NCBI RefSeq assembly: GCF_016862935.1
Contig: NZ_BONX01000038.1
Location: forward strand, 1-64,000
DNA from: Plantactinospora mayteni
Lineage (GTDB): Bacteria > Actinomycetota > Actinomycetes > Mycobacteriales > Micromonosporaceae
Direction: 5' to 3'
Length of the DNA stretch: 64,000 nucleotides
Part shown: piece by piece, positions 1 to 64,000 of the stretch
How positions within the stretch are numbered: the first letter of the stretch is position 1
Layout of the letters: the number at the start of each line of letters is the position of its first letter
Notes under the pieces: model-generated
The model's input: the letters and a program-made list of their open reading frames with translations, nothing else
The model's database searches: none
What the model was told of the DNA's origin: nothing
Made by a program: the position numbers and the translations under genes

Positions 1-32
1 AACCAGCTCGCTGGCTGTAAGGAGGCACTTCG

Positions 33-446
33 ATGTCAGTAGGCCACACCGGCGTTACCACTCTCGAAGGCCCACAGGGGCACGAGCACGAGCAGGATTG
101 CGGCATACGCGAGGTACTCGACCGCATCGGAGACAAGTGGTCGGTGCTGGTGGTGGTGGAGTTGGCCGCCGGAGTGCGCCGCTTCCGGCAGTTGCAGCGG
201 GCGGTGCCGGGGATCTCGCAGCGGATGCTGACGCTGACGGTGCGCCGGTTGGAACGCGACGGACTGCTCACCCGCAGCGTCTACCCGACCGTCCCGCCAC
301 AGGTCGAGTACGAGCTGACCAAGATGGGCCACAGCCTCCATACCCAGGTGCGGGGGTTGGCCGACTGGGCCGCCGCGCACCGCGACGCAGTAGTCGAATC
401 CAGGCGGCGCTTCGACCGCGAACGGGCCCAGTCGGAGCTCCAATGA
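33..446 (+). CDS. HxlR-family transcriptional regulator
   Basis: This 137-residue protein is a winged-helix regulator of the HxlR type. The N-terminal Cys region (residues 20-26) is followed by the family core IGDKWSVLVVVELAAGVRRF, the recognition-helix region ISQRMLTLTVRRLERDGLL and the wing segment VPPQVEYELTKMG. Family members are small dimeric sensors, often of oxidants or electrophiles, and usually control an adjacent or divergent gene. The start is set by an AAGGAGG about 8 bases upstream. Its likely target would lie to the left, outside the window, because the gene to the right is a convergent recombinase remnant. Family call is firm; ligand is unknown. Confidence 0.9.
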   Translation: MSVGHTGVTTLEGPQGHEHEQDCGIREVLDRIGDKWSVLVVVELAAGVRRFRQLQRAVPGISQRMLTLTVRRLERDGLLTRSVYPTVPPQVEYELTKMGHSLHTQVRGLADWAAAHRDAVVESRRRFDRERAQSELQ

Positions 447-489
447 TCGATACAACGCCCGCTCATCGGCAAATCCGCATGTTAGGCCG

Positions 490-1405
490 TTACGTTCCGG
501 AGGCCATGTAGGCGGCGAGGATGTAGTTGGGGTGGCGGTCGAGGTTCTTGCGGGCACGGTCGTAACGCATGGTGGTGCGGGGGTCGGCGTGGCGGGCGGC
601 GATCTGCACGTCGCGGAGGCTGACGCCGGCGTCGAGCATGGTGGTGACGAAGGTGTGACGCAGCATGTGTGGGTGCATCCTCGGCATCCGGATCCCGGCG
701 TTGGCGGCCAGGTGCTTGAGCCGGCGGGTCGCGGCGTGGCGGTCCATCCTGGCTCCGAGGAGGTTGCGCAGGATCGGGCCGTCGAAGCGGCCGTCGACCG
801 CTCGATCGACGGCCCTGGCCACCGCTGGCGGTAGAGGAACGAGGACGACTTTGCCGCCCTTGCCTCGCACCCGCAGGACGCGGTGGCCGTGCTCCTCTCC
901 GATGTCGCTGATATTCGAGCCGCAGGCTTCGAAGATTCGCAGCCCGAGCAGGCCGAGCATGGTGACCAACGCGAAGTCGTTCGGGTTGTCGGACTGTCGT
1001 GCGGTGGTGATCAGTGCCTCGAACTGAAGGTGACCGAGCCCGAGGGTGGGTGATTCGGGTGGGACCACCGGTCTGCGGACGTAGTCGGCGGGTGAGTGCG
1101 GGAGGATGTCGTCGATGACGCAGACGCGGTAGAAGCCGATCACTACCGATAGGCGGCGGGAGACGGTCGAGGGCTGGAAGCGCCGGACGTCCTGCAGCCA
1201 GCGCACGTACCGCTCGATGTCGACGCGCGGCTGACAGTGGATCCAATTCTTGTCTGGTGCACCAGGTCAGGAAGACACGTAGGTCGGAGTCGGTGTGCGA
1301 CCGGGTGTCACCTCGGTAGCGACCGAGGTAGGCGGCTACCGCCGCACGGAGAACGCGGCGATCAAGTGAGTCAGTACTGGAACCGGAAGCGGGAGAGGTA
1401 GTCAT
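490..1405 (-). pseudogene. Tyrosine recombinase (phage-type integrase), frameshifted
   Basis: The C-terminal catalytic domain is intact from about 1206 down to 490. It has the first Arg in LLGLRIFEACG, the HMLRHTF box, the ARHADPRTTMRYD segment with the second His and the Tyr nucleophile. The N-terminal SAM-like core-binding domain (LRVFLTWCTRQELDPLSAAR) lies in another frame, read from 1405 to about 1225. Reading on in the second frame gives VDIERYVRWLQDVRRFQ, exactly where the family continues, so a single-base indel near 1213-1235 splits the gene. A shorter product from a GTG at 1206 would lack most of the DNA-binding arm. It may be an inactive integrase of a degraded element or a plasmid-type XerC/D relative. 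No attachment site was recognised. Confidence 0.85.
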
Positions 1406-1552
1406 ACCTCACGGTGCGTCACGGTCACAGGCAGTGCCAGCAGACCCGCCAAGCGGTATGTGCGTACACCTGATCATGGCCGTGCCCGTCCGACGGCTGA
1501 CAGACAGGGGCATGGTCGGGAACTGTCGCACCTGAGTGGCAAGCTCGCGTCT

Positions 1553-1909
1553 ATGCATGCCGACGCTGAGCACGCGACGCACCCCGAGGATCTGAGCCGT
1601 CTCATCGTCGAGAGGCTCAACGCCGGTGATGTCGACGGCTTGACCGCACTCTACGAACCCCATGGGGTGCTGGCGCTGCCCGATGGTGAAATCGCGACCG
1701 GTTCCGACGAGATCCGCAGGGCTTACCAGCGCATGGTGGCCGACAGGCCCCAGTTCGAGCCGGGCATCCAGCAACCGACCCTGCTCAGCGGAGGCTTGGC
1801 CCTCACGTCATCACGTTTGGCCAATGGGGTGGTGACCGTCGAGGTGGCGCGTCGCCAGGCAGATGGCACCTGGTTGTGGGTGATAGACCAGCCCAATGTC
1901 ATCTCGTAG
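1553..1909 (+). CDS. SnoaL/NTF2-like fold protein
   Basis: This 118-residue protein begins at ATG 1553 (MHADAEHATHPEDLSRLIVE). It shows the pattern of small SnoaL or DUF4440-type alpha+beta barrel proteins: an N-terminal helix followed by ERLNAGDVDGLTALYEPHGVL, then GEIATGSDEIRRAYQRMVADRP and a C-terminal sheet ending in DGTWLWVIDQPNVIS. Such proteins are cyclases, isomerases or simple ligand binders, and sequence alone does not separate these roles. An upstream in-frame start at 1460 exists, but the extra residues look non-coding. Neighbours are a recombinase remnant and an IS remnant, so no operon context helps. Confidence 0.75.
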   Translation: MHADAEHATHPEDLSRLIVERLNAGDVDGLTALYEPHGVLALPDGEIATGSDEIRRAYQRMVADRPQFEPGIQQPTLLSGGLALTSSRLANGVVTVEVARRQADGTWLWVIDQPNVIS

Positions 1910-1950
1910 CTCAAAGCCCCGCAGGCGGTCGTCGTACCCGGCCCACGCCC

Positions 1951-2619
1951 TCATCTCGGCTGCTTGTTCAGAGCGAGCTTCCAGTCGGGTAGCGCGCTGC
2001 CGTCGGCGGGCTTGCGGTACGGGATGATCACCTCGGGGTTGCCGCGGTAGGCGCCGTCGGCCATGACCGGCCGTCCGGCCAGCTTCTGGTCGATACCACT
2101 GGTCCGGTAGACGATCGTGTCGTTGCGGTTGCCGGGCTGCGGATCGCCGAGGGCGACGACGAGGCGGGTGTGTGCGTCGATGGCGACCTGCAGGTTCGTC
2201 GAGTAGCGGTAGTTCTTGCTCTGGGCGGCCAGGCGGTGGTCGCGGGTCGGGATGAGGGTGCCGTCGACGATGGTGATCTGGTCGACCCGGCGGCGGCGTA
2301 CCGGGGCCAGGGCGAGCAGAGGGCCGACAGTGTCGATGACCCGGTGCGCGGCGGAGTGCGACACCCCGAACAGCGGACCGATCTACCGCATCGTCAGATT
2401 CGTGCGCCAGTACGTGGCGACCAGCAACACCCGATCCGGCAGGTCAAGAGACCACTGCCTGCCCGGCCGACCATCAGCGATCGCGTCACCGCCACGCCGG
2501 GCGATCAGCCGGACCAGACGGCGGAACTGAACGGGCTGCAGCCCAGTGAACGGGAAGATCCACTCCGGGCGGCCTGCCGAGATCACCTGCACCCCGACAT
2601 CATCGACGACCGTCCCCAC
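1951..2619 (-). pseudogene. IS5-type DDE transposase, internal stop and 3' truncation
   Basis: Read right to left, the N-terminal part (2619-2383) has the IS5-family helical domain (FTGLQPVQFRRLVRLIARRG, LPDRVLLVATYWRTNLTMR). The same frame then hits a TAG at 2383-2385 and continues directly as IGPLFGVSHSAAHRVIDTVG, so the stop is a simple nonsense change, possibly CAG to TAG. The DDE core follows, with IVDGTLIPTRD carrying the first Asp and VMADGAYRGNPEVIIP the second. The frame ends at LALNKQPR, before the region that should carry the catalytic Glu, so the 3' end is lost too. It cannot encode an active transposase. No terminal inverted repeats were identified. Confidence 0.85.
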
Positions 2620-2773
2620 CGGACAGTCACCGGGTTACGAGACATCCTTTAGGGAAGAAGATCAAGGATCAAGGGCTGTCTGGTGGCAGTGTGCATGATG
2701 CCGGGCCGACCGGGGCGGGTAGCATCCGCGTGGTTCGTCGACGGAAGAAAACCGACGGGAAGGAAACAGGTCA

Positions 2774-3556
2774 GTGCGTACTCTGCGGACAGCGGCTCCG
2801 GTTGTCGTCCTCGTTGCCGCGATGAGTCTTTCGGTCACGGGTTGCGGCGTCGGTGCGGGATCCACCGACAGTTCGGCGCCGCGCGGGGAAACATCCGCGC
2901 CGACACAGCTCAGCCCGGTGGAGAAGCTGGCGGACGCGGCGGCGAAGACGAACCAGGGGGTCATGACCGTCGTCCTACAGCACTCTGGCCTGACGGCCGA
3001 CCACAGAATGGACCCGGCCAACAAGAAGGCCACTATGAGCATCGCCATTCCGGATCCGGCGGGCGACACCCTCCGGGCCGAACTGATCCAGATCGGCACC
3101 GACCTGTACGTACGAACGCGTGACCTGCCCGGCGTGCCCAAGATGTGGATGCACATCGGTGTCGCGACCCTTCCGGCCGGCAGTTCGTTCAACCTGCTGG
3201 CCGAGAGCGACCACACCGGGGCGGCCGACCTCGTAAGCTGCGTCGTCACCGCGAAACGGAAGGGTGGGGCCGACTTCGTCGGCACGCTGGACCTGACCCG
3301 CTCGCACTCCATCAGCCGGAAGGTGCTCGACGGACTCGGCCCGAAGGCAACGGCCGTTCCCTTCAGCGCTGTCACGAGCCCCGACGGAAACTTCTTCGAA
3401 TTCAACATCGACGTACCGAGCGTGGACCCGACCTACGGCGCGCTCCGATACACCTACAGCAGGTCAGACGGGGTGGACGCCAAGCGGCCGGCCGCCTCCG
3501 AGGTCACCGACATCACCGCGCTACCACGATCGGTGATCGACCGCTTCGAGCTTTGA
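2774..3556 (+). CDS. Secreted lipoprotein, LppX/LprG-like in general plan
   Basis: This 260-residue protein starts at GTG 2774 behind a GGAAGGAAA ribosome-binding site. Its N-terminus has Arg residues, a hydrophobic stretch and a lipobox ending LSVTGC (Cys near residue 24), so it should be a lipoprotein on the outer face of the membrane. The mature part begins with a low-complexity linker. It continues as VEKLADAAAKTNQGVMTVVL, with alternating strands and a segment IGTDLYVRTRDLPGVPKMWMHI, a pattern seen in actinobacterial lipoproteins of the LppX/LprG kind. No catalytic motif is seen. It is isolated between an IS remnant and a convergent VOC pseudogene. Export is well supported; function is unknown. 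Confidence 0.8.
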   Translation: MRTLRTAAPVVVLVAAMSLSVTGCGVGAGSTDSSAPRGETSAPTQLSPVEKLADAAAKTNQGVMTVVLQHSGLTADHRMDPANKKATMSIAIPDPAGDTLRAELIQIGTDLYVRTRDLPGVPKMWMHIGVATLPAGSSFNLLAESDHTGAADLVSCVVTAKRKGGADFVGTLDLTRSHSISRKVLDGLGPKATAVPFSAVTSPDGNFFEFNIDVPSVDPTYGALRYTYSRSDGVDAKRPAASEVTDITALPRSVIDRFEL

Positions 3557-3626
3557 CCAGCCGAAACACTCCCACTACCGCGACGCCAACCGCCCCCAGG
3601 TCCCTGCCTTCGGTCTCCGAGATAAC

Positions 3627-3988
3627 TCAACCATCGCCGGGGAGATCCCACCGGTTACCGGCGATGTCAAGAAAGACCGCGACCCGGCCATAGGGTTCCG
3701 AGCGCGGCTCCCGAACGTACGCGGCGTCGAAGACTTCGACCCGGAGAAAAAACCGACTCGGCCGGCGGCCTGGTCACCGACAGCGGCATCTTGGCGTTCA
3801 CCGTCTGCGCGGGCGAGAAGTAGCCCGGTCTGTGCGCCGGGAGGCCGAACGACCACCCACCGCTTCGGCCGCCCGTCGTTGGTGAATGACGGTAAGTCCT
3901 CCACGAGGTCGAACCCGAGTACGTCGGTGAAGAAAACGATCGCAGGGTCGTATTCGTCAACAATCAGGGTAACCAGGTCAATCTGCAT
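3627..3988 (-). pseudogene. VOC/glyoxalase-like protein, frameshifted
   Basis: The gene starts at ATG 3988 with a typical VOC half-domain: MQIDLVTLIVDEYDPAIVFF, then LGFDLVEDLP and RWVVVRPPGAQTGLLLARA. After GRVGFF the frame breaks at a run of six A/T bases (3747-3752 on the plus strand). In the next frame the expected C-terminal half continues as RVEVFDAAYVREPRSEPYGR and VAVFLDIAGNRWDLPG, to a TGA at 3627-3629. The loop between FDAAYV and REPRSEP is also shorter than usual in the family, which suggests a small internal deletion. It could be a sequencing error in the homopolymer, but the extra deletion favours true decay. Confidence 0.75.
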
Positions 3989-4137
3989 CGCCGTAGCGTA
4001 CGTACAGCCGTATCGGCCCCGTCGTCGCCGCGCTGCCTGCGGCATGAGCGTGCACCTGATCAAGTGGTCCTGACCGGTGTCACGCTCGATCGACAGTTCT
4101 CCAGAGCTGGCTCACCGACCGCCCCGCCAAGCGGGCG

Positions 4138-4671
4138 TTACCAGCCGTCGGGATTGCGGCCCGACTCTCGTGAGATGCCCGAGCCGGTGTCCGGGTAGCC
4201 GCCGAACCGCTCGTCATGTAAGTGCGCGAAGAAGTAGCACATCGCCTCGCACTCCGCGTCCATCACAGCCATGGCGGGGTCAGCGTGGACCCCGAGGTAG
4301 AACTCCTGACCCGCTGCGACGATGAACCCGCGGCAGTACAGGAAGCCATCATCCGATCCATCGGTATGTTCGTGGACCTCTTGTCGATCGAGGTCGTACA
4401 GCTTTCGCTCGACCACCCGGTCCAGGTTCGTCAGCTCCGCGCTCGACAGGTCGGCACACAGCCGCCGGAGATGCGTCAGGAACTGATCCATCCAGGCTTC
4501 GAGGGCATAGAGGCTGCCGTTGTCGTCGTCCGCCGCCGGATCACGCTCGACCAGCGCCGCGCGGACGCGAGCCGGCTCCGGCCCGCACATTCCCCACGCC
4601 GACTCGACCAACCCCCAGAAGCAAGCCTCCTCGGTTGGGGTCGGCACCCGGCCCCGGCCATCCGCCGCCAC
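4138..4671 (-). CDS. DUF4240-like protein
   Basis: This 177-residue acidic protein matches the general pattern of DUF4240: EEACFWGLVESAW at the N-terminus, a helical segment LEAWMDQFLTHLRRLCADLS, and the diagnostic-looking GSDDGFLYCRGFIVAAGQEF followed by HADPAMAVM. The family's role is not established; members are small soluble proteins, often near other hypothetical genes. The C-terminus continues beyond the usual domain with a Cys-containing helix and a polar tail. The start is uncertain: GTG 4671 is the longest form, and GTG 4647 is also possible; neither has a strong ribosome-binding site. It is divergent from the metallophosphoesterase at 4897. Confidence 0.75.
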   Translation of the reverse strand: MAADGRGRVPTPTEEACFWGLVESAWGMCGPEPARVRAALVERDPAADDDNGSLYALEAWMDQFLTHLRRLCADLSSAELTNLDRVVERKLYDLDRQEVHEHTDGSDDGFLYCRGFIVAAGQEFYLGVHADPAMAVMDAECEAMCYFFAHLHDERFGGYPDTGSGISRESGRNPDGW

Positions 4672-4896
4672 GGAAGGAGGGTACCGGGCCCCACCGACAT
4701 CGGATCCACGACCGAACGGCCAGGTGAGGCGCGACGGGAAGCCTCCGTTCGTACCATCCGCTCACACTTTGTCCGCGGCTCGCGAGGGCGCCGAGATGCA
4801 CATTGGCGGGTCGCGTCGGGTCGGCGGAAGTTTGCACCGCGCTGCCCGTCCTGGTAGCCATGCACCGTATCGACAAAGAGCGGCTACCGTGTCGGC

Positions 4897-5700
4897 GTGC
4901 GCATCATCGGTCGTGATGTCGAACCGGTCACGGAAATTGCCTACCGGCGGGCCCGGTCCGGCGGCGGCACCGAGACGGCCCGACTGACCGTGGGACGCCT
5001 GGCCGTCGGTCAGCTGCCCACCGGTTGTGACGCGGTACTCGTAACCGGAGATCTGCAGGGTGTGACGCCCTCGCCGTGGGGCGGCCCGCCCGTGCTGCTG
5101 GGCGTTGCGCTGGGCGACTATCTGTCGGTCTGGGCTGAGCAGGAACTCATCCCACCGCCGGCGCGCCTCGCCGTGGTCCTCGCCGGTGACCTCTACTGCG
5201 CCCCCACCGCCGACCGCCGGGGTGCCTCCGGCGAAGTCGCCGACGTGTGGTGGGCCCTGGCCTCCGTCGGCTGCCGGTTGATCGTCGGCGTGGCCGGCAA
5301 CCACGACGTTGTCGCGAGCGATCAACTCGCCGAACTCGGCCCTGCGGCGGCGCTACTGGACGGAGACTGGATCGACCACGGCGGGGTACGCTTCGCCGGA
5401 GTCGGCAACATCGTCGGCGATCCGCGCCGGCCTGGCCGCCGAAGCGAACAGAGCCAACTGGCCCGCCTCGGCGCCGCACTCACCGGCCGCCCCTCCGTAC
5501 TCGTTCTGCATGAAGGACCGCCGGGCGAGCACATCGACCAGCCCGGTAACCCCGTCATCGGCGCTCACCTGCGCGAGCATCCACCGACCTTGACCGTGTG
5601 CGGGCATGTCCACTGGGAAGCACCCCTGGCCCGACTCGGTGCTGGGCACGTGCTCAACGTCGATGGCCGGGCCATCCTCCTGACGCCGCAACCCGATTGA
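4897..5700 (+). CDS. Calcineurin-like metallophosphoesterase
   Basis: This 267-residue protein carries the dimetal phosphoesterase motifs in order: VLVTGDLQG (variant of the D-x-H/GDxxD block), a second Asp in VLAGDLY, GNHD at about residue 129, a catalytic-type His in VLHEGPPGEH, and CGHVHWEAP near the C-terminus. The start is GTG 4897. Such enzymes hydrolyse phosphomonoesters or diesters, but the substrate cannot be read from the sequence. The first block lacks the usual D-x-H and may be supplied by residues around SPWGG, so the metal site may be slightly unusual. The upstream neighbour is divergent and the downstream neighbour is a pseudogene, so it appears monocistronic. Confidence 0.85.
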   Translation: MRIIGRDVEPVTEIAYRRARSGGGTETARLTVGRLAVGQLPTGCDAVLVTGDLQGVTPSPWGGPPVLLGVALGDYLSVWAEQELIPPPARLAVVLAGDLYCAPTADRRGASGEVADVWWALASVGCRLIVGVAGNHDVVASDQLAELGPAAALLDGDWIDHGGVRFAGVGNIVGDPRRPGRRSEQSQLARLGAALTGRPSVLVLHEGPPGEHIDQPGNPVIGAHLREHPPTLTVCGHVHWEAPLARLGAGHVLNVDGRAILLTPQPD

Positions 5701-6010
5701 CGACCAAACGATCTGGCACTGCCACGGGACAACGCCATCATCACCACCAGTTCGCTCGTCCGCGTCCGCCCTCAGATGTCGGCAAGGGAACCGCACCGAG
5801 GCCGACCGCCGGCACCAGACACGGTGCCCAACGGGCCGGCCCCATTCGTTGTCTCATCGGCCCACAATCGACTGCACTCATCCCGGCTCGTCCGTGTAGC
5901 GTTGCATCCACGGTGTCATCACCGAGCGTTGCGCTTCTTTGTGGCGTGCTTCCGTGCGGTGAAGCGGACGGGACCGGCCTGGTTCGGATCCGGCATGGCA
6001 GCATCGTTGG
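5701..6010. other. Intergenic, no gene recognised
   Basis: About 310 bases between the phosphoesterase and the methyltransferase pseudogene. Open frames exist on both strands but none has a recognisable product or a convincing ribosome-binding site. Confidence 0.5.
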
Positions 6011-6655
6011 GTGACCGAGACGACGGACTGGCGCGACTGGCATTCGCCGTACGCCGACGACACGTCAGCGTTGTCAGGGAGACTGTGGCTCCTGCAGCGC
6101 CACATCGGAGACTGACTGGACGAACGGCCGGAGTCCTGGTTGCGGGTCGTCAGCGTGTGCGCGGGCCAGGGCAATGACCTCGTCGGTGTCCTGACACGGC
6201 GCTCGGATGCCTACCGGGTGCATGCGGCGCTGATCGAGAAGGACCCGCGCAACGTCTCAGCCGCACGGGAGGGCGCCGCCACAGCCGGTCTCGACGGGAT
6301 CACCATCATGTGTGCCGATGCCGGTGACTTCGCCGCGTACCGCACCGCTGTCCCGCCAACCTGGTCCTTCTCGCTGCCGTACTGGGCAACATCGGCGACC
6401 AGGATCCGAGCAACGATCGCCCCGCTGTCGAGGCCGTGCGCGCCGGGAGCCACGGTCGTCTGGACCCGGAGACGTCGGGATCCTGACTGCCCCCGGCAGT
6501 CAGGCGCTGGTTCGCCGGGGTGGGCTTGGGTGGGCTTCACCGAGCGGGCCTTCGACGCGCCACCGGACGCGCTGTTCTCGGTCGGCGTGCATCTGTTCCA
6601 CGGGCAACCCGAGAGCCCACCTCCGAGCGGCCGGATCTTCACCTTCGTGCGGTAA
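6011..6655 (+). pseudogene. Class I SAM-dependent methyltransferase, degraded
   Basis: A coherent methyltransferase can be traced from GTG 6011 (VTETTDWRDWHSPYADDTSA), with the SAM-binding segment LRVVSVCAGQGNDLVGVL and the acidic residue region AALIEKDPRNVSAA, to the C-terminal FTERAFDAPPDALFSVGVHL at 6655. It is broken by an in-frame TGA at 6113-6115, where a Trp codon would fit (GDxLDERPESW). It is also broken by frameshifts around 6355-6365, where the reading should continue as NLVLLAAVLGNIGDQDPSN, and again around 6430-6530. Several independent lesions make this a real pseudogene, not a sequencing artefact. The intact family methylates small molecules or proteins; the target is unknown. 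Confidence 0.8.
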
Positions 6656-7019
6656 GGGCAATTCGCCGCCTGCCCAATTCTCCGGTCCGACCTCACGTCA
6701 CACGCTCGATGTAGCGCAATGTCCGCGGCAGCTCCGCGCACCGAATTTCAGCTGTTTGACACCGGCCCGTTATCCGATCGACCAGGTCGCCGCTGGTGAC
6801 TCTCGGCTGGGCGACACATCATGCCACCAGTGCAAATACGTCAGCTACCCGGCCATGGCCAAGCCCCGAAGATGACGCCAAGGCAGATTGCCAATGTCCT
6901 TGCTCATGGCCTGTTCCTGTCCCGGTAGCCGGGTCCAGCAAGCCGGAACCCCTCCTGACCCGTGCCCGACTCGCGGAGCGAGAAGTCGCGTCAGACTGGC
7001 CATCGTCATCGCCGGTCAG
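6656..7019. other. Intergenic with one gene-tail remnant
   Basis: About 360 bases without a full gene. The only recognisable content is the tail remnant at 6872-6928, annotated separately. Confidence 0.5.
6872..6928 (+). pseudogene. Remnant tail of a paralogue of the 74-aa protein at 10222
   Basis: These 19 codons read MTPRQIANVLAHGLFLSR and stop. They match the last residues of the small gene at 10222-10446 (MTPRQVTNALAHGLFLSR), and the DNA is also visibly similar on both sides of the ATG. Upstream the similarity fades with indels, so only the 3' end of a second copy survives. Confidence 0.75.
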
Positions 7020-8246
7020 CTAGCGGGCGCGGGCGCGGAGCGCTTTCCGGTAGCGGTCGAGCGCGTCCTCGACGATCCCCATCTCGTACGCCAAGGTGCC
7101 GTGCGCGCGGTCCCTCGCAAGGAATCGGAGTACGTCGAGCGGGGCGACCGCTTCCAGGAACCCGTCGGGCGTGTTGGAACGGATCACCGGGATGCTCACG
7201 ACGGATCCCGAGCCGCTGTCGGAGTACTGGTGTCCCCAGCGACACGGCCAGGCGCGTACCGCGGTCTCACCGAGATACCGGACCGCGCCGTCGACAAACT
7301 CGTCACCGGCCGCCGCCCGCACCGCCTCGGGGCTGTCGAAGCGATCCAGCATCAGACGTTCCAGCGCCGCGAGGGAGTCGAGTGAAAAGTCGAAAGGGAA
7401 GTCGTCGGGCAGATGGCGGTTCCGCCACCGTTCCAGCACCACGTCCATCACGCCGAGCCATTCGTCCAGAGAACGGCGGGCGGGCGGGTCCAGGTATCTC
7501 CGGTCGTCCTCCATGTACCACCCGAGGGTATCGGGCTCGGCCGCCGGCGCACCCGCGGGTGGCCCGCTGCTGCCCCGGCGGGCCACCGGAAGGCCGAACT
7601 CCTCGCGCAACGCCTCGGCCTGCTCCGGCGTGAGAAGGACGTAGCAATCCGTCCCGCCGTCGTCCTCTCCATCGACCTGGTAGAAACCCCGTGGATCGGT
7701 CCCCCCAGGCGTCAGGTCGTCAAGACCCTCCCGGATCGCCTCGAGGTCCAGGCAACGCGGCGACCGATGCTCCAGCGCCCACCAGTATGACTGGCCGTCG
7801 CGCCGAAAGTGCAGGCTCTGTTCCCCGTCCTCGTCCTCCACCAGCTCGATGTCATCGATCACGACTGAGCCGCCGGAGCACGCCACCGCCCGCTCCAGAA
7901 GCATTCGGTACCCCTCCGCCGGGTTGTCCACCTTGCCGGGGACCCGCACGCCGATGCCCAAGGGGCCGAACGCCCGCATCAGCTCGCCGGCATCCCGCTC
8001 CTCGTCGAGGTCCGCCCACTGACGGATCTCGACCAACCCGGCCACAGCCCTGGTGTCCGACTCGATGCCGAGCTGCGCCAACCGCTCCGCCAACCCCTGG
8101 TACGTCCGCCGAAGTCCTGTCGCCACAAGGAAAGTCTGACATTCGACCCAACGATCACCGCGCGGGCCGCCCACCGCGATGACGCCATCGGTCGCACGGC
8201 CCGAACCCTGCCAGAGCCCGGCCTGCTCGGCTACCACCATGGTCAC
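7020..8246 (-). CDS. Hypothetical protein, 408 aa
   Basis: A long single-frame protein from ATG 8246 with good codon-position bias, which I do not recognise. It is acidic and soluble, with no signal peptide or membrane segment. The N-terminal third includes GDRWVECQTFLVATGLRRTY and a helical region. The middle has a linker rich in Gly, Ala and Pro (near GPPAGAPAAEPD). The last third contains WLGVMDVVLERWRNRHLPDD and FDSPEAVRAAAGDEFVDGAV. It ends in a domain with WPCRWGHQYSDSGSGS and VVSIPVIRSNTPDGFLEAV, a pattern seen in uncharacterised actinobacterial proteins. No catalytic motif is evident. Neighbours do not suggest an operon. Confidence 0.7.
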   Translation of the reverse strand: MTMVVAEQAGLWQGSGRATDGVIAVGGPRGDRWVECQTFLVATGLRRTYQGLAERLAQLGIESDTRAVAGLVEIRQWADLDEERDAGELMRAFGPLGIGVRVPGKVDNPAEGYRMLLERAVACSGGSVVIDDIELVEDEDGEQSLHFRRDGQSYWWALEHRSPRCLDLEAIREGLDDLTPGGTDPRGFYQVDGEDDGGTDCYVLLTPEQAEALREEFGLPVARRGSSGPPAGAPAAEPDTLGWYMEDDRRYLDPPARRSLDEWLGVMDVVLERWRNRHLPDDFPFDFSLDSLAALERLMLDRFDSPEAVRAAAGDEFVDGAVRYLGETAVRAWPCRWGHQYSDSGSGSVVSIPVIRSNTPDGFLEAVAPLDVLRFLARDRAHGTLAYEMGIVEDALDRYRKALRARAR

Positions 8247-8689
8247 GTCGTAGTCAGACCATGCGGTGGCTACGCTGCGGGCACGCGAACCCGGTGAGGA
8301 TCACGCCGCGGACCGCAGGATCGGATGGTGGCCTGGGCCATCACCTGGCCGAGGACGTCCATCGCCGCGTTACCTCTTCCAACTTCGCCGTTCACAGGGC
8401 ACGCCGGGCTCAGAAATAACCGAACCGCGACCGGCGGCAATGGATTTCCGATGGACCTCACGTACTCGACGCCTCAACCCGGAACGTTGTGCACTGGGAC
8501 CGGTCCATACCGGCGTGGAGTCCACGACGGTGGGTGACGGGTGTGGCATCCGGGCGCGCACGATCGGCGGCAGATGTGGACGCCGGCAGCCGCCGGGGAG
8601 CCATCCGTGGGTGGCCGCACACCGTGTTCCCGAGCCAAGGCCGCGGTGGAAGTCCTCCCGCAAACCAGCATGATCAGGCTGGCCCAGGC
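8247..8689. other. Intergenic, no gene recognised
   Basis: About 440 bases between the 408-aa hypothetical gene and the HxlR gene. Only short frames with no recognisable similarity were seen. Confidence 0.5.
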
Positions 8690-9052
8690 TCATCGCGCGG
8701 TGTCGTAGGCGCGACGTGCCCGCTCCACCTTTTCGAGGTGGGCATCGGTCCAGGTGGCCAGGTGCGCGAAGAGCGGACCGAGGCTGGCACCCAGCTCGGT
8801 GATCTCGTACTCGACTCGGGGTGGCACCTCGGCGTGGTAGGTGCGTGCCACCAGCCCGTCGCGTTCGAGTTGGCGTAGCCGCTGGGTGAGTACCTTCGGC
8901 GTGATGCTGGTCAGCCGGCGCTCGAGCTCCACGAATCGCTGCCGACCGTACTCGTGAAGAGCCCAGAGGATGGGCGTGGTCCATCGACTGAACACGATAT
9001 CGACGACCGGCGCGACCGGACAGGCCAGCTCGGGGTCCGCTGATCGCTCCAT
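8690..9052 (-). CDS. HxlR-family transcriptional regulator
   Basis: This 120-residue HxlR protein is divergent from the NmrA-like gene at 9161. It has the winged-helix core VFSRWTTPILWALHEYGRQR, then FVELERRLTSITPKVLTQRL, RQLERDGLVAR and the wing VPPRVEYEITELGASL. A Cys at residue 11 (ELACPVAP) sits where redox-sensing members carry their reactive Cys. Arrangement with a divergent NAD(P)-binding protein is the classic HxlR plan, in which the regulator represses both genes. A perfect 10-bp palindrome in the shared intergenic region is a candidate operator. Family call is firm; the inducer is inferred only by analogy. Confidence 0.92.
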   Translation of the reverse strand: MERSADPELACPVAPVVDIVFSRWTTPILWALHEYGRQRFVELERRLTSITPKVLTQRLRQLERDGLVARTYHAEVPPRVEYEITELGASLGPLFAHLATWTDAHLEKVERARRAYDTAR

Positions 9053-9084
9053 ATGTCCTCCGTCACAACGGCAATACTATCCTC

Positions 9085-9094
9085 TAGGTACCTA
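9085..9094. promoter_or_regulatory. Palindrome TAGGTACCTA, candidate HxlR operator
   Basis: A perfect 10-bp palindrome lies in the 108-bp divergent region, flanked by ACTATCC on one side and CTATACC on the other, so AT-rich promoter-like sequence surrounds it. Position between the two starts fits autorepression and repression of the NmrA-like gene. This is inference from layout. Confidence 0.5.
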
Positions 9095-9160
9095 CTATAC
9101 CTGCGCCACTAACGTCACCCTCAGCCGCGCGAGCGACGCGGTTGAACTGGAGAGACAGAC

Positions 9161-10000
9161 ATGTTTGTCGTGACAGGTGCCACCGGGAATGTCGGCCGGA
9201 CGCTGTTGTCGATCCTTGCGGCGTCGGGTGCCGCGGTGACGGCGGTGTCCCGTGGACGACGCCCGCTGGTCGCACCCGGCGGGGTCCGCCACCATCTCGC
9301 AAACCTCGAACAGCCGGAAAGCCTGCGCCCAGCGCTCGCTGGCGCGGAAGCGATGTTCCTGCTCGTGGAGGGTGCCGGCGCACATCTCGACATGCCCGAA
9401 ATCCTGCGGGTCGCCGCGGCCGCCGACGTGAAACGCATCGTGTTGCAATCCTCGCAAGCGGTTGGTACAAGGCCGAGGGCGGCGTCACACGCGCCCCTGC
9501 ACGCCATCGAGGACCTCGTGCGCCGGTCCGGTCTCGGCTGGACGATCTTGCGCCCCGGCGGCTTCGCCTCCAACTCCTTCGGGTGGACCGACCCGATCCG
9601 GGCGAGCCGGACGGTGACCACGCCTTTCGGCGAGGTCGGCCTGCCCGTGGTCGACCCGGACGACATCGCCGAGGTGGCCGCCGCCGTGCTCCGCGACGGC
9701 GTTCACGACGGTCGCACGTACGAGCTGACCGGTCCGGCGCTGAGCACGCCACGTGAACGGGTTGCTGATCTCGCCGCCGCGCTCGGCGAGCCGATCCGCT
9801 TCGTCGAGCAGACGCCCGATCAAGCCCGCGAACAGATGCTGCGGTACATGCCACCGCCGGTGGTCGAGGGCACACTGGCGATCCTCGGCGCGCCGACCGC
9901 ACGGGAGCAGCGGATCAGCCCGGACGTGTCGGAGGTCCTGGGCCGATCGCCACGCCCCTTCGCCGCATGGGCCGCACGCAACATAGACGCATTTCGTTGA
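9161..10000 (+). CDS. NmrA-like NAD(P)-binding protein (atypical SDR)
   Basis: This 279-residue protein starts at ATG 9161 just after a GGAGAGA ribosome-binding site. It opens with the Rossmann glycine motif FVVTGATGNVG and continues like NmrA/QOR2-type atypical short-chain dehydrogenases: VSRGRRP, LEQPESLRPALAGAEAMFL, IVLQSSQAV, LGWTILRPGGFASNSFGW and VDPDDIAEVAAAVL. Members act as quinone or NAD(P)H reductases or redox-sensing dinucleotide binders. Divergence from an HxlR gene supports a stress- or electrophile-response role. A strong hairpin follows the stop codon (10036-10077). Confidence 0.9.
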   Translation: MFVVTGATGNVGRTLLSILAASGAAVTAVSRGRRPLVAPGGVRHHLANLEQPESLRPALAGAEAMFLLVEGAGAHLDMPEILRVAAAADVKRIVLQSSQAVGTRPRAASHAPLHAIEDLVRRSGLGWTILRPGGFASNSFGWTDPIRASRTVTTPFGEVGLPVVDPDDIAEVAAAVLRDGVHDGRTYELTGPALSTPRERVADLAAALGEPIRFVEQTPDQAREQMLRYMPPPVVEGTLAILGAPTAREQRISPDVSEVLGRSPRPFAAWAARNIDAFR

Positions 10001-10035
10001 CGTTGTTGGGCTGGGCGAACCGCCCTTCTCCGGTA

Positions 10036-10077
10036 GCCGATGATCGGACAGCCATGATCGGTTGTCCGATCATCGGC
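10036..10077. terminator. Strong hairpin downstream of the NmrA-like gene
   Basis: Two perfect 15-bp arms (GCCGATGATCGGACA and its complement) enclose a 12-base loop, 36 bases past the stop of the 9161 gene. No T-tract follows, as is common in high-GC actinobacteria. It may be a terminator or a member of a palindromic repeat class. Confidence 0.6.
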
Positions 10078-10221
10078 AGTTTCGGACGTCGACCGGTACG
10101 GGCGGCCGGTCACGAAGCGTGGCAACCACCGGCTGCCGGTGTCGCGCACGGTCGGCGGCAGAAGAGCGAGCCGTTGGTCCGCAGTTGGTTGGACGCCGGT
10201 CTTCAATGCGATCATCGGGTG

Positions 10222-10446
10222 ATGAGCCTGCTCACGGGACTTTGGCGCAGGATTTTCGAGCGCTCCCAGGCGCCCCGTATCGAACGAAAAGTTGTCGAGG
10301 ATTTCGCCTACGAGCAGGCCGACCTGCTTCGGGACGGGAAGGTGACGAAAGAGCAGGCGCTCGTCGCCATCGCCGAACGCTTCCCGGAGATGACACCAAG
10401 ACAGGTCACCAATGCTCTCGCTCATGGCCTGTTCTTGTCTCGGTAA
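10222..10446 (+). CDS. Small hypothetical protein, 74 aa
   Basis: A 74-residue soluble protein from ATG 10222 (an in-frame GTG lies 3 bases earlier). It is helical and highly charged: LLTGLWRRIFERSQAP, then VEDFAYEQADLLRDGKVT, KEQALVAIAERFPEMTPRQV and TNALAHGLFLSR. The arrangement suggests a helical bundle. I do not recognise a family. Support for it being a real gene comes from a decayed second copy of its 3' end at 6872-6928 with mainly synonymous or conservative changes. The ribosome-binding site is weak. Confidence 0.6.
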   Translation: MSLLTGLWRRIFERSQAPRIERKVVEDFAYEQADLLRDGKVTKEQALVAIAERFPEMTPRQVTNALAHGLFLSR

Positions 10447-10536
10447 TCAAGAGTGTGGTGAGACCGCCCAGCGCGATTGTCCAGTTCCGTGACGATCCGT
10501 CCGGTGAGTACCGGTCATGGCCTGGGTTATAGCTGA

Positions 10537-11025
10537 TCAGAGGTAGTCGAAGTAGCGGTCCCACCAGGTGTTGACGCGGGCGGAGACGTTGTCCTTGTTC
10601 CAGGCGCCGTCGTAACGCTGCCAGAGGGGTTCTTCGGGGATGAGGGTGTAGGTCAGGTCCTCCAGGGCGCGGCGGATCCGGGTGTCGTCGTCAGGGTGGA
10701 GCAGTTGGGCTGCTTCCTGGTCGGTCCACACTCCGGGGTTGTCGACGGCGAGGACGGCCAGGCCGCCGAAGTTGCTGATGACGATGACGAGACGCCGGAG
10801 GGTGCCGGTGGCTGTGGCGGAGATCTCGATGCGGCCGTGGAAGCTGGCGTCCTCTACTTTCCGGTCGACCTCGCATTGGCAGCCGAAGTCGTGGTCGAGT
10901 CGCTGCGCCAGCTGGTTGAACCGTGCCCTGGCCCGGCGGTGCTGGTAGTTCGCCGGCACCTCGAGGCAATCGGGGTCGTCAAGGGAGCGCAACAGCCGCC
11001 ACAGCAGGGTGTCGTCGGCAACCAC
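10537..11025 (-). CDS. Hypothetical protein, about 162 aa
   Basis: From GTG 11025 the protein reads VVADDTLLWRLLRSLDDPDC, then a segment of mixed alpha/beta character (DYHFGC-like Cys pair FGCQCEVDR, HGRIEISATATGTLRRLVIV, VISNFGGLAVLAVDNPGVW). It ends in a Trp-rich C-terminus, WQRYDGAWNKDN and NTWWDRYFDYL. I recognise no named domain, but the alternating hydrophobic pattern and codon bias look real. A longer reading to 11100 is possible but adds Arg/Pro-rich residues typical of non-coding frames. No membrane segment or signal peptide is seen. It stands alone. Confidence 0.65.
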   Translation of the reverse strand: MVADDTLLWRLLRSLDDPDCLEVPANYQHRRARARFNQLAQRLDHDFGCQCEVDRKVEDASFHGRIEISATATGTLRRLVIVISNFGGLAVLAVDNPGVWTDQEAAQLLHPDDDTRIRRALEDLTYTLIPEEPLWQRYDGAWNKDNVSARVNTWWDRYFDYL

Positions 11026-11555
11026 TTGATCATTGTGCCTGATTCGGCGTCTTGTCGGCCTGGCAAGCCACGCACCCACCGGCGCTGGTAGGGGCGTCAA
11101 GCTGAAGTGTCGACGATCGCCTATGCCGAGGATCGCCGACCTGGTGCGAGTGGGATAGCGGCATTGTCAGCCGGTGTTGCCCAGCACGGTGGCTGGCTGT
11201 GGGCGTCCGCCAAGCCCTGGCTGCCGGTTGGCAGCCGTCCCGCCCGGGGTCGGCCTTCGAACTCCTCCTGCCGGACTCGTCGGACGGGTGCTGACAGTCG
11301 TTCCGTCGGGCGGTGCGCAAATCGCGGCAGATCAGCGCGCTGGTGTGCATGTTGCTGGCCGTCGGTGCGTCGAGGGTTGGTGGAGCGCGGTCGTCTGTCG
11401 CGGCCGAGCCGGTTTGGTTGGTTTGACGCGCGGTCCGACCGTGCCGGCCAGCTTCGGGGCTCTGTGGAGCGTTCGGATTGCTACCCATGTCGACGTTCCT
11501 TCCGGTGGGGCGGGATAGGCTGAGATCCGTCCTGCCGCCGACCTTGGGAGACGAC
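11026..11555. other. Intergenic, no gene recognised
   Basis: About 530 bases upstream of the small membrane protein. Frames on both strands look like shadow or non-coding sequence. Confidence 0.45.
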
Positions 11556-11846
11556 ATGTGGTGGTCGGGCGCCGGGATCCTGGCGGTCGTCTTTCCCGCC
11601 GTCACGGTCGCCGTGGGTTACCAGCTCGGCGGCTATCCCGGCGTACCCATCGGCTTCCTCGTTGCCGGCATCGCGACGTGGTTCGTCGGACGCAGGCTGA
11701 ACCGCGCCGACGACCCGGCGACGAACCACAACGGACACCGCTTGTATTCAATCCCCATGCAGTACTGGGCATTTCTTTGGGCGTTCTTTGCGCTGACGCA
11801 GACCGTCCTGGAGCTCCTGGGAAAAGCGGGCTGGCAACAGGAGTGA
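11556..11846 (+). CDS. Small membrane protein, 96 aa
   Basis: Start ATG 11556 is preceded by GGGAG at 11545-11549. The 96-residue protein has two or three hydrophobic segments: AGILAVVFPAVTVAVGYQLG, YPGVPIGFLVAGIATWFVG and YWAFLWAFFALTQTVLELLG, separated by a basic loop (GRRLNRADDPATNHNGHR). It should sit in the cytoplasmic membrane. I recognise no family, and the neighbours give no functional context. Longer upstream starts give a Pro/Arg-rich leader that breaks the pattern. Confidence 0.65.
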   Translation: MWWSGAGILAVVFPAVTVAVGYQLGGYPGVPIGFLVAGIATWFVGRRLNRADDPATNHNGHRLYSIPMQYWAFLWAFFALTQTVLELLGKAGWQQE

Positions 11847-12194
11847 CGGGCGGTTCAAAGCCGTCGGCCAGTTCGGCACCGCGCGGCACATCCGCAGAGT
11901 GTTGCTGCGGATCGATTCGGGCACGGCCGACACCGAGTTGCTGCTGCACGTTCGGCACCAGCTTGACGACCTGATCGTAGCGGAGTTACTCGACGGCTGG
12001 ACATCGCTGCCATAGCCCTGGGAAATGGGGTGTGGACACAAAAGCCGGGCTGGCGTAGGAGTCCAAGATCGGGTGCACTGATCTCGGCAGATCCGGACGT
12101 CGAGCGGCGCGGAAGGGCGGTCACGGAACGTGACGGCACCGAGTTGGATGGCGTGCTCGGACGGCGGCTTGACCCAAGGGGCCACCCTCCAGTT
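11847..12194. other. Intergenic with a coding-like remnant
   Basis: Positions 11848-12015 on the plus strand read as a coherent peptide without a start, including AVGQFGTARHIRRVLLRIDS, TELLLHVRHQLDDLIVAE and LLDGWTSLP before a TAG. It looks like the 3' end of a lost gene. The rest, 12016-12194, shows nothing. Confidence 0.4.
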
Positions 12195-12530
12195 GTGACG
12201 GTCGACTCCTGGCGGCAGACAGCGCAGGCCATCCTCGCCACTCGGGCCTACCGGATCGCGATCTGGCTCTTCCGCGTCGCGAATCTTGTCGGCGTTCCGA
12301 TCACCATCTGGCTCTTCGGCTTCGAGGCCGGAGGCGCGCCCGCGCCACCACCCTGGACGAAGGCGTTGATCTGGGGAGTCGCATCACCAGCGCTGTGGGC
12401 CGGCTGGGGCCTGCTACTCCGAGCTGGCCTACTCCGCCCGATGTTTATCGACCCTGATCCGAGGATCACCCGGGCGGTCCTTATGCAGGTGTCCCGAGAT
12501 CTCATTCCGCGCCGTCGTCCTCGGTCGTAG
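12195..12530 (+). CDS. Small membrane protein, about 111 aa
   Basis: From GTG 12195 the product has two clear membrane segments, IAIWLFRVANLVGVPITIWL (approximately residues 17-36) and ALIWGVASPALWAGWGLLLR (approximately 52-71), joined by a Pro-rich loop (GAPAPPPW). It ends with a soluble basic tail, DPRITRAVLMQVSRDLIPRR. A start further upstream (12030) would add a charged leader of uncertain reality. No family was recognised. It may be related in style to the membrane protein at 11556, but no direct similarity was seen. Confidence 0.55.
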   Translation: MTVDSWRQTAQAILATRAYRIAIWLFRVANLVGVPITIWLFGFEAGGAPAPPPWTKALIWGVASPALWAGWGLLLRAGLLRPMFIDPDPRITRAVLMQVSRDLIPRRRPRS

Positions 12531-13052
12531 GAGCCGTCGTCTGCTCCCGGTGCCGTTCCGTCCAAGCTCACTCGCGACCACCTTCTGTCACTCGCATCCA
12601 ACGCGTGGATCTCGCATTGGATGCGACCCGGCCCGCATCTGGGCTTGTCAAGTCATGGAAGTGGGACAGCAAGTATCGGTCGGCATCGCGCCCGAGACAG
12701 TCGGTTCCGACCGTCCGGACAGCACGTATGCCCTGGTCAAAGCCTTGCGATCAGGACGCGCGACCGACATGCAAACCGTCGCGAGTCCGCATCAGATGCG
12801 ATAGGCGGTAGTTGGAAGAAAGGAACGGAAATTGGCGCTAGAGCCGACCGGCACGGCCAGGGCGTTGAGGGCGACTGTGACTTCGAGGGCCGGTATGCGG
12901 TAGTCCGGTGACCGGCGGCAGCGCTCTGCCGTCGGAGGCGGACCCCCAGGTGTTTCATCCGGCTGTCCGGGAGCGGGGGCGGGGAGGCCGTTCCTATCCT
13001 CCACTACCGCAGGCCGCACCCTGTCGTCCGGGTAGGCACTGGACGCCGACCC
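12531..13052. other. Intergenic, one hairpin, no gene recognised
   Basis: About 520 bases. It holds a perfect 10-bp inverted repeat, TCGCATCCAA at 12592-12601 and its complement at 12617-12626, enclosing a 15-base loop about 60 bases after the previous stop codon; this may terminate transcription. The remainder has no convincing frame. Confidence 0.5.
12592..12626. terminator. Hairpin after the 12195 gene
   Basis: Perfect 10-bp arms (TCGCATCCAA / TTGGATGCGA) with a 15-base loop, 62 bases past the preceding stop. Terminator-like by position, without a T-tract. Confidence 0.4.
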
Positions 13053-13400
13053 TCAGTCTGCGACCAGGTCCATCCGGAGGAACTCGGTGATGCGGAGCAG
13101 CCTCGGCGGGCGTGCCACGTCATCGGAGAGAGACCGGAACGCCTCGGCTTCCCCGACGAGACGTGGGGCGGCGAGGTCCACCTCCCGTCCCTCGATCCGG
13201 AGCCGCGCACCGCCGGCTGCCAGCACATTCTGCACCCAGTCCGAGCCTGACCCGTACACGAGGACGAACAGGTAGCCGCCGTCGACCGAGTGCGCGTCGA
13301 GCGGGGTGCGGTACGTCCGGCCAGAGACGCGACCGACGTGAGTCAGCACCGGCCACCTCCCACCCGCGATCGCACGAGGGTTGAACACCCGCTTGTTCAC
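13053..13400 (-). CDS. DUF385/F420-dependent nitroreductase-family protein
   Basis: This 115-residue protein has the split-barrel pattern of the actinobacterial deazaflavin (F420)-dependent nitroreductase or quinone reductase family: LTHVGRVSGRTYRTPLDAH (the family's hallmark G-R-x-S-G-x-x-R-x-T-P), then GGYLFVLVYGSGSDWVQNVL, AAGGARLRIEGREVDLAAP and RLLRITEFLRMDL at the end. Members reduce quinones, nitro compounds or related electrophiles using F420H2. It is divergent from a TetR regulator, with two palindromic operators between them, so TetR probably represses it. The substrate is not predictable. Confidence 0.85.
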   Translation of the reverse strand: MNKRVFNPRAIAGGRWPVLTHVGRVSGRTYRTPLDAHSVDGGYLFVLVYGSGSDWVQNVLAAGGARLRIEGREVDLAAPRLVGEAEAFRSLSDDVARPPRLLRITEFLRMDLVAD

Positions 13401-13462
13401 GTGCCCCCACCACCTCCGGCATCGGCATCGCCATCTCCTCTCGCCCGAGGGAGCGTCGCGGA

Positions 13463-13495
13463 CTTACACTCGTAAGGCTGACTTACGCCTGTAAG
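13463..13495. promoter_or_regulatory. Two CTTAC-N4-GTAAG palindromes, TetR operators
   Basis: Two copies of CTTAC-N4-GTAAG (13463-13476 and 13482-13495) sit 19 bases apart, centre to centre, in the divergent region between the nitroreductase-like gene and the TetR gene. Repeated half-sites with the same spacing are strong evidence for a TetR operator pair. Confidence 0.75.
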
Positions 13496-13526
13496 CTTGT
13501 CAACCCCCGTACTCCTGGAGCCCGTC

Positions 13527-14189
13527 GTGCCACCACCATCGCCATCACCACGGCAACCGCTCAGCAGAGGACGCGTGCTGGAAGCCGCGATCCGGGTCGC
13601 GGATCGCGGTGGCGTGGCGGCGATCACGATGCGACGGGTGGCGCAGGAACTGGGCGTGGAGGCGATGTCGCTCTACCACCACGTACCGAACAAGGAGGCG
13701 ATCCTCGACGGCGTGGTCGACGCGGTGTTCGCGGCGATCACGCTACCCAGCGCCGAGAGCGACGACTGGCGCGACGCGATCCGCGTACGCGCCTCCTCCG
13801 CGCGTGCGGTCCTGTCCCAGCACAGCTGGGCTCTCGGCCTCATGGACTCCCGTCGCAACCCGGGACCGGCGACGCTACGCCATCACGACGCCGTCCTCGG
13901 CGTCCTCCGGAAGGCGGGGTTCACGCTGCCGATGGCCGCGCACGCGGTCTCGCTCATCGACAGCTACGTCGGCGGGTTCGTCCTCCAGGAGGCGAACCTG
14001 CCGGTGACGACGCCGAACGATGTCGAGGAAGTGGCCGGCAGCATCCTCGAGCGCCTGCCGGCGGACGAGTTGCCGTACCTCACGGAGATGATCGTCGACC
14101 ACGCCCTCCAGGCGGGCTACGACCACACACGCGAGTTCGGCTACGGCCTGGACCTGATTCTGGATGCGCTCGAAGCGCGCCGGAGGTAG
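13527..14189 (+). CDS. TetR/AcrR-family transcriptional regulator
   Basis: The 220-residue product starts at GTG 13527, with TGGAG about 6 bases upstream; a TTG at 13497 abuts the operator and is less likely. The N-terminal helix-turn-helix reads LSRGRVLEAAIRVADRGGVA, AITMRRVAQELGVEAMSLYH and HVPNKEAILDGVVDAVF. The C-terminal ligand domain resembles TetR_C class members, with DSYVGGFVLQEANLPV and a long C-terminal helix. It lies downstream of two matching palindromes and divergent from the F420-type reductase gene, so local autorepression and control of the reductase are likely. Confidence 0.92.
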   Translation: MPPPSPSPRQPLSRGRVLEAAIRVADRGGVAAITMRRVAQELGVEAMSLYHHVPNKEAILDGVVDAVFAAITLPSAESDDWRDAIRVRASSARAVLSQHSWALGLMDSRRNPGPATLRHHDAVLGVLRKAGFTLPMAAHAVSLIDSYVGGFVLQEANLPVTTPNDVEEVAGSILERLPADELPYLTEMIVDHALQAGYDHTREFGYGLDLILDALEARRR

Positions 14190-14379
14190 CGCCCCGATAT
14201 CGCCATTCGAACTCGCCTCGGCGCCGTCGACGACAGCGGCATCGGGGTGGGACTGGTCCGTGGCGATGTTATGGAGCGTGGCTGCGGCGGCTGGATGCTT
14301 TCGTCGAGCTGAGTTGCAGGACCGGTAAACCTCCCGAGCCGATCCGGTGTCTTGCTGGTTGACGAGGCCGGGAGGTCAG

Positions 14380-14901
14380 ATGAGGGATTCGCGTGGAGCG
14401 GAGTTCGATGACTTCGTTCGCACACGATCGATGGTGCTGTTACGGGTTGCCTTTCTGCTGACCGGGGATCGGCACGCGGCGGAGGACCTGCTTCAGGAGG
14501 TGTTGGAGCAGGTGTATGTGCGTTGGCGTCGGGTGCACGGCAGTCCGGAGGCGTACGCGCGGCGTGCGTTGGTCAATCGGTCGGCGAATCGGTGGCGCCG
14601 GCGTGCACGACGCCCGGAGCAGGCGCTGGGTGATCACGACGGGGTCGGCCGGGACCATGCCGACGCTGTGGCCCTTCGCGAGGTGGTCGTCGGGGCGCTG
14701 CGGGCGTTGCCGGCTCGGCAGCGGGCCGCGGTCGTGCTGCGTTATCTGGAGGATTTGCCAGTCGCTGATGCCGCTGCGGCAATGGGCTGCTCCGAGGGCG
14801 CGGTGAAGAGTCACGCCTCGCGTGGGTTGGCTCGGCTGCGCGAGGTGCTGGCCGAATCGAGTCTCGTCATGCCCATCACTGATACCGGGAGTTCGCGATG
14901 A
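14380..14901 (+). CDS. SigE-family (ECF-like) RNA polymerase sigma factor
   Basis: The start ATG 14380 has GGAGG at 14371-14375. The 173-residue protein has region 2 (FDDFVRTRSMVLLRVAFLLT, GDRHAAEDLLQEVLEQVYVR) and region 4 (LRALPARQRAAVVLRYLEDL, AAAMGCSEGAVKSHASRGLA), and nothing else, as in the small actinobacterial SigE-type group 4 sigma factors. Its stop overlaps the start of the next gene by ATGA, so the two are translationally coupled, which usually means a sigma and its partner regulator. It would direct transcription of an unknown stress or development set. Confidence 0.92.
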   Translation: MRDSRGAEFDDFVRTRSMVLLRVAFLLTGDRHAAEDLLQEVLEQVYVRWRRVHGSPEAYARRALVNRSANRWRRRARRPEQALGDHDGVGRDHADAVALREVVVGALRALPARQRAAVVLRYLEDLPVADAAAAMGCSEGAVKSHASRGLARLREVLAESSLVMPITDTGSSR

Positions 14902-16229
14902 CAATGAACGACAGTGACGTGCGCGACATCTTGCATCGCGCGACGGACGACCTGGTCGGCACGCCGGGTCTGCTCCTCGCGGTGCGCCGGGGTGGACGCC
15001 GCCGGGTGGTGCGTCGCCGGGCCGTGTTGGCGGCCGTCTGCGCGGCCGTGGTGGCCGTGCCAGTGGTTGGCGGACTTCAGTTGGCAGGCGACGGAGGAGA
15101 GGTGCGGGTCGCTTCACCACTACTTGACGAGCCTACCCGCGGTGATCTGGCCGCCGACGAGGGTTACCTGCGGCAGGTTCGCGAGGCGTGGCAGCGCCGA
15201 CTGGAGCAGAATGGAGATCAGATGCGCGGCGAGCCGCACATCGTGTGGGCAGGAAGTACGCCTGCTGGCCCGGCCGCCTACGTCGCCCACCGCACTGCGA
15301 AGAATCCGGTTGTGAGCGAGCCGGCAAATGATCGAATGATCGCGATGGCAGCGTTCGTCGAACCTACCACCGAAGGGCCGCGCGTCATGACGATAGAAAC
15401 GGTCACCGACGCGGGAACCGACGGCAACTCACAGGCAGCACTGCTCGGACCGCAGCGCGACGTGCTCCTCGTGCTCGACTTCGGGCAGCCGGTGGAGTTC
15501 TCACCGGAGCTCAAGTACATGCCTGACGGTAAAGTCAAGCGAACCTTCCAGCCGGTGGCGTTCCGAGACGGTGCGGCCGTACTCGCGGTGCAGCCACAAC
15601 GCACGAAGATCACGGTCGGGCTCGCCAGGACGCCGGTCAGGCAGGAAAACGTCGTTCATATCACCAACGCCATGGCCATTATGTTCCCGAACGGCGATAG
15701 CCCAGCACCAAGGTCGCTCCGTTACGCGTTGCCCGGGGCGGAACAGGCGTGGGGCGGCGACCCCACCACGCCTGAATACCAGAACAAGCCGGGCGCTCAG
15801 GAAGTCGGCGTCCAGGGGACCGAAGCACTCGCCGAATACATCGACCCCGTGGGCGCGCACCGCAGCGACGGTTCCCCCCTGTTGTCCATCTACGGGGTGA
15901 CTCCCGACAGTCGGCGACTGCTCGTCGAAACCATCCAGTTCGACGACGAGCCTGCGCGCGTCATCGCACTGCTCGCCCGAAACGACGAGCCTTTCCAAGC
16001 AGTTGCCAGCACGTTTGCGGACTGGACGGCGCCCCTGCCGGTGCGGCTGCGACTGCCTGACAATCAGGGCATCGTAGTCGCCGCCGAAGGGGCAGCGCTG
16101 AGCTACCGAATCCGCGATGGCAAATGGCAGAACGCTGGCCGCAACGCAGCACTCCTACCCGCCGATGCCACCGACGTGCGTGTCACCGACGCCAGCGGAA
16201 CCGTCACCAGTATCCCAGTCACTACCTAA
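14898..16229 (+). CDS. Membrane-anchored partner of the SigE-type sigma factor
   Basis: This 443-residue protein overlaps the sigma gene by 4 bases (ATGA). It has a short cytoplasmic N-terminus (DSDVRDILHRATDDLVGTPG), a basic RRGGRRRVVRRR stretch and one membrane segment (AVLAAVCAAVVAVPVVGGL, residues about 42-60). A large extracytoplasmic part of roughly 380 residues with mixed beta structure follows. The topology and coupling fit an anti-sigma-like sensor, although no zinc-binding anti-sigma motif (HxxxCxxC) is seen. Similar pairs are common in Micromonosporaceae and Streptomyces. Role as an anti-sigma factor is inference. Confidence 0.75.
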   Translation: MTMNDSDVRDILHRATDDLVGTPGLLLAVRRGGRRRVVRRRAVLAAVCAAVVAVPVVGGLQLAGDGGEVRVASPLLDEPTRGDLAADEGYLRQVREAWQRRLEQNGDQMRGEPHIVWAGSTPAGPAAYVAHRTAKNPVVSEPANDRMIAMAAFVEPTTEGPRVMTIETVTDAGTDGNSQAALLGPQRDVLLVLDFGQPVEFSPELKYMPDGKVKRTFQPVAFRDGAAVLAVQPQRTKITVGLARTPVRQENVVHITNAMAIMFPNGDSPAPRSLRYALPGAEQAWGGDPTTPEYQNKPGAQEVGVQGTEALAEYIDPVGAHRSDGSPLLSIYGVTPDSRRLLVETIQFDDEPARVIALLARNDEPFQAVASTFADWTAPLPVRLRLPDNQGIVVAAEGAALSYRIRDGKWQNAGRNAALLPADATDVRVTDASGTVTSIPVTT

Positions 16230-16293
16230 CCCGACCCGGCGTCCTCACCAGATCGCATCGACCGAGCCACGCCTGCCGGCTCACCACCTCGCT

Positions 16294-16382
16294 GAACCTT
16301 TTTCAACCCTCCTTGCGGTCCGACGGACCGCAGGGTCGGACGCGGTGCGTGAGCGCCGCGCGGTTCAGGTTGAAAAAGGTTC
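16294..16382. repeat. Nested inverted repeat, 15-bp outer arms
   Basis: GAACCTTTTTCAACC at 16294-16308 has its exact complement at 16368-16382. Inside lies a second hairpin, TGCGGTCC / GGACCGCA (16314-16332) with a 3-base loop. It lies between two convergent genes (stops at 16229 and 16505), so a bidirectional terminator is the simplest reading; a small mobile palindromic element is an alternative. Confidence 0.65.
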
Positions 16383-16504
16383 ACTGAGTCGGCAGGCGTC
16401 CGGCGGCACCGCCGCCGCCGAGTATCCGGCCGAGGCCGTCCGGATCGTCCGGGCGGCCTTGACCTCGGGTACGGGGTACGTCTGGCGCGGGATAGCGGAG
16501 AGAG

Positions 16505-17233
16505 CTAGGCGCCCCGGGTGATCCGCAGGGTCAGCACGTCGGTCCGGACCGTGATGTGCCCGTGGAACAGGGCCAGCCCCTCCGCGTTGTAGCCGATCTG
16601 GGTCGCGCTGACCAGCGGATGGCCGATCGGTACCCCGAGCCGCCCGACCGCCGCCTCGTCGGCGAGTACGGCGGCGAACTCGATCTCGGCCCGGCGTACT
16701 GGCATGCCGGTGGCGCCGGCCAGGAACTCGAACATGTCCAGGTCGATGCTGACCAGGCCGGACGGGTCGAGTTCGCGCTCGCCGACCCGCAGCGGCAGGT
16801 GGTCGCGGATCCAGGCCGCCGCGACGCCGTCGACGGCGAAGAGCCGGTCTACCCGCCAGACCGGCGAGCCGACGTCCAGCCCGAGGATCTTGGCGCAGTC
16901 GTCCGGGCACTCGGCCCGGCTGACCGTCGCGTCCTGGAGCGCCGGGCGGTGCCCGGAGGCGGTGATCCGGTCCCGCAGCGCGGTGACGTCACCGATCGAC
17001 ACCGGCACCCGTTCGGCCGGCTCGCTGACGAAGGTGCCGACCCCCCAGGTCCGGGTCAGTACGCCCTCGGCGGCGAGCTGCCCCAGCACCTCCCGTACGG
17101 TGGCCCGGCTGACCGCCAGCCGGTCGGCCAACTCCCGCTCGTTGGGCAGCTTGTCACCGGTCCGGAACTCGCTGCCGATCAGATCGCGCAGTTGGCCCTG
17201 CGCGGTCTGTAGCGCGGTCTCGCGCCGAGCCAT
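16505..17233 (-). CDS. GntR/HutC-family regulator with UTRA domain
   Basis: The 242-residue product starts at ATG 17233 (a TTG lies directly before it). The N-terminal winged helix reads GQLRDLIGSEFRTGDKLPNE, RELADRLAVSRATVREVLGQ and LAAEGVLTRTWGVGTFV, and the C-terminal half is a UTRA ligand-binding fold (DVGSPVWRVDRLFAVDGVAA, PLVSATQIGYNAEGLALFHG). HutC-type members sense a small metabolite and usually repress a nearby catabolic operon. It lies 106 bases downstream of the last gene of the peptide-transport operon in the same direction, so it is probably the regulator of that operon and may share its transcript. Confidence 0.9.
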   Translation of the reverse strand: MARRETALQTAQGQLRDLIGSEFRTGDKLPNERELADRLAVSRATVREVLGQLAAEGVLTRTWGVGTFVSEPAERVPVSIGDVTALRDRITASGHRPALQDATVSRAECPDDCAKILGLDVGSPVWRVDRLFAVDGVAAAWIRDHLPLRVGERELDPSGLVSIDLDMFEFLAGATGMPVRRAEIEFAAVLADEAAVGRLGVPIGHPLVSATQIGYNAEGLALFHGHITVRTDVLTLRITRGA

Positions 17234-17339
17234 CAACCCTCACCTCTTCGCTCCGCCGCGCCAGCTACGGCGTACGGAGTGTAGTAGTTGGGTGTCCACC
17301 CGATCGACGCCCGAGCGGGTGCACCCACCACCGAATTCG

Positions 17340-18545
17340 TTACCAGACCTGTTCCAGTACCCGGATGGTGTTGCCACCGATGACCTTGGCGATCTCGTCG
17401 TCCGAGTAGTCGTGCTTCACCAGCCAGCCGACGATGTTGCCGAACGCCTCGCCCGGGTTCTCCACCCCGGAGACGTACTCGACGCGGGGGTGCGCCGGCT
17501 TGTGGCCGGAGTCATGACCGTAGTTGCCGGCGTACGTCTGGTGCACCCCGACGTGGTCGCCGAACATCGTGTCCGGGCCGAACGTCACGTGGTCGATGCC
17601 GACCAGGTCGACGCAGTAGCTGAAGTGGTCCATCACCGACTCCAGCGAGTGCTCCAGGTGCGCCTCCGACAGGGTGGTGTGCGGGGCGGCCTCGATGCCG
17701 ATCACCCCACCCCGCTCGGCGCAGGCCCGGATCACCTCGTCCGGCTTCATCCGCGAGGTGTTCCAGACCGACCGCGCCCCGGCGTGCGTGATGAAGACCG
17801 GTACCCGGCTGGCCTCGATGGTGTCCAGGCAGGTCTGGTCGCCGGAGTGCGACACGTCGATGGCGATGCCGAGCTTGTTCATCCGGTCGACCGCGCGCCG
17901 GCCGAAGTGGGTCAGCCCGCCGTCCCGGGCCTCCGACAGCCCACCGCCGAGCATGTTCGCCTGGCTGTACGCGATGCCGAGCTGCCGCACCCCGAAGCCG
18001 TACAGGATGTCGATCCGGTCCAGTTCGTTCTCGATCGGGGTGCAGCACTCCAGGCCGGCGACCAGGGCCAGCCGGCCGTCCCGCTTCGCCGCGCGGATGT
18101 CGGAGAGCGAGGTGGCCAGCGTGACGTAGTCCTGCTGGTGGAGGTCGCTCATCCGCATCCCGAGGGCGTAGATCAGGTCGTTCCACTTCCAGCCGTTCTC
18201 GCTGGTCACGCAGGAGGCGCCGGCCATGAAGTTGTCGAAGACGGCGGTCAGGCCGGACCGGGCCAGCCCCTCGTAGCCGGTCCGCTGCCGGGCGGTCCGG
18301 TTGTAGGCGCGCAGCTCGGTGACGTCCGCCGGCAGGATCACCGGGTGCTCGTGCAGGGAGATCGCGATGTGCTCGGCGAGCAGGCGCGTGACCCGCTGCC
18401 GCTGCGCGTCGGAGAGCCCGAGGTCGTGCTCGGGTACCCGACCGATCTCCGGGGCCAGCTCGAAGACCCGGTAGTCGGCGTGTGGCTCCAGATACGAGTA
18501 GGACTTGTGGCCCTGGTACCGGGAGGCGGGTTCTTGCAGCAACAC
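17340..18545 (-). CDS. Peptidase family M19 (renal dipeptidase-like), copy 1
   Basis: This 401-residue soluble protein belongs to the M19 metallo-dipeptidase family. The C-terminal two thirds carries family hallmarks: LVAGLECC with a bridging-Glu position, DGGLTHFGRRAVDRMNKLG, IDVSHSGDQT (metal His) and FITHAGAR (second His), then VGIDHVTFGPD. The N-terminal D-x-H-x-D metal motif of classical members is not seen; the nearest segment is SLHEHPVILPAD, so the metal site may be divergent. The start is GTG 18545 behind AAGGAGA, or a TTG one codon on. It is the last enzyme gene of the transport operon and a close paralogue of the gene at 26162, with long identical runs. Hydrolysis of dipeptides or other cyclic or amide substrates is likely. 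Confidence 0.85.
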   Translation of the reverse strand: MLLQEPASRYQGHKSYSYLEPHADYRVFELAPEIGRVPEHDLGLSDAQRQRVTRLLAEHIAISLHEHPVILPADVTELRAYNRTARQRTGYEGLARSGLTAVFDNFMAGASCVTSENGWKWNDLIYALGMRMSDLHQQDYVTLATSLSDIRAAKRDGRLALVAGLECCTPIENELDRIDILYGFGVRQLGIAYSQANMLGGGLSEARDGGLTHFGRRAVDRMNKLGIAIDVSHSGDQTCLDTIEASRVPVFITHAGARSVWNTSRMKPDEVIRACAERGGVIGIEAAPHTTLSEAHLEHSLESVMDHFSYCVDLVGIDHVTFGPDTMFGDHVGVHQTYAGNYGHDSGHKPAHPRVEYVSGVENPGEAFGNIVGWLVKHDYSDDEIAKVIGGNTIRVLEQVW

Positions 18546-18578
18546 TTTCTCCTTACGGGACGGAACGGTGCGTCGTGG

Positions 18579-19622
18579 CTAGGCGGCGGCCAGCGGGTAG
18601 TGGCAGGCGACCGCGCGGGCGTCGCCGGTCAGCGGTGGTTCGGTGCTGGCACAGGTCTCGGTCGCCTGCCAGCAGCGGGTACGGAACCGGCAGCCGGATG
18701 GGGGGTCGACCGGGCTCGGCGGATCGCCGCTGAGGAGAATCCGCTTCCGCTCCGCCCGGCCGACCGGTTCGGGGACCGGCACCGCCGAGAGCAGTGCCCT
18801 GGTGTACGGGTGGGCCGGCGCGTCGTACAGCATCGGCTCGGGGCCGCTCTCCACCAGCTTCCCGAGGTACATCACCGCCACCCGGTCGGAGATGTGCCGG
18901 ACCACCGACAGGTCGTGCGCGATGAAGACGTACGCCACGCCCAGTTCCCGCTGGAGTCGTTCCAGCAGGTTGACCACCTGGGCCTGGACGGAGACGTCGA
19001 GCGCGGAGACCGGCTCGTCGCAGACGATCACGTCGGGTTGCAGGGCCAGCGCCCGGGCGATGCCGATCCGCTGCCGCTGCCCGCCGGAGAACTGGTGCGG
19101 ATAGCGGTCCAGGTGCACGCTCGCGTCGAGCCCGACCAGGTCGAGCAGCTCCCTCACCCGGTCCAGCCGCCGCCTCCGGTCCAGCACGTCGGGGTGGATC
19201 TCGAACGGCTGGAGCAGGATCTCCCGGATCGTCCGGCGTGGGTTCAGCGAGGTGTACGGGTCCTGGAGCACGATCTGGATCCGCCGGCGCAGTGCCCGCA
19301 GCTCCCGTCCCCGGGCGGCGTGCACCACCGCGTCGCCGAAGCGCACCTCGCCCGCGGTCGGCCGCTCCAGCCCGACCAGCATCCTCGCCAGGGTGCTCTT
19401 GCCGCAGCCGGACTCGCCGACGATGCCGAGGGTCTCGCCCCGGCGCAGGTCGAAGGAGACCCCGTCGACGGCCTTGACCACCCCGCCGGAGGTGAATGGC
19501 AGCCGCCCCTTCACCGGGAAGTGCCGGACCAGCCTGTCGACCCGCAGCACCAGATCGCCCGGCTCGGCTCGGTGCCGCCCGAGCTTGTCGGCCACCTGCT
19601 GGCCGGAGTCATCGGCTGACAT
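18579..19622 (-). CDS. Dipeptide/oligopeptide ABC transporter ATP-binding subunit (DppF/OppF type)
   Basis: This 347-residue ATPase has Walker [10 protein letters not shown] (residues about 73-81), Q-loop [17 protein letters not shown], signature [15 protein letters not shown], Walker [13 protein letters not shown] and H-loop FIAHDLSVV. The C-terminal oligopeptide extension typical of the family has the GCRFRTRC segment. It overlaps the DppD gene by 14 bases. Together with DppD it forms the asymmetric ATPase pair that energises uptake through the DppB/DppC channel. The clear operon arrangement makes the assignment secure, though the true substrate may not be a peptide. Confidence 0.93.
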
Positions 19623-20607
19623 GCAGCAACTCCTCCCGGTGGTGGCAGGCGCTGGCGCGGCCCTCGGGCAGCGGCTCCAGCGCCGGCAGCGTGGCCCGGC
19701 AGACGTCGTCGGCGCGCGGGCAGCGCAGGTGGAACGGGCACCCGCTGGGCAGCCGGGCCGGGTTCGGCGGGGCGCCGGGGATGGCGTACAGCTCCTCGTC
19801 GCGCCGGTCGATCCGGGGCATCGAGGCGAGCAGCCCCTCGGTGTACGGGTGCGCCGGGCCGGCGAAGACCTGCCGTACGCTGGCCCGTTCGACGATCCGG
19901 CCGGCGTACATCACCGCCACGTCGTCGGCGACCTCGGCCACCACACCCAGGTCGTGGGTGATCAGCAGCAGCGCCATCCCGCTGTCCCGCTGGATCTCGG
20001 CGATCAGCTCCATCACCTGCGCCTGCACGGTCACGTCCAGTGCCGTGGTCGGCTCGTCGGCGATCAGCACGTCCGGCTCCAGCGCGATGGCCAGCGCGAT
20101 CATGATGCGTTGCCGCATCCCGCCGGAGAACTGGTGCGGATAGTCGCGTACCCGATCCTTCGCGGCCGGGATGTGCACCCGGTCGACCAACTCGATCGCG
20201 CGGCGGCGGGCGGCGGACCGGGACAGCCCCCGGCGGACCCGGAGCAGCTCGGCGAGCTGCTCCCCGACGGTGTAGACCGGGTTGAGCGTGGCCATCGCGT
20301 CCTGGAAGACCATGCCGATCTCCTCGCCGCTGACCCTGTCCCGCTGCTTCGGGGTCAGGGTCAGCAGCTCCCGGCCGCGCAGCCGGACCGAACCGCCGAC
20401 CCGGGCCGGTGGCACGTCGAGGATCCCCATCACCGCCTGCGCGGTGACGCTCTTGCCGGAGCCGGACTCGCCGAGGATCGCCAGCGTCCGGCCGGACTCC
20501 AGCGCCAGCGACACCCCGTTGACCGCCTGCACCGCGCCGGCCGACCCGGCGGCGCCGCCCGGCCCGGGGAAGCTGACCCGCAGCTCCTCGACCTCCAGCA
20601 GGGCCAT
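19609..20607 (-). CDS. Dipeptide/oligopeptide ABC transporter ATP-binding subunit (DppD/OppD type)
   Basis: The product has 332 residues from ATG 20607. It carries Walker [10 protein letters not shown], the Q-loop [16 protein letters not shown], signature [17 protein letters not shown], Walker [13 protein letters not shown] and H-loop [10 protein letters not shown], and ends in the oligopeptide-type C-terminal Cys region ([14 protein letters not shown]). An open frame runs further upstream, but the ABC fold begins at [13 protein letters not shown]. The start codon overlaps the stop of the upstream hydrolase by one base (TAATG), and its own end overlaps DppF, so expression is tightly coupled. 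Confidence 0.93.
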
Positions 20608-21476
20608 TACCGGATCCCGGCCGAGTCGAGGAAGTCCCGCACGGTCCGCTGGAACAGCTCCGGCTCCTCCAGTTGCGGCGAGTGCCCGGAGTGCTCGAAG
20701 ACCACCAGCTCGGCGTTCGGGATCAGGTCGGCGATCACCTGCGAGGCGGCCACCGGGGTACGCCAGTCGTGCCGGCCGACGGTGACCAGGGTCGGGCAGG
20801 TGATCGAGGGGAGCTGCGGCTTGAGGTCGTAGCGCGGCATGTTCTGCCCGAACGCGGCGTTGTGGGTCCGGTAGTGGAACCGGGTCGCGGCCAGTTTGGC
20901 GGCGTCCTTCGCCGGGTCGTGCTGGTGGTCGTAGAGCGGCAGGATTGCCTTCCAGTACTCCCGGAGCTGCTCGTTGCTCTCGAAGTGTCCGGTGCCGATC
21001 CGGTCGATCGCCCACTGCGGGATCACCGTCCGGTCGGTGTTCTTCGCCTTCTCGACCGCCAGCTCGTTGTGCCCGTTGTCGGCGGCGGTGTCCCGCAGCA
21101 CCAGCGCGGCGACCCGGTCCGGATGCGCCACGGCGTATTCGAGCGAGACGAAGCCGCCGTACGAGCCGCCGGCCATCACGATCTTTTCGTAGCCGAAGTG
21201 CTCCCGGATGGCGTCCACGTCGGCGACCCACTGCTGGTGGGTGAACGGCTCGTCGTCGCTGGACTCGCCGGAGCCGCGTGCGTCGAAGACGATCACCCGG
21301 TACCGGTCGGCGAACGGCCCGAACGAGCGCTTCGGTTCGGACCGGGAGCCGAGCCCGGGGGCGCCGTGGTGCACGATCATCGCCGGGGCGTCGACCGGGC
21401 CGAACGCCTCGACCACCAACTCGGCGCCATTGATCTTCAGCCGACCCGCGAAACTGGACGGGTTGTCGACGGTCAC
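20607..21476 (-). CDS. Alpha/beta hydrolase, prolyl-iminopeptidase-like
   Basis: This 289-residue protein shows the full alpha/beta-hydrolase set: oxyanion-hole HHGAPGLGSR, strand VIVFDARGSGES, nucleophile elbow GGSYGG (residues about 105-110), the acid GRHDWRTP and the His in FEHSGHSPQLEEP. The order and spacing resemble prolyl aminopeptidases and related amidases. No signal peptide is seen, so it acts in the cytoplasm. It overlaps the M24-type gene by 4 bases (ATGA) and DppD by one base. It probably cleaves the imported compound or an intermediate of it. The true scissile bond is not known; esterase or lactonase activity cannot be excluded. Confidence 0.88.
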   Translation of the reverse strand: MTVDNPSSFAGRLKINGAELVVEAFGPVDAPAMIVHHGAPGLGSRSEPKRSFGPFADRYRVIVFDARGSGESSDDEPFTHQQWVADVDAIREHFGYEKIVMAGGSYGGFVSLEYAVAHPDRVAALVLRDTAADNGHNELAVEKAKNTDRTVIPQWAIDRIGTGHFESNEQLREYWKAILPLYDHQHDPAKDAAKLAATRFHYRTHNAAFGQNMPRYDLKPQLPSITCPTLVTVGRHDWRTPVAASQVIADLIPNAELVVFEHSGHSPQLEEPELFQRTVRDFLDSAGIR

Positions 21477-22648
21477 CGGACCTCCTCGATGATGTTGGAC
21501 GCGAGATCGCGCGGATAACCGGTCAGCCGGCGCGGCCCGGCCTCCTCGACCAGTACGGTGTCGGAGATCCGGTAGCCGGCGTGCTCGGGTACGTAGACGC
21601 CGGGCTCGCTGGAGAGCAGCATCCCGGGCTCCAGCACGGTGTGGTCACCGTCCTCGACCCAGGGCGCCTCGTGGTTCTGCAACCCGATGCCGTGCCCCTG
21701 CCTGTGCCGGAGGTAGTCGCCGAGGCCGTGCCCGCGCAGGACGTCCAGGCAGGTCCGGTTAACCTCGGCGCAGGTCCGGCCGGCCCGCATCGCCTGGGTG
21801 CCCACCTCCTGGGCCTCCCGGTCCGCCTCGTAGTAGCGCTGCTGTTCCGGGGTCGGCTCGCCGACGACGAAGGTGCGCTCGCTCTCCACGAACCGGCTGG
21901 CCACCGCCGCGCCGAGGGAGAGGATCAGGGTGTCGCCGGGCTGGATCCGCCGCCGGGTCGGCAGGCCGTGCGGCAGTGCCGAGTTCGGGCCGGCATAGAC
22001 CAGCCCGCCGGCCAGTTTGGTGGTGTAGACGACGAGGTCGTAGTCGGCGTACATCCGGTCGGTGCCGTAGCCGATGACGTGCCGGGCGATCTCGTCCTCG
22101 CGGGGGAGTTCGGTGCCCCGGCGCAGCGCGTCGGCGATCAGTTCCCGGCCGGCCGCGAGCATCTCGTCGCAGATCCGCGCCGCCGCCTCGTGGTAGGGGA
22201 TCTCCTCGGGAAACTTGCGCAGCCGCAGCTTCGCCACCGCGTCGGTGGTGACCAGTGTGCTGCCGCCCAGCGCCCGGGACAGCGCCCGGTACGCCCCGAT
22301 CGACAGTCCCGCGCTCACCCCGATCTGCTTCGCCGCCCGGCCGGCCAGCGCCGTGCCGAGGGTCTGCTCCGCGCTCACCACCCCGGGGTACTCGAAGTAG
22401 CTGACCGTCTCGATCTTGACACTCTGCTGGGCGGCGTACTCCTCGTCGAGGCGGGGGATCACCAGCAGCGGATCGCCCTCGCGGGGCATCCAGAGGTAGA
22501 CCGGCCGTTCGGTGGCGATGTAGAAGAACCCGGAGAGGAACGCCACGTCGGCGGGGGAGGTGGCCAGGAACCCGTCGAGGCCGCGTACGTCGAGCGCGTC
22601 GGCCAGCCGGGCCCGGACGGACGAGTAGAAACTGTCGGGCAGACGCAC
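21473..22648 (-). CDS. M24-fold ('pita-bread') hydrolase with altered metal site
   Basis: This 391-residue protein has the creatinase-type N-terminal domain (LDGFLATSPADVAFLSGFFY) and a C-terminal pita-bread domain with RQGHGIGLQNHEAP and LLSSEPGVYVPEHAGYRISD. In Xaa-Pro peptidases five residues bind two metals (D, D, H, E, E). Here the first Asp block reads LILSLGAAVAS (Ser instead of Asp), the second reads SERTF (no Asp), and the last Glu is Ser (RISD instead of RIED-type). His and one Glu remain. Creatinase and ectoine hydrolase are M24-fold enzymes without metal, so this may be a metal-independent amidinase or amidase. It overlaps the downstream hydrolase by 4 bases and lies 4 bases after the DppC stop. 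Confidence 0.85.
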   Translation of the reverse strand: MRLPDSFYSSVRARLADALDVRGLDGFLATSPADVAFLSGFFYIATERPVYLWMPREGDPLLVIPRLDEEYAAQQSVKIETVSYFEYPGVVSAEQTLGTALAGRAAKQIGVSAGLSIGAYRALSRALGGSTLVTTDAVAKLRLRKFPEEIPYHEAAARICDEMLAAGRELIADALRRGTELPREDEIARHVIGYGTDRMYADYDLVVYTTKLAGGLVYAGPNSALPHGLPTRRRIQPGDTLILSLGAAVASRFVESERTFVVGEPTPEQQRYYEADREAQEVGTQAMRAGRTCAEVNRTCLDVLRGHGLGDYLRHRQGHGIGLQNHEAPWVEDGDHTVLEPGMLLSSEPGVYVPEHAGYRISDTVLVEEAGPRRLTGYPRDLASNIIEEVR

Positions 22649-22651
22649 GGG

Positions 22652-23542
22652 TCAGGCTCCGTTCCGGCGAGGGTCTCGGATGTCGTTGAACCGCATGCCG
22701 GCGACCGTCGCGGCGAGCACCAGCAGCAGGATGGCCAGCGACGGGAAGAGGGTCTGCCACCAGGCGATGGCCACCACCCCGCTGCGCTGGGCGTTGAGCA
22801 GGATCCGCCCCCACGACCAGGCGTCCGGGTCGCCGAGGCCGAGGAAGCTCAGCCCGGCCTCGGAGATGACCGCCCGGGACGCGGTGAGCAGCACGCTGAC
22901 CACGATCAGCGGTACCACCGCCGGCAGGATCTCCCGGGTGACGATCCGCCATCCGGTGGCGCCGAGCACCCGGGCCCCGTCGATGTACGGCATCGCGCTG
23001 ACCACCAGCCCCTGCGAGCGGATCAGCCGGGCCACCTCGGGCCAGGCGAAGACGCCGATGATCACGGTCAGCGTCCAGACGCTCGGGTTGACGATCGCGG
23101 CCAGCATGATCATCAGGGGCAGGGTGGGCAGCGCCAGCATCACGTCGGTGACCACAGTGCCGACCGCGTCGACCCGGCGGAAGTACGCCGAGGCGAGCCC
23201 GATCGCCGTACCCAGCACGATGGCGATCAGCGAGGCCGCCACCCCGATCAGCAGACTGGTCCTGGTGCCCCAGACCACCTGGGCGAAGATGTCCTGCCCG
23301 AGGTCGTCGGTGCCGAACAGGTGCCCACCGGAGGGGGATCGCAGCACGTCCGGGCTGGTACCGCCCGGCTCGTCGGCGATCAGCGGCGCGAGGACCGCGA
23401 GCAGCACCATCACCACCAGCACCGCCGCGGCGAGCAGCCCGGACGGCTGCCGGAAGAACGTCCGCCACGCCGACCGGGCCCCGACGGCCGGCTCCGCCGC
23501 CGGCACGGTCGCCGCCGGCTCGGTCATCAATGGCGCGCTCAC
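22652..23542 (-). CDS. Dipeptide ABC transporter permease (DppC type)
   Basis: The 296-residue permease starts at GTG 23542, overlapping the DppB stop (GTGA); an ATG at 23527 is the alternative. It has about six hydrophobic segments, starting with LLAAAVLVVMVLLAVLAPLI. It also has the DppC N-terminal signature HLFGTDDLGQDIFAQVVWG and the EAA-type loop YIDGARVLGATGWRIVTREI, followed by LPAVVPLIVVSVLLTASRAV. It forms the membrane channel with DppB. The order B-C, then hydrolases, then D-F is an unusual interruption of the usual BCDF gene order. Confidence 0.93.
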   Translation of the reverse strand: MSAPLMTEPAATVPAAEPAVGARSAWRTFFRQPSGLLAAAVLVVMVLLAVLAPLIADEPGGTSPDVLRSPSGGHLFGTDDLGQDIFAQVVWGTRTSLLIGVAASLIAIVLGTAIGLASAYFRRVDAVGTVVTDVMLALPTLPLMIMLAAIVNPSVWTLTVIIGVFAWPEVARLIRSQGLVVSAMPYIDGARVLGATGWRIVTREILPAVVPLIVVSVLLTASRAVISEAGLSFLGLGDPDAWSWGRILLNAQRSGVVAIAWWQTLFPSLAILLLVLAATVAGMRFNDIRDPRRNGA

Positions 23543-24492
23543 AGCCGGATCCTGGGGTTGAGGACCGCGTAGAGCAGGTCGGTGAGCGCGTTGGCGACCA
23601 CCACGGTGATGGCGAGCATGATGAACGCTCCTTGCAGGACGGGATAGTCGCGTTGCCCGACCGCCTCGTAGATCAGCCGGCCGACCCCGGGATAGGCGAA
23701 GACGGTCTCGGTGAGCACGGCACCGCCGACCAGGGTGCCGAGTTGCAGCCCCATCAGGGTCAGCGCCGGCAGGATCGCGTTGCGCAGGCCGTGCTTCCAC
23801 AGCCGACGCCGGGCGGAGAGGCCCCGGGCCCGGGCCGCCCGGATGTAGTCCTCGCCGAGTACCTCGATCAGGTTGGTCCGCAGGGTCAGCGCGTACGGGC
23901 CGAGTTGCACCAGCACCAGCGAGGCGACCGGCAGCACCAGGTGGTGCGCCAGACTCAGGTACGCCGCCAGGCCCCGGGTGTCCGGGTCGATCGCGCCGCC
24001 GATCGGAAACCAGCCGAGCCGGGCGCCGAGCCAGACCAGCAGCAGCATCGCCACGCTGGGTACGAAGAGGGCGTGCCCGGCGATGCCGAAGCCCTGGAGC
24101 AGCCGGTCCGGCCAGCGGCCCCGGTGTGCCGCCGCCGACACCCCGATCGGGATGCCGACGGCGATGGTGAGCAGGAACGCCACCCCGGCCAGCAGCAGGG
24201 TCCAGGGCAACCGGTCGAGCAGGATGTCGGCGACCGGCTGGATCTGCCGGAACGAGATGCCGAAGTTGCCGTGCAGCAGTTCGCGCAGGTACGAGACGTA
24301 CTGTTCCAGCAGCGGCCGGTCCAGCCCGTACGTCTCGAGCAGCGCCGCCCGCATCTCCGGCGTCATGTCCCCCTCGACCATCAGGGTCGTGGGGTCCCCC
24401 GGCAGCAACCGGAGCAGGAAGAACGTCGCGGTGATCGCTATCCAGACGGTCAGTACGGCCTTCAGCACCCGGTTGAGCACGAAGCGTGCCAC
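23539..24492 (-). CDS. Dipeptide ABC transporter permease (DppB type)
   Basis: This 317-residue protein begins MARFVLNRVLKAVLTVWIAI, a DppB/OppB N-terminal membrane segment, followed by FLLRLLPGDPTT, which is a DppB family hallmark. Six membrane segments are visible, with the EAA loop DYIRAARARGLSARRRLWKH and GLRNAILPALTLMGLQLGTL near the C-terminus. It lies 35 bases downstream of the binding-protein gene and overlaps DppC. It is one half of the transmembrane pore. The assignment rests on sequence pattern and operon order. Confidence 0.94.
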   Translation of the reverse strand: MARFVLNRVLKAVLTVWIAITATFFLLRLLPGDPTTLMVEGDMTPEMRAALLETYGLDRPLLEQYVSYLRELLHGNFGISFRQIQPVADILLDRLPWTLLLAGVAFLLTIAVGIPIGVSAAAHRGRWPDRLLQGFGIAGHALFVPSVAMLLLVWLGARLGWFPIGGAIDPDTRGLAAYLSLAHHLVLPVASLVLVQLGPYALTLRTNLIEVLGEDYIRAARARGLSARRRLWKHGLRNAILPALTLMGLQLGTLVGGAVLTETVFAYPGVGRLIYEAVGQRDYPVLQGAFIMLAITVVVANALTDLLYAVLNPRIRL

Positions 24493-24527
24493 CTTGGGGA
24501 CCCCTCCCTCCTACCTCGTCCCGTCGG

Positions 24528-26165
24528 TCAGCCGACCGGCTTGACCTGGGCCAGCGAGTACGCGGTGACCATGCCGAGCAGGTCGGACGGCGAGGCCACG
24601 AAGCCGGTGAACTTGCTGGCGTTGTAGGCGAACTGGAAGTTCTCCACGTAGAGCGGCGTCAGGTACGCCTGCTCGTGCACCACCTTGTCGATGTTCTTGA
24701 TCTTGGTGGCGAACGCCGCCGGATCGGTGGTGGCCGCCGCGTCGTTGATCAACTGGTCGATCTCCGGCGACGTGAGCAGGTTGTAGTTGATCCCGCCCGG
24801 GTTGCTGGAGAGGTAGGTGCTGCGGAGCTGGTCCATCGGGTTGTCGAAGACACCCCACTGCGACGCGTCGATGTCGTACTCGCCCTCCTTGGTGCGGGAC
24901 AGGAAGGTGTTCCGCTCCACGCACTCGTTGGTCAGCTTGATGCCGGCCTGCGCGGCGCTCTCCCGGAAGAGCTGCACCACCCGGGTGAGGTTGGCGTTCG
25001 ACTGGTCGCAGGCCACCCCGAGGTCCAGACCGTCGAAGAGGCCGTCGCCGTTGCCGTCGGAATAGCCGGCCGCGGCGAGCTTCGCCTTCGCGCCGGCCGG
25101 GTCGAAGGGGTACGGCTGGATCTCGGTGTTGTCGTAGTCGGCGAAGATCGGCGAGATCGGCCCGGCCATCTGCTGGGCGTCGCCCTGGAGCACCGACGAG
25201 ATGATCGACTTCGTGTCGATCGCCATCGACAGCGCCTGCCGGACCTCCTGCTTGGCCAGGTCCTTGTTGGTCATGTTGTAGGTCAGGTGGGCGAAGCCGA
25301 GCGCACCGACCTTGGTCAGCTTGATCTTCGAGTCGTTCGCGAAGGTCTTCGCCGCCGACGCCGGCACCGGGGTACCCATCAGGTCGATGTCGCCGTTGCG
25401 CAGCGCCAGCATCATCGTGTTGACGTCCGGGTAGAGCCGGAACTCGACCTTGCCGACCGCCGGCCTGCCGCCGGGCGCCAGCGGGTACTTCTCGTTGCGC
25501 TTCATCACGTACCGCTGGCCCTTGGTGGCGCTCTCCAGTACGAACGGCCCGGCACCGACCCAGTCGGAGTCGTTGGCGAACTTCGACAGGTCACCGGCGG
25601 ACTCGAAGACGTGCTTCGGCACGATCGACATCCAGAACCCGACGCCCTCGGCGAACGGCGCGTACGGCTGGGAGAGGTGGAACTTCACCGTGGTCGGGTC
25701 GGGCGCCTCGATCGAGGTGACCCAGGTGAGCTTGGCGGCCACGTTGCCGAGCTTGTACTTCATGATCGACTCGGCGCTGAACTTGACGTCCTCGGCCACC
25801 ACCGGCTTGCCGTCGGTCCAGGTGAAGTCGTCGCGCAGCTTGAAGACCGCCGTCTTGCCGCCGTCCTCGTAGGTGTACTCCTTGGCCAGCTCCGGCGCCT
25901 TCTTCGCGTTCTCGTCGATCCGCAGCAGGTGCGGGTACATCGCGTTGAGGATCCAGGAGTCGGTCTTGCTCAGCGACTGGAGCGGGTTGAAGTTCGACAC
26001 GTCGGTGGTGGTGCCGATCCGCAGTACGTCGCCGCCGCCGGAGCTGTCCCCGGACGACGAGTTGCCCTCGTTGAGCCCGCACCCGGACAGGCCGAGCGCG
26101 GCCGTCGCGCCGAGCGCGACGGCGACCCGCCACCGGCGGGCCGGGCCGGAAAATGTTCTGCTCAC
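24528..26165 (-). CDS. Peptide-type ABC transporter substrate-binding lipoprotein (SBP family 5)
   Basis: The 545-residue product starts at GTG 26165, overlapping the stop of the M19 gene (GTGA). A signal peptide with twin basic residues and lipobox LGLSGC (Cys near residue 26) anchors it to the outer membrane face, and a Ser/Gly-rich linker follows. The mature protein has SBP_5 segments: DVLRIGTTTDVSNFNPLQSL, DDFTWTDGKPVVAEDVKFS, GAGPFVLESATKGQRYVMKR, ALSMAIDTKSIISSVLQGDA and DGNGDGLFDGLDLGVACD. It captures the solute and delivers it to DppBC. SBP_5 proteins bind di- and oligopeptides, but also nickel-chelates, glutathione, opines and others, so the ligand is open. Confidence 0.93.
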   Translation of the reverse strand: MSRTFSGPARRWRVAVALGATAALGLSGCGLNEGNSSSGDSSGGGDVLRIGTTTDVSNFNPLQSLSKTDSWILNAMYPHLLRIDENAKKAPELAKEYTYEDGGKTAVFKLRDDFTWTDGKPVVAEDVKFSAESIMKYKLGNVAAKLTWVTSIEAPDPTTVKFHLSQPYAPFAEGVGFWMSIVPKHVFESAGDLSKFANDSDWVGAGPFVLESATKGQRYVMKRNEKYPLAPGGRPAVGKVEFRLYPDVNTMMLALRNGDIDLMGTPVPASAAKTFANDSKIKLTKVGALGFAHLTYNMTNKDLAKQEVRQALSMAIDTKSIISSVLQGDAQQMAGPISPIFADYDNTEIQPYPFDPAGAKAKLAAAGYSDGNGDGLFDGLDLGVACDQSNANLTRVVQLFRESAAQAGIKLTNECVERNTFLSRTKEGEYDIDASQWGVFDNPMDQLRSTYLSSNPGGINYNLLTSPEIDQLINDAAATTDPAAFATKIKNIDKVVHEQAYLTPLYVENFQFAYNASKFTGFVASPSDLLGMVTAYSLAQVKPVG

Positions 26166-27364
26166 CAAACCTCCCGAAGAACGCGAATGATGTTGCCGCC
26201 GATGACCTTGGCGATCTCGTCGTCGGAGTAGCCGTGCGTGACCAGCCAGCCGACGATGTTGCTGAAGCACTCGGCCGGGTTCTCCAGCCCCGAGACGTAC
26301 GGCACCCGGGGGTGGTCGACCGCGCCGTGCGCCTTGCCGATCGCCAGGTGGCCGGTGAAGCTGTCGTGCAGCCCGACGTGGTCGCCGAAGTTGGTGTCCG
26401 GGCCGAACGCCACGTGGTCGATGCCGACCAGCTCGACGCAGTAGACGAAGTGGTCCATCACCGACTCGATCGAGTGGTGCGGGTGTGCCGGCGAGAGCGT
26501 CGTGTGCGGGGCGGCCTCGATGCCGATCACCCCGCCCCGCTCGGCGCAGGCCCGGATGACGTCGTCCGGCTTCATCCGAGGGGTGTTCCAGACCGCGCGG
26601 GCGCCGGCGTGGGTGATGAAGACCGGTACCCGGCTCGCCTCGATGACGTCCAGCGAGGTCTGGTCGCCGGAGTGCGAGACGTCGATGGCGATGCCGAGCT
26701 TGTTCATCCGGTCGACCGCGCGCCGGCCGAAGTGGGTGAGCCCGCCGTCCCGGTCCTCGGAGAGCCCCGAGCCGAGCATGTTCGCCTGGCTGTACGCGAT
26801 CCCCATCTGGCGTACGCCGAACCCGTACAGGATGTCGATCCGGTCCAGCTCGTTCTCGATCATCGTGGCCGCCTCCAGCCCGGCCACCAGGGCGAGCTGG
26901 CCGTTCCGCTTGGCGGTGAAGATCTCGGCGAGGGTGCTGGCCACGACCACGTAGTCCTGCTTGGCGATGTCGGCGAGGCGCAGCCCGATGTCGTAGACGA
27001 CGTCGTCCCACTTCCAGGCGTGCTCGCTGGTCACGCAGCCGGTGCCGTTCATGAAGTTGTCGAACACCGCGGTCATGCCGGACCGGGCCAGGCCCTCGAA
27101 GCCGAAGGAGTTGCGCCCGGTGCGGTTGTAGTCCCGCAACTGGGTCACGTCGGCCGGCAGGATCTTGGGGTGTTCGTACAGCGAGATCGCGGTGTGCTCG
27201 CGCAGCAGCCGGGAGACCCGGTCGGATTGGTCGTCGGTCAGGCCGAGATCGTGTCCGGGCACCCGGCCGAGTTGTGGGGCGAGGTCGAACACCTTGAAGT
27301 CGACCTGCGGGGTCAGATAGTCGAACGACCGGTATCCCGTATAGCGGGAAGCACGTTCCTGCAC
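26162..27364 (-). CDS. Peptidase family M19 (renal dipeptidase-like), copy 2
   Basis: First gene of the operon, 400 residues. It shares long identical stretches with the copy at 17340: RDGGLTHFGRRAVDRMNKLG, IAIDVSHSGDQT, VFITHAGAR and RACAERGGVIGIEAAPHTTL. The N-terminal metal region reads SLYEHPKILPAD, compared with SLHEHPVILPAD in copy 1. The first His of that segment is thus not conserved and the classical D-x-H-x-D is absent in both. No signal peptide is seen, so both copies act inside the cell. The stop overlaps the start of the binding-protein gene. Having two M19 genes at the two ends of one operon suggests different but related substrates or a hetero-oligomer. Confidence 0.86.
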   Translation of the reverse strand: MQERASRYTGYRSFDYLTPQVDFKVFDLAPQLGRVPGHDLGLTDDQSDRVSRLLREHTAISLYEHPKILPADVTQLRDYNRTGRNSFGFEGLARSGMTAVFDNFMNGTGCVTSEHAWKWDDVVYDIGLRLADIAKQDYVVVASTLAEIFTAKRNGQLALVAGLEAATMIENELDRIDILYGFGVRQMGIAYSQANMLGSGLSEDRDGGLTHFGRRAVDRMNKLGIAIDVSHSGDQTSLDVIEASRVPVFITHAGARAVWNTPRMKPDDVIRACAERGGVIGIEAAPHTTLSPAHPHHSIESVMDHFVYCVELVGIDHVAFGPDTNFGDHVGLHDSFTGHLAIGKAHGAVDHPRVPYVSGLENPAECFSNIVGWLVTHGYSDDEIAKVIGGNIIRVLREVW

Positions 27365-27403
27365 TGGTCAGCTCACCTCGGAACACTCAGAGGCATGAGG
27401 ATG

Positions 27404-27418
27404 GAGGTCTGACCTCCT
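27404..27418. promoter_or_regulatory. Palindrome GGAGGTC-T-GACCTCC upstream of the peptide operon
   Basis: A perfect 7+1+7 palindrome lies 40 bases before the first operon gene. Its core GGTCTGACC occurs again at 27613-27621 in the same intergenic region. Together they are candidate operators for the GntR/UTRA protein encoded at the end of the operon. Confidence 0.45.
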
Positions 27419-27612
27419 GCCTTTCCGGGACCGTACGTGAGTTCACTGCGCATTGGGAAGATCTCGTGATCCGACCGTTATCTACCGAGCGTCGCCGGAC
27501 GGTGCCGGAAACCTGCTGGTAATAGCCTTAGCAGAGCCGGAATCGGACGAGGGCTGCGCGGATCGCCGCGAGAGCGATCGGTCGCCCGTGAGTCGAAGAC
27601 CAACCTGCCAGA

Positions 27613-27621
27613 GGTCTGACC
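27613..27621. promoter_or_regulatory. Second GGTCTGACC core upstream of the peptide operon
   Basis: Same 9-bp palindromic core as at 27407-27415, about 206 bases away, which would allow looping by a dimeric repressor. A third occurrence lies inside the GlxA coding region (about 28237) and may be chance. Confidence 0.35.
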
Positions 27622-27785
27622 ACTGCTGATCGGTCGGCTGGTACGGCCGTTCGGCCGACCCCCGATGCCGGCATCGGGGCCAGACTCTGGGACGCCCGGC
27701 CGGGCGCGGCAGCGTGGCCGCCGACGAACTCCCACCCCGCGGCGACGGCGTGTACCGGCCCCGCGCCGGCCCGGCCAGCGCGCAT

Positions 27786-27840
27786 CAAGATTCTTGGCGA
27801 ATTGTGGTTCGCGACGAGCCCGAGTTCGCCAAGAATCTTG
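27786..27840. repeat. 16-bp perfect inverted repeat with 23-base spacer
   Basis: CAAGATTCTTGGCGAA at 27786-27801 is matched exactly by its complement at 27825-27840. Stem and base composition stand out from the surrounding GC-rich sequence. It resembles the palindromic element at the right end of the window (63945-63994) in design, with long perfect arms and a short GC-rich loop. Confidence 0.7.
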
Positions 27841-27963
27841 GACGTTCACCCGCGCAGCCGTCGACTCGCCGACGGGGCGATGTGGAGGGATGCGACGGGG
27901 ATGGCCGAAATCGTCAGTGTCCTGTCATTGCTGCCGGACCCGCGATCCCGAAACGATGGGCGG

Positions 27964-29040
27964 GTGGACGTCCGCCGCATCGTTTTCGTGATCTTCCCGA
28001 GGTTCCAGGTACTCGACCTGACCGGCCCGCACGAGGTGTTCGCGCAGGCCGACCGGCTCGGGCAGGTCGATCGGCTCGTGCAGGCCGACCGGCTCGCGCA
28101 GGCCGACCGGCTCGCGCAGGTGGACCGGCTCGCGCAGGTGGAACGGCTCGCGCAGGCCGACCGGCTCGCGCAGGTGGAACGGCTCGTGCCGGGTTACCGG
28201 CTGGAGACCGTCGCCCCGCGGCCCGGGCCGGTCGCGGCCAGCGGTGGTCTGACCGTGACGCCCGACCTCGCCATCGACGAGTGCGTCGGGCCGATCGACA
28301 CCCTGGTGGTCGTCGGCGGCGCCGGCCGGGTCGAGGCGTGCACCGACCGGCGGCTGATCGACTGGCTCCGCGCCGCCGCCGGGCGGGCCCGACGGGTCGC
28401 CGCCGTGTGCGGCGGGGCGTTCCTGCTTGCCGAGGCCGGGCTGCTCGACGGCCGGCGCGCGGTCACACACTGGAGGAGCTGTGCTGAACTGGCCCGCCGC
28501 TATCCGGCGGTGACCGTAGAGCCGGATCCGATCTTCGTCCGGGACGGTGCCGTGTGGACCTCCGCCGGGGTCACCGCCGGGATCGACCTCGCGCTCGCCC
28601 TGGTCGAGCAGGACCGGGGCGCCGACGTGTCCCGGGCGATCGCCCGGCAACTGGTCATGTTCGTCCAGCGTCCCGGTGGCCAGGCCCAGTTCAGTACCCA
28701 GCTCGCCGCGCAGCGGCCGACCCGTGGCGGACTGCGCCAACTCCTGGCCTGGGTGGTCGAGCACCTCGCCGACGACCTCACCGTGCCGGTCCTCGCCGCC
28801 CGGGTCGGGATGAGCGAGCGGCACTTCGCCCGGGTGTTCAGCGCGCAGACCGGGCAGACCCCCGCCGCGTACGTCGAGGCAGCCCGGGTCGAGGCCGCCC
28901 GGCGCCTGCTGGAGAGCACCGACACCCCGCTCGGCTCCGTTGCCCGGCGCTGCGGATTCGGCACCGTCGAGACGATGCACCGACGCTTCCGACGCACGGT
29001 CGGGGTCACCCCCGGCCAGTACCGCCAACATTTCGGCTGA
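27964..29040 (+). CDS. GlxA-family (DJ-1/PfpI + AraC HTH) transcriptional regulator
   Basis: The 358-residue regulator starts at GTG 27964. The N-terminal DJ-1/PfpI domain begins RRIVFVIFPRFQVLDLTGPH and has the nucleophile-elbow Cys in AAVCGGAFLLAEAGLL; the C-terminal AraC-type domain has two helix-turn-helices (DDLTVPVLAARVGMSERHFA, PLGSVARRCGFGTVETMHR). Directly after GPHEVFA an insert of eight 6-residue repeats of the type Q-A/V-D/E-R-L-x occurs, absent from normal family members. The next gene, a DJ-1 protein, lies 13 bases downstream and is probably co-regulated. Similar pairs control isonitrile or amidase-type functions, but the target here is not shown. Confidence 0.92.
   Translation: MDVRRIVFVIFPRFQVLDLTGPHEVFAQADRLGQVDRLVQADRLAQADRLAQVDRLAQVERLAQADRLAQVERLVPGYRLETVAPRPGPVAASGGLTVTPDLAIDECVGPIDTLVVVGGAGRVEACTDRRLIDWLRAAAGRARRVAAVCGGAFLLAEAGLLDGRRAVTHWRSCAELARRYPAVTVEPDPIFVRDGAVWTSAGVTAGIDLALALVEQDRGADVSRAIARQLVMFVQRPGGQAQFSTQLAAQRPTRGGLRQLLAWVVEHLADDLTVPVLAARVGMSERHFARVFSAQTGQTPAAYVEAARVEAARRLLESTDTPLGSVARRCGFGTVETMHRRFRRTVGVTPGQYRQHFG
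28045..28188 (+). repeat. Eight in-frame 18-bp repeats in the GlxA gene
   Basis: Eight units of CAGGCCGACCGGCTCGCG type, some with V-E instead of A-D, encode repeats of QADRLA/QVERLA. They insert into the loop after the first helix of the DJ-1 domain. Copies are near-identical, which points to recent slippage and possible length variation between strains. Confidence 0.9.
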
Positions 29041-29053
29041 AAGGACCAGCAGC

Positions 29054-29701
29054 ATGCGTATCGTGATCCCGCTCTTCGACCAGTTCACCGCCCTCGACGC
29101 CGTCGGCCCGTACGACGCACTCAAGTTGCTGCCCGGCGCCGAGGTGGTCTTCGCGGCTACCAACCCCGGACCGATCCGGAACAACCGTCGTAGCCTGGCC
29201 CTGACCGCCGACGCCGCGCTGGACGACATCGACTCCTGCGACGTACTCGTGGTCCCCGGGGGCCCCGGCGTCGACGCGCACCTCGCCGGCGGGCCACTGC
29301 CGGACTGGATCCGGCGGATGCACGACGGCACCCGGTGGACGACCTCGGTCTGCACGGGAGCATTGCTGCTCGGCGCCGCCGGACTGCTGCGTGGGCGTAC
29401 CGCCACCACACACTGGCGGAGCGCGGAACGGCTGGCCTCGTTCGGCGCGACCTACTCGGCACAGCGGGTGGTCGCCGACGGCAAACTGCTCACCGGCGCG
29501 GGCGTCTCCGCCGGGATCGACATGGCGCTCACCCTTGCCGCGCAGCTCGCCGACCGGACCACCGCCGAGGCCATCCAGCTCGCCATCGAGTACGACCCCC
29601 AGCCGCCCTTCGACGCCGGGTCCCCGGCGAAGGCGTCCCAGGCGGTCCGGGACCGACACGCCAGTGGCCTGCTGACGAGCACCCGGCCGGCAGCGGGCTG
29701 A
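29054..29701 (+). CDS. DJ-1/PfpI-family protein (isonitrile-hydratase-like)
   Basis: The 215-residue protein starts at ATG 29054 behind AAAGGA, 13 bases after the GlxA stop. It is a single DJ-1/PfpI domain: MRIVIPLFDQFTALDAVGPY, then VLVVPGGPGVDAHLAGGPLP, the nucleophile Cys in WTTSVCTGALLLGAAGLLRG, and AERLASFGATYSAQRVVADG. The sequence plan resembles isonitrile hydratase and related cyanide-handling DJ-1 proteins rather than chaperone DJ-1. A Thr-Thr-His-Trp (TTHWRS) segment follows the Cys. Translational proximity to GlxA means the two probably act together. Exact activity is unknown. Confidence 0.88.
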   Translation: MRIVIPLFDQFTALDAVGPYDALKLLPGAEVVFAATNPGPIRNNRRSLALTADAALDDIDSCDVLVVPGGPGVDAHLAGGPLPDWIRRMHDGTRWTTSVCTGALLLGAAGLLRGRTATTHWRSAERLASFGATYSAQRVVADGKLLTGAGVSAGIDMALTLAAQLADRTTAEAIQLAIEYDPQPPFDAGSPAKASQAVRDRHASGLLTSTRPAAG

Positions 29702-29804
29702 ACGGCGGGCATCCGGCGGCGGGTGTGCCGTGCGGGGGGAGTACGCCGCGCCGCTCGGTGACCCGGCGGCGGTGACCCGGGGCGGGATCGGGCCGGGGAG
29801 ACCG

Positions 29805-30206
29805 TTACAGCGCTGCCGCGCCGGCCTCGGCGACGGTCTGGTCCTGCTCACCGGTACCGCCGCTGACCCCGATGCCACCGACGACCCGGCCGTCACGTCG
29901 CAGCGGCAGGCCCCCCGCGAAGATCATCACCCGGCCGTGGTTGCTCACCTGGATGCCGTAGAACTGGGTGCCCGGCTGGCTGAACGCGCCGAGGTCCACG
30001 GTCGGGATCTCGAAGGCCCGGGCCGTCCACGCCTTGTTGATGCTGACGTCGATGCTGCCGATCCAGGCACCGTCCATCCGGACGTGCGCGACGAGGTTGC
30101 CACCGGCGTCGACGACCGCGATGTTCTGCGGCTGGCCGATCTCGTTGGCCCGGGCCTCGGCGGCGGCGATGATCTGGCGGGCGTCTGCCAGGGTCAGTGC
30201 GGACAC
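29805..30206 (-). CDS. GlcG/HbpS-family heme-binding-like protein
   Basis: From GTG 30206, with GGAGAG upstream, the 133-residue protein reads LTLADARQIIAAAEARANEI, then IAVVDAGGNLVAHVRMDGAW, SIDVSINKAWTARAFEIPT and FAGGLPLRRDGRVVGGIGVS. It matches the GlcG/HbpS fold seen in extracellular heme-degrading HbpS of Streptomyces and in glycolate and glycerol-metabolism operons. No signal peptide is seen, so it is likely cytoplasmic. A longer frame upstream to 30362 is not supported. The gene is convergent with the DJ-1 gene. Confidence 0.85.
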   Translation of the reverse strand: MSALTLADARQIIAAAEARANEIGQPQNIAVVDAGGNLVAHVRMDGAWIGSIDVSINKAWTARAFEIPTVDLGAFSQPGTQFYGIQVSNHGRVMIFAGGLPLRRDGRVVGGIGVSGGTGEQDQTVAEAGAAAL

Positions 30207-30420
30207 GGTGTGCTCTCCCGTCGACGTGCTGTGCCCGGCGACCGGCCGGACCAGCAGGGCCGGGAGGCTTCCCACGCGAAACTCCCAGCTCCGTACGCTG
30301 TCACGACCGACGGTATGCGCCGGAACCGGGCCGACGGGGCCGAACCGGATGATCCGTCGCATCTGACGACGGCCTCACCCAGACCGGTGGTCCGGGCCGC
30401 CTGCTGGCCAGCGGTGCTCG

Positions 30421-31788
30421 TCAGCCGGCGGGGAGGGGCTCCTCGTCCGGCGGGCGAAGCGCCGAGACCGGGCGGTCCGGATCCGTGGCGACCAGGCTGA
30501 GCAGGAGCGCGAGGTCGGTGAGCAGGCTCTCGACCGTCTCCGGCGCGAGGTGCCGCAGGTCGTACCTGGCGTGCAGCCCGAGCCGCTCGCCCGGTACGAC
30601 GAGCAGGTTGAGCGGCTGGTACGACGCCGACCACCGGCCGTCGAAGCGTACGGAGAGGGTCGACGCGTCGGCCGTACCGGTGAACAGGTCGTTGTCCATC
30701 GGGTAGGTCTCGAAGTCGAGCACGGTCTCGAACAGCGGTACCCCGGCGGGCGGCCCGGCCCAGGACCGGACCAGTGCCGGCGGCAGGTGGTCGAACGGGC
30801 GGGCCAGGGCCTGACGTGCCTGCAACCCGCGCAACCACACCCCGACCGGCTGGTCGGGTCGGATCCGGACCCGGACCGGCACGGTGTTGGCCAGCGGGCC
30901 GACCAGGGTCTCCGCCGCCACCGCCCCGGCCGCCCGGCCGGCGACGGTCGAACCGATGACGATGTCGTCGGTCCCGGCCCGGGCGGAGAGCAGCCGCGCC
31001 CAGCAGCCCTGGATCACCGTCTCCAGCCTGAGCCGCTGCTGACCGATGGTCTCGTGCAGCAGGTAGGTGTCCTCGCTGGTCAGTTCGAGCGAGTATTCGT
31101 CGAAGGCGTCCGCCGGCTCTCCCCGCCACTCCGGCGGATCGCTCTGGAGCGGTCCGGGTGCGGGCCGGTCGGACAACTCCGCGCGCCAGAACTCCTCCGC
31201 CTCGGCAAGGTCACGGGCGGCCGACCAGGCGACGTGGTCCCGGAACGGCGTCGGGGCCGGCAGGGCGGCGTCCCGGCCCTCGATCGCGGCCCGGTATTCG
31301 GTCAGCACCTCACGGAGCAGGATCGGCAGGCTCCAGCCGTCGACGACCAGGTGGTGGACCGTCCAGACCAGCAGGTGCTCGGTTTCGGAGACGCGGAGCA
31401 GGGCGAACCGGGACAGCGGCGGGACGTCCAGGGCGAAACCCCGGACCCGGTCGGCGGCGAGGAACTCGGCGAGGCCGCGCCGACGCTGGCAGGCCCGGAT
31501 GGTCCGCAGGTCGTCGAGGTGCCATTCGGGTGGCGGCGCCTCCGCCGCGACCACCTGGACGGGCTCCTTGGCCTCGTGCCGGACGAAGCCGGTGCGCAGC
31601 ACCTCGTGGCGGGCGATCACCCGGTGCCAGGACTGCCGGAACTCGGCGACCCGCAGCCGGCCACGGATGACGAGCCGTATCTGTTCGAGGTCGCCCGCCG
31701 GGTCCGCCTCGTCCAAGGTCGGGCGGAGGATGCCGCGCTGGACCGGCGAGAGTGGGTAGCCGTCCCGTACGTCGACCGAACTGGTCAT
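30421..31788 (-). CDS. Stand-alone NRPS-type condensation-domain protein
   Basis: This 455-residue protein is one condensation domain without adenylation or carrier domains. The opening YPLSPVQRGILRPTLDEADP, the HEVLRTGF segment and the catalytic HHxxxDG motif in TVHHLVVDGWSLPILLREVL are all present. Later C-domain motifs follow (DDIVIGSTVAGRAAGAVAAE, VGPLANTVPVRVRIRPDQP). Start ATG 31788 has an AGGAGG 8 bases upstream. A 60-codon ORF overlaps its start (ATGA), annotated separately. Stand-alone C domains act in trans with carrier proteins elsewhere or as acyltransferases; no NRPS module is seen in the window, so the partner must lie elsewhere. Confidence 0.9.
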   Translation of the reverse strand: MTSSVDVRDGYPLSPVQRGILRPTLDEADPAGDLEQIRLVIRGRLRVAEFRQSWHRVIARHEVLRTGFVRHEAKEPVQVVAAEAPPPEWHLDDLRTIRACQRRRGLAEFLAADRVRGFALDVPPLSRFALLRVSETEHLLVWTVHHLVVDGWSLPILLREVLTEYRAAIEGRDAALPAPTPFRDHVAWSAARDLAEAEEFWRAELSDRPAPGPLQSDPPEWRGEPADAFDEYSLELTSEDTYLLHETIGQQRLRLETVIQGCWARLLSARAGTDDIVIGSTVAGRAAGAVAAETLVGPLANTVPVRVRIRPDQPVGVWLRGLQARQALARPFDHLPPALVRSWAGPPAGVPLFETVLDFETYPMDNDLFTGTADASTLSVRFDGRWSASYQPLNLLVVPGERLGLHARYDLRHLAPETVESLLTDLALLLSLVATDPDRPVSALRPPDEEPLPAG

Positions 31789-31967
31789 CCCGTCACCTCC
31801 TGAGGCTGGGTGGACGTGGCCGGGGAACCGGGGACGAGCACCCGGCCCGATGCGGCGTGCACCCGCGACGCGAGAAGAACTGAGCGGCTCATGTGGGCAG
31901 TGACAACTCCCTGTTCGAGCACCTGCGGGTACAAGGGGTGGCGCCATACGCAAACATGGAGATCCAT
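31785..31967 (-). CDS. Possible 60-aa ORF coupled to the condensation-domain gene
   Basis: A 60-codon frame from ATG 31967 (MDLHVCVWRHPLYPQVLEQG) ends in a TGA that overlaps the ATG of the condensation-domain gene (ATGA). It contains the AGGAGG used for that gene near its own 3' end. The product is short with one Cys, mixed hydrophobic and polar, and matches no family known to me. It may be a leader peptide coupled to the enzyme, or a non-coding frame ending by chance. A codon-usage test or ribosome profile would decide. Confidence 0.3.
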   Translation of the reverse strand: MDLHVCVWRHPLYPQVLEQGVVTAHMSRSVLLASRVHAASGRVLVPGSPATSTQPQEVTG

Positions 31968-32473
31968 GATTCGACGCCGAGTGTCGCCGACGTTACCAGG
32001 GGTGGCGCGGCGCTGTCTCCCCGCCACGCGTCCGATCGGATCCGGGGCTTTTTCGCCGGAATTGTGCCCGGTCGTCGTTTCGCTCTGCGGAATCGTGGTG
32101 CCTCTAGATCATCGGGCCAATCCGTTCGGTGAGCGTCGCGCGGCCCACTCGGCCCGGCCGGAGACGGCCGGCGCCGGCCACCGCGCGCAGGTCGCCCCGA
32201 TGGACATCGGACGGCAGGGTCGACGCCGACGCGATGACGTCGTCGGCGTCGGAGACCGCCGGTGCCGGGCCGGCGGTGCCAACGCGGCGTGAAGAAACCC
32301 GGCGGCACCGTAGCGAAGGCGTCAATACCGGCCGCCGTGGGCCGGGCCGGCGTTGCGATCAACCAGGCGGGTTCGGGACAGCCCGCCGCCCGAACCACGG
32401 TACGGGTTCCGCCGGCACCCGCCGGCCGACCCGACACCGAACCTCCCTCCGAACCGGCGGAACGAGGAATGCC
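31968..32473. other. Intergenic, no gene recognised
   Basis: About 500 bases between the condensation-domain unit and the membrane-protein gene at 32474. Composition is slightly lower in GC near 31,900-32,100. Frames look non-coding. Confidence 0.45.
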
Positions 32474-32962
32474 ATGACTGTCGAACCCCGCACCGGTCCG
32501 GTCGACCGGTCGGCCACCCCCACCGGAATCAGTGTCGCGGCCGGCAGTGTCGCGCTGGTGCTCGCCGCGGTGGTGGCCGCGGCACTCTTCCCGGCCGACG
32601 CCGTCCCGGCCCGGCTGGCGGTACTCGCCCTGCTCGTGGCCGGCTACGCGGTGCTCGTACCGGACCTGTGCGCCGTGCTGTCGGTGTCCGGACTGTCGGT
32701 GCTGGTCTTCACCGGGTTCCTGGCCAACCGGTACGGCGAGTTGACGACCCGGCACGGCGACCTCCGGTGGTACGCGCTGGCGATCGGCTCCGCCGCCCTG
32801 CTCGGCGCCGGATACCGTGGAGCCCGGACGGGTGCGCTACCCCGCCTGCTCCGACGGGCCGGCGGCAAGGTAGTCGCGCCAGGTGATCCGCCCCCGGTCT
32901 CCGGTCGAGGGGACCAACGCACCCGCCCGGAAGGCCCGGCCGAGCCGGCCCGGCACCGGTAG
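32474..32962 (+). CDS. Small membrane protein, 162 aa
   Basis: Start ATG 32474 follows an ACGAGGAAT site. Two to four membrane segments are visible: VAAGSVALVLAAVVAAALFP, LAVLALLVAGYAVLVPDLC and VLSVSGLSVLVFTGFLANRY, then WYALAIGSAALLGAGYRG. The C-terminal tail is Arg- and Pro-rich and lies antisense to the end of the NAD(P)-binding gene for 126 bases (32837-32962). The segment order is loosely like DUF4118-type sensor membranes. Function is unknown. Confidence 0.65.
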   Translation: MTVEPRTGPVDRSATPTGISVAAGSVALVLAAVVAAALFPADAVPARLAVLALLVAGYAVLVPDLCAVLSVSGLSVLVFTGFLANRYGELTTRHGDLRWYALAIGSAALLGAGYRGARTGALPRLLRRAGGKVVAPGDPPPVSGRGDQRTRPEGPAEPARHR

Positions 32963-33655
32963 CCGGAGCATCCGACGCCGGATCCGCCGCGCGGCCAGCC
33001 AGTCCCGGGCGAGCGTGCCGGCGTCCAGTTCCGCCGGCCCGCCGAACTCTTCGGTCGCCCGGCCGGGTGCGGCGGTCACCCGCCATCGTAGGTGCGCGGC
33101 GACGTCGGCGACGTCGACCGGCTGTGCGGTGATTCGCGGATCGAGGGGCAGCACCGGCAGCCGGGCCAGCCGGGACATCGCCTCGGCCAGGAAGCCGTGG
33201 AACTGGGTGACCCGGAGTACGGTCCACGGCACCGGGCCGGCCGCCACCGCCGCCTCGGCCTCGATCTTGATCCGGAAGTACGGCCACGGCACGCGGTCCG
33301 CGCCGACGATCGACAGGTACACCAGGTGTCGTACCCCGGCCCGGTCGGCGGCCTCGACCAGCCGGCGGGTACCGGTCAGGTCGACATCCCGGGTGTAGCT
33401 CCCCTGATATGGCGCGGACGCCAGGTGGACGACGGTGTCGACCCCGTCGACGGCGGCCGGTAGCCCGTCCCCGGTGGCCAGGTCGAGCCGGACCCGGCGC
33501 AGCTCGCCGCCGCCCTCCGCCGGCCGGTCCGGGCCGGGTTTCCCGGTCGGCGCCGGAGTCCGGCTGGCGGCCCGTACGCTGTGCCCGGCCCGGGTCAGTT
33601 CCGGGGTGAGTACCCGGCCGAGCCGCCCGGTCGCACCGGTGATCAGGATGTCCAT
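32837..33655 (-). CDS. NAD(P)-binding NmrA/epimerase-like protein
   Basis: The 272-residue product from ATG 33655 begins MDILITGATGRLGRVLTPEL, a classical Rossmann start. It continues as VDTVVHLASAPYQGSYTRDV, ADRAGVRHLVYLSIVGADRV and FRIKIEAEAAVAAGPVPWTV, then a C-terminal region with VDVADVAAHLRWRVTAAPG. It resembles atypical short-chain dehydrogenases that act as reductases or dinucleotide sensors. No operon partner is obvious. The C-terminus overlaps the opposite-strand membrane-protein gene. The substrate is unknown. Confidence 0.85.
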   Translation of the reverse strand: MDILITGATGRLGRVLTPELTRAGHSVRAASRTPAPTGKPGPDRPAEGGGELRRVRLDLATGDGLPAAVDGVDTVVHLASAPYQGSYTRDVDLTGTRRLVEAADRAGVRHLVYLSIVGADRVPWPYFRIKIEAEAAVAAGPVPWTVLRVTQFHGFLAEAMSRLARLPVLPLDPRITAQPVDVADVAAHLRWRVTAAPGRATEEFGGPAELDAGTLARDWLAARRIRRRMLRLPVPGRLGRAFRAGALVPSTGDRGRITWRDYLAAGPSEQAG

Positions 33656-33857
33656 GGGGTGTCTCCGCGTGTCGTCGGATCGGACCGGGCCGACCCGACC
33701 GACGGGTCGGCGGGCGGGCCACGGTGGCATCGCGGAAAGGACGGCCGACCGCGCGTCGTTGTGACCGTCCACCCGCTGTGACCCTCCGCTCGTTGTGACC
33801 CCGCCCGTTGGAACCCGCCGCTCGCGGTGACCCTCCAACTCTCCACCAGGCCGGCAC

Positions 33858-34138
33858 GCGTACCGGCACCCGCGCCCACCAGTACTCACGCGGCCCGTGA
33901 GCGCCTGCGCCGGCGGACAGGCGACACCATGCCTGACCGGGCAGGGCGGCGATGAGGTCGTCGGCGCGGGCTCGTCCCATGTCGGTGGTGAACATGTCGT
34001 CGTTGCGGCGATTCGCGACCACATGCGGAACGTCCCGCTCTTCCAGCCACACTCGCAACGACTTCGACTCCCCGTACGCCTCGTCCATCGTCACCCAACC
34101 CGCCGGCACCCCAGCATCAAGGGCACGGCGGAGCCCAG
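33858..34138 (-). mobile_element. IS701-like transposase fragment
   Basis: A single uninterrupted frame carries the DDE-type core ALDAGVPAGWVTMDEAYGES, KSLRVWLEERDVPHVVANRR and DMGRARADDLIAALPGQAWC, ending at EYWWARVPVRV. This is the middle of an actinobacterial IS701/IS4-type transposase. Both ends are missing, so it is an inert fragment. It lies immediately before the SARP gene. Confidence 0.8.
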
Positions 34139-34172
34139 CCGTTGGCCGCCGCGACTCAACATGATGTTGAGG

Positions 34173-37100
34173 ATGACGTCGAGTGTCAGACTGGGCGCGG
34201 ATCCGTCGCGTCGGAGCGGTCAGGAGGAGACGACGTCCAGTCTGGAGATCCGGTTGATGGGCTCGATCGAGGTTTGCCACGACGGGCGGGCCATCGTGCT
34301 GCCTGGACGCCGGGTCCGCGCGCTGCTGGTCCTGCTGGCGTTGTCCGCCGGGCGCACGGTATCGATCGACACGCTCGCCAACGGCATCTGGGACGACACC
34401 CCACCGGTTCGGGTACGGGGAAGCCTGCAGACCTACGTTGGTCGCCTGCGGCGGGCGCTTGGCCACGACACGATCACCACCGAAGCCTCCGGTTACACCC
34501 TGCAGATTCCCCGCCACGCCGTCGACGTGCTCGCCTTCCTCGACCGGGTCGAGGCGGCTGGGCGGGCTACGGATCCGGAACAGGAACGTCAAGCATTGGC
34601 TGCGGCGTTGTCCTCATGGCGAGATCCGCCATTCGGGGAGATCCTCTCCGAATGGATGGAGCGTCACGAGGCACCGCAACTGGTCCAGCGTCACCTCCTG
34701 GCGCTGGAACGTCGCATCGACCTTGACCTGGCCGCAGGCGACCACGCCGCCTGCGCGATCGAACTGCACAGTCAGGTCGAGCGTCACCCGCTGCGGGAGT
34801 CGCTGTGGGTCCGGTTGCTGCTGGCACTTCACGGCTGCGGGCGCACGGCCGAGGCGCTGGACCAGTTCGCAACGCTACGGACCCGACTCACCGAGGAACT
34901 CGGCGTCGACCCCTCGCCAGAGCTGCAACGCCTGCACCGTCGGCTGTTGAGCGAACCCGACCCCGCCACCGGCTCAACAGCATCGCGTACGGTCGGGCCG
35001 ACGCCACCGCAGGACACCCCGAGCGACATACCGCGCCAGCTACCGGCCGACACGCACGCCTTCGCCGGTCGCGCCGACGCGATAACCACACTGGACGCGC
35101 TGCTCGCCCGCCTCGGATCCAGCGAGGGGTCGCGAATCGTCACGATCCATGGTCCCGCGGGCGTCGGGAAGACGACCCTCGCGGTGCACTGGGCGCACCG
35201 CATCAAGGCGCACTTCCCGGACGGTCAGCTGTTTGTCAACCTGCACGGGTACGGGCCGGGCACGCCAGTCAGTCCACTGCTCGCCCTCGACGCGCTGCTG
35301 CGCGGCGTCGGCGTGCCGGGGAACCGGATGCCGGAAGATCTTGAGCAGCGAAGTGCGCTGCTGCGAACCGAGCTGGCCGGCCGGCGGTTCCTGCTGGTGC
35401 TGGACAATGCGCGCGACGCCGGTCAGGTGCGACCGTTGCTGCCGGGTGGGGAGGGCCTGGTGCTGGTGACCAGCCGCAGCCAACTGCGCAGCCTGGCCGC
35501 CCGGGAGGGCGCCCGTCGGGTGGCTCTGCAGCCAATGCCTGTCTCGGACTCGGTCGGTCTGTTGACCAGTCGGCTGGGCCCGCTGTTCACTCAGTGGAAT
35601 CAGCCGCTGGACCCCGACGAGCTGGCAGAGCTGGCCGATCTGTGCGGACATCTTCCGGTGGCGTTGGCAATCGCCGCTGAGCGGGCCGGTCGCGACCGTG
35701 GGCGCCTGTTGCGCGCGCTCAACGCACAGCTGCGCGGACAGCGGGACCGGCTGGACGGCCTGCGTACCGGCGACGACCCGTTGACCGACGTCCGGGCGGT
35801 GTTCGAGTGGTCGTACCGCACCTTGGACGACGATGCCGCGCGGATGTTCCGGCTGATCGGCTTGCATCCGGACACCTACCTGAGCGTGTCCGCCGTGGCG
35901 GCGCTGGCCGGGACCACCGTCATGCACGCGGAGCGGGTGCTGGATCGACTCACCGGCTGCCACCTGCTGGGTGACGCCCGGCCGGGTTGGTATCAGATAC
36001 ACGATCTGGTCCGGATGTACGCCGGCGAGCTGGTGCGTCAGGTCGACTCCGAAGATGTCCGGCGCGGCGCCACGCAACGGTTGCAACGCTGGTATGTCCA
36101 CTCGGCGGCCAACGGACGCTCCGCGCTCGGTCGACTCCATCCCCTGATCGTGATCGGCGATCCCGAGCCCGACCTGGTGCCCGAGGAGTTCACCGAAGGG
36201 CGGCAGGTGTCCGAATGGTGGCTCGATCATCGGCGCAACCTGACGATGCTGCTGGCGGAGGCCGCAGCCTCCGCCGATCACCGTTTCGTGTTCACCCTCG
36301 CCCCGTTGGCCGATGCGTTCCTACAAACGACCGGCTGCCAGGACGAGGCGGTCCAGCTGCTCCAGCTCGCCGAATCGAGCGCCCGCCTCGCGGGAGACGC
36401 GACCGCGCAGGCGATCTGCGCCAGCCAGTTGGGCGGGGCCCACGTCGACGGTCGGCAGTTCGACCGCGCGCTGGCATACCTCGGCCGGGCGAGGGATCTG
36501 TTCCACGAGGTCAACCACCGGGCCGGCAAGTTGGTGGCGATGATGAACACCGGAGTTGTCATGATGACAACCGGGCATACGGGCGAGGCGGTCGCGCTCC
36601 TTGAGGAGACGCTGGGAGAGGCCCGGCAAACGGGGATGCCGGACCGGGTGGTGGCGATCCTGAACAACCTTGCGTACGCATACATGCAGGCCGAGCGCTA
36701 CGACGAGGCGATCGCGGTGGCGGAGGAGGCAGTGCGTGGTTATCGGGAGCGAGGCAGCGCCTTCGGACAGGCGACGGCGGTGCATACGGTCGGGACCGCA
36801 TATCTGCACCGTGGGTCAACTGTCGAGGCGCACCACAATCTCATGCGTGCGTTCGACCTCCACCGGAAGCTCGGTGACAGCTCGAGTGCGGCGGCCACCC
36901 TGCGGGACCTCGGCCTGGCGCAACGCGAACTCGGTAAGGTTGACGAAGCGCGCGAAAGTTGGCTCAGCGCCCTGCGGATGTTCGAGCGGCTCGGCACGGC
37001 GGACAATATCAATATCACCCGGCACGACCTCCAGACTCTCGTCGGGAGCCTGGGCGACCTGCCGCAGGGGGCACACCCGTCGAACGGACATGCCATCTGA
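34173..37100 (+). CDS. SARP-type regulator (BTAD + NB-ARC + TPR)
   Basis: This roughly 975-residue regulator is of the AfsR/SARP type. It has an OmpR-like winged helix (LEIRLMGSIEVCHDGRAIVL, GRRVRALLVLLALSAGRTVS, LQTYVGRLRRALG), a BTAD domain up to about residue 270 and an NB-ARC ATPase with P-loop GPAGVGKTTLAVHWAHRI near residue 330. C-terminal TPRs follow (for example FERLGTADNINITRHDLQTL). SARPs with NB-ARC and TPR integrate signals and activate secondary-metabolite genes. The start is uncertain: ATG 34173 is the first plausible start, ATG 34257 would cut the first DNA-binding strand, and an AGGAGG lies between them. A duplicate of its C-terminal end exists at 40398-40705. Confidence 0.88.
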   Translation: MTSSVRLGADPSRRSGQEETTSSLEIRLMGSIEVCHDGRAIVLPGRRVRALLVLLALSAGRTVSIDTLANGIWDDTPPVRVRGSLQTYVGRLRRALGHDTITTEASGYTLQIPRHAVDVLAFLDRVEAAGRATDPEQERQALAAALSSWRDPPFGEILSEWMERHEAPQLVQRHLLALERRIDLDLAAGDHAACAIELHSQVERHPLRESLWVRLLLALHGCGRTAEALDQFATLRTRLTEELGVDPSPELQRLHRRLLSEPDPATGSTASRTVGPTPPQDTPSDIPRQLPADTHAFAGRADAITTLDALLARLGSSEGSRIVTIHGPAGVGKTTLAVHWAHRIKAHFPDGQLFVNLHGYGPGTPVSPLLALDALLRGVGVPGNRMPEDLEQRSALLRTELAGRRFLLVLDNARDAGQVRPLLPGGEGLVLVTSRSQLRSLAAREGARRVALQPMPVSDSVGLLTSRLGPLFTQWNQPLDPDELAELADLCGHLPVALAIAAERAGRDRGRLLRALNAQLRGQRDRLDGLRTGDDPLTDVRAVFEWSYRTLDDDAARMFRLIGLHPDTYLSVSAVAALAGTTVMHAERVLDRLTGCHLLGDARPGWYQIHDLVRMYAGELVRQVDSEDVRRGATQRLQRWYVHSAANGRSALGRLHPLIVIGDPEPDLVPEEFTEGRQVSEWWLDHRRNLTMLLAEAAASADHRFVFTLAPLADAFLQTTGCQDEAVQLLQLAESSARLAGDATAQAICASQLGGAHVDGRQFDRALAYLGRARDLFHEVNHRAGKLVAMMNTGVVMMTTGHTGEAVALLEETLGEARQTGMPDRVVAILNNLAYAYMQAERYDEAIAVAEEAVRGYRERGSAFGQATAVHTVGTAYLHRGSTVEAHHNLMRAFDLHRKLGDSSSAAATLRDLGLAQRELGKVDEARESWLSALRMFERLGTADNINITRHDLQTLVGSLGDLPQGAHPSNGHAI

Positions 37101-37345
37101 CCAGAGTCGCGGGGGGTCGTGCGGAGGGTCGCATTGGCGGCGGGGCTGCCGCGGTTCTCGACGCATACCACCCGGCATCTATCACGTTTTTACTGGTGTT
37201 GGAGTGGACCGTAAGGAGCACGGCATGACCCCGCACGTGATCGAGGCACTGGCCAGCGCGTGGAATCTGCGAGCGATTTGCCCGGCGTGACGCCCGGCGG
37301 CAGGTCCCGCACCGCACCTAGTTCTAGGGCCTGTGTCGAAGTCGG

Positions 37346-37492
37346 TTATAGCCACTCGTTGATGGCGGCGAGTTGGATGGTGGCTTCGTAACGGACGGCG
37401 AGTTTGTCGTACCTGGTGGCCACGGCACGGTGGCGTTTGAGGCGGTTGATGCCGCACTCCACGGCGTGACGCTGCTTGTAGATCTTGGCGTC
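37346..37492 (-). mobile_element. C-terminal tail of an IS5-type transposase
   Basis: The frame reads [20 protein letters not shown], then [20 protein letters not shown] and LAAINEWL, a typical C-terminus of an IS5-family (IS427-like) transposase, carrying the catalytic Glu region (VECGINRLK). It abuts, at about 37492, a different transposase in another frame. It is a fragment. Confidence 0.8.
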
Positions 37493-38259
37493 CCGAGTGC
37501 GGCGGCCACGATCTTGCCGATGCGCCATGGGTTGAGGCTGATGTTGCGCAGCGCCTTGAATATGGTCTTGAGCAGGGAGTTTCCGCGTTCGCCGATGGCT
37601 CGCAGGCTGTTGTGGGCCTTGTTGAAGTGCTGCTGGATAGTGGTGAGCCGGCTGTTCTTCGGTTTCTTGAATGCCACGGTGATGGTGCTGGGCTCGCCTT
37701 CGTAGCCCAGATCGCCGAGAGGTCGCAGATCGGTGCCGGCCTCTCGCAGGCAGGGCAGGAGTTCGGGGTGGGTGCGTAGTGCGGTGGTGTCGTGCTCGCG
37801 GCCGGGGCGTACGGGAGAGGTCCAGATGGGCCAGCCGTCGCCGACGGTGAGGACCTGGATGTTGCCGCCATGGTTGTCGTGCTTGGCCGACCACCAGAGA
37901 TCTACGCCCGGTGTCGGTCCGGGGGTGCGGCACCGGTCGGTCTCGATCAGAGTGCCGTCGATGTTGACGTGGGAGTATCCGGCGGCCTTGGCAGCGAGCA
38001 GCGCGCCGTGCAGGCTGGGTGCTTGCGCGGCGAGCACGTCGATGGCCTCGTGCAGGTAGTCGTAGCCGGTGGACACGCTGATCTTGTTGTCGGCGGCGAG
38101 TTGCTTGATCCGGGTGCCATCGCAGAACCAGCGCAGGGTAAGGATCGCCTGGTCACGGCAGGTCAGTGACCGGGTTCGGGCACGGGTGCCGCGCCGGGTG
38201 CGTTCGGCGTACAACAGCCCGGCCAGGCGGTTCACCGTCTCCTCGCGTACCGGCAGCAC
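37493..38259 (-). mobile_element. IS5-like (DDE_Tnp_4) transposase, C-terminally truncated
   Basis: The frame begins at GTG 38259 (LPVREETVNRLAGLLYAERT) and has the DDE core: [19 protein letters not shown] with the first Asp, [20 protein letters not shown] with the second, and [20 protein letters not shown] with the Glu. It ends after [13 protein letters not shown], where the reading changes to the tail of a different IS5-type element. Only a few C-terminal residues are missing, but the two elements are out of frame. Terminal repeats were not identified. Confidence 0.8.
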
Positions 38260-39091
38260 AGCGGTGTATGTGATGTCGACGCAGGACCTCTATGAAGTTG
38301 ATCTGTGGAAGGACCACTTCGTACCGAGGTTCTGCGTCTTCTCTTCGTACCGGACCTGATCTGGTGCGTCTCACGCCTTCCCGACATTCCAGACAGGTAC
38401 TGACTGCTACCACCCGCTTGCGCGGAATGGCTCACTGACTACCTGCCTACCTGCGCCACCGCACCGCCGGCATGATCGGCAGCCCTCTCCCACCTCGTTC
38501 GCGGCGCCGCCCTCGACGCGATCCTCACCGGCGCGGAGAAGATCACCAGCAGCTCCTCGACGCAGTCGAGCTCGACCACGCCTCCAGGACCAGGGCCGCC
38601 CGCGATGACGGCGAACGCCGACGCGGACGACAGCGTCGAGACATACCCGCACCGCATCCGCTCACTCATGCCGCCGATAGCGCACGCCCGGCTGGTAACC
38701 GGCACGAACGCCGAGAACCCTCGATTACCTACAGCGACCGACTGCCTTGGCGTCGGTGGAGTCGCGGCATGCGGGCAGAGCCAGCGGCTAATCAGACGCC
38801 CGCAGTCCGCAGGTTCTGATATCCGGATCTCCCAATACGCTGCTGAGCAATCGGCGGGCGGCGTGAACGTCGCGGTAGCGTCATGCAGGCGACACCACCG
38901 CCGGCCGGCGGTGGGCTCGGCCCGGCCGATCACCCGCCAGCCCACGTGACTGTGCGCCCAGTAGCGCTGGCGGGCGGCGGCGTCGCGGGTGAACACCACG
39001 CCGCAACGATCTCCCTCGACACCCCTGCTGCGACAGGTCAGCGGCAGAGGTCTCACCTCCACACGATCCAACAGCGCCTCACGACGCCCTC
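38260..39091. other. Intergenic between IS remnants, no gene recognised
   Basis: About 830 bases. Frames on both strands (for example around 38,480-38,950) look partly coding, with acidic or Cys/His-containing peptides, but no family could be named and no start is convincing. Probably debris between IS remnants. Confidence 0.4.
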
Positions 39092-39508
39092 TCCCGGTCG
39101 TCAAACCCTTGGCATACAACGAAAGCACGACCTCGTCGACACCCGAGAGCCGCCACTGGCGCTTCCGGACGATCTGCGGCTCGAACGTGCCCGCCCGATC
39201 CCGTGGCACATCGATGGACACTGGTCCGGTGTTGTCGGTCAACACCGTCTTGGACCTGCTGCCGTTGCGGGGGCTGCCGCCGCCGGCCCCGGCCGGGTCG
39301 TTTTCTCGTAGCTGAGGTGCTCGGTCAGGTCTTCGTCGGGCGGGGTCTCAAGGACCGTCGTGGTCAACTGCTTGAGCAGCCCGTCCGGACCGGTCAACGA
39401 CAGGCCCGTGCTTCTTGGCCATCCGCACCAGCTCGGCCGCTGCCAACTCCTCCGCTGACGCCTCCGGCCTCTTCTTCCTCGGGCCACACCGTTCAGTGTC
39501 GCGGTCAT
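39092..39508 (-). mobile_element. IS256-family (Mutator) transposase N-terminal fragment
   Basis: N-terminal IS256-type sequence is spread over three frames: ASAEELAAAELVRMAKKHG, then GLSLTGPDGLLKQLTTTVL and EHLSYEK, then VLTDNTGPVSIDVPRDRAGT and RLSGVDEVVLSLYAKGLTTG. Two single-base shifts (around 39405 and in the A-run near 39308) break it, and it stops at GLTTG, far short of the DDE core. It is a dead fragment. Confidence 0.82.
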
Positions 39509-39688
39509 CACGGCACCCTCCTTACCCGGCACCACGCCAGGTGGATCAGGCCCGAAACACCGTTAGATCCACAGCCGGAGCCCTGCGGACCGGATGGCAG
39601 CAGTGTGACAGCAACTTGGCAGCAATCCGGCAACGGTGACGCGAATACTCACAGCTGAAGGTATTGGCCGCAAACAGGAAGGGTGAAG

Positions 39689-40258
39689 ATGCTAACTCGT
39701 CTACGGAAGTCCACAGCATTCCTTGTCGCGATCGGCATGACTGCCACTCTGGTCCTCGGTGCTGCTGCAAGGGGCAGAGCACTGTTTGGGAGGGCGTCGT
39801 CTGTGCATAGGACTCAATTGGCGAAGCTCGGACTTAGACTGGCATCCGTGTTGGTCATGTTTGGTATGGCGTCGGCTACGCTTGGCATGGCGCCGGCCAC
39901 CGCGTCGGGTACCGAGAGGCTGGCAGGTGCTACGTCACCGAATCAGCTGGTTGTCGTCGCTGGCCAGGACGGCACTGTCACGTACTACTCGAAAGACGGC
40001 GTGAAGCGCGGAATGGCCAGCTTCCACTCTTACGGAGAGGCCATATACGCTTGCGACCTAAGGGCCGACGGTATAGTGGTTTCGGCCAAGCTGCAGTGGT
40101 TCGCCGGCAGCACAGGGTACACCTCGAATGCCAGAGACTCTAACGGCGCGCAGCCCGGATGCGGAACGGACGACAACAGCATCGCGGAGGGTACGCCGGC
40201 GACGCTGACCGTTTGTGCAGGCACGCTCGGATGTTCAAGCGTACGCGTGGTCGCGTGA
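39689..40258 (+). CDS. Secreted protein with two signal-like segments
   Basis: From ATG 39689 (AGGAAGG upstream) the product has about 189 residues. The first hydrophobic segment is LRKSTAFLVAIGMTATLVLG; 30 residues later a second one, LAKLGLRLASVLVMFGMASA, ends in PATASG, a typical signal-peptidase site. The mature part is small, with Cys in YACDLRADG, QPGCGTDD and TVCAGTLGC, and a VVVAGQDGTVTYYSKDG strand pattern. A GTG at 39802 in the same frame would give a normal single signal peptide, so the first segment may be an acquired leader or a mis-start. Composition is a little less GC-rich than its neighbours. Function unknown. Confidence 0.65.
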   Translation: MLTRLRKSTAFLVAIGMTATLVLGAAARGRALFGRASSVHRTQLAKLGLRLASVLVMFGMASATLGMAPATASGTERLAGATSPNQLVVVAGQDGTVTYYSKDGVKRGMASFHSYGEAIYACDLRADGIVVSAKLQWFAGSTGYTSNARDSNGAQPGCGTDDNSIAEGTPATLTVCAGTLGCSSVRVVA

Positions 40259-40397
40259 ATCCGTTGTCACGCTGACGGGATGTCGGCTACCCAGTTGGGT
40301 GGGCCTTCTGAAGCTGGCTAAGACAGCGTCGATGTCGAAATCGCCGCGAACGATGTTCGGCCGCGCCAACCGGTCATCAGTTCGAGCCCGGCCGTAC

Positions 40398-40705
40398 CGA
40401 CTCTGGTCAGAGGGCATGTCCGATCGACGGACGTGCCCTCTGTGGCCGGTCGTCCAGGCTCTCGATGAGAGTCTGGAGGCCGTGCCTGGTGATGTTGACA
40501 GTGTCCGCAGTGGCGAGCCGCTCCAGCATCTGGAGAGCATGGCCCCAGCTGTTGCGTGCCTCATCAGTCCGGCCGACCTCGCGCTGCGCCAGGCCGAGGT
40601 TGTGGAGGGTGCTCGCCGCACTGCTGCTGTCACCCAGCTGCCGGTGGAGATCGAGTGCGCGTACGAAGTAGTCGTGCGCCTCGGCGATGGATCCACGGCG
40701 ACCAA
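40398..40705 (-). pseudogene. Duplicated C-terminal tail of a SARP/TPR regulator
   Basis: The minus-strand frame reads RGSIAEAHDYFVRALDLHRQ, LGDSSSAASTLHNLGLAQRE and LERLATADTVNITRHGLQTL, and stops at 40407. It matches the last roughly 95 residues of the SARP at 34173-37100 (for example LGDSSSAAATLRDLGLAQRE). DNA similarity extends past the stop (TGACCAGAGTCG). The upstream part is missing and is replaced by an ISL3-type transposase tail, so the paralogue was truncated by IS activity. Confidence 0.85.
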
Positions 40706-40715
40706 CGCCGGCTCC

Positions 40716-40856
40716 GAAGGCACCAACCGCGTCATCAAAACCATCGCCCGCGACGCCCACGGCTTCCGCAACCCCGAAAACCAACGCCTACGCACCCGCA
40801 CCGCCACCACCCGACGCCACCGCGGACACCTCAACCCCACTTAACTTCGAAGAGCC
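40716..40856 (+). mobile_element. ISL3-family transposase C-terminal fragment
   Basis: The frame EGTNRVIKTIARDAHGFRNP, ENQRLRTRTATTRRHRGHLN, PT-stop is a typical ISL3 C-terminus. After the stop, GAAGAGCC at 40849-40856 resembles the inner end of ISL3 terminal repeats. The N-terminal part is absent. Confidence 0.75.
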
Positions 40857-41037
40857 TGCATAGGTCGGGGTCGCACCAGGCGGGATGTCCGTGGTCAGGG
40901 GATGTTTCGCTGGTTCGTGGAACCTCATGCCATTTTACGTTCACTGATTTCCGACGGGACGCAGGCCGGCCCAGGCCGTCGACGGATGGATGACTCCAGG
41001 GACACCTCGAACCGGCGGCCACCGGTAGCCTGTCCGG

Positions 41038-42390
41038 GTGACCGGAGCGCCGCCGACGGAAGACCGAGCCCCCATCCCCGCCGCCTCGCTGTTCGACGCG
41101 CGGTTCCTCGCCGACCCCTATCCCGGGTTCGCGGCCCTGCGTACGGCCGCACCGGTGCACCGGCTCACCCTGCCGGACGGCGCGAACGTCTGGCTGGTCA
41201 CCCGCTATGCCGACGTACGCGCCGGGCTCGCCGACTCCCGACTGTCGCTGGACAAGGCGAACTCCACCGACGGGTGGAAGGGCTTCTCACTGCCGCCGGC
41301 CCTGGACGCCAACCTGCTGAACATGGATCCGCCGGACCACACCCGGATCCGCCGGCTGGTCCGGCACGCCTTCGGGCCACAGCGGATCGCCCGGCTCCGA
41401 CCGAAGATCGAGGCGGCGGCCGAGGGGCTGCTGGACCGGATCGCCCCGGCCGGGCAGGCGGACCTGGTCGCCGAGTACGCCGGTCCGCTGCCGGTCACCG
41501 TCATCTCCGACCTGCTCGGCGTACCGGAGGCGGACCGGGCGGCGCTGCGCGGCTGGACGGACGTGATGCTTGCCCCGCCGGCCGACGATCCCCGCTCGGC
41601 CGGCCGGGCGGTCCTGGCGATCCAGGACTTCCTGGTCCGGCTCATCGCCGACAAGCGACGGAACCCGGGCGACGACCTGCTCACCGCCATGATCGCGGCC
41701 CGGGACACCGGCGAGGACGACACCGCTCGCGATGTCGACACAGCCGTTCCGGGCGCAGCCGTTCCGGGCGCGGAAGATGCCGGCGCGGACGGTCTCGGCG
41801 CGTCGGCCGGCGGCGCCGCACCGGACGCGGGCCGGCGCGGCGGTGCCGACCGGTTGAGCGAGGACGAGCTGACCTCGCTCGCCTTCCTGGTGCTCTTCGC
41901 CGGCTACGAGAACTCGGTGCACGCGATCGGTACCGGCCTGCTCGCCCTGCTGCGCAACCCGGAGCAGCTCGCCCTGGCGCGGGCCGGTGCCGAGCCGTCG
42001 CCGGCCGCCGTGGAGGAACTGCTCCGCTACGAGCCACCGGGCACGGTCGCGTTGCGCCGCTTCGCGGTCACCGACCTCACGATCGGCGGGGTCACCATCC
42101 CGGCCGGGTCCACGGTGCTGCTCTGCCTCGCCGCAGCGAACCGGGATCCCGGGCGGTTCGCCGAGCCGGACGCGCTCGACCTGGAGCGGCCGGACAACGC
42201 ACATCTGACACTCGGACACGGCATCCACTACTGTGTCGGAGCGCCGCTGGCCCGGCTGGAGGCGCAGATCGCGATCGGGGCCGTACTGCGCCGGTTCCCG
42301 AAGCTGGCCCTGGCGGTCGACCCGGCCGAGCTGGCCTGGCGGCCGTCGTTCCGGACCCGCGGGCTGAGCAGCCTGCGGGTCACGTTCTGA
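41038..42390 (+). CDS. Cytochrome P450
   Basis: This 450-residue P450 (GTG 41038) is of the bacterial CYP105/107-like type. The I-helix reads LVLFAGYENSVHAIGTGLL, where the usual AGxxT oxygen-activation motif is AGYEN-S; K-helix EELLR (ExxR) and PERF-like region are present; the heme loop is LGHGIHYCVGAPLARLEAQI, with the Cys ligand but Leu instead of the usual Phe at the start. A low-complexity Ala/Gly insert lies near residues 235-270. It likely hydroxylates or epoxidises a small molecule. No ferredoxin gene is adjacent. It is not in an operon with its neighbours. Confidence 0.92.
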   Translation: MTGAPPTEDRAPIPAASLFDARFLADPYPGFAALRTAAPVHRLTLPDGANVWLVTRYADVRAGLADSRLSLDKANSTDGWKGFSLPPALDANLLNMDPPDHTRIRRLVRHAFGPQRIARLRPKIEAAAEGLLDRIAPAGQADLVAEYAGPLPVTVISDLLGVPEADRAALRGWTDVMLAPPADDPRSAGRAVLAIQDFLVRLIADKRRNPGDDLLTAMIAARDTGEDDTARDVDTAVPGAAVPGAEDAGADGLGASAGGAAPDAGRRGGADRLSEDELTSLAFLVLFAGYENSVHAIGTGLLALLRNPEQLALARAGAEPSPAAVEELLRYEPPGTVALRRFAVTDLTIGGVTIPAGSTVLLCLAAANRDPGRFAEPDALDLERPDNAHLTLGHGIHYCVGAPLARLEAQIAIGAVLRRFPKLALAVDPAELAWRPSFRTRGLSSLRVTF

Positions 42391-42471
42391 GCGGCGTTCG
42401 CCGTCCTGGGCCCGGGGGCTGAGCAGCCTGCCGGGGGTCAGGTTCTGAGCGGGGTCCGCCGCCCGGGCCCG
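42361..42471 (+). repeat. Tandem duplication of the P450 3' end
   Basis: About 55 bases, GGGCTGAGCAGCCTG and onward through the TGA of the P450 gene, are repeated once with a few changes (42361-42415 and 42416-42471). The second copy lies after the stop. It indicates a recent local duplication at the gene end. Confidence 0.75.
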
Positions 42472-42608
42472 CCAGCGGCGGTCACCGGGTGCCGATGCGA
42501 GACCGGCCCGTTCCCGCCCTGGGCCGGCTCGACGTCAACGGTCAGCGCCTCAACGAGGTCGAGCACACCGTGGGGGAGTGGCCGACGGCGGGGCCAGGCC
42601 GGCGCGGG
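42391..42608. other. Intergenic, contains the repeated P450 3' end
   Basis: About 220 bases between two convergent genes. Apart from the duplicated 3' end no gene or structure was recognised. Confidence 0.5.
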
Positions 42609-45134
42609 TCACTCGTAGCGGACCAGGTCGGCGGCCCCGGCCCGGGCCAGTCGGCCGGCGGCGAGGGCGCCGACGAGCGCGCCGGCCAGGGTGGTCGCCG
42701 GCACGGTCGCCGCGAGCAGCCCGGCGGAGGGGAGTTCGGCGAGACCGGGACCGGCGCCGATGCCGACCAGTACCTGGTTGGTGAGCAGCCGGGACACCAG
42801 CAGACCGATCGGGAGCCCGACGAGCGCGGCGGCGAGGCCGAGCGCGGCACCGCCGGTCGCGGACTGGGCGAGGGTCTGCCGGACGGTGAACCCGACCGCG
42901 CGGAGCACCCCGAGGGTCCGCGCGTGTTCCCGGGCGCCGGTCAGCAGCGCGGCGGCGAGGTTGGCCAGGCTGACCATCAGGACGAGGACGGCCAGCAGGC
43001 GCATTGCCAGGGCGAACGTACCGAGCTCGTCGGGATCGGACTTGCGGGCCTGCACCGTGACGCCGGGGCCGAGCCGGTCCCGCAGCGCGGCGGCCAGCGC
43101 CTCCGGGGTACCGGTCGGGCCGGCCGAGACCAGGTACGCGTCCGGTGGTACCCCGGGCAGCATCTCGGCCCGGTACATCAGCACTTCCCCGGTGTCCTCG
43201 GTCTCGGCGTACCAGCCCACGACGGTCAACCGCAGCGGGGTCTCCCCGGCTCTGACCTCGATCGTGTCGCCGACCTGGAGTCCGAACCGGCGCAGCAGGC
43301 CGTATCCGACGATCGCCTCGCCGGGTGCCCGCAGCGGCCGACCCTCCCGGACCATGAACCGGGCGTCGGCGGGATCCCCACCGAGCGCGCGGGACAGGAA
43401 CGTCTGGTCGCCGAGGGTGGTCCGCCGGTCGAGTCGGCTGTACCAGCCGGCGGCGCCGGGCGTACCGGCCAGCGCGGCGGTCAGGGTGGCCGGATCGGTG
43501 CCGTCCGCCACCACGATGGCGTCGTACGGGTCACCGGTCCGGGCCGGCTCGGCGATCAGCCGGTCCACGGTGGCGGTGAAGCCGACCCCGACGACGACCG
43601 CCGCCACGGCCACCACCAGGGCGGCGGCGGTCAGCGCCGAGCGCCCGGGACGGGTGAGTACGGCGCCGAGACCGTACCGGTAGGTGGGGCCGAGCCGGAG
43701 CCGGTCGAGCATCCGGGTGACCCGGGCCGGTGCCGCGCTCCGCGGTGGGGCGTTCCGCAGCACGTCGGAGACCGGTTGCCGGGTCGCCCGCCAGGCCGGC
43801 AGTACGGTGGCCGCGGCGAGCACCGTACCGACCAGCAGAGCGGAGCCGAGCAGCGACAGCGGTGCGATCCGCAGGCCCGGTCGACCGAGCGCGCCGCCGA
43901 GGCCGACCTGGAGGAACGGGGCGAGCAGAGTGCCGGCCACCCAGCCGGCGAGTACGCCCACCGCGCCCAGCAGCAGCGCCTCGGTGACCAGTCCGGCGAT
44001 TACCTGCCGGGTGGTGTAGCCGACCGACTGGAGCAGCGCGATCTCCCGCCGCCGGGCCAGGAGCCGGGCGGTGGCGGTACCGGCGACCACGAACGCGGCG
44101 GCGAGCAGGACGAAGACGCCGAAGCCGGCCAGCGAGGCGCCGAAGATCCGATCCCGGATCAGGATGTCCTCCCTGGTGTCCGGCCACGGCTGGACTGCCT
44201 CGACGCCGCTGCGGGTGCCGATCTCGGCGGCCACCGCGTCGGCCCGGTCGGGGTCGACCAGCCGGGCGACCAGCATCGCCTTCCGGCCATCCGCCGCCGA
44301 TCGATCGGCCCCGGGCGACCCGGCCGGATCACCGGCGCCCGGCTGGGCCGGATCCGGAGCGGCGCCCGGCTGGGCCGGATCACCGGCGCCCGGCTGGGCT
44401 GGATCCGGAGCGGCGCCCGGCTGGGCTGGAGTCGGAGCGGCGTCCGGTGGGTTCGGAGTCGGAGCGGTGTCCGGTGGGGCCGGATCGGCGGCGCCCGGAG
44501 GGTTCGGAGTCGGAGCGGTGGCCGGCGGCGTCGGGGCGGCAGTTGGGGGTGGGGCGAGCGTGGCCAGGGTGACCGGATCGACGAAGAGCCGGATCGGGTC
44601 GCAGTCCGGATAGAAGCAGTCGGTCAGGTCGACCGCGGTGCCGACCACGGTCAGGGTCGCGGGCCGACCGCCGACGGTCAACCGGACCGGGTCACCGGGG
44701 CGGATGCCGGCCTCGGTCGCGGCGGCCTGGTCGAAGACCACCTCCCCGGCCACGCCGGCCGCCGGCCACGCACCGGTACGCAGCAGTGGCCGGCCCACCG
44801 GGGACGTACCGCCGACCACGGTGGCGACCCGGGCCTCGACCGAGTCCTGACCGAGCGCGACCGCCGCCTCCAGGTACGGGCTCACCGGGGCGGTCGCCGC
44901 GAACGCGGGATCCCGGCGTACCGCCTCCAGGACCTCCGGCGTGCCGTAGACGGCCAGATCCGGACGGCCCGCGTCGCGGTAGATCCGGTCCACCTCGGCA
45001 CCGCCCTGGCCCTGCACCGACAGCCCGGCGACCACGCCCGTGCCGGCCAGCGCGGCGACCAGCGCGGTGGCGATCGCGGTGGCCCGGTTGCCGCCGCGCA
45101 GGCCGGAGCGGGCGAGCCGGAGGATGGCGGACAC
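42609..45134 (-). CDS. MacB/FtsX-type ABC transporter permease with Pro-rich insert
   Basis: This 841-residue permease has the FtsX/MacB plan: an N-terminal membrane segment (IATALVAALAGTGVVAGLSV), a large periplasmic-type domain, a core membrane region (FGVFVLLAAAFVVAGTATAR, LLQSVGYTTRQVIAGLVTEA) and a second FtsX module at the C-terminus (LLAVLVLMVSLANLAAALLT, LGVLRAVGFTVRQTLAQSAT). Between residues about 195 and 280 sits a Pro/Ala/Gly-rich insert with repeated units of the type AQPGAAPDPAQPGAGDP. It works with the ATPase encoded just upstream, probably exporting a drug, lipid or peptide or acting mechanically. The pair is followed by a PadR regulator upstream. Confidence 0.9.
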   Translation of the reverse strand: MSAILRLARSGLRGGNRATAIATALVAALAGTGVVAGLSVQGQGGAEVDRIYRDAGRPDLAVYGTPEVLEAVRRDPAFAATAPVSPYLEAAVALGQDSVEARVATVVGGTSPVGRPLLRTGAWPAAGVAGEVVFDQAAATEAGIRPGDPVRLTVGGRPATLTVVGTAVDLTDCFYPDCDPIRLFVDPVTLATLAPPPTAAPTPPATAPTPNPPGAADPAPPDTAPTPNPPDAAPTPAQPGAAPDPAQPGAGDPAQPGAAPDPAQPGAGDPAGSPGADRSAADGRKAMLVARLVDPDRADAVAAEIGTRSGVEAVQPWPDTREDILIRDRIFGASLAGFGVFVLLAAAFVVAGTATARLLARRREIALLQSVGYTTRQVIAGLVTEALLLGAVGVLAGWVAGTLLAPFLQVGLGGALGRPGLRIAPLSLLGSALLVGTVLAAATVLPAWRATRQPVSDVLRNAPPRSAAPARVTRMLDRLRLGPTYRYGLGAVLTRPGRSALTAAALVVAVAAVVVGVGFTATVDRLIAEPARTGDPYDAIVVADGTDPATLTAALAGTPGAAGWYSRLDRRTTLGDQTFLSRALGGDPADARFMVREGRPLRAPGEAIVGYGLLRRFGLQVGDTIEVRAGETPLRLTVVGWYAETEDTGEVLMYRAEMLPGVPPDAYLVSAGPTGTPEALAAALRDRLGPGVTVQARKSDPDELGTFALAMRLLAVLVLMVSLANLAAALLTGAREHARTLGVLRAVGFTVRQTLAQSATGGAALGLAAALVGLPIGLLVSRLLTNQVLVGIGAGPGLAELPSAGLLAATVPATTLAGALVGALAAGRLARAGAADLVRYE
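44318..44570 (-). repeat. Pro-rich repeats in the MacB/FtsX permease, 51-bp unit
   Basis: A 51-bp unit (17 codons, AQPGAAPDPAQPGAGDP type) is present about twice with near-identity and continues into more diverged Pro/Asn-rich repeats (TPNPPGA). All are in frame, lengthening the extracytoplasmic linker. Confidence 0.8.
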
Positions 45135-45137
45135 GGC

Positions 45138-45875
45138 TCAGCCCTCCAGGTTGATCAGGTTGTCGAACGTCGGCCGGTCGGCCGAGCCGGTCAGGTCCCG
45201 CTCGTCGACGATCTGCCCGTCGAGCATCGTCACCACCCGGTCGGCGGCTGCCGCGACCCGGTGGTCGTGGGTGACCAGCACGATGGACTGGCCGTCCTCG
45301 TGCCGTCGGCGCAGCAGGTCGAGCACGGTCTCGGCGGCGGCCGAGTCCAGCGCCCCGGTCGGCTCGTCGGCCAGCAGCACGTCGGGGCGGTGCACCACGG
45401 CGCGGGCCAGGGCCACCCGCTGCTGCTGCCCGCCGGAGAGTTCGGCCGGCGCGGCGTCGGCGACCTCGGCCACGCCCAGCTCGTCGAGGATCTCCAGTGC
45501 CCGGCGGCGGGCGTCGCGGCGGCCGACGCCTTGGAGCACGAGCGGCAGCTCGACGTTGCCGGCCACCGTCATCGTCGGCACCAGGTTGAGGAACTGGAAG
45601 ACGAAGCCCACGTGCCGGCGGCGGAGCAGGGCCCGCTCGCTCTCCGAGCGGGTGTCCATCCGTTGGCCGGCCAGCCACACTTCACCCCGGTCCGGACGGT
45701 CGAGCCCGCCGAGCAGGTGCAGCAGGGTGGACTTGCCGCAGCCGCTGGGCCCGGTGACGGCGACCCAGTCCCCGGCCGCCACCTTGAGCGAGACGTCCCG
45801 CAGGGCGGCGAAGTCCCGTACGCCGCCGTGGTAGGTGCGTACCAGGCCGTGGGCGTGCAGCAGCGGGTCACTCAT
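45138..45875 (-). CDS. ABC transporter ATP-binding subunit (MacB/LolD type)
   Basis: This 245-residue ATPase has Walker A GPSGCGKST (residues about 41-49), Q-loop VGFVFQFLNLVPTMTV, signature LSGGQQQRVALARA, Walker B VLLADEPTGALD and H-loop VLVTHDHRV. The MacB/LolD-type features and the tight spacing (3 bases) to the FtsX-type permease show that the two form one transporter. The stop of the PadR gene overlaps its start by several bases. Such ATPases drive substrate extrusion or mechanical work rather than uptake. Confidence 0.93.
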   Translation of the reverse strand: MSDPLLHAHGLVRTYHGGVRDFAALRDVSLKVAAGDWVAVTGPSGCGKSTLLHLLGGLDRPDRGEVWLAGQRMDTRSESERALLRRRHVGFVFQFLNLVPTMTVAGNVELPLVLQGVGRRDARRRALEILDELGVAEVADAAPAELSGGQQQRVALARAVVHRPDVLLADEPTGALDSAAAETVLDLLRRRHEDGQSIVLVTHDHRVAAAADRVVTMLDGQIVDERDLTGSADRPTFDNLINLEG

Positions 45876-46425
45876 CGCCGTCTCCCTTCCAGGAGGTCTT
45901 GAGTTCGATCTGCGCGAGCTGCTGCTGGCATGCCTCCAGCCAGCGCAACTCGGCCTGTAGGTGCAGCGCGGTCGCCTGCACCAGCAGACCGCTGACGCTG
46001 CCGGCGGCGGTGCGGCCCGCCTGCCGGTCGAGTTCCCGGAGCGCCTCCAGACAGCGCTGGCGATGGTCGGTGATGACCGTCCGGGGATCCACGTCGGGCA
46101 GCAGTGGCGCGGCCAGCCGGGCGGCGACCAGCCGGAGCAGCACGTCCGGCTTGACCAGCGGAGGATCGGAGGGGCCGGCGAGCCACTCGTGCAGCGCCGC
46201 CGTGCCCGGCTCGGTCAGCCGGTAGACCTTGCGGTCCCGTCGGTCGCCACCGGACTCGGTGGTGTGCACGACCAGCCCGTCCCGCTCCAGCCGGCTGAGG
46301 GTCACGTAGATCTGGCCGATGTTGACCTCGCCACCGGCGTCGGCGAACAGCTCGTCGTAGCGTCGACGCAGCTCGTAGCCGTGGGCCGGGCCGGCCGCGA
46401 GCAGCCCGAGCACAAGGTGTTTCAT
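45868..46425 (-). CDS. PadR-family transcriptional regulator
   Basis: The 185-residue regulator starts at ATG 46425. It has the PadR winged helix (LVLGLLAAGPAHGYELRRRY, IGQIYVTLSRLERDGLVVHT, RKVYRLTEPGTAALHEWLAG) and a Vir_C-type C-terminal helical dimerisation region. It is the first gene of an operon with the ABC ATPase and permease, as is usual for PadR regulators of efflux pumps; it probably represses the operon through the palindrome directly upstream of its start, and a drug-like ligand would relieve it. The ligand is unknown. Confidence 0.93.
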   Translation of the reverse strand: MKHLVLGLLAAGPAHGYELRRRYDELFADAGGEVNIGQIYVTLSRLERDGLVVHTTESGGDRRDRKVYRLTEPGTAALHEWLAGPSDPPLVKPDVLLRLVAARLAAPLLPDVDPRTVITDHRQRCLEALRELDRQAGRTAAGSVSGLLVQATALHLQAELRWLEACQQQLAQIELKTSWKGDGDE

Positions 46426-46430
46426 TCACC

Positions 46431-46479
46431 GACCTCCGATGCCTAACGGCTAGAGTCTAACCGTTAGGCATCGGAGGTC
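46431..46479. promoter_or_regulatory. 49-bp palindrome upstream of PadR, likely operator
   Basis: Two perfect 19-bp arms (GACCTCCGATGCCTAACGG at 46431-46449 and its complement at 46461-46479) enclose an 11-base centre that is itself near-palindromic (TAGA-G-TCTA). The element starts 6 bases from the PadR start codon and includes its ribosome-binding site. Such a large, precise palindrome at a PadR start is an excellent candidate operator. Confidence 0.85.
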
Positions 46480-46881
46480 AAGGCGCGCCGCCCGGCCAGC
46501 GGCGCCGCCGCGTCATCGCCCTCGCCGCGTCATCGCCCTCGCCGTAGTCGCGCTCGCCGGGTCGGGTGCGGCATCGCGTCCCGGGCCTCTTCTCGACCCG
46601 GCCGGTCGCCCGACCGATATCGACGTGCCGGAGTGGACGGTCGGCGAGTATTCCCGTCGAGCCTCGGCCTCGGCAGCGGACCGGGCGAACCGCCCGGGTG
46701 GACGCACGGAGAGGAGGCCGGATGACCGGGACCGGTGCCGGCTGTCGACACCCCGGAGGTTCACCATCCGGACAGCCGCTGCCCGACTGCTGGTCGCCGA
46801 GGCGGGGTTGGATTCCAGGTCGATCCACGGGTGGGGCCGCGCCCATCGGCACGGCCTCGCCTCGACCGACGGGAGACGACA
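46480..46881. other. Intergenic, no gene recognised
   Basis: About 400 bases between the PadR palindrome and the GDPD gene at 46882. No convincing gene was found, although long open frames run through it because of the GC content. Confidence 0.5.
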
Positions 46882-47994
46882 TTGGCACGTACCCTTTCCG
46901 CGCTCGGCCTCGCCGGCGCGTTGCTGGCGACCGCCGTGGCGGTGCCGGCCAGCCAGGCCGCCGCGCACGACGACCGGTCGCGGCCGGTGGCCGGTGACCG
47001 CCCGCTGGTGATCGCGCACCGCGGCGCCAGCGGCTACCGTCCGGAGCACACCCTGGAGGCATACCGGCTGGCGATCCGGATGGGTGTCGACTTCATCGAG
47101 CCCGATCTGGTCTCCACCCGGGACGGTGTGCTGGTGGCCCGGCACGAGAACGAGATCTCCGGCACCACCGACGTCGCCGCGCACCCCGAGTTCACCGCGC
47201 GGAAGACCACCAAGACCATCGACGGGACCTCGGTGACCGGCTGGTTCACCGAGGACTTCACCCTGGCCGAGCTGAAGACGCTGCGGGCCAAGGAGCGGCT
47301 GCCACAGGTACGGGTGACCAACACCGCGTTCGACGGCCAGTTGCCGGTGCCGACCCTCCGGGAGGTCATCGACCTGGCCCGTAGCGAGAGCCGTCGGCTG
47401 GGCCGGACCATCGGCATCTACCCGGAGACCAAGCACCCGACCTACTTCCAGTCGATCGGGCTGCCGCTGGAGGAGCCGCTGGTACGGGAACTCAAGAAGA
47501 ACGGCATGACCGGCAAGAAGGACCCGGTGATCATCCAGTCCTTCGAGACCGCCAACCTGCGCAAGCTGAACAAGCTGACCGACGTACGGCTGGCGCAGCT
47601 GCTGGACGCGGCCGGCCGGCCGTACGACTTCACCGTGGCCGGTGACCCGCGTACCTATGCCGACCTGGTCAAGCCGGAGAACCTGCGCTGGATCGACAGC
47701 TACGCCGACGGCATCGGGGCGAACAAGAACCTGCTGGTGCCCCGGGACGCGAGCGGGAAGCTGCTCGCCCCGACCACCGTGGTCCGGGACGCGCACCGGG
47801 CCGGCCTGGTCGTGCACGCCTGGACGTTCCGGGCGGAGAACCAGTTCCTGCCGACCGACTTCCGGATCGGCACCGACCCGAACGCCCGGGGCGACATCAT
47901 CGCCGAGTACGAACTCTTCTACGGACTCGGCCTGGACGGGGTGTTCAGCGACCACCCCGACACCGCCGTGGCGGCCCGGGCCGGCCTGGCCTGA
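46882..47994 (+). CDS. Secreted glycerophosphodiester phosphodiesterase
   Basis: The 370-residue enzyme starts at TTG 46882 with GGGAG 7 bases upstream. An N-terminal signal peptide (LSALGLAGALLATAVAVPAS, cut near QAAAHD) exports it. The mature GDPD domain shows LVIAHRGASGYRPEHTLEAY with catalytic His and Arg, then DFIEPDLVSTRDGVLVARHE with the metal Glu, Asp and His, and a TIM-barrel C-terminus (GVFSDHPDTAVAARAG). It hydrolyses glycerophosphodiesters to glycerol 3-phosphate plus an alcohol, so it may scavenge phosphate or degrade teichoic-type polymers. A short tandem repeat lies at its 3' end. Confidence 0.92.
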   Translation: MARTLSALGLAGALLATAVAVPASQAAAHDDRSRPVAGDRPLVIAHRGASGYRPEHTLEAYRLAIRMGVDFIEPDLVSTRDGVLVARHENEISGTTDVAAHPEFTARKTTKTIDGTSVTGWFTEDFTLAELKTLRAKERLPQVRVTNTAFDGQLPVPTLREVIDLARSESRRLGRTIGIYPETKHPTYFQSIGLPLEEPLVRELKKNGMTGKKDPVIIQSFETANLRKLNKLTDVRLAQLLDAAGRPYDFTVAGDPRTYADLVKPENLRWIDSYADGIGANKNLLVPRDASGKLLAPTTVVRDAHRAGLVVHAWTFRAENQFLPTDFRIGTDPNARGDIIAEYELFYGLGLDGVFSDHPDTAVAARAGLA

Positions 47995-48030
47995 CCCCTG
48001 ACCTGGCCTGACCCCTGACCTGGCCAGACC
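47984..48030 (+). repeat. 17-bp tandem repeat at the GDPD gene end
   Basis: About two and a half copies of CCTGGCCTGACCCCTGA span the stop codon of the GDPD gene. This echoes the 3'-end duplication at the P450 gene. Confidence 0.55.
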
Positions 48031-48180
48031 GTACCGCCGCCGGAAGCCGGCCGGCGCCGGTGGGCGACAGCACCGTACCGGGTTGTTGTCGCCCACCGGT
48101 CCGCCGGTTATGCCGGTCCGGGGCGGGCGGCCGTGGTATGACTGCCGAGTGAAGGGGCGGATCGGGACCAGGAGAGGACC

Positions 48181-48627
48181 ATGACCGACGAGGCACCCGA
48201 CTACTTCCGGCCCGAGGGCGGGGCGGTGCTCACCACCCTGCTGATCGTCCGGGACGTGGACCGGTCCCGGGAGTACTACCAGCGGGTACTCGGCGCAACC
48301 TGCGTACGGGAACGCCAGCCCTGCATCCTGCGGTTCCACAACAGCTATCTGGTGCTCAACACCGAGGGCGGTCCGACGGACGACAAGCCGACGGTCAACG
48401 CCCAGGCTCCGGCCGACTCGAACACGCTCGGCTGCGCGATGAACATCCGGGTGACCGACGTCCGGCAGGTCCACGCCGAGTGGTCGTCTCGAGGCGGCGA
48501 GTTCCTCACCGAGCCGAAGGACCACGGCGTGGAGATCCGCTGCTACCTGCGCGACCCTGACGGCTACCTGATCGAGGTCGGTCAGGGCACCGGCATCCTG
48601 GCCGAACAGGACCGGCCCGCCCGCTGA
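48181..48627 (+). CDS. VOC (glyoxalase/bleomycin-resistance-type) protein
   Basis: This 148-residue protein starts at ATG 48181 with AGGAGAGG upstream. Two VOC half-domains are visible: LTTLLIVRDVDRSREYYQRV followed by LGATCVRERQPCILRFHNSY, then CAMNIRVTDVRQVHAEWSSR and FLTEPKDHGVEIRCYLRDPD with the family's final DPDGYLIEV. VOC proteins isomerise or cleave vicinal-oxygen substrates, or bind toxic compounds. No partner gene is apparent. Function beyond the fold is not predicted. Confidence 0.88.
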   Translation: MTDEAPDYFRPEGGAVLTTLLIVRDVDRSREYYQRVLGATCVRERQPCILRFHNSYLVLNTEGGPTDDKPTVNAQAPADSNTLGCAMNIRVTDVRQVHAEWSSRGGEFLTEPKDHGVEIRCYLRDPDGYLIEVGQGTGILAEQDRPAR

Positions 48628-48737
48628 TCGCCCGGTCCCGGCCGCGCCGGCTTCGACGAACTCGACCGGATCGCCGGCCCACTCGTCGAAAGGTTCCCCT
48701 GGCAGGATCGTCGTCAGCCGACGGACGGGAGGAACCG

Positions 48738-50135
48738 ATGCTGCTGCCGGCACTGGGTGGGGTGCTGCCGGACCGGCCGGACGCGGTCCGGGTCGACGGC
48801 GAGACGGCCTCCTGGGAGGAAATCCGCACCGCCGCCGCCGGGGTCGCCGGCCGGCTGGTCGGGGCACCGGCTGTCGCCGTGTACGCGACCTCCTCGCTCT
48901 CCGGCGTGGTCGGAGTGCTCGGCGGGCTGCTGGCCGGGGTACCGGTGGTGCCGGTGCCGGCCGATGCCGGGCCGGTGGAACTGGCGCACCTCCTCACCGA
49001 CTCCGGAGCCGCGCTGCTGCTGGCGGAGACCCCGCCAGCACACCCGGTGCCGGTGCCGGTCGAGCCGATCCGTGCGGCGGGACGCGCGCCGTCCGGCAAC
49101 CTTCCCGAGCCACCGGGTACGGCCACCGCGCTGATCCTCTACACCAGCGGCACCACCGGGGCGCCCAAGGGCGTCCTACTGACCCGGGACGCGATCGCGC
49201 ACGACCTGGACGCGCTGGCCGAGGCGTGGGCGTGGACCCCGGACGACACCCTGGTGCACGGGCTGCCGCTGTACCACGTACACGGGCTGGTCCTCGGGGT
49301 GCTCGGGGCGCTGCGGGTCGGCTCCCGGCTGGTGCACACCGGCCGACCCCACCCGGACCGGTACGCGGCGGCCGGCGGGACGCTGCTGTTCGGGGTACCG
49401 ACGGTGTGGTCGAGGATCGCGGACGATCCCGGATCGGCCCGGGTACTGGGCGCCGCCCGGCTGTTGGTCTCCGGCAGTGCACCGCTGCCCGAGCCGGTCT
49501 TCGGCCGACTGGTCGAGCTGACCGGGCACCGGCCGATCGAGCGGTACGGCATGACCGAGACCCTGATCACGCTCAGTACCCGGGTCGACGGGGACCGCCG
49601 GCCCGGCCACGTCGGCCTGCCGTTGCGCGGCGTCGAGACCCGGCTGGTCGACGATGCCGGTGCCGTGCTGCCGGCCGACGGGGAGAGCATCGGGGAACTC
49701 CAGGTCCGGGGTGCCACCCTCTTCACCGGCTACCTCGGGATGCCGGAGGCGACCCGGGCGTCGTACGCCCCGGACGGCTGGTTCCGCACCGGCGACGTCG
49801 CCACGGTGCGGCCGGACGGGCAGCACCGGATCGTCGGCCGGGCCAGCATCGACCTGATCAAGAGCGGGGGATACCGGATCGGCGCCGGTGAGGTGGAGAA
49901 CATGCTGCTCGCCCACCCCGGGGTCCGGGAGGCGGCGGTGGTCGGCGCCCCGCATCCGGACCTCGGCCAGGAGGTGGTGGCATACGTCGTCGGTGACGGC
50001 GTGACCGCCCAGGCGCTGATCGACTTCGTCGCGTCCGGGCTGTCCCGGCACAAGCGGCCCCGCCAGGTGCACCTGGTCGACGCGCTGCCCCGCAACGCGA
50101 TGGGCAAGGTGCAGAAGCGCCAACTACTGCCCTGA
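48738..50135 (+). CDS. Acyl-CoA synthetase, malonyl-CoA-synthetase-like
   Basis: This 465-residue AMP-forming ligase begins at ATG 48738 with GGAGG upstream. ANL motifs are clear: ILYTSGTTGAPKGVLLTRDA (P-loop), the Y-G-M-T-E core in RYGMTETLITLS, DGWFRTGDVATVRPDGQHRI and the C-terminal hinge RIVGRASIDLIKSGGYRIGA with the catalytic Lys near GKVQKRQ. The short length and plan resemble malonyl-CoA synthetases (MatB) and related short-chain ligases. It would activate a dicarboxylate or short acid to a CoA thioester, for example as a polyketide extender. It precedes a radical SAM gene by 323 bases in the same direction. Confidence 0.9.
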   Translation: MLLPALGGVLPDRPDAVRVDGETASWEEIRTAAAGVAGRLVGAPAVAVYATSSLSGVVGVLGGLLAGVPVVPVPADAGPVELAHLLTDSGAALLLAETPPAHPVPVPVEPIRAAGRAPSGNLPEPPGTATALILYTSGTTGAPKGVLLTRDAIAHDLDALAEAWAWTPDDTLVHGLPLYHVHGLVLGVLGALRVGSRLVHTGRPHPDRYAAAGGTLLFGVPTVWSRIADDPGSARVLGAARLLVSGSAPLPEPVFGRLVELTGHRPIERYGMTETLITLSTRVDGDRRPGHVGLPLRGVETRLVDDAGAVLPADGESIGELQVRGATLFTGYLGMPEATRASYAPDGWFRTGDVATVRPDGQHRIVGRASIDLIKSGGYRIGAGEVENMLLAHPGVREAAVVGAPHPDLGQEVVAYVVGDGVTAQALIDFVASGLSRHKRPRQVHLVDALPRNAMGKVQKRQLLP

Positions 50136-50458
50136 CCTGCGGCTGCCCGGCCTGACCTCCGGCTGACCGGCGCGGGCCTGACTGCGCGGGCTCGACTGTG
50201 CGGGCTTGGCTGTGCGGGCTCGACTGCGCGGGCTTGGCTGTGCGGCTCAACCGGCTCGGCCCGCCGCCGGGTCCGGGGACGCCGGACCGCCGGCGCGCCG
50301 ATGCTTGATCCACTCGGTGGGCCCGGAGAGGGCGCGGGTAGCGTGGTCGGGGGCACATCGCCGAGGAGGCGGTCGCCGGCCAGCCGGCGCGGCGTGCCAT
50401 GGTGACGGCAGGCTCGCCGGGAGATCCGGCGGCGTCGTAGCGGACCGGAGGAGCGCGC
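50136..50458. other. Intergenic with 14-bp tandem repeat
   Basis: About 320 bases between the ligase and the radical SAM gene. The first part holds five copies of a 14-bp repeat (50176-50245); the rest contains no recognisable gene. Confidence 0.6.
50176..50245. repeat. Five 14-bp tandem repeats
   Basis: Five units of the type GCTCGACTGTGCGG / GCTTGGCTGTGCGG follow one another without gaps, just after the acyl-CoA ligase gene. Confidence 0.8.
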
Positions 50459-51763
50459 GTGCAGACCCGCACTGATCTCGTCGAGGACCTGATGGGGCGC
50501 TTCCCACACATCCCGCGCGAGGCGGTCCTCAAGGAGGACCTGCTGCGCGGTGGCATGGCGTTCGACGACTCGGCGCTGACCGACAACGAGAACGGCGAGG
50601 TCAAGCCGAAGTCGTACTTCATCTTCTCGTTCGACCACCGGACCCTGCCCGAGCTGGGCTCGGCGGCGCTGCGCCGGCCCCCGGAGGAGATCGTCCTGAC
50701 CGGCGGCCCGTACGAGCTGCGCCGCACGGTGGTCTCGGTGCGGGTCAACCCCGACTCGCCGTACCGGGTGAAGGACGGCGGGGACGGGGTGCTCCGGCTC
50801 TACCTGGACGACCGGCCGATCGCCGACGTCGGGCTGCCGCCGATGCCGGAGTACTACCGGCACACTCTCGCCGGCGGCAAGTCGGTGATGGAGGTCGCCC
50901 CGACCATCCAGTGGGGCTACCTGATCTACCTGACCGTCTTCCGGGTCTGCCAGTACTTCGGCGCCAAGGAGGAGTGCCAGTACTGCGACATCAACCACAA
51001 CTGGCGGCAGCACAAGGCGGCCGGCCGGCCGTACACCGGGGTGAAGCCGGTGGCCGAGGTGCTGGAGGCGATGGAGATCATCGACCGGCACGACACCCTC
51101 GGCGCCTCGAAGGCGTACACCCTGACCGGGGGGAGCGTCACCTCCAAGGTCGACGGCCTGGCCGAGGCCGACTTCTACGGCCGGTACGCCAAGGCGATCG
51201 AGGAACGGTTCCCGGGCCGGTGGATCGGCAAGGTCGTCGCCCAGGCCCTGCCAAAGGCCGACGTGCAGCGGTTCCACGACTACGGGGTCCGGATCTACCA
51301 CCCCAACTACGAGGTCTGGGACAAGCGGCTCTTCGAGCTCTACTGCCCCGGCAAGGAGCGGTACGTCGGTCGCGAGGAGTGGCACCGCCGGATCCTCGAC
51401 TCCGCCGAGATCTTCGGCCCACGCAACGTGATCCCGAACTTCGTGGCCGGGATCGAGATGGCCGAACCGTTCGGCTTCGGCACCGTCGACGAGGCGATCG
51501 AGTCGACCACCGAGGGGTTGCAGTTCTTCATGTCCCGGGGCATCACCCCCCGGTTCACCACCTGGTGCCCGGAGCCGACCACTCCGCTCGGCCGGACCAA
51601 CCCGCAGGGCGCGCCGCTGGAATACCACATCCGGCTGCTGGAGGCGTACCGGGCGACGATGGAGGCGAACGGGCTGACCAGCCCGCCCGGGTACGGCCCG
51701 CCCGGCGCCGGCAACGCCGTCTTCTCGGTCAGCTCCTTCATGGACACCCTGCCGCCGAACTGA
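50459..51763 (+). CDS. Radical SAM protein with CX8CX2C cluster motif
   Basis: This 434-residue protein starts at GTG 50459 with GGAGGAG upstream. The cluster-type Cys motif is in VCQYFGAKEECQYCDINHNW, that is C-X8-C-X2-C, not the usual CX3CX2C. The next part has radical SAM barrel features (AYTLTGGSVTSKV, a GGs-like motif, and RFHDYGVRIYHPNYEVWDKR). Other Cys lie in ELYCPGKERY and TTWCPEPTTP. Radical SAM enzymes cleave SAM to a 5'-deoxyadenosyl radical for difficult C-H chemistry. No substrate can be named. It may act with the upstream CoA ligase in one pathway. Confidence 0.85.
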   Translation: MQTRTDLVEDLMGRFPHIPREAVLKEDLLRGGMAFDDSALTDNENGEVKPKSYFIFSFDHRTLPELGSAALRRPPEEIVLTGGPYELRRTVVSVRVNPDSPYRVKDGGDGVLRLYLDDRPIADVGLPPMPEYYRHTLAGGKSVMEVAPTIQWGYLIYLTVFRVCQYFGAKEECQYCDINHNWRQHKAAGRPYTGVKPVAEVLEAMEIIDRHDTLGASKAYTLTGGSVTSKVDGLAEADFYGRYAKAIEERFPGRWIGKVVAQALPKADVQRFHDYGVRIYHPNYEVWDKRLFELYCPGKERYVGREEWHRRILDSAEIFGPRNVIPNFVAGIEMAEPFGFGTVDEAIESTTEGLQFFMSRGITPRFTTWCPEPTTPLGRTNPQGAPLEYHIRLLEAYRATMEANGLTSPPGYGPPGAGNAVFSVSSFMDTLPPN

Positions 51764-51965
51764 CGCCCGGCCGGGCGGTTGCCACTTCGGCCGCTGCGAC
51801 GACTCCGAAGCTTGCCTGGCTGTTGGATCATGTCACCGAGGTTGTCCCGAGGTGAGAGGAGCCGGCATGGCGCAGCCGGATGGCGAGGCGACCAGCGCGG
51901 AACCGGGCGTACCCGAGCAGCCTGCCGAGCCCGCCGATGTCGCCGGACGCCGATAACCTGGTGCC

Positions 51966-54900
51966 GTGACCACCGGTGGCGGATGGGCACCGGCTGGCGA
52001 CGTGCGGCCCGATCCGGTCGTGCTGCCCAGACCGAGGCTGATCAGGCGGCTCGACCAGCTATCCACCCGCCGGCTCGTCGCCGTCGTCGCCGACGCGGGT
52101 GCCGGCAAGACGACGCTGCTCCGGGACTGGGCGAACCGACGGCCGACCGCCTGGCACACCCTCGGTCCGGCCGATCGTGATCCGCAGCGGATGTTCGCCG
52201 CCGTCGCGACGGCACTGCGCGCCGTCGGCCTCCAGGTGCCCGCCCCGGAGACGCGGCACGACCCGTCCGTGCTCGCCGGACTGCTCGTCGAGGCACTGAC
52301 CACTGCCGACCCGGCCGGTGCGGTTGCCGCCCCGATCCGACTGGTGTTGGACGACGCACACCTGCTGGACGGCGGGCCGAGTGCCACCCTGCTGGCGCTG
52401 CTGGCCGCCCGACTGCCCGCCGGTACGGTGCTGGTGCTCGCCGGCCGGGACCCGGTGCCGTTCCCGGCCGGCCCGCTGCGATCCGTCGGCCGGTTCGGCG
52501 AGATCACCGCAGCCGACCTCGCACTCACCCCGGCCGAGGTACGGCGACTGCTGGCCGCCGCGGGTGCGGCCGGGCACCACCCGACCGTCCGGCGAAGTGC
52601 GCTCGACTCTGCCGACTCACCCGGGGTGGTCGCCGCGATCGTCGGCCTCGCCAGCGAGGACGGCGCGGGACGGGGACAGCGAGCCTCCTGGCCGGGTGAG
52701 ATCGGGACGCTGGCGCCGCCGGGACTGGACGAGCTGTCGTCGACGCTCGACGAGGCCGCCCTTGCTGCACTGTGGACACTGTCGGCGATCCGCCGGGCCG
52801 GTCCAGGCGGCCGGGTCGCCGGGGCGTACGAGCGGGCGCTGCGCGAGCTGGCCGCTCCGGGTCGGCTCGCCTCGGGCGACCTCGCCCCACTCCGGGCGAC
52901 CCGACTGGTCCTCGGCGGGCCGTCCGGGGTCCCCGCCGCCGACCTGGTACTCGCCGAGTCGGCGGTACGCGACGGCCAGCACGACGAGGCACTAAGGCAC
53001 CTAGCGGCGGTACCGGCCGGGCTGCCGCTGCCGGCGGCGCTGGCCTGGCGACTCGGCGCGCTGCTGCACCGGCGCGGCGAGTTCGACGACGCGGAGGCGC
53101 TACTCGAACGGGCGGCGCCCGGCACCGGGCCGTCCGGGGGCGGGCCGTCCGGGCTGGCGGATCAGGCGCAGGTGATGGCGGGCCGGGCGGCGGTGCGGTG
53201 GGCCCGGGGAGACGGAGCCCGGACCAGGGAACTCGCCGACGAGGCGGTCCGGTTGGCCGAGGAGAGCCGGGACGACGCGGCGATCGCGGCAGCGTACGTG
53301 GCCCGGGCGCTGGCCGCGTTCAGCGCTGGGGACCGGGCCGGCAACGAGCACGCGTACGCCCGGGCGCTGGCGGCCGCCGTCCGGGCCGGTGACCTGGCCC
53401 AGCAGTTGCGGATCCACTGCAACGTCGGCTCCCGGCTGGTGGAGGAGGGCCGCTACCGGGCGGCGACCGAGGAACTCGGCGCGGCGATCCGGCTCGGCGA
53501 ACGGACCGGGCAGCGGCTGCTGCTGGCGCTGGCCCTGCACAACCGGGCCGAGGCGTGGCTCGGGCTCGGCGAGCTGAGCCGGGCCCGGGCCGACTCCGAC
53601 GCGGCGCTCAGCCTGTGGCAGCGCGACGGGTCGCCGCTGGCCGCGTTCGGGCTGCTGCTGACCGCCCGGGTGCACCGGGTCTGCGGCGCGACCAGCCAGG
53701 CGGTGGCCGGCTACCAGGCGGCGCTGGCGATGGCGGAACCCGACGGCAACGCCCAGGTGCTGACGGAGGCGTGTGCCGGGCTGGCCCGTACCCGGTATGC
53801 CGACGATCCGGCCGCGGCGGCCGAGTACGCCCGGCGCGCCCTGGCGATGCCGAGCGCCAACGGTCCGACCGTGGCCGAACTCGCCGCCGGCTGGGTCGCG
53901 CTCTGCTCCGGGGACGCCGACTCGGCACGCCGGCACGCCGAGCGGGCCCAGGCGGAGGCGGGCGCGCGACGCGACCCGGCCGGGCTGGCCGAGGCGATCG
54001 AACTCGCCGCGCTCGCCACCGGACTGGCCGGCACAGCGGACCAGGCCGGCGGCGTCAGCGGCTCCGGCGCCGGCCGGACCTCGGGCCGCCCGGCGGCGGG
54101 GCTGGTCGAGGCGGCGCAGATCTGGGCCGATGCCGGCAACGAGGTCGCGCTGGCCACCAACGCGTTGCTGCGGGCGCGACTCGGGGCCGACCGGCCGGCC
54201 GAGGAGGTCGCCTACCGGCGGCTGCACCGGCTCGGCGTACGCGAGGGGGCCTGGCATCTGGCCGGACCGCTGGCGGCGATCGGGCCGGTACCGGTGCCCG
54301 AGGTCGAGGTGCAGACCCTGGGACACTTCGTGGTGCGGCTGGCCGGGGTGCCGGTACCGGCGGCGGCCTGGCAGTCCCGCAGGGCACGGGAACTCGTGAA
54401 GGTGCTGGCCGGTCAGCTCGGCCGGCCGCTGGGCCGGGACACCCTGGCCGCCGTACTGTGGCCGGAGACGCCGTCGGAGGTGGGGCTGCGCCGGCTGTCG
54501 GTGCTCGTCTCGACCGTCCGCGCCGTGCTGGATCCGCAGCGCCGACACCCGGCCGATCGTTATCTGAACACCGACCCGGCCACGGTACGGATCAACCCGG
54601 ACCAGGTGTCGGTGGACGCGGTGCGGTTCCACGACGCGGCCCGGTCGGCGATCGCGGCGGACGGTGCCAGCCCGGCGGACGGGCGGAGCAGGGTGAACGG
54701 GGTCGCGCCGGCCGGGGAGCGGGACGAGGCGGGCGGCGTCGAGATACTGGGTCGGCTGGAGGCGGTCGTCGGGATGTACACCGGGGACTTCTGCGACGAC
54801 GGCGAGGTGACCGGGGACTGGGTGGCCCGGCCCCGGACGGCCTTGGCCGAACTGCACCGCGATCTGATCCGTCGGTTGGCCCGCCGCTGCCAGCGAACCG

Positions 54901-55127
54901 GCCGGCCGGAGGCGGCGGTCGGCTGGTACCTCCGGCTGACCGCCGAGGACGGCTACGACGAATCGGCACACCTGGGCCTGGTAAGCGCGCTGTCGGCGGC
55001 CGGGCGGCACGGCGAGGCGGCCCGCCGCTATCAGGACTACCTCGACCGGATGCGGGAGATCGAGGTGGAACCGGCCGCCTTTCCGGCCGGCGCCACCGGG
55101 GCCGCCAGCCCCCTGAACGATTCCTGA
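51966..55127 (+). CDS. MalT-type ATPase/TPR regulator with C-terminal BTAD domain
   Basis: This 1053-residue protein starts at GTG 51966. It opens like MalT/LuxR-LAL regulators: VVLPRPRLIRRLDQLSTRRL, then P-loop VADAGAGKTTLLRDWANRRP and Walker B-like LVLDDAHLLDGG. A large TPR superhelix follows (residues about 350-780). Instead of a LuxR helix-turn-helix, the C-terminus carries an OmpR/SARP-like DNA-binding unit (VEVQTLGHFVVRLAGVPVPA, WQSRRARELVKVLAGQLGRP) and a BTAD domain (VSVDAVRFHDAARSAIA, then YLRLTAEDGYDESAHLGLVS). This is a SARP module at the wrong end for an AfsR protein. It probably senses a ligand through the TPRs and activates nearby lipoprotein genes. Confidence 0.9.
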   Translation: MTTGGGWAPAGDVRPDPVVLPRPRLIRRLDQLSTRRLVAVVADAGAGKTTLLRDWANRRPTAWHTLGPADRDPQRMFAAVATALRAVGLQVPAPETRHDPSVLAGLLVEALTTADPAGAVAAPIRLVLDDAHLLDGGPSATLLALLAARLPAGTVLVLAGRDPVPFPAGPLRSVGRFGEITAADLALTPAEVRRLLAAAGAAGHHPTVRRSALDSADSPGVVAAIVGLASEDGAGRGQRASWPGEIGTLAPPGLDELSSTLDEAALAALWTLSAIRRAGPGGRVAGAYERALRELAAPGRLASGDLAPLRATRLVLGGPSGVPAADLVLAESAVRDGQHDEALRHLAAVPAGLPLPAALAWRLGALLHRRGEFDDAEALLERAAPGTGPSGGGPSGLADQAQVMAGRAAVRWARGDGARTRELADEAVRLAEESRDDAAIAAAYVARALAAFSAGDRAGNEHAYARALAAAVRAGDLAQQLRIHCNVGSRLVEEGRYRAATEELGAAIRLGERTGQRLLLALALHNRAEAWLGLGELSRARADSDAALSLWQRDGSPLAAFGLLLTARVHRVCGATSQAVAGYQAALAMAEPDGNAQVLTEACAGLARTRYADDPAAAAEYARRALAMPSANGPTVAELAAGWVALCSGDADSARRHAERAQAEAGARRDPAGLAEAIELAALATGLAGTADQAGGVSGSGAGRTSGRPAAGLVEAAQIWADAGNEVALATNALLRARLGADRPAEEVAYRRLHRLGVREGAWHLAGPLAAIGPVPVPEVEVQTLGHFVVRLAGVPVPAAAWQSRRARELVKVLAGQLGRPLGRDTLAAVLWPETPSEVGLRRLSVLVSTVRAVLDPQRRHPADRYLNTDPATVRINPDQVSVDAVRFHDAARSAIAADGASPADGRSRVNGVAPAGERDEAGGVEILGRLEAVVGMYTGDFCDDGEVTGDWVARPRTALAELHRDLIRRLARRCQRTGRPEAAVGWYLRLTAEDGYDESAHLGLVSALSAAGRHGEAARRYQDYLDRMREIEVEPAAFPAGATGAASPLNDS

Positions 55128-55285
55128 ACCGCCTCCGAACATCGCCGCCCATCATGGAGCCCGGGTCGGCGGGGCGCCGGCCGGGGCGGTCGCGTTCCGG
55201 GCCGGGTCCGGCCTGCCGAGGCGGCCGGCGTGGCCCGCCGGGGGCAACCCGCCCGGGAGCGGCGGGTCGAGCGCGGAGGCGGCGG

Positions 55286-56875
55286 ATGTCCAGTTGGCGG
55301 CGGTGCGGATCGCTGCTCGTGCTGACCGTCCTGTTGGCCGGCGTCGGGGCGTGCGGGCTCCGGCCGGGTGGCGACGGCGGGCCGGCGGGCGGGGCCGCCG
55401 CGAGCGAGGCGGGCCGCACCTACGGATACGGCCCGAGCCGCGACCGGTCGATCAAATACCAACCGGACGTGGTACTCGTCGAGGGCGGACCGGACGCCAT
55501 CCGGTCGGCCAGCGCGGACGGGACGACCTGGGTACTCGACGCCGACGCGCCGGGCGCCGACGACCTCGAACCGGGCCGGATCATGTACGCCACCAGCCGG
55601 GCGGTCGGTCGGGTGGTGCAGGCGCGGCGGACCGGGGACGATCTGGCCGTCACCCTGGCTCCGGTGACCCTGACCGAGGTGTTCCGGGACGCCCACTTCC
55701 GTTCCGAGCACCGGTTCGACGAGGCAGAGTTGGCGTACCAGGAGGTCCCGAACCTGCCCGGGGCGGTGAGCGTACCGGCCGGGACGCGGTCGCCGGAGGA
55801 CGCGGTCACCCCGATCGGGCTCGGCGGCACCGGCGGCGTCGCGCCCCGGCCGCTGACCGATCCGCCCGCGCTGACCGTGCCGGCCGCATTGACCGTGCCG
55901 GCCGCATTGACCGTGCCGGCCGGGCTGACCGTGCCGGCTGCCGCAGGGGCGCCGGTGCAGGAGGACGGGACCACCACCGTGCTCGCGGTGAACCCGGTGC
56001 GGCTCGCCCCGGCCGGCGGCGGCCGGCTGCCACCGGCCCGGGAACGGAACTTCGCGGTCACCGTCGGCGACTGGGAGGCGCAGCCGTACCGAACGCCGGG
56101 CAAGCTCGGCCTGAAGATCGGGTACGCGGCCAACGAGAACCTCAAGGTCTACATCGACTTCGCGATGAACGTTGCCGATCTGCGGATCCGGGCCGACGTG
56201 CCGATCTCGAACGGGCAGATCGGCAGCAGCACCTTTGCGGTCGACGGCATCCAGAGCATTTCGGTCGACGTGGCGGCCGGTGCCGCGAACGGCGCGGACG
56301 ACAACAAGAAGGTCCGGGTCGAGGTCCCGGTCGAGATCAACATTCCGATACCCGGTGAGCCACTGGTCTACAGCAACACCTGGAAGTTCATCGTCACCAC
56401 CGGGCTGAGCGGCCGGAACACCACGGTGAAGGCGGCCGGGGAGTGGGCGGTCAACGGCACCATCGGCATGATCGACGGTACGTTGCAGAAGCCGACCCTC
56501 TCGGTGGTACGCAGCATCATGGACTCGATCACCGGCATCTCCGTCGGCCCCAGCGGGCTCGCCTTCGCGGTGGAGACGAAGATCCAGTTCGGCATCGGCA
56601 TCCCGGCCGCGTTCGCCGGCCCGTACGCCAAGCTCGTGGTCGACCTCGGCGTCACCAACGGCTCGGCGCTGGGCGCCCCGCTGGCCCGATGCGTGTCGGC
56701 GAGCCTGAACGCCAAGGTCGGCGGCGGATTCGGGATCACCGCCTCGTCGGTGGCGGTCAAGGAGTTGCAGGATCTGCTGCCGACGAAGCTGAAGTTCGAG
56801 CTTGAGAGCGAGAAGCTGTGGCCGATCCACCGGGCGGCCCAGACCCTGCCGAACGTCCCGCTCTGCGTGGGCTGA
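55286..56875 (+). CDS. Large lipoprotein with 6-residue repeat
   Basis: The 529-residue protein starts at ATG 55286 (GGAGG upstream). The signal peptide and lipobox end VLLAGVGAC, so it should be lipid-anchored outside. The first part contains a four-copy repeat of ALTVPA (residues about 195-218) in a Pro/Ala-rich linker. The second part is a regular beta-rich domain with VEVPVEINIPIPGEPLVYSN and TIGMIDGTLQKPTLSVVRSI, ending in two Cys. No family is recognised. It follows the MalT-BTAD regulator and precedes a DUF3558-type lipoprotein by 12 bases, suggesting an operon and regulation by that activator. Confidence 0.75.
   Translation: MSSWRRCGSLLVLTVLLAGVGACGLRPGGDGGPAGGAAASEAGRTYGYGPSRDRSIKYQPDVVLVEGGPDAIRSASADGTTWVLDADAPGADDLEPGRIMYATSRAVGRVVQARRTGDDLAVTLAPVTLTEVFRDAHFRSEHRFDEAELAYQEVPNLPGAVSVPAGTRSPEDAVTPIGLGGTGGVAPRPLTDPPALTVPAALTVPAALTVPAGLTVPAAAGAPVQEDGTTTVLAVNPVRLAPAGGGRLPPARERNFAVTVGDWEAQPYRTPGKLGLKIGYAANENLKVYIDFAMNVADLRIRADVPISNGQIGSSTFAVDGIQSISVDVAAGAANGADDNKKVRVEVPVEINIPIPGEPLVYSNTWKFIVTTGLSGRNTTVKAAGEWAVNGTIGMIDGTLQKPTLSVVRSIMDSITGISVGPSGLAFAVETKIQFGIGIPAAFAGPYAKLVVDLGVTNGSALGAPLARCVSASLNAKVGGGFGITASSVAVKELQDLLPTKLKFELESEKLWPIHRAAQTLPNVPLCVG
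55868..55939 (+). repeat. Four 18-bp in-frame repeats (ALTVPA)
   Basis: Four units of the type GCATTGACCGTGCCGGCC encode ALTVPA/GLTVPA. Two central copies are identical. Same unit length as the GlxA repeat at 28045-28188. Confidence 0.85.
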
Positions 56876-56887
56876 GAGGAACTCCTG

Positions 56888-57427
56888 ATGATCGTCCGTA
56901 GCCGCCCGGTGCTGGTGACCCTGACGGCGCTCGTGCTCGCCCTCTCCGCCGGGTGCGGCCGGTTCGGCGGCGACGACCCGCCGGCTGTCCCGCAGGACGC
57001 CCCGCCGGCCGCGACCGGTGCCGACCCGGCGACCGAACCGACCGAAGCCGCACCGGCCGCCGCGTCGCTGGACGCCTGTGCACTGGTGACCAAGGCGGAC
57101 GCCGAGAAGCTGACCGGTACGCCGCTGGAGGACGCCGTACCGGTCCGCGAGACGTGCAGCTACACCGGGCCGGTCACCGGGCCGACCGCCCAGGTGGAGA
57201 TCTATGTCGGGGACGGGGCGAAGAAGATGCTCGACATCGACCGGGAACTCGGGCACGAGTTCTGGCCGCTGCCCGGAGTCGGCGACGAGGCGTACGCCGA
57301 GGACGGCGCCGTCTTCGTCCAGAAGGGCGGCCAGTGGGTCGCGGTCAGGCTGGTACTGCTGAACGACCCGAAGGAGAGCCGCAAGCCGCTGGAGGCGGTG
57401 GCCGGTACCGTCGCCAGCCGGATGTGA
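56888..57427 (+). CDS. DUF3558-type lipoprotein
   Basis: The 179-residue protein begins at ATG 56888 with GAGAGGAAC upstream, 12 bases after the previous gene. The lipobox LALSAGC anchors it outside the cell. After a Pro/Ala-rich linker, the DUF3558-like domain starts SLDACALVTKADAEKLTG and includes RETCSYTG (second Cys) and LPGVGDEAYAEDGAVFVQKG. DUF3558 lipoproteins are common in actinobacteria and poorly understood. It is probably co-transcribed with the lipoprotein at 55286. Confidence 0.85.
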   Translation: MIVRSRPVLVTLTALVLALSAGCGRFGGDDPPAVPQDAPPAATGADPATEPTEAAPAAASLDACALVTKADAEKLTGTPLEDAVPVRETCSYTGPVTGPTAQVEIYVGDGAKKMLDIDRELGHEFWPLPGVGDEAYAEDGAVFVQKGGQWVAVRLVLLNDPKESRKPLEAVAGTVASRM

Positions 57428-57448
57428 ACCCGGCCCGGCGACCTGTCC

Positions 57449-57545
57449 CGACTCCCGCCTGTCCCGACTCCCCGCCTGTCCGACTCCCCGCCTGTCCGAC
57501 TCCCCGCCTGTCCGACTCCCCGCCTGTCCGACTCCCCGCCTGTCC
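57449..57545. repeat. Six 16-bp tandem repeats between convergent genes
   Basis: Six near-perfect units of CGACTCCCCGCCTGTC fill the intergenic space between the DUF3558 gene and the convergent kinase gene. Units 2-5 are identical. Confidence 0.9.
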
Positions 57546-57563
57546 CGACTTCCCGACCCGGGG

Positions 57564-59174
57564 TCACTCCGAGGTGTTCGTGGTCGAGGGCACCCCGTCG
57601 GCACAGGTGATGGTCATCTGCACGGTGCGGTTGCCGTGCCGGAATCTGACCAGCGTGGTCGGCGCCGGACCCGGTTCGACCTCGTCGGTGCGGTAGGGGC
57701 GGTTCGCCGTCCAGGAGAGCAGCCAGGCGTCGCCGTTGGTGCAGGTCGCCTGGACCGATCCGCCGTCCGAGGTCAGGGTCGTCTCCTCCGGCGCCTCGGT
57801 CGGCGGCGGTGGTGACTCCGGAGTCGACGGCGCCGGCTCGCCCGGCCCGGTCGGTGTCCCGCCGTCCGGGTCGCCGTCGCCCGGCTCCCCACCCGGCTGA
57901 CCACCCGGGGGAAACCCGGTCACCGGACCGGGCACCGGGCTGCCGGGCGGTGTGCCCGGGGCGCCGGCGAGCGGGGTCAGCGGCGCCGGCCACACCGGTG
58001 GAGCGCCGGACCCGCCACCGGTGCGCCCCGACGATCCGGTGTCCACGGTCGGCCGGTCGCTCGGGCCGGGCTCCGCCGCGTCACTGCGCCGGCCGAGCCC
58101 CGAGCCGAGCGGATCGGCGAGCCAGAGCAGCAGCGCGGTCACCGCCACCGCCGCCGCGCCGGTCGCCAGTACCCCGGCGCGGAACTGGGCGCCCCGGCTG
58201 CCGGCGGCTCGGGGCACCAGCACGGTCGAGGGTTCGCCGTCGACCGCGGCCGGGGCCAGCGAGTGGGCGAGTTCGTCGTCGACGATCCGTACCCCGGCGG
58301 CCCGGGCGAGCACGGCGGCCACCTCGCGGGCCGCCGGACGCCGTTCCGGGTCCTTCTCGAGGCAGCGTCGACACAGCTCGGCGACCTTGGCCGGTACGTC
58401 GGGCAGCGGGGGCAGCGGCGCCGGTTCGACGTACGCGTGAGCCCGCAGCATCTGCGTGGCGGTCTCCGCACTCCAGGGTGGGCGTCCGGCCAACAGACGG
58501 TAGAGCAGGACCCCGACGCCGTACACGTCGGAGGCGGGCACGACCGCGTCGCCGCTGATCCGTTCCGGGGCGAGATAGCCGGGGGTGCCGAGCAGTTCGT
58601 CACCCCACTCGTCCGGGTCGCCCGGTCCCACCGCGGCGGCGATGCCGAAGTCGACGACCTTCGCCCCGGCCGGGGTCACCATCACGTTGCCGGGCTTGAT
58701 GTCCCTGTGCACCAGACCACGGTCGTGCGCGGCGGCCAGTGCCGCGGCCACCTCGGCACCGATCCGGAAGGCGACCTTCGGCGGCAGCGGCCCGGCCGCG
58801 AGGCGCTGTTCGAGGGTGCCACCCTCGACGAGTTCCATCACCACGTACGGAATGCAGGTCAGGCCGGTGACGGACTCGCCGAAGTCGTACACCTGGGCGA
58901 TGTTGGGGTGCGACAGCGCCGCCGCGGCCCGCGCCTCGTGCCGGATCCGGCGTCGCGAGACCGGGTCGCGGGCGTGCGGGCCGGCCAGCAGCTTGACCGC
59001 GACGGGCCGCCCGAGCACCTCGTCACGGGCCCGCCAGACCACCGCCATGCCGCCCCGGCCGAGCTGGTCTTCGAGCCGGTATCGGCCGCCGAGTACCTGC
59101 TGCGCCTCCACGCGGAACAGTCTGCGCTGCCCGGCTTCACCCCAGCCGGCCCACACGCCGTCCGGTACCGGCAT
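57564..59174 (-). CDS. Transmembrane Ser/Thr protein kinase (PknB-like)
   Basis: The 536-residue kinase starts at ATG 59174. The kinase domain is complete: GRGGMAVVWRARDEV (glycine loop), VAVKLL (Lys), GLVHRDIKPGNVMVT (catalytic loop), DFGIAAAVG (DFG) and GTPGYLAPERISG (activation segment). A membrane segment (VLATGAAAVAVTALLLWLAD, about residue 350) follows. The extracytoplasmic part is Pro/Gly-rich and ends in a small domain with VQATCTNGDAWLLSWTANRP. It should phosphorylate cytoplasmic targets in response to an outside signal. Its 3' end converges on the DUF3558-type gene and it is in the same direction as the APC permease gene at 59325. Confidence 0.92.
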   Translation of the reverse strand: MPVPDGVWAGWGEAGQRRLFRVEAQQVLGGRYRLEDQLGRGGMAVVWRARDEVLGRPVAVKLLAGPHARDPVSRRRIRHEARAAAALSHPNIAQVYDFGESVTGLTCIPYVVMELVEGGTLEQRLAAGPLPPKVAFRIGAEVAAALAAAHDRGLVHRDIKPGNVMVTPAGAKVVDFGIAAAVGPGDPDEWGDELLGTPGYLAPERISGDAVVPASDVYGVGVLLYRLLAGRPPWSAETATQMLRAHAYVEPAPLPPLPDVPAKVAELCRRCLEKDPERRPAAREVAAVLARAAGVRIVDDELAHSLAPAAVDGEPSTVLVPRAAGSRGAQFRAGVLATGAAAVAVTALLLWLADPLGSGLGRRSDAAEPGPSDRPTVDTGSSGRTGGGSGAPPVWPAPLTPLAGAPGTPPGSPVPGPVTGFPPGGQPGGEPGDGDPDGGTPTGPGEPAPSTPESPPPPTEAPEETTLTSDGGSVQATCTNGDAWLLSWTANRPYRTDEVEPGPAPTTLVRFRHGNRTVQMTITCADGVPSTTNTSE

Positions 59175-59324
59175 TGTCCTCGATCGGGCAGCAACTCGGC
59201 CGAACGGTCGAGGGTGGCACCGGGCGGTGGTCGGCAGGTCGGAGGCGATCGTCCGAGCGGCGCCCCGGCGGCACCGTCTCCCGGTGCGACAAGGGCAGGC
59301 CGATCGGCACACCGTCGCCCGACG

Positions 59325-61718
59325 CTATTCGGGCAGGTGGATCGGCACGCTGGTGACCACCACACCGGGTACCTCCCGCAGCGCGCGACGCAGCCGCAGC
59401 TCGGCCCGGGTGTGCAGCAGTTGGTGCCACAGGTGCCGGACCACGATCTCCGGCACCACCACGGTCAGGGTGACCTCCGGGCGGACGGAGTGCAGGGCCT
59501 CGACGTACTGGGCCAGCGGCGCGATCACGGTCCGGTACGGCGAGATGATCGTCTCCAGCCGCAGGTGGTCGCCCCAGGTCTCCCACTGCCGGCGGAACCG
59601 GTCGGCCTCCTCCTGCTCCGGACTGAGGTGCACGGCGAAGGCCGGCTGGCCGAGCGAGGTCGCGTACGCCAGCGCCCGCAGCGCGGCCAGGTTCAGCCGG
59701 GCCACCGGTACGACCACCAGGTGCCGCACCTCGCCCGGGCTCAGGTCGACCCGCAGGTCGCCCGGTCCACTCGTCTCCTCCACCTCGTCGGCCCGGCGGT
59801 CCTGCTCCGTCGCGTCGGCTCGGCGGTCCTGTTCCGTCGCGTCGGCTCGGCGGTCCTGCTCCACCGCGTCGGCTCGGCGGTCCTGTTCCGTTGCCTGGTC
59901 CCGGCCGGGTCCGGGCGATCCGTCGCGTGGCCGGCGCTGGCGGCCCACCGGTGCCGGCGGCAGCGCCAGAGCTTGCCGCATCGTGTCGTAGTGTCTCCGG
60001 ATCTGGAGGCAGAAGAGCACCAGCAGGGGTACGGCCAGCACCGCCACCCAGGCACCGGCGAGGAACTTGGTGATCGCCGCGGTCACCAGGACCAGCCCGC
60101 AGAGCACCGCTCCGAAGGCGTTCAGCGTCGCCCGCCAGCGCCACCCCGGTACGCGGTGCCGGCGCCAGTGCCGCACCATGCCGCTCTGCGAGAGCGTGAA
60201 CGCCAGGAAGACCCCGACCGCGTAGAGCGGGATCAACGACTGGGTGTACCCACCGAAGGTGACGAAGATCAGTGCCGCCGCCAGGGCGAGTGCGACGAGC
60301 CCGTTGCTGAGGGCGAGCCGGTCGCCCAGGTGCAGGAAGCGCCGGGGAGCGTAGCCGTCCCGGGCCATGAAGAACAGCAGCCGGGGGAGGTCGTTGAAGG
60401 CCGTGTTCGCGGCCAGCAGCAGCACCATCGCGGTCGCGGCCTGGATCAGCGGGTACCACGGCCCGGTCGGGAAGGTGTGCCGGGCGAGTTGGGAGAGCAG
60501 TGTCTCCTGGGCCCGGGGTACCAGGCCGGTGAGGTGGAACAGGATGGTCAGCCCGGCGAAGAGCAGCACCAGGAGGCCGACCATCCAGGTCAGCGTCGTC
60601 CGGGCCTGGCGCCACTCGACCGGGCGGAAGACCGGCACGGCGTTCGAGACCGCCTCGATCCCGGTCATCGAGGTGGCGCCGGAGGAGAAGGCCCGCAGCA
60701 CGACCAGCAGGCCGAGCCCCTCCACCGCACCGACCGGCGGCGGCGGGACCGGGGCGAAGCCGCGCCCGGCCGCCTGCGCCAGGCCGACGGCGAGCAGCAG
60801 CAGGATGACGGCGATGAAGAGGTACGTCGGCGCGGCGAAGATCCTGCCGGCGGCCCGTACCCCGCGCAGGTTTCCGGCCAGCAGCGCGGCGATCACCAGC
60901 AGCCCGAACGGCACCGTGAAGGGGGCCAGCCGGGGCAGGGCGGAGGTGATCGCCCCGATCCCGGCCGCTACCGAGACCGAGACGGTCAGCACGTAGTCGA
61001 TGATCAGCCCGGCCGCGGCGGTGAGCCCGAACCGGGGACCGAGACTATCGGAGGCCACCAGGTAGGAGCCGGCGCCGTGCGGATAGGCGTAGACCGTCTG
61101 CCGGTACGACGTACCGACCGTGATCATCAGTATCACCAGCGCGGCGGCGATCGGCAGGGAGAGGTGCAGCGCGCCGCTGCCGGCCAGCACCAGGATGGTG
61201 AGCATCGCCTCCGGCCCGTACGCCACCGAGGAGAGCAGGTCCGACGAGAGCACCGGAAGGGCGATCAGTTTTCGCATCCGCTCGTGCAGCACCGCCGCGC
61301 TGGACAGCGGCGGCCCCAGCAGGGCACGCCGGATGGCGCCGACGGCCCGGCCGAACCGGGTGCCGGCAGTACTCGCCGAGCCGGTGGCGGTCAACTCCCC
61401 ATGCCGTTCGGTCCGGAACATCTCGATCCGGCCCAGCCGGTGGAAGCGGCTCGGCGTCGGCCGATGCCGGTACCGCTCAAGGGTCGGGTCCAGCGGCAGT
61501 ACCGCGTCCCGGGGTGGCTGGCCCCGCAGGTCCGCCCGCCACCGCTGGCCGACCTCGTGCAGGGCGGCCAGTTCGGTCTCGTTCAGCGGCGGGAACTCGG
61601 CCGACGGACTGAAGGCGACGGTCGGCTGTTCCGGCGGGCTCGCACCGCTGCCGTTCCGCTTCTGCCGCCCCACCCTGCTCCGCCTCAGTCCGGCACCGCT
61701 TCCGCCTCGCACTGTCAC
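59325..61718 (-). CDS. APC-superfamily amino-acid/cation permease
   Basis: This 797-residue protein has a long cytoplasmic N-terminus (about 150 residues), about 12 membrane segments (for example AMLTILVLAGSGALHLSLPI, LPIAAALVILMITVGTSYRQ) and a C-terminal soluble domain. The typical APC start LIALPVLSSDLLSSVAYGPE and YPHGAGSYLVASDSLGPRFG support the family. A repetitive hydrophilic insert with four units of the type EQDRRADAT lies between the last membrane segment and the C-terminal domain, which ends in VVVPEIVVRHLWHQLLH, a USP-like pattern. It could carry amino acids or potassium. Start position is uncertain. Confidence 0.82.
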   Translation of the reverse strand: MTVRGGSGAGLRRSRVGRQKRNGSGASPPEQPTVAFSPSAEFPPLNETELAALHEVGQRWRADLRGQPPRDAVLPLDPTLERYRHRPTPSRFHRLGRIEMFRTERHGELTATGSASTAGTRFGRAVGAIRRALLGPPLSSAAVLHERMRKLIALPVLSSDLLSSVAYGPEAMLTILVLAGSGALHLSLPIAAALVILMITVGTSYRQTVYAYPHGAGSYLVASDSLGPRFGLTAAAGLIIDYVLTVSVSVAAGIGAITSALPRLAPFTVPFGLLVIAALLAGNLRGVRAAGRIFAAPTYLFIAVILLLLAVGLAQAAGRGFAPVPPPPVGAVEGLGLLVVLRAFSSGATSMTGIEAVSNAVPVFRPVEWRQARTTLTWMVGLLVLLFAGLTILFHLTGLVPRAQETLLSQLARHTFPTGPWYPLIQAATAMVLLLAANTAFNDLPRLLFFMARDGYAPRRFLHLGDRLALSNGLVALALAAALIFVTFGGYTQSLIPLYAVGVFLAFTLSQSGMVRHWRRHRVPGWRWRATLNAFGAVLCGLVLVTAAITKFLAGAWVAVLAVPLLVLFCLQIRRHYDTMRQALALPPAPVGRQRRPRDGSPGPGRDQATEQDRRADAVEQDRRADATEQDRRADATEQDRRADEVEETSGPGDLRVDLSPGEVRHLVVVPVARLNLAALRALAYATSLGQPAFAVHLSPEQEEADRFRRQWETWGDHLRLETIISPYRTVIAPLAQYVEALHSVRPEVTLTVVVPEIVVRHLWHQLLHTRAELRLRRALREVPGVVVTSVPIHLPE
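59788..59895 (-). repeat. Four 27-bp in-frame repeats in the APC permease
   Basis: Four units of 27 bp encode EQDRRADAT/V-type nonapeptides. Copies differ at only a few bases. The charged repeat extends the linker before the C-terminal domain. Confidence 0.85.
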
Positions 61719-61851
61719 CGATCGGGCTGGCCCACGGCACGGGAATGGCGATACTCCGCCGGAAAGTACCGGCGGGGTTGGCGGCGGTCGCGGGGCGCAG
61801 CGGCGGCGACGCGGGGTACTGGGCCGCAGGGAGGGACCCGGTGGGAAGGCG

Positions 61852-63753
61852 CTACTGCACGTACCGCTGCCAGACGGCCAACAGTTCGTCGGCGTCGAGC
61901 GTGCTGCCGTCGGTGGTGCTCAGGTCGCCGACCATCGCCGACGTGTCGTCGTCCCAGTAGATCACGTACTGGCGGGCGATGTAGACGTACCGGATCAGGG
62001 CACCGGATCGGGGGTGGCTGGCCGTGTACCGTTCCCTGGTCCCGCCCTGGTCCCGCACCCGCTGGGTCCGGGACCGGTCCCGCTCGGTCGGGTCGGTGAG
62101 CGCCCGGAACTGGACCTCCCAGCCGTCCCCGGCGCACGCGACGTACTCGCTGACGGTTCCGCCGTAGGTGCGGGGCTCGCGCTGTTCGCAGCCGCTCACG
62201 TCGTTCAGCCACGGACGGGCGAACTCGCGTAGCGGCGCAGACTTGATCACCCGCTCGTTGGCCTGTCCGGTCGGGCTGAGGCCGGAGTCTCGACCGGTCG
62301 CCCAGATCGTGACCAGCACGGCGACGACCAGCACCAGCGCTGCGGCGCCGGCACCGATCCAGACACTCCGGCGGCGACGCCGGTCGGGGGTCGGCCCCGC
62401 CGGGGAGATCGACTTCGGCACCTCGCCTGACCGGCCCGGCCCGGCCCCGGTCGGCGTCGGTAGGTGACCCGGCAGCGACGCGCCACCGTTCGCCGAACCG
62501 GCCACCCCGCCGCCCGTCGGCATGCCGGACTCGGCGGTCGGCAGATCGGGGTCGCCGGTGGGCAGGTCGGAGTAGGCCGTGGACATGCGGGGGTCGGCCG
62601 GCAGAATGTCGCGCGGAGCGCCGACCGTCGGCGTGCCACCCGGGGCACCGGTCAGGGCCGTGCGGGGCGGGGTGCCGACCTCGGCGGTGAGCAGCGCGCC
62701 CTGGGCGACGACCAGCTCGGGCTGCTCGATGACGGTGGGCACGATGCCGAGCCGTCGGTGCAGGAGGGTGGCCACCAGTGGGATTCGGCTCGCACCCCCG
62801 ACCAGGAACAGCCCGGCGAGGCGCCCGGCACCTGCCCCGCTGCTGGAGACAGTCGCCGCCGTCAGCGCCACGCTTCCCTCGATCGGCGCGGCCGCCGCGG
62901 CCTCGAACTCCTCCCGGGTGACGTGCACGTCCCGCTCGAAGATCGGCACGCGCAGTCCGGCCGTGCTGCGTCGGGACAGCTCCTCCTTGGCCGCCCGGGC
63001 CTCTTCCCACAGTGACCGGCGGTGCCGCAGGTCTGCCTCGGCTCCCGGCTGGCTCAGCCGGCGCCACCGGACGTCGTCCGGCCCTTCGGGTACGACGGCG
63101 GCGCGGACCCGCTCGACGACGATGTCGTCCAGGTCGAGGCCGCCGAGGTCGGGGAGGCCCTGGCTGGCGGCGACGTCCCAGCCGTCGGACCGGCGCCGGA
63201 GCACCGCCACGTCGAAGGTGCCGGCACCGAAGTCGTAGACCACGACGGCGTCACCGGTCCGCACCGGCCGGGCGAGGACCGTGGTGAAGTGCGTGGCGGC
63301 TGCGGTGGGCTCGGCGACCAGGGCGGGTGGGGGCAGCCCGGCCCGGGCGGCGGCGTCGACCAGGATCTGCCGACGCCGGGGACCCCAGGCCGCCGGGTGG
63401 GTGAGGACGAGTTCGCCGACCGGGCGGCCGACCACCCGTACCGCCTCGTCGGCGCAGCGCCGCAGCACGGCCGCGATCACGTCGACAACGGCCACCTCCG
63501 CCCGGCCGAGCAGGACGACGCCATCGTCGATCCGCCGTTTCGGGTGCGGCTCCAGGCTGCCAGGCGCCGTACGCCCGGCCCGCAGCGCGTCCCGGCCGAC
63601 CAGCAGCCGACCGTCGGAGTCGACGAACACCGCCGACGGGAGCAGAGGCGAGGCGTCGAAGAGGAGCGGCCGTCCCTCGCCCGCGTGCCACTGGCACACC
63701 GCGACCGTGTGGGACGTACCGAAGTCGATCGCGAGCCGGGGGACGCTGACCAC
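61852..63753 (-). CDS. Membrane-anchored Hsp70-family protein
   Basis: The 633-residue protein starts at GTG 63753. The N-terminal actin-like ATPase domain shows the Hsp70 phosphate-1 motif LAIDFGTSHTVAV, phosphate-2 VVVYDFGAGTFDVAVL and adenosine motif LFLVGGASRIPLVATLLHRR. The substrate-binding domain of DnaK is absent. A low-complexity linker, then a membrane segment (SVWIGAGAAALVLVVAVLVT, near residue 480), then a roughly 130-residue extracytoplasmic domain follow, the latter with a Cys pair in SGCEQREPRT and YVACAGDG. It may couple cytoplasmic ATP binding to an outside signal or cell-wall process. Similar proteins occur in actinobacteria, but the role is not known. Confidence 0.88.
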   Translation of the reverse strand: MVSVPRLAIDFGTSHTVAVCQWHAGEGRPLLFDASPLLPSAVFVDSDGRLLVGRDALRAGRTAPGSLEPHPKRRIDDGVVLLGRAEVAVVDVIAAVLRRCADEAVRVVGRPVGELVLTHPAAWGPRRRQILVDAAARAGLPPPALVAEPTAAATHFTTVLARPVRTGDAVVVYDFGAGTFDVAVLRRRSDGWDVAASQGLPDLGGLDLDDIVVERVRAAVVPEGPDDVRWRRLSQPGAEADLRHRRSLWEEARAAKEELSRRSTAGLRVPIFERDVHVTREEFEAAAAAPIEGSVALTAATVSSSGAGAGRLAGLFLVGGASRIPLVATLLHRRLGIVPTVIEQPELVVAQGALLTAEVGTPPRTALTGAPGGTPTVGAPRDILPADPRMSTAYSDLPTGDPDLPTAESGMPTGGGVAGSANGGASLPGHLPTPTGAGPGRSGEVPKSISPAGPTPDRRRRRSVWIGAGAAALVLVVAVLVTIWATGRDSGLSPTGQANERVIKSAPLREFARPWLNDVSGCEQREPRTYGGTVSEYVACAGDGWEVQFRALTDPTERDRSRTQRVRDQGGTRERYTASHPRSGALIRYVYIARQYVIYWDDDTSAMVGDLSTTDGSTLDADELLAVWQRYVQ

Positions 63754-63944
63754 GGGTCACGACGATAGCGAACCGATGCCCACGCCGCCGGCAGCCGCCC
63801 GTCCCGGCAACCACCCGCCCGACCCCGCTCCGAACAACGCCCCGCAGCCCGACCACTCTGGCCGGGGGCACCGCTTGCCCTCCTCCCGCACCCACCCCCG
63901 ACCAGCGTGCCCCCCACCGCTCCCCGCTCTCGTCTGTCCGGCCG

Positions 63945-63994
63945 AGATCATGACGAGTTGTCGTCGCGGGCACGACAACAACTCGTCATGATCT
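63945..63994. repeat. 17-bp perfect inverted repeat, 16-base loop
   Basis: AGATCATGACGAGTTGT at 63945-63961 is exactly matched by its complement at 63978-63994. Arms are AT-richer than the surroundings. It resembles the element at 27786-27840 in design and may belong to a family of palindromic intergenic repeats. Confidence 0.75.
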
Positions 63995-64000
63995 GCGACA

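Follow-up and report, generated by a model that had tools for sequence, protein, structure and literature searches.

A recurrent actinobacterial operon combining a Dpp/Opp-type importer with divergent M19-family, M24-fold and alpha/beta hydrolases

Described systems and the locus

By analogy, the nearest studied logic to that of the operon considered here is found in aap/pip (PipR), a plant-signal locus of Pseudomonas sp. GM79. As described in the available portions of two papers (PMC4981722, PMC10134790), aap/pip has an SBP5-type ABC peptide importer standing beside alpha/beta peptidases and a regulator, and to that extent the two are alike, i.e., in both an SBP5-type ABC importer adjoins alpha/beta hydrolases and a regulator gene. 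The aap/pip regulator is of LuxR type, however, and those same portions describe neither M19 nor M24 enzymes, whereas the present operon encodes both and, where a LuxR-type regulator beside pip genes would mark aap/pip membership, possesses instead a GntR/UTRA protein. The two solute-binding proteins (SBPs), moreover, show no close sequence kinship. With the Dpp, Opp and App peptide importers the operon shares SBP5 along with the B, C, D and F components, but it differs in that four hydrolase genes lie inside it and in that all of its NCBIfam equivalog matches fall under curated cut-offs. A literature search found no paper on this operon, which is a real, recurrent, and uncharacterised bacterial operon.

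The window, that is, the whole 64,000-nucleotide stretch of Plantactinospora mayteni DNA which was analysed, contains ten closely packed minus-strand genes (16505..27364). An earlier note, made from the letters of this DNA, had proposed their content and order, and all ten indeed are present, in that order and with those ends, with every Pfam domain call exceeding its gathering cut-off. The first is M19a (26162..27364, minus strand, as are all that follow), a divergent M19-family metal hydrolase of 400 residues. It overlaps by 4 nt, as seen in both coordinates and letters, the gene for a 545-residue SBP5 solute-binding lipoprotein (24528..26165; SBP_bac_5, PF00496, 272 bits; lipobox LSGC, by eye). 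After a 35-nt gap comes a DppB-type permease (23539..24492; 317 residues; BPD_transp_1 and BPD_transp_1_N, PF00528 and PF19300), overlapping by 4 nt a DppC-type permease (22652..23542; 296 residues; BPD_transp_1 and OppC_N, PF00528 and PF12911), and then, beyond a 3-nt gap, an M24-fold hydrolase (21473..22648; 391 residues; Peptidase_M24 and Creatinase_N, PF00557 and PF01321). The latter overlaps by 4 nt an alpha/beta hydrolase, or ABH (20607..21476; 289 residues; Abhydrolase_1, PF00561, 114.7 bits), which shares 1 nt, within TAATG, with a DppD-type ATPase (19609..20607; 332 residues), itself overlapping by 14 nt a DppF-type ATPase (18579..19622; 347 residues); both ATPases carry ABC_tran and oligo_HPY (PF00005 and PF08352). 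A 33-nt gap precedes M19b (17340..18545; 401 residues), likewise a divergent M19-family metal hydrolase, and about 103-106 nt then separate M19b from the last gene, which encodes a GntR regulator with a UTRA (HutC-type) ligand domain (16505..17236; PF00392 and PF07702) and for which ATG at 17233 is a likelier start than TTG at 17236. As a consensus scan of 16200-27900 returned no sigma-70 promoters and no intrinsic terminators, co-transcription over these junctions is presumed from spacing and conservation.

With its SBP5 protein, two permeases and two oligo_HPY ATPases in one operon, the locus has the full complement of a Dpp/Opp-type ABC importer. The closest solved relative of the SBP is AppA (1xoc, E 1.5e-44), and its best NCBIfam match, nickel-associated NikA, at 176.9 bits is far under the cut-off of 393. 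Opp-type SBPs can also act as signal receptors or metal-chelate importers. A lipobox is seen in the SBP only, with M19a, M19b, the M24-fold protein and ABH appearing, by eye, to be without signal peptides.

Hydrolases that differ from their namesakes

M19 renal-type dipeptidases (Sco3058, DPEP1, GliJ; PDB 3s2j, 1itq, 5lwz), together with Pseudomonas aeruginosa amidohydrolase 2i5g, served for comparison with the M19 pair, the members of which are 74% identical to each other. The earlier note's naming of these as two M19 dipeptidases stands as to family, as PF01244 is matched at 224 (M19a) and 213.5 bits (M19b) against a cut-off of 26, but the dipeptidase part of the name does not. The family motif is S-L-H-[DE]-H rather than the D-G-H-N-D of M19 dipeptidases, i.e., HxH in place of the HxD metal motif in 96 of 98 aligned rows, with L101 having HxS and the window's M19a having YxH (SLYEHP, with Tyr replacing the first His of its relatives; M19b has SLHEHP). 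Both HxH histidines are present, or only one is lost, in 97 of the 98 rows. Retained are the bridging Glu (E164, 97 rows) as well as two later His and a later Asp (H231, H252 and D323, 98 rows each). To judge from sequence, M19a and M19b belong to a divergent M19 branch, and because HxD is replaced by HxH, dipeptidase activity is not to be assumed for either. HxH is the usual motif of the amidohydrolase superfamily. With the compared enzymes the operon's M19 proteins share a barrel fold, along with the bridging Glu, both of the later metal His, the catalytic Asp, and an Arg after these residues. They differ in a Tyr instead of an active-site His (the latter present in 13 of 15 compared rows), in about 60 extra N-terminal residues, in a conserved FGPDTxFGDH insertion, and in being only 21-23% identical to solved M19 enzymes. 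NCBIfam gave no family for either protein. The AlphaFold model of M19b, a barrel (pLDDT 86.2), finds M19 enzymes in all of its 20 best Foldseek matches.

In a tree of the 98 rows, M19a copies plus L040 and L051 constitute one group (support 99/98) and M19b copies plus L060 and L062 another (84/75, a branch that is not strong). Each group divides alike, Micromonosporaceae versus the rest. A recent local duplication is therefore rejected, and the pair would predate the split of those families.

The M24-fold protein (AlphaFold pLDDT 85.1) shares with M24 prolidases and PepE (1pv9, 4ege) the two-domain pita-bread fold (TM 0.74-0.84) and conserved PH (H227), GHG (H319) and E348. The five prolidase metal-ligand places, D, D, H, E and E in prolidases, nevertheless are S244, E255, H319, E348 and S362 here, with S, E, H, E, S found in 51 of 51 sequences. 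That is, relative to 1pv9, two of five ligands are gone, both to Ser, and a third has gone from Asp to Glu (D209 to S244, D220 to E255, E327 to S362, where D209, D220 and E327 follow prolidase numbering). A broader sampling of 22 sequences has S at the first place in 21, with G in the Deinococcus row. The earlier note's term ‘creatinase-like’ holds for fold, as creatinases (7yto, 1kp0, 1chm) reach TM 0.80-0.82, though with prolidase-type PepE ranking first at 0.84; the likeness is one of fold only, and at the active site the residues correspond to those of neither prolidase nor ectoine hydrolase. Creatinase and ectoine hydrolase work without metal, and the operon's protein resembles creatinase and the ectoine hydrolase DoeA (6twk; fold TM 0.75, PH histidine shared) in being without the full prolidase metal site. 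In DoeA, however, the five ligand positions read E, P, Y, hydrophobic and T when compared by bridging through L114, and by these residues the operon's protein appears no closer to ectoine hydrolase than to prolidase. Its score against ectoine-hydrolase family TIGR02993 is 59.1 bits, versus a cut-off of 613, and a search of 61 family genomes found no ectoine hydrolase over that cut-off.

ABH possesses the Ser-Asp-His triad of its fold (S105/D237/H265) in 55 of 55 sequences. At 106.4 bits it is under the proline iminopeptidase cut-off (TIGR01250, 167.65), and it is equally close to enol-lactonases and to the proline-iminopeptidase family.

Were these enzymes working dipeptidases, a prolidase and a proline iminopeptidase, then the operon would be an ordinary nutritional one, for dipeptides or proline-containing peptides. 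Family names, folds and the Dpp/Opp-type transporter all fit with this, as does retention in 98 of 98 M19 rows of R263, the substrate-carboxylate Arg of M19, and so too does an Lrp/AsnC regulator in relatives of the operon (below), which would suit amino-acid supply. The changed M24 ligands, HxH for HxD, the missing first His of the window's M19a, and the sub-threshold ABH score argue against it, and we view it as unlikely. From sequence, the hydrolase active sites have drifted from those of the namesake peptidases.

Distribution, a sister form, and a conserved palindrome

Neighbourhood counts are based on 61 kept loci, out of 352 relatives. The gene-neighbourhood search which the earlier note had suggested finds the complete ten-gene order (the first form) in 26 of the 61, with GntR the last gene in relatives too, such that the arrangement, there described as unusual, is unusual yet fixed; a chance neighbourhood is rejected since so many loci are complete. 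Another 26 of the 61 have a sister form, M19-SBP-B-C-M24-ABH, which has a single M19 and is accompanied in 26 of 26 by a regulator of Lrp/AsnC type; all six genes are found in 22 of 26. The window genome also carries a sister-form copy. Histidine-kinase/SpoIIE, SNF, Nramp and DUF genes adjoin some sister-form loci, varying by genus. The M24 gene is absent from 3 of the 26 (L073, L074, L087) and M19 is absent from Terrarubrum, and therefore no hydrolase is indispensable. Deinococcus plasmids have SBP-permeases-M19-ABH-M24, one alphaproteobacterium has transporter, M24 and two ABH without M19, and in Rugosimonospora (L051, L062) the genes are dispersed, with the transporter part not found next to them. 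The distribution is patchy: of 396 genomes drawn evenly from the phylum, 5 hold the M19 family, own genome counted. Between the two forms, identity to the window is 39-46% for SBP, 66-70% for M19 and 57-61% for ABH. The SBP thus is the fastest-diverging part between forms, which would suggest the same chemistry with a shifted ligand.

A palindrome, AGGTCTGACCT (27405..27415), lies 50 bp upstream of M19a and is probably, as judged by its conservation, the GntR operator. Every first-form region (29 of 29) has AGGTN3ACC(T/A) no more than 75 bp before M19a, as against 2 of 466 other genes there, the motif having been picked after viewing upstream regions and the control genes drawn from the same loci. 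Three palindrome copies occur in the 9.84-Mb genome. A GntR/UTRA protein with a conserved palindrome upstream of its own operon is what would be expected of a local repressor. A second, imperfect copy, AGGTCTGACCA on the plus strand (27612..27622), is a possible auxiliary operator; copies of GGTCNGACC at -250 to -310 were seen, by eye and without a control count, in 12 of the 27 listed regions (other Micromonosporaceae and sister regions). Two further ideas were rejected: that such a site also controls the sister form (it occurs in 0 of 26 of that form's 150-bp upstream regions), and that the other palindromes of the genome (C23:227887, C81:20149) define a regulon, with C23:227887 apparently at a reading-frame end (by eye).

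A dedicated putative operator, along with many hosts that by name are plant- or soil-associated, might be read in terms of signal import and quenching, i.e., as an actinobacterial counterpart of aap/pip in which a plant- or microbe-made amide induces the operon and the hydrolases then destroy that amide, a feedback loop. The parts are the same so far as the available portions go, that is, SBP5 importer, iminopeptidase-family hydrolases and adjoining regulator (PMC4981722, PMC10134790), and among solved relatives of the SBP AapF ranks fourth. AapF (E 1.7e-36, after AppA) is no closer than are other SBP5 proteins, however, and so was rejected as a pointer to a PipR system. The regulator is GntR or Lrp rather than LuxR, M19 and M24 are not part of aap/pip as those portions describe it, and ABH reaches only 33-36% identity with rhizobial and other plasmid-borne relatives, one annotated pip among them. 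This reading consequently strikes us as quite improbable.

M19 relatives without the transporter provide a different perspective. An SSF symporter adjoins M19 in 5 of 5 such loci and an Asp/Glu/hydantoin racemase in 4 of 5, a racemase also being next to M19 in the haloarchaeon Halolamina; hydantoinase A and S-Me-THD genes adjoin that of L094, amidohydrolases are among the neighbours as well, and in Paenarthrobacter a dihydropyrimidinase, an M20 hydrolase and an NCS1 symporter are found within 10 kb. Neighbours were identified by Pfam for L084 and L094 only and by clustering for the rest of the five. The racemase, amidohydrolase and hydantoinase A neighbours lean toward a cyclic dipeptide-like compound, as put forward in the earlier note, but do not amount to proof. 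They, and the HxH motif, could be taken further, to catabolism of hydantoins, cyclic ureides or N-carbamoyl amino acids, where the M19 barrel would open a cyclic ureide or imide, whose product the other enzymes would trim. Neither form of the operon contains any of these neighbour genes, though, and the transporter-free proteins may differ in specificity, making this the remotest of the readings weighed here.

A proposed role and its implications

The reading preferred here, and which we hold to be reasonably probable, is of a substrate-controlled operon that imports a small carboxylated amide for cleavage by cytosolic hydrolases. The SBP5 lipoprotein and DppBCDF-type ABC importer would bring into the cytosol a modified or cyclised peptide, or instead a ureide or imide derived from an amino acid, where as many as three dissimilar hydrolases would cut it: the M19-family barrels, presumably metal-dependent and with an HxH site; ABH, as an iminopeptidase- or esterase-like serine hydrolase; and the M24-fold enzyme, which, with its prolidase metal site lost, may act without metal in the manner of creatinase and ectoine hydrolase. 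The GntR/UTRA repressor would bind the palindrome before M19a until the compound or a breakdown product occupies its UTRA domain, whereupon it would be released. That uptake is followed by hydrolysis in several steps, a view also taken by the earlier note, is supported in this form, with transport direction and cytosolic site presumed. Against the reading stand the loci that are without one of the hydrolases, the dispersed genes of Rugosimonospora and the other roles open to an Opp-type SBP.

More tentatively, and with considerable doubt, the operon may bring together, in a single pathway, two new groups of enzymes: an HxH M19 branch, and an M24 chemistry of a third kind (S/E/H/E/S) that may be metal-free. 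Together these would clear a natural product or host signal after its import. If so, then the HxH branch would open cyclic or otherwise protected amides, the imported compound would be one that ordinary peptidases cannot cut, and the ancient, always-retained M19a/M19b pair would split two bonds that follow one another or differ stereochemically. Were it tested, the operon would provide a natural HxH M19 to compare with the engineered D38H GliJ structure (5lx4, by title), and the repressor-operator pair plus inducer would be a ready assay for the imported compound. Both forms of the operon recur among actinobacteria associated with soil and plants, several of which make antibiotics. Testing would also correct a mis-annotation, as these hydrolases are everywhere annotated ‘membrane dipeptidase’ or ‘Xaa-Pro peptidase’ despite changes in activity-defining residues.

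Layout and recurrence of the operon

The operon runs on the minus strand from position 27364 down to 16505, in the order M19a, an SBP5 solute-binding lipoprotein (SBP), DppB, DppC, an M24-fold protein, an alpha/beta hydrolase (ABH), DppD, DppF, M19b, and a GntR/UTRA regulator, i.e., all ten genes in the order that the earlier note had described. Neighboring genes overlap by 1 to 14 nt at five junctions and are separated by 3 nt at one, by 33 and 35 nt at two, and by about 103-106 nt between M19b and GntR. A consensus scan of this stretch found neither sigma-70 promoters nor intrinsic terminators; from spacing and conservation, we infer that the ten genes share a single transcript. Just 3' of the GntR gene (16269-16399) is a near-perfect inverted repeat, MITE- or hairpin-like, from a genome-wide family with at least 41 matches (40 of 215 candidates scored). 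At 27802-29701 are found an AraC regulator with a DJ-1/PfpI domain and then a stand-alone DJ-1/PfpI protein, with a lone condensation-domain gene beyond (30421-31953).

The gene-neighborhood search that had been proposed was conducted by scanning named genomes with an M19 protein, the best 80 of 352 relatives supplying 61 loci, a set which consequently is biased toward similarity; loci were sorted by tblastn along with clustering of called genes. The complete ten-gene order, here the first form, recurs in 26 of these 61 loci. Another 26 display a sister form, M19-SBP-B-C-M24-ABH (B and C being the permeases), with all six genes in 22, M24 lacking from three (L073, L074, L087), and B and C absent and SBP shortened in one (L086). 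DppD and DppF are divergent and upstream in 23 of the 26. Five loci have M19 without a transporter (L083, L084, L089, L093, L094), and the remaining four are fragments: a single Micromonospora supplies L040 and L060 on two contigs, and the others are L051 and L062. These last, from Rugosimonospora africana, carry M19a-ABH and M19b-GntR on separate contigs with no transporter genes alongside, possibly a natural minimal set.

GntR is present in 29 loci (the window, the 26 complete loci, L060, and L062), and an Lrp/AsnC regulator in 31 (26 sister-form and five transporter-free), its domains having been shown by Pfam on one of the 31. Both forms occur in the window genome, which among named genomes stands closest to Plantactinospora, with L107 (G000:C19:3500-22500) a complete sister-form operon in which Lrp replaces GntR. 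Within the genus, M24 of the first-form type is seen in 5/7 genomes, as too is the sister-form type. When the phylum was sampled evenly with 396 genomes, up to four candidates scored per genome, only five, the organism's own included, held the M19 family (E <= 1e-60), which speaks against ubiquity.

In some sister-form loci (L066, L067, L070, L077, L085, and others), DppD and DppF both match one ATPase gene, some 550-577 aa long, which appears to be a fusion. A BPL_N-domain protein is found at the end of or within the operon in Pseudonocardia (L085:16731-18059) and Deinococcus QL22 (L123:7481-8965). The Pseudonocardia sp. MH-G8 loci L085 and L094 overlap on a single contig, where about 14 kb separates a sister-form operon from a transporter-free M19 gene; located between the two or flanking them are hydantoinase A, S-Me-THD, amidohydrolase, PGA_cap, and OPT-transporter genes.

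Beyond actinobacteria, Deinococcus plasmids show two arrangements, SBP-permease-permease-(one or two other genes)-M19-ABH-M24 and M28-SBP-permease-permease-M19. The alphaproteobacterium Terrarubrum has DppF-DppD and B-C-M24-ABH, with a second ABH and SBP on the opposite strand, at 40-59% identity and with M19 absent from the 17-kb stretch. On two haloarchaeal plasmids, M19 adjoins M28 plus a racemase or M20 hydrolase. Neorhizobium galegae plasmids (L121, L122) carry M24 relatives (43% identity) as two copies, split by the annotation in L122, in an ABC-transporter and amidohydrolase cluster.

A putative operator upstream of M19a

The sequence AGGTCTGACCT is located 50 bp upstream of M19a, and the pattern AGGTCNGACCT has 3 sites in the 9.84-Mb genome, with 18 for the reversed pattern. 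Within 100 bp upstream of M19a, AGGTN3ACC(T/A) is found in 29/29 regions (the window, the 26 complete loci, L040, and L051) and upstream of other genes on the same loci in 2/466, though this motif was defined after inspection of the scored regions and related genomes are non-independent. It is found in 0/26 sister-form upstream regions, and the reversed motif in 0/29 upstream of M19a. With central bases altered, the motif is kept in Jiangella, Cellulomonas, Microbacterium, and Streptosporangiaceae, the GntR proteins of which are only 38-44% identical. GntR would bind this palindrome.

The M19, M24, and alpha/beta hydrolase proteins

The two M19 copies share 74% identity. By their tree, the pair is older than the split of the first-form hosts, support for the M19b group being moderate. 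In alignment, the operon's M19 family has S-L-H-[DE]-H versus D-G-H-N-D in 13/15 other M19 rows from relatives, with Tyr at a position that is His in 13/15. Over 98 family rows, the first His, second His, and bridging Glu each are found in 97, and two later His, Arg, and Asp in all 98. The Foldseek top 20 for the M19b model (pLDDT 86.2) all are M19-type enzymes, 2i5g and Sco3058 first, with engineered GliJ D38H (5lx4) among the hits. In this model, the conserved residues fall at or directly behind strands 62-66, 159-165, 228-230, 251-255, and 320-322, a placement as would be expected for an amidohydrolase barrel. The M19 fold is thus retained, together with most of the metal site, but HxD is not. 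Window M19a (27364-26162) has Tyr at metal-motif residue 63, which is His in 97/98 family rows and in four congeners; this is either a recent change in the strain or a sequence error, and this M19a may be impaired.

Aligned to P. furiosus prolidase (1pv9), M24 has S244, E255, H319, E348, and S362 at the five metal-ligand places, constant in 51/51 sequences, the window included. With Deinococcus and Terrarubrum rows added, each residue recurs in 21 to 22 of 22 rows (one Gly for S244), and H227 is kept in all sequences compared. Structures most like the M24 model (pLDDT 85.1) are those of PepE and prolidases, followed by creatinases, DoeA, and DddP. The ectoine hydrolase DoeA, read through L114, differs at the five places; the likeness to creatinase is one of fold. 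Creatinase and DoeA are metal-free enzymes. The ABH catalytic triad is intact in 55/55 sequences, with 107.8 bits versus enol-lactonase PcaD and 106.4 versus the iminopeptidase family, each below cut-off.

Known systems and possible substrates

Of systems with comparable logic, aap/pip of Pseudomonas sp. GM79 has been studied the most. Its account describes two purified peptidases, a response to leaf macerate that requires the ABC transporter, and a stronger response upon peptidase deletion (PMC4981722); a further account gives the signal as an ethanolamine derivative (PMC10134790). The plan is common to both systems, but the regulator differs and the binding protein is not closely related. 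A search of the open-access literature found no publication on the operon, which we file as an uncharacterised variant of Dpp/Opp uptake-and-hydrolysis systems.

Between first and sister forms, SBP is the most changed protein (39-46% identity to the window, versus 66-70% for M19 and 57-61% for ABH), as fits a kept chemistry with shifting ligand. Transporter-free M19 genes are adjoined by an SSF symporter in 5/5 cases and by a racemase in 4/5, one also having amidohydrolase, hydantoinase A, and S-Me-THD genes nearby; dihydropyrimidinase, M20, and NCS1 genes lie close to another transporter-free M19 gene. Located outside of the operon, these M19 neighbors hint at amino-acid-derived cyclic amides.
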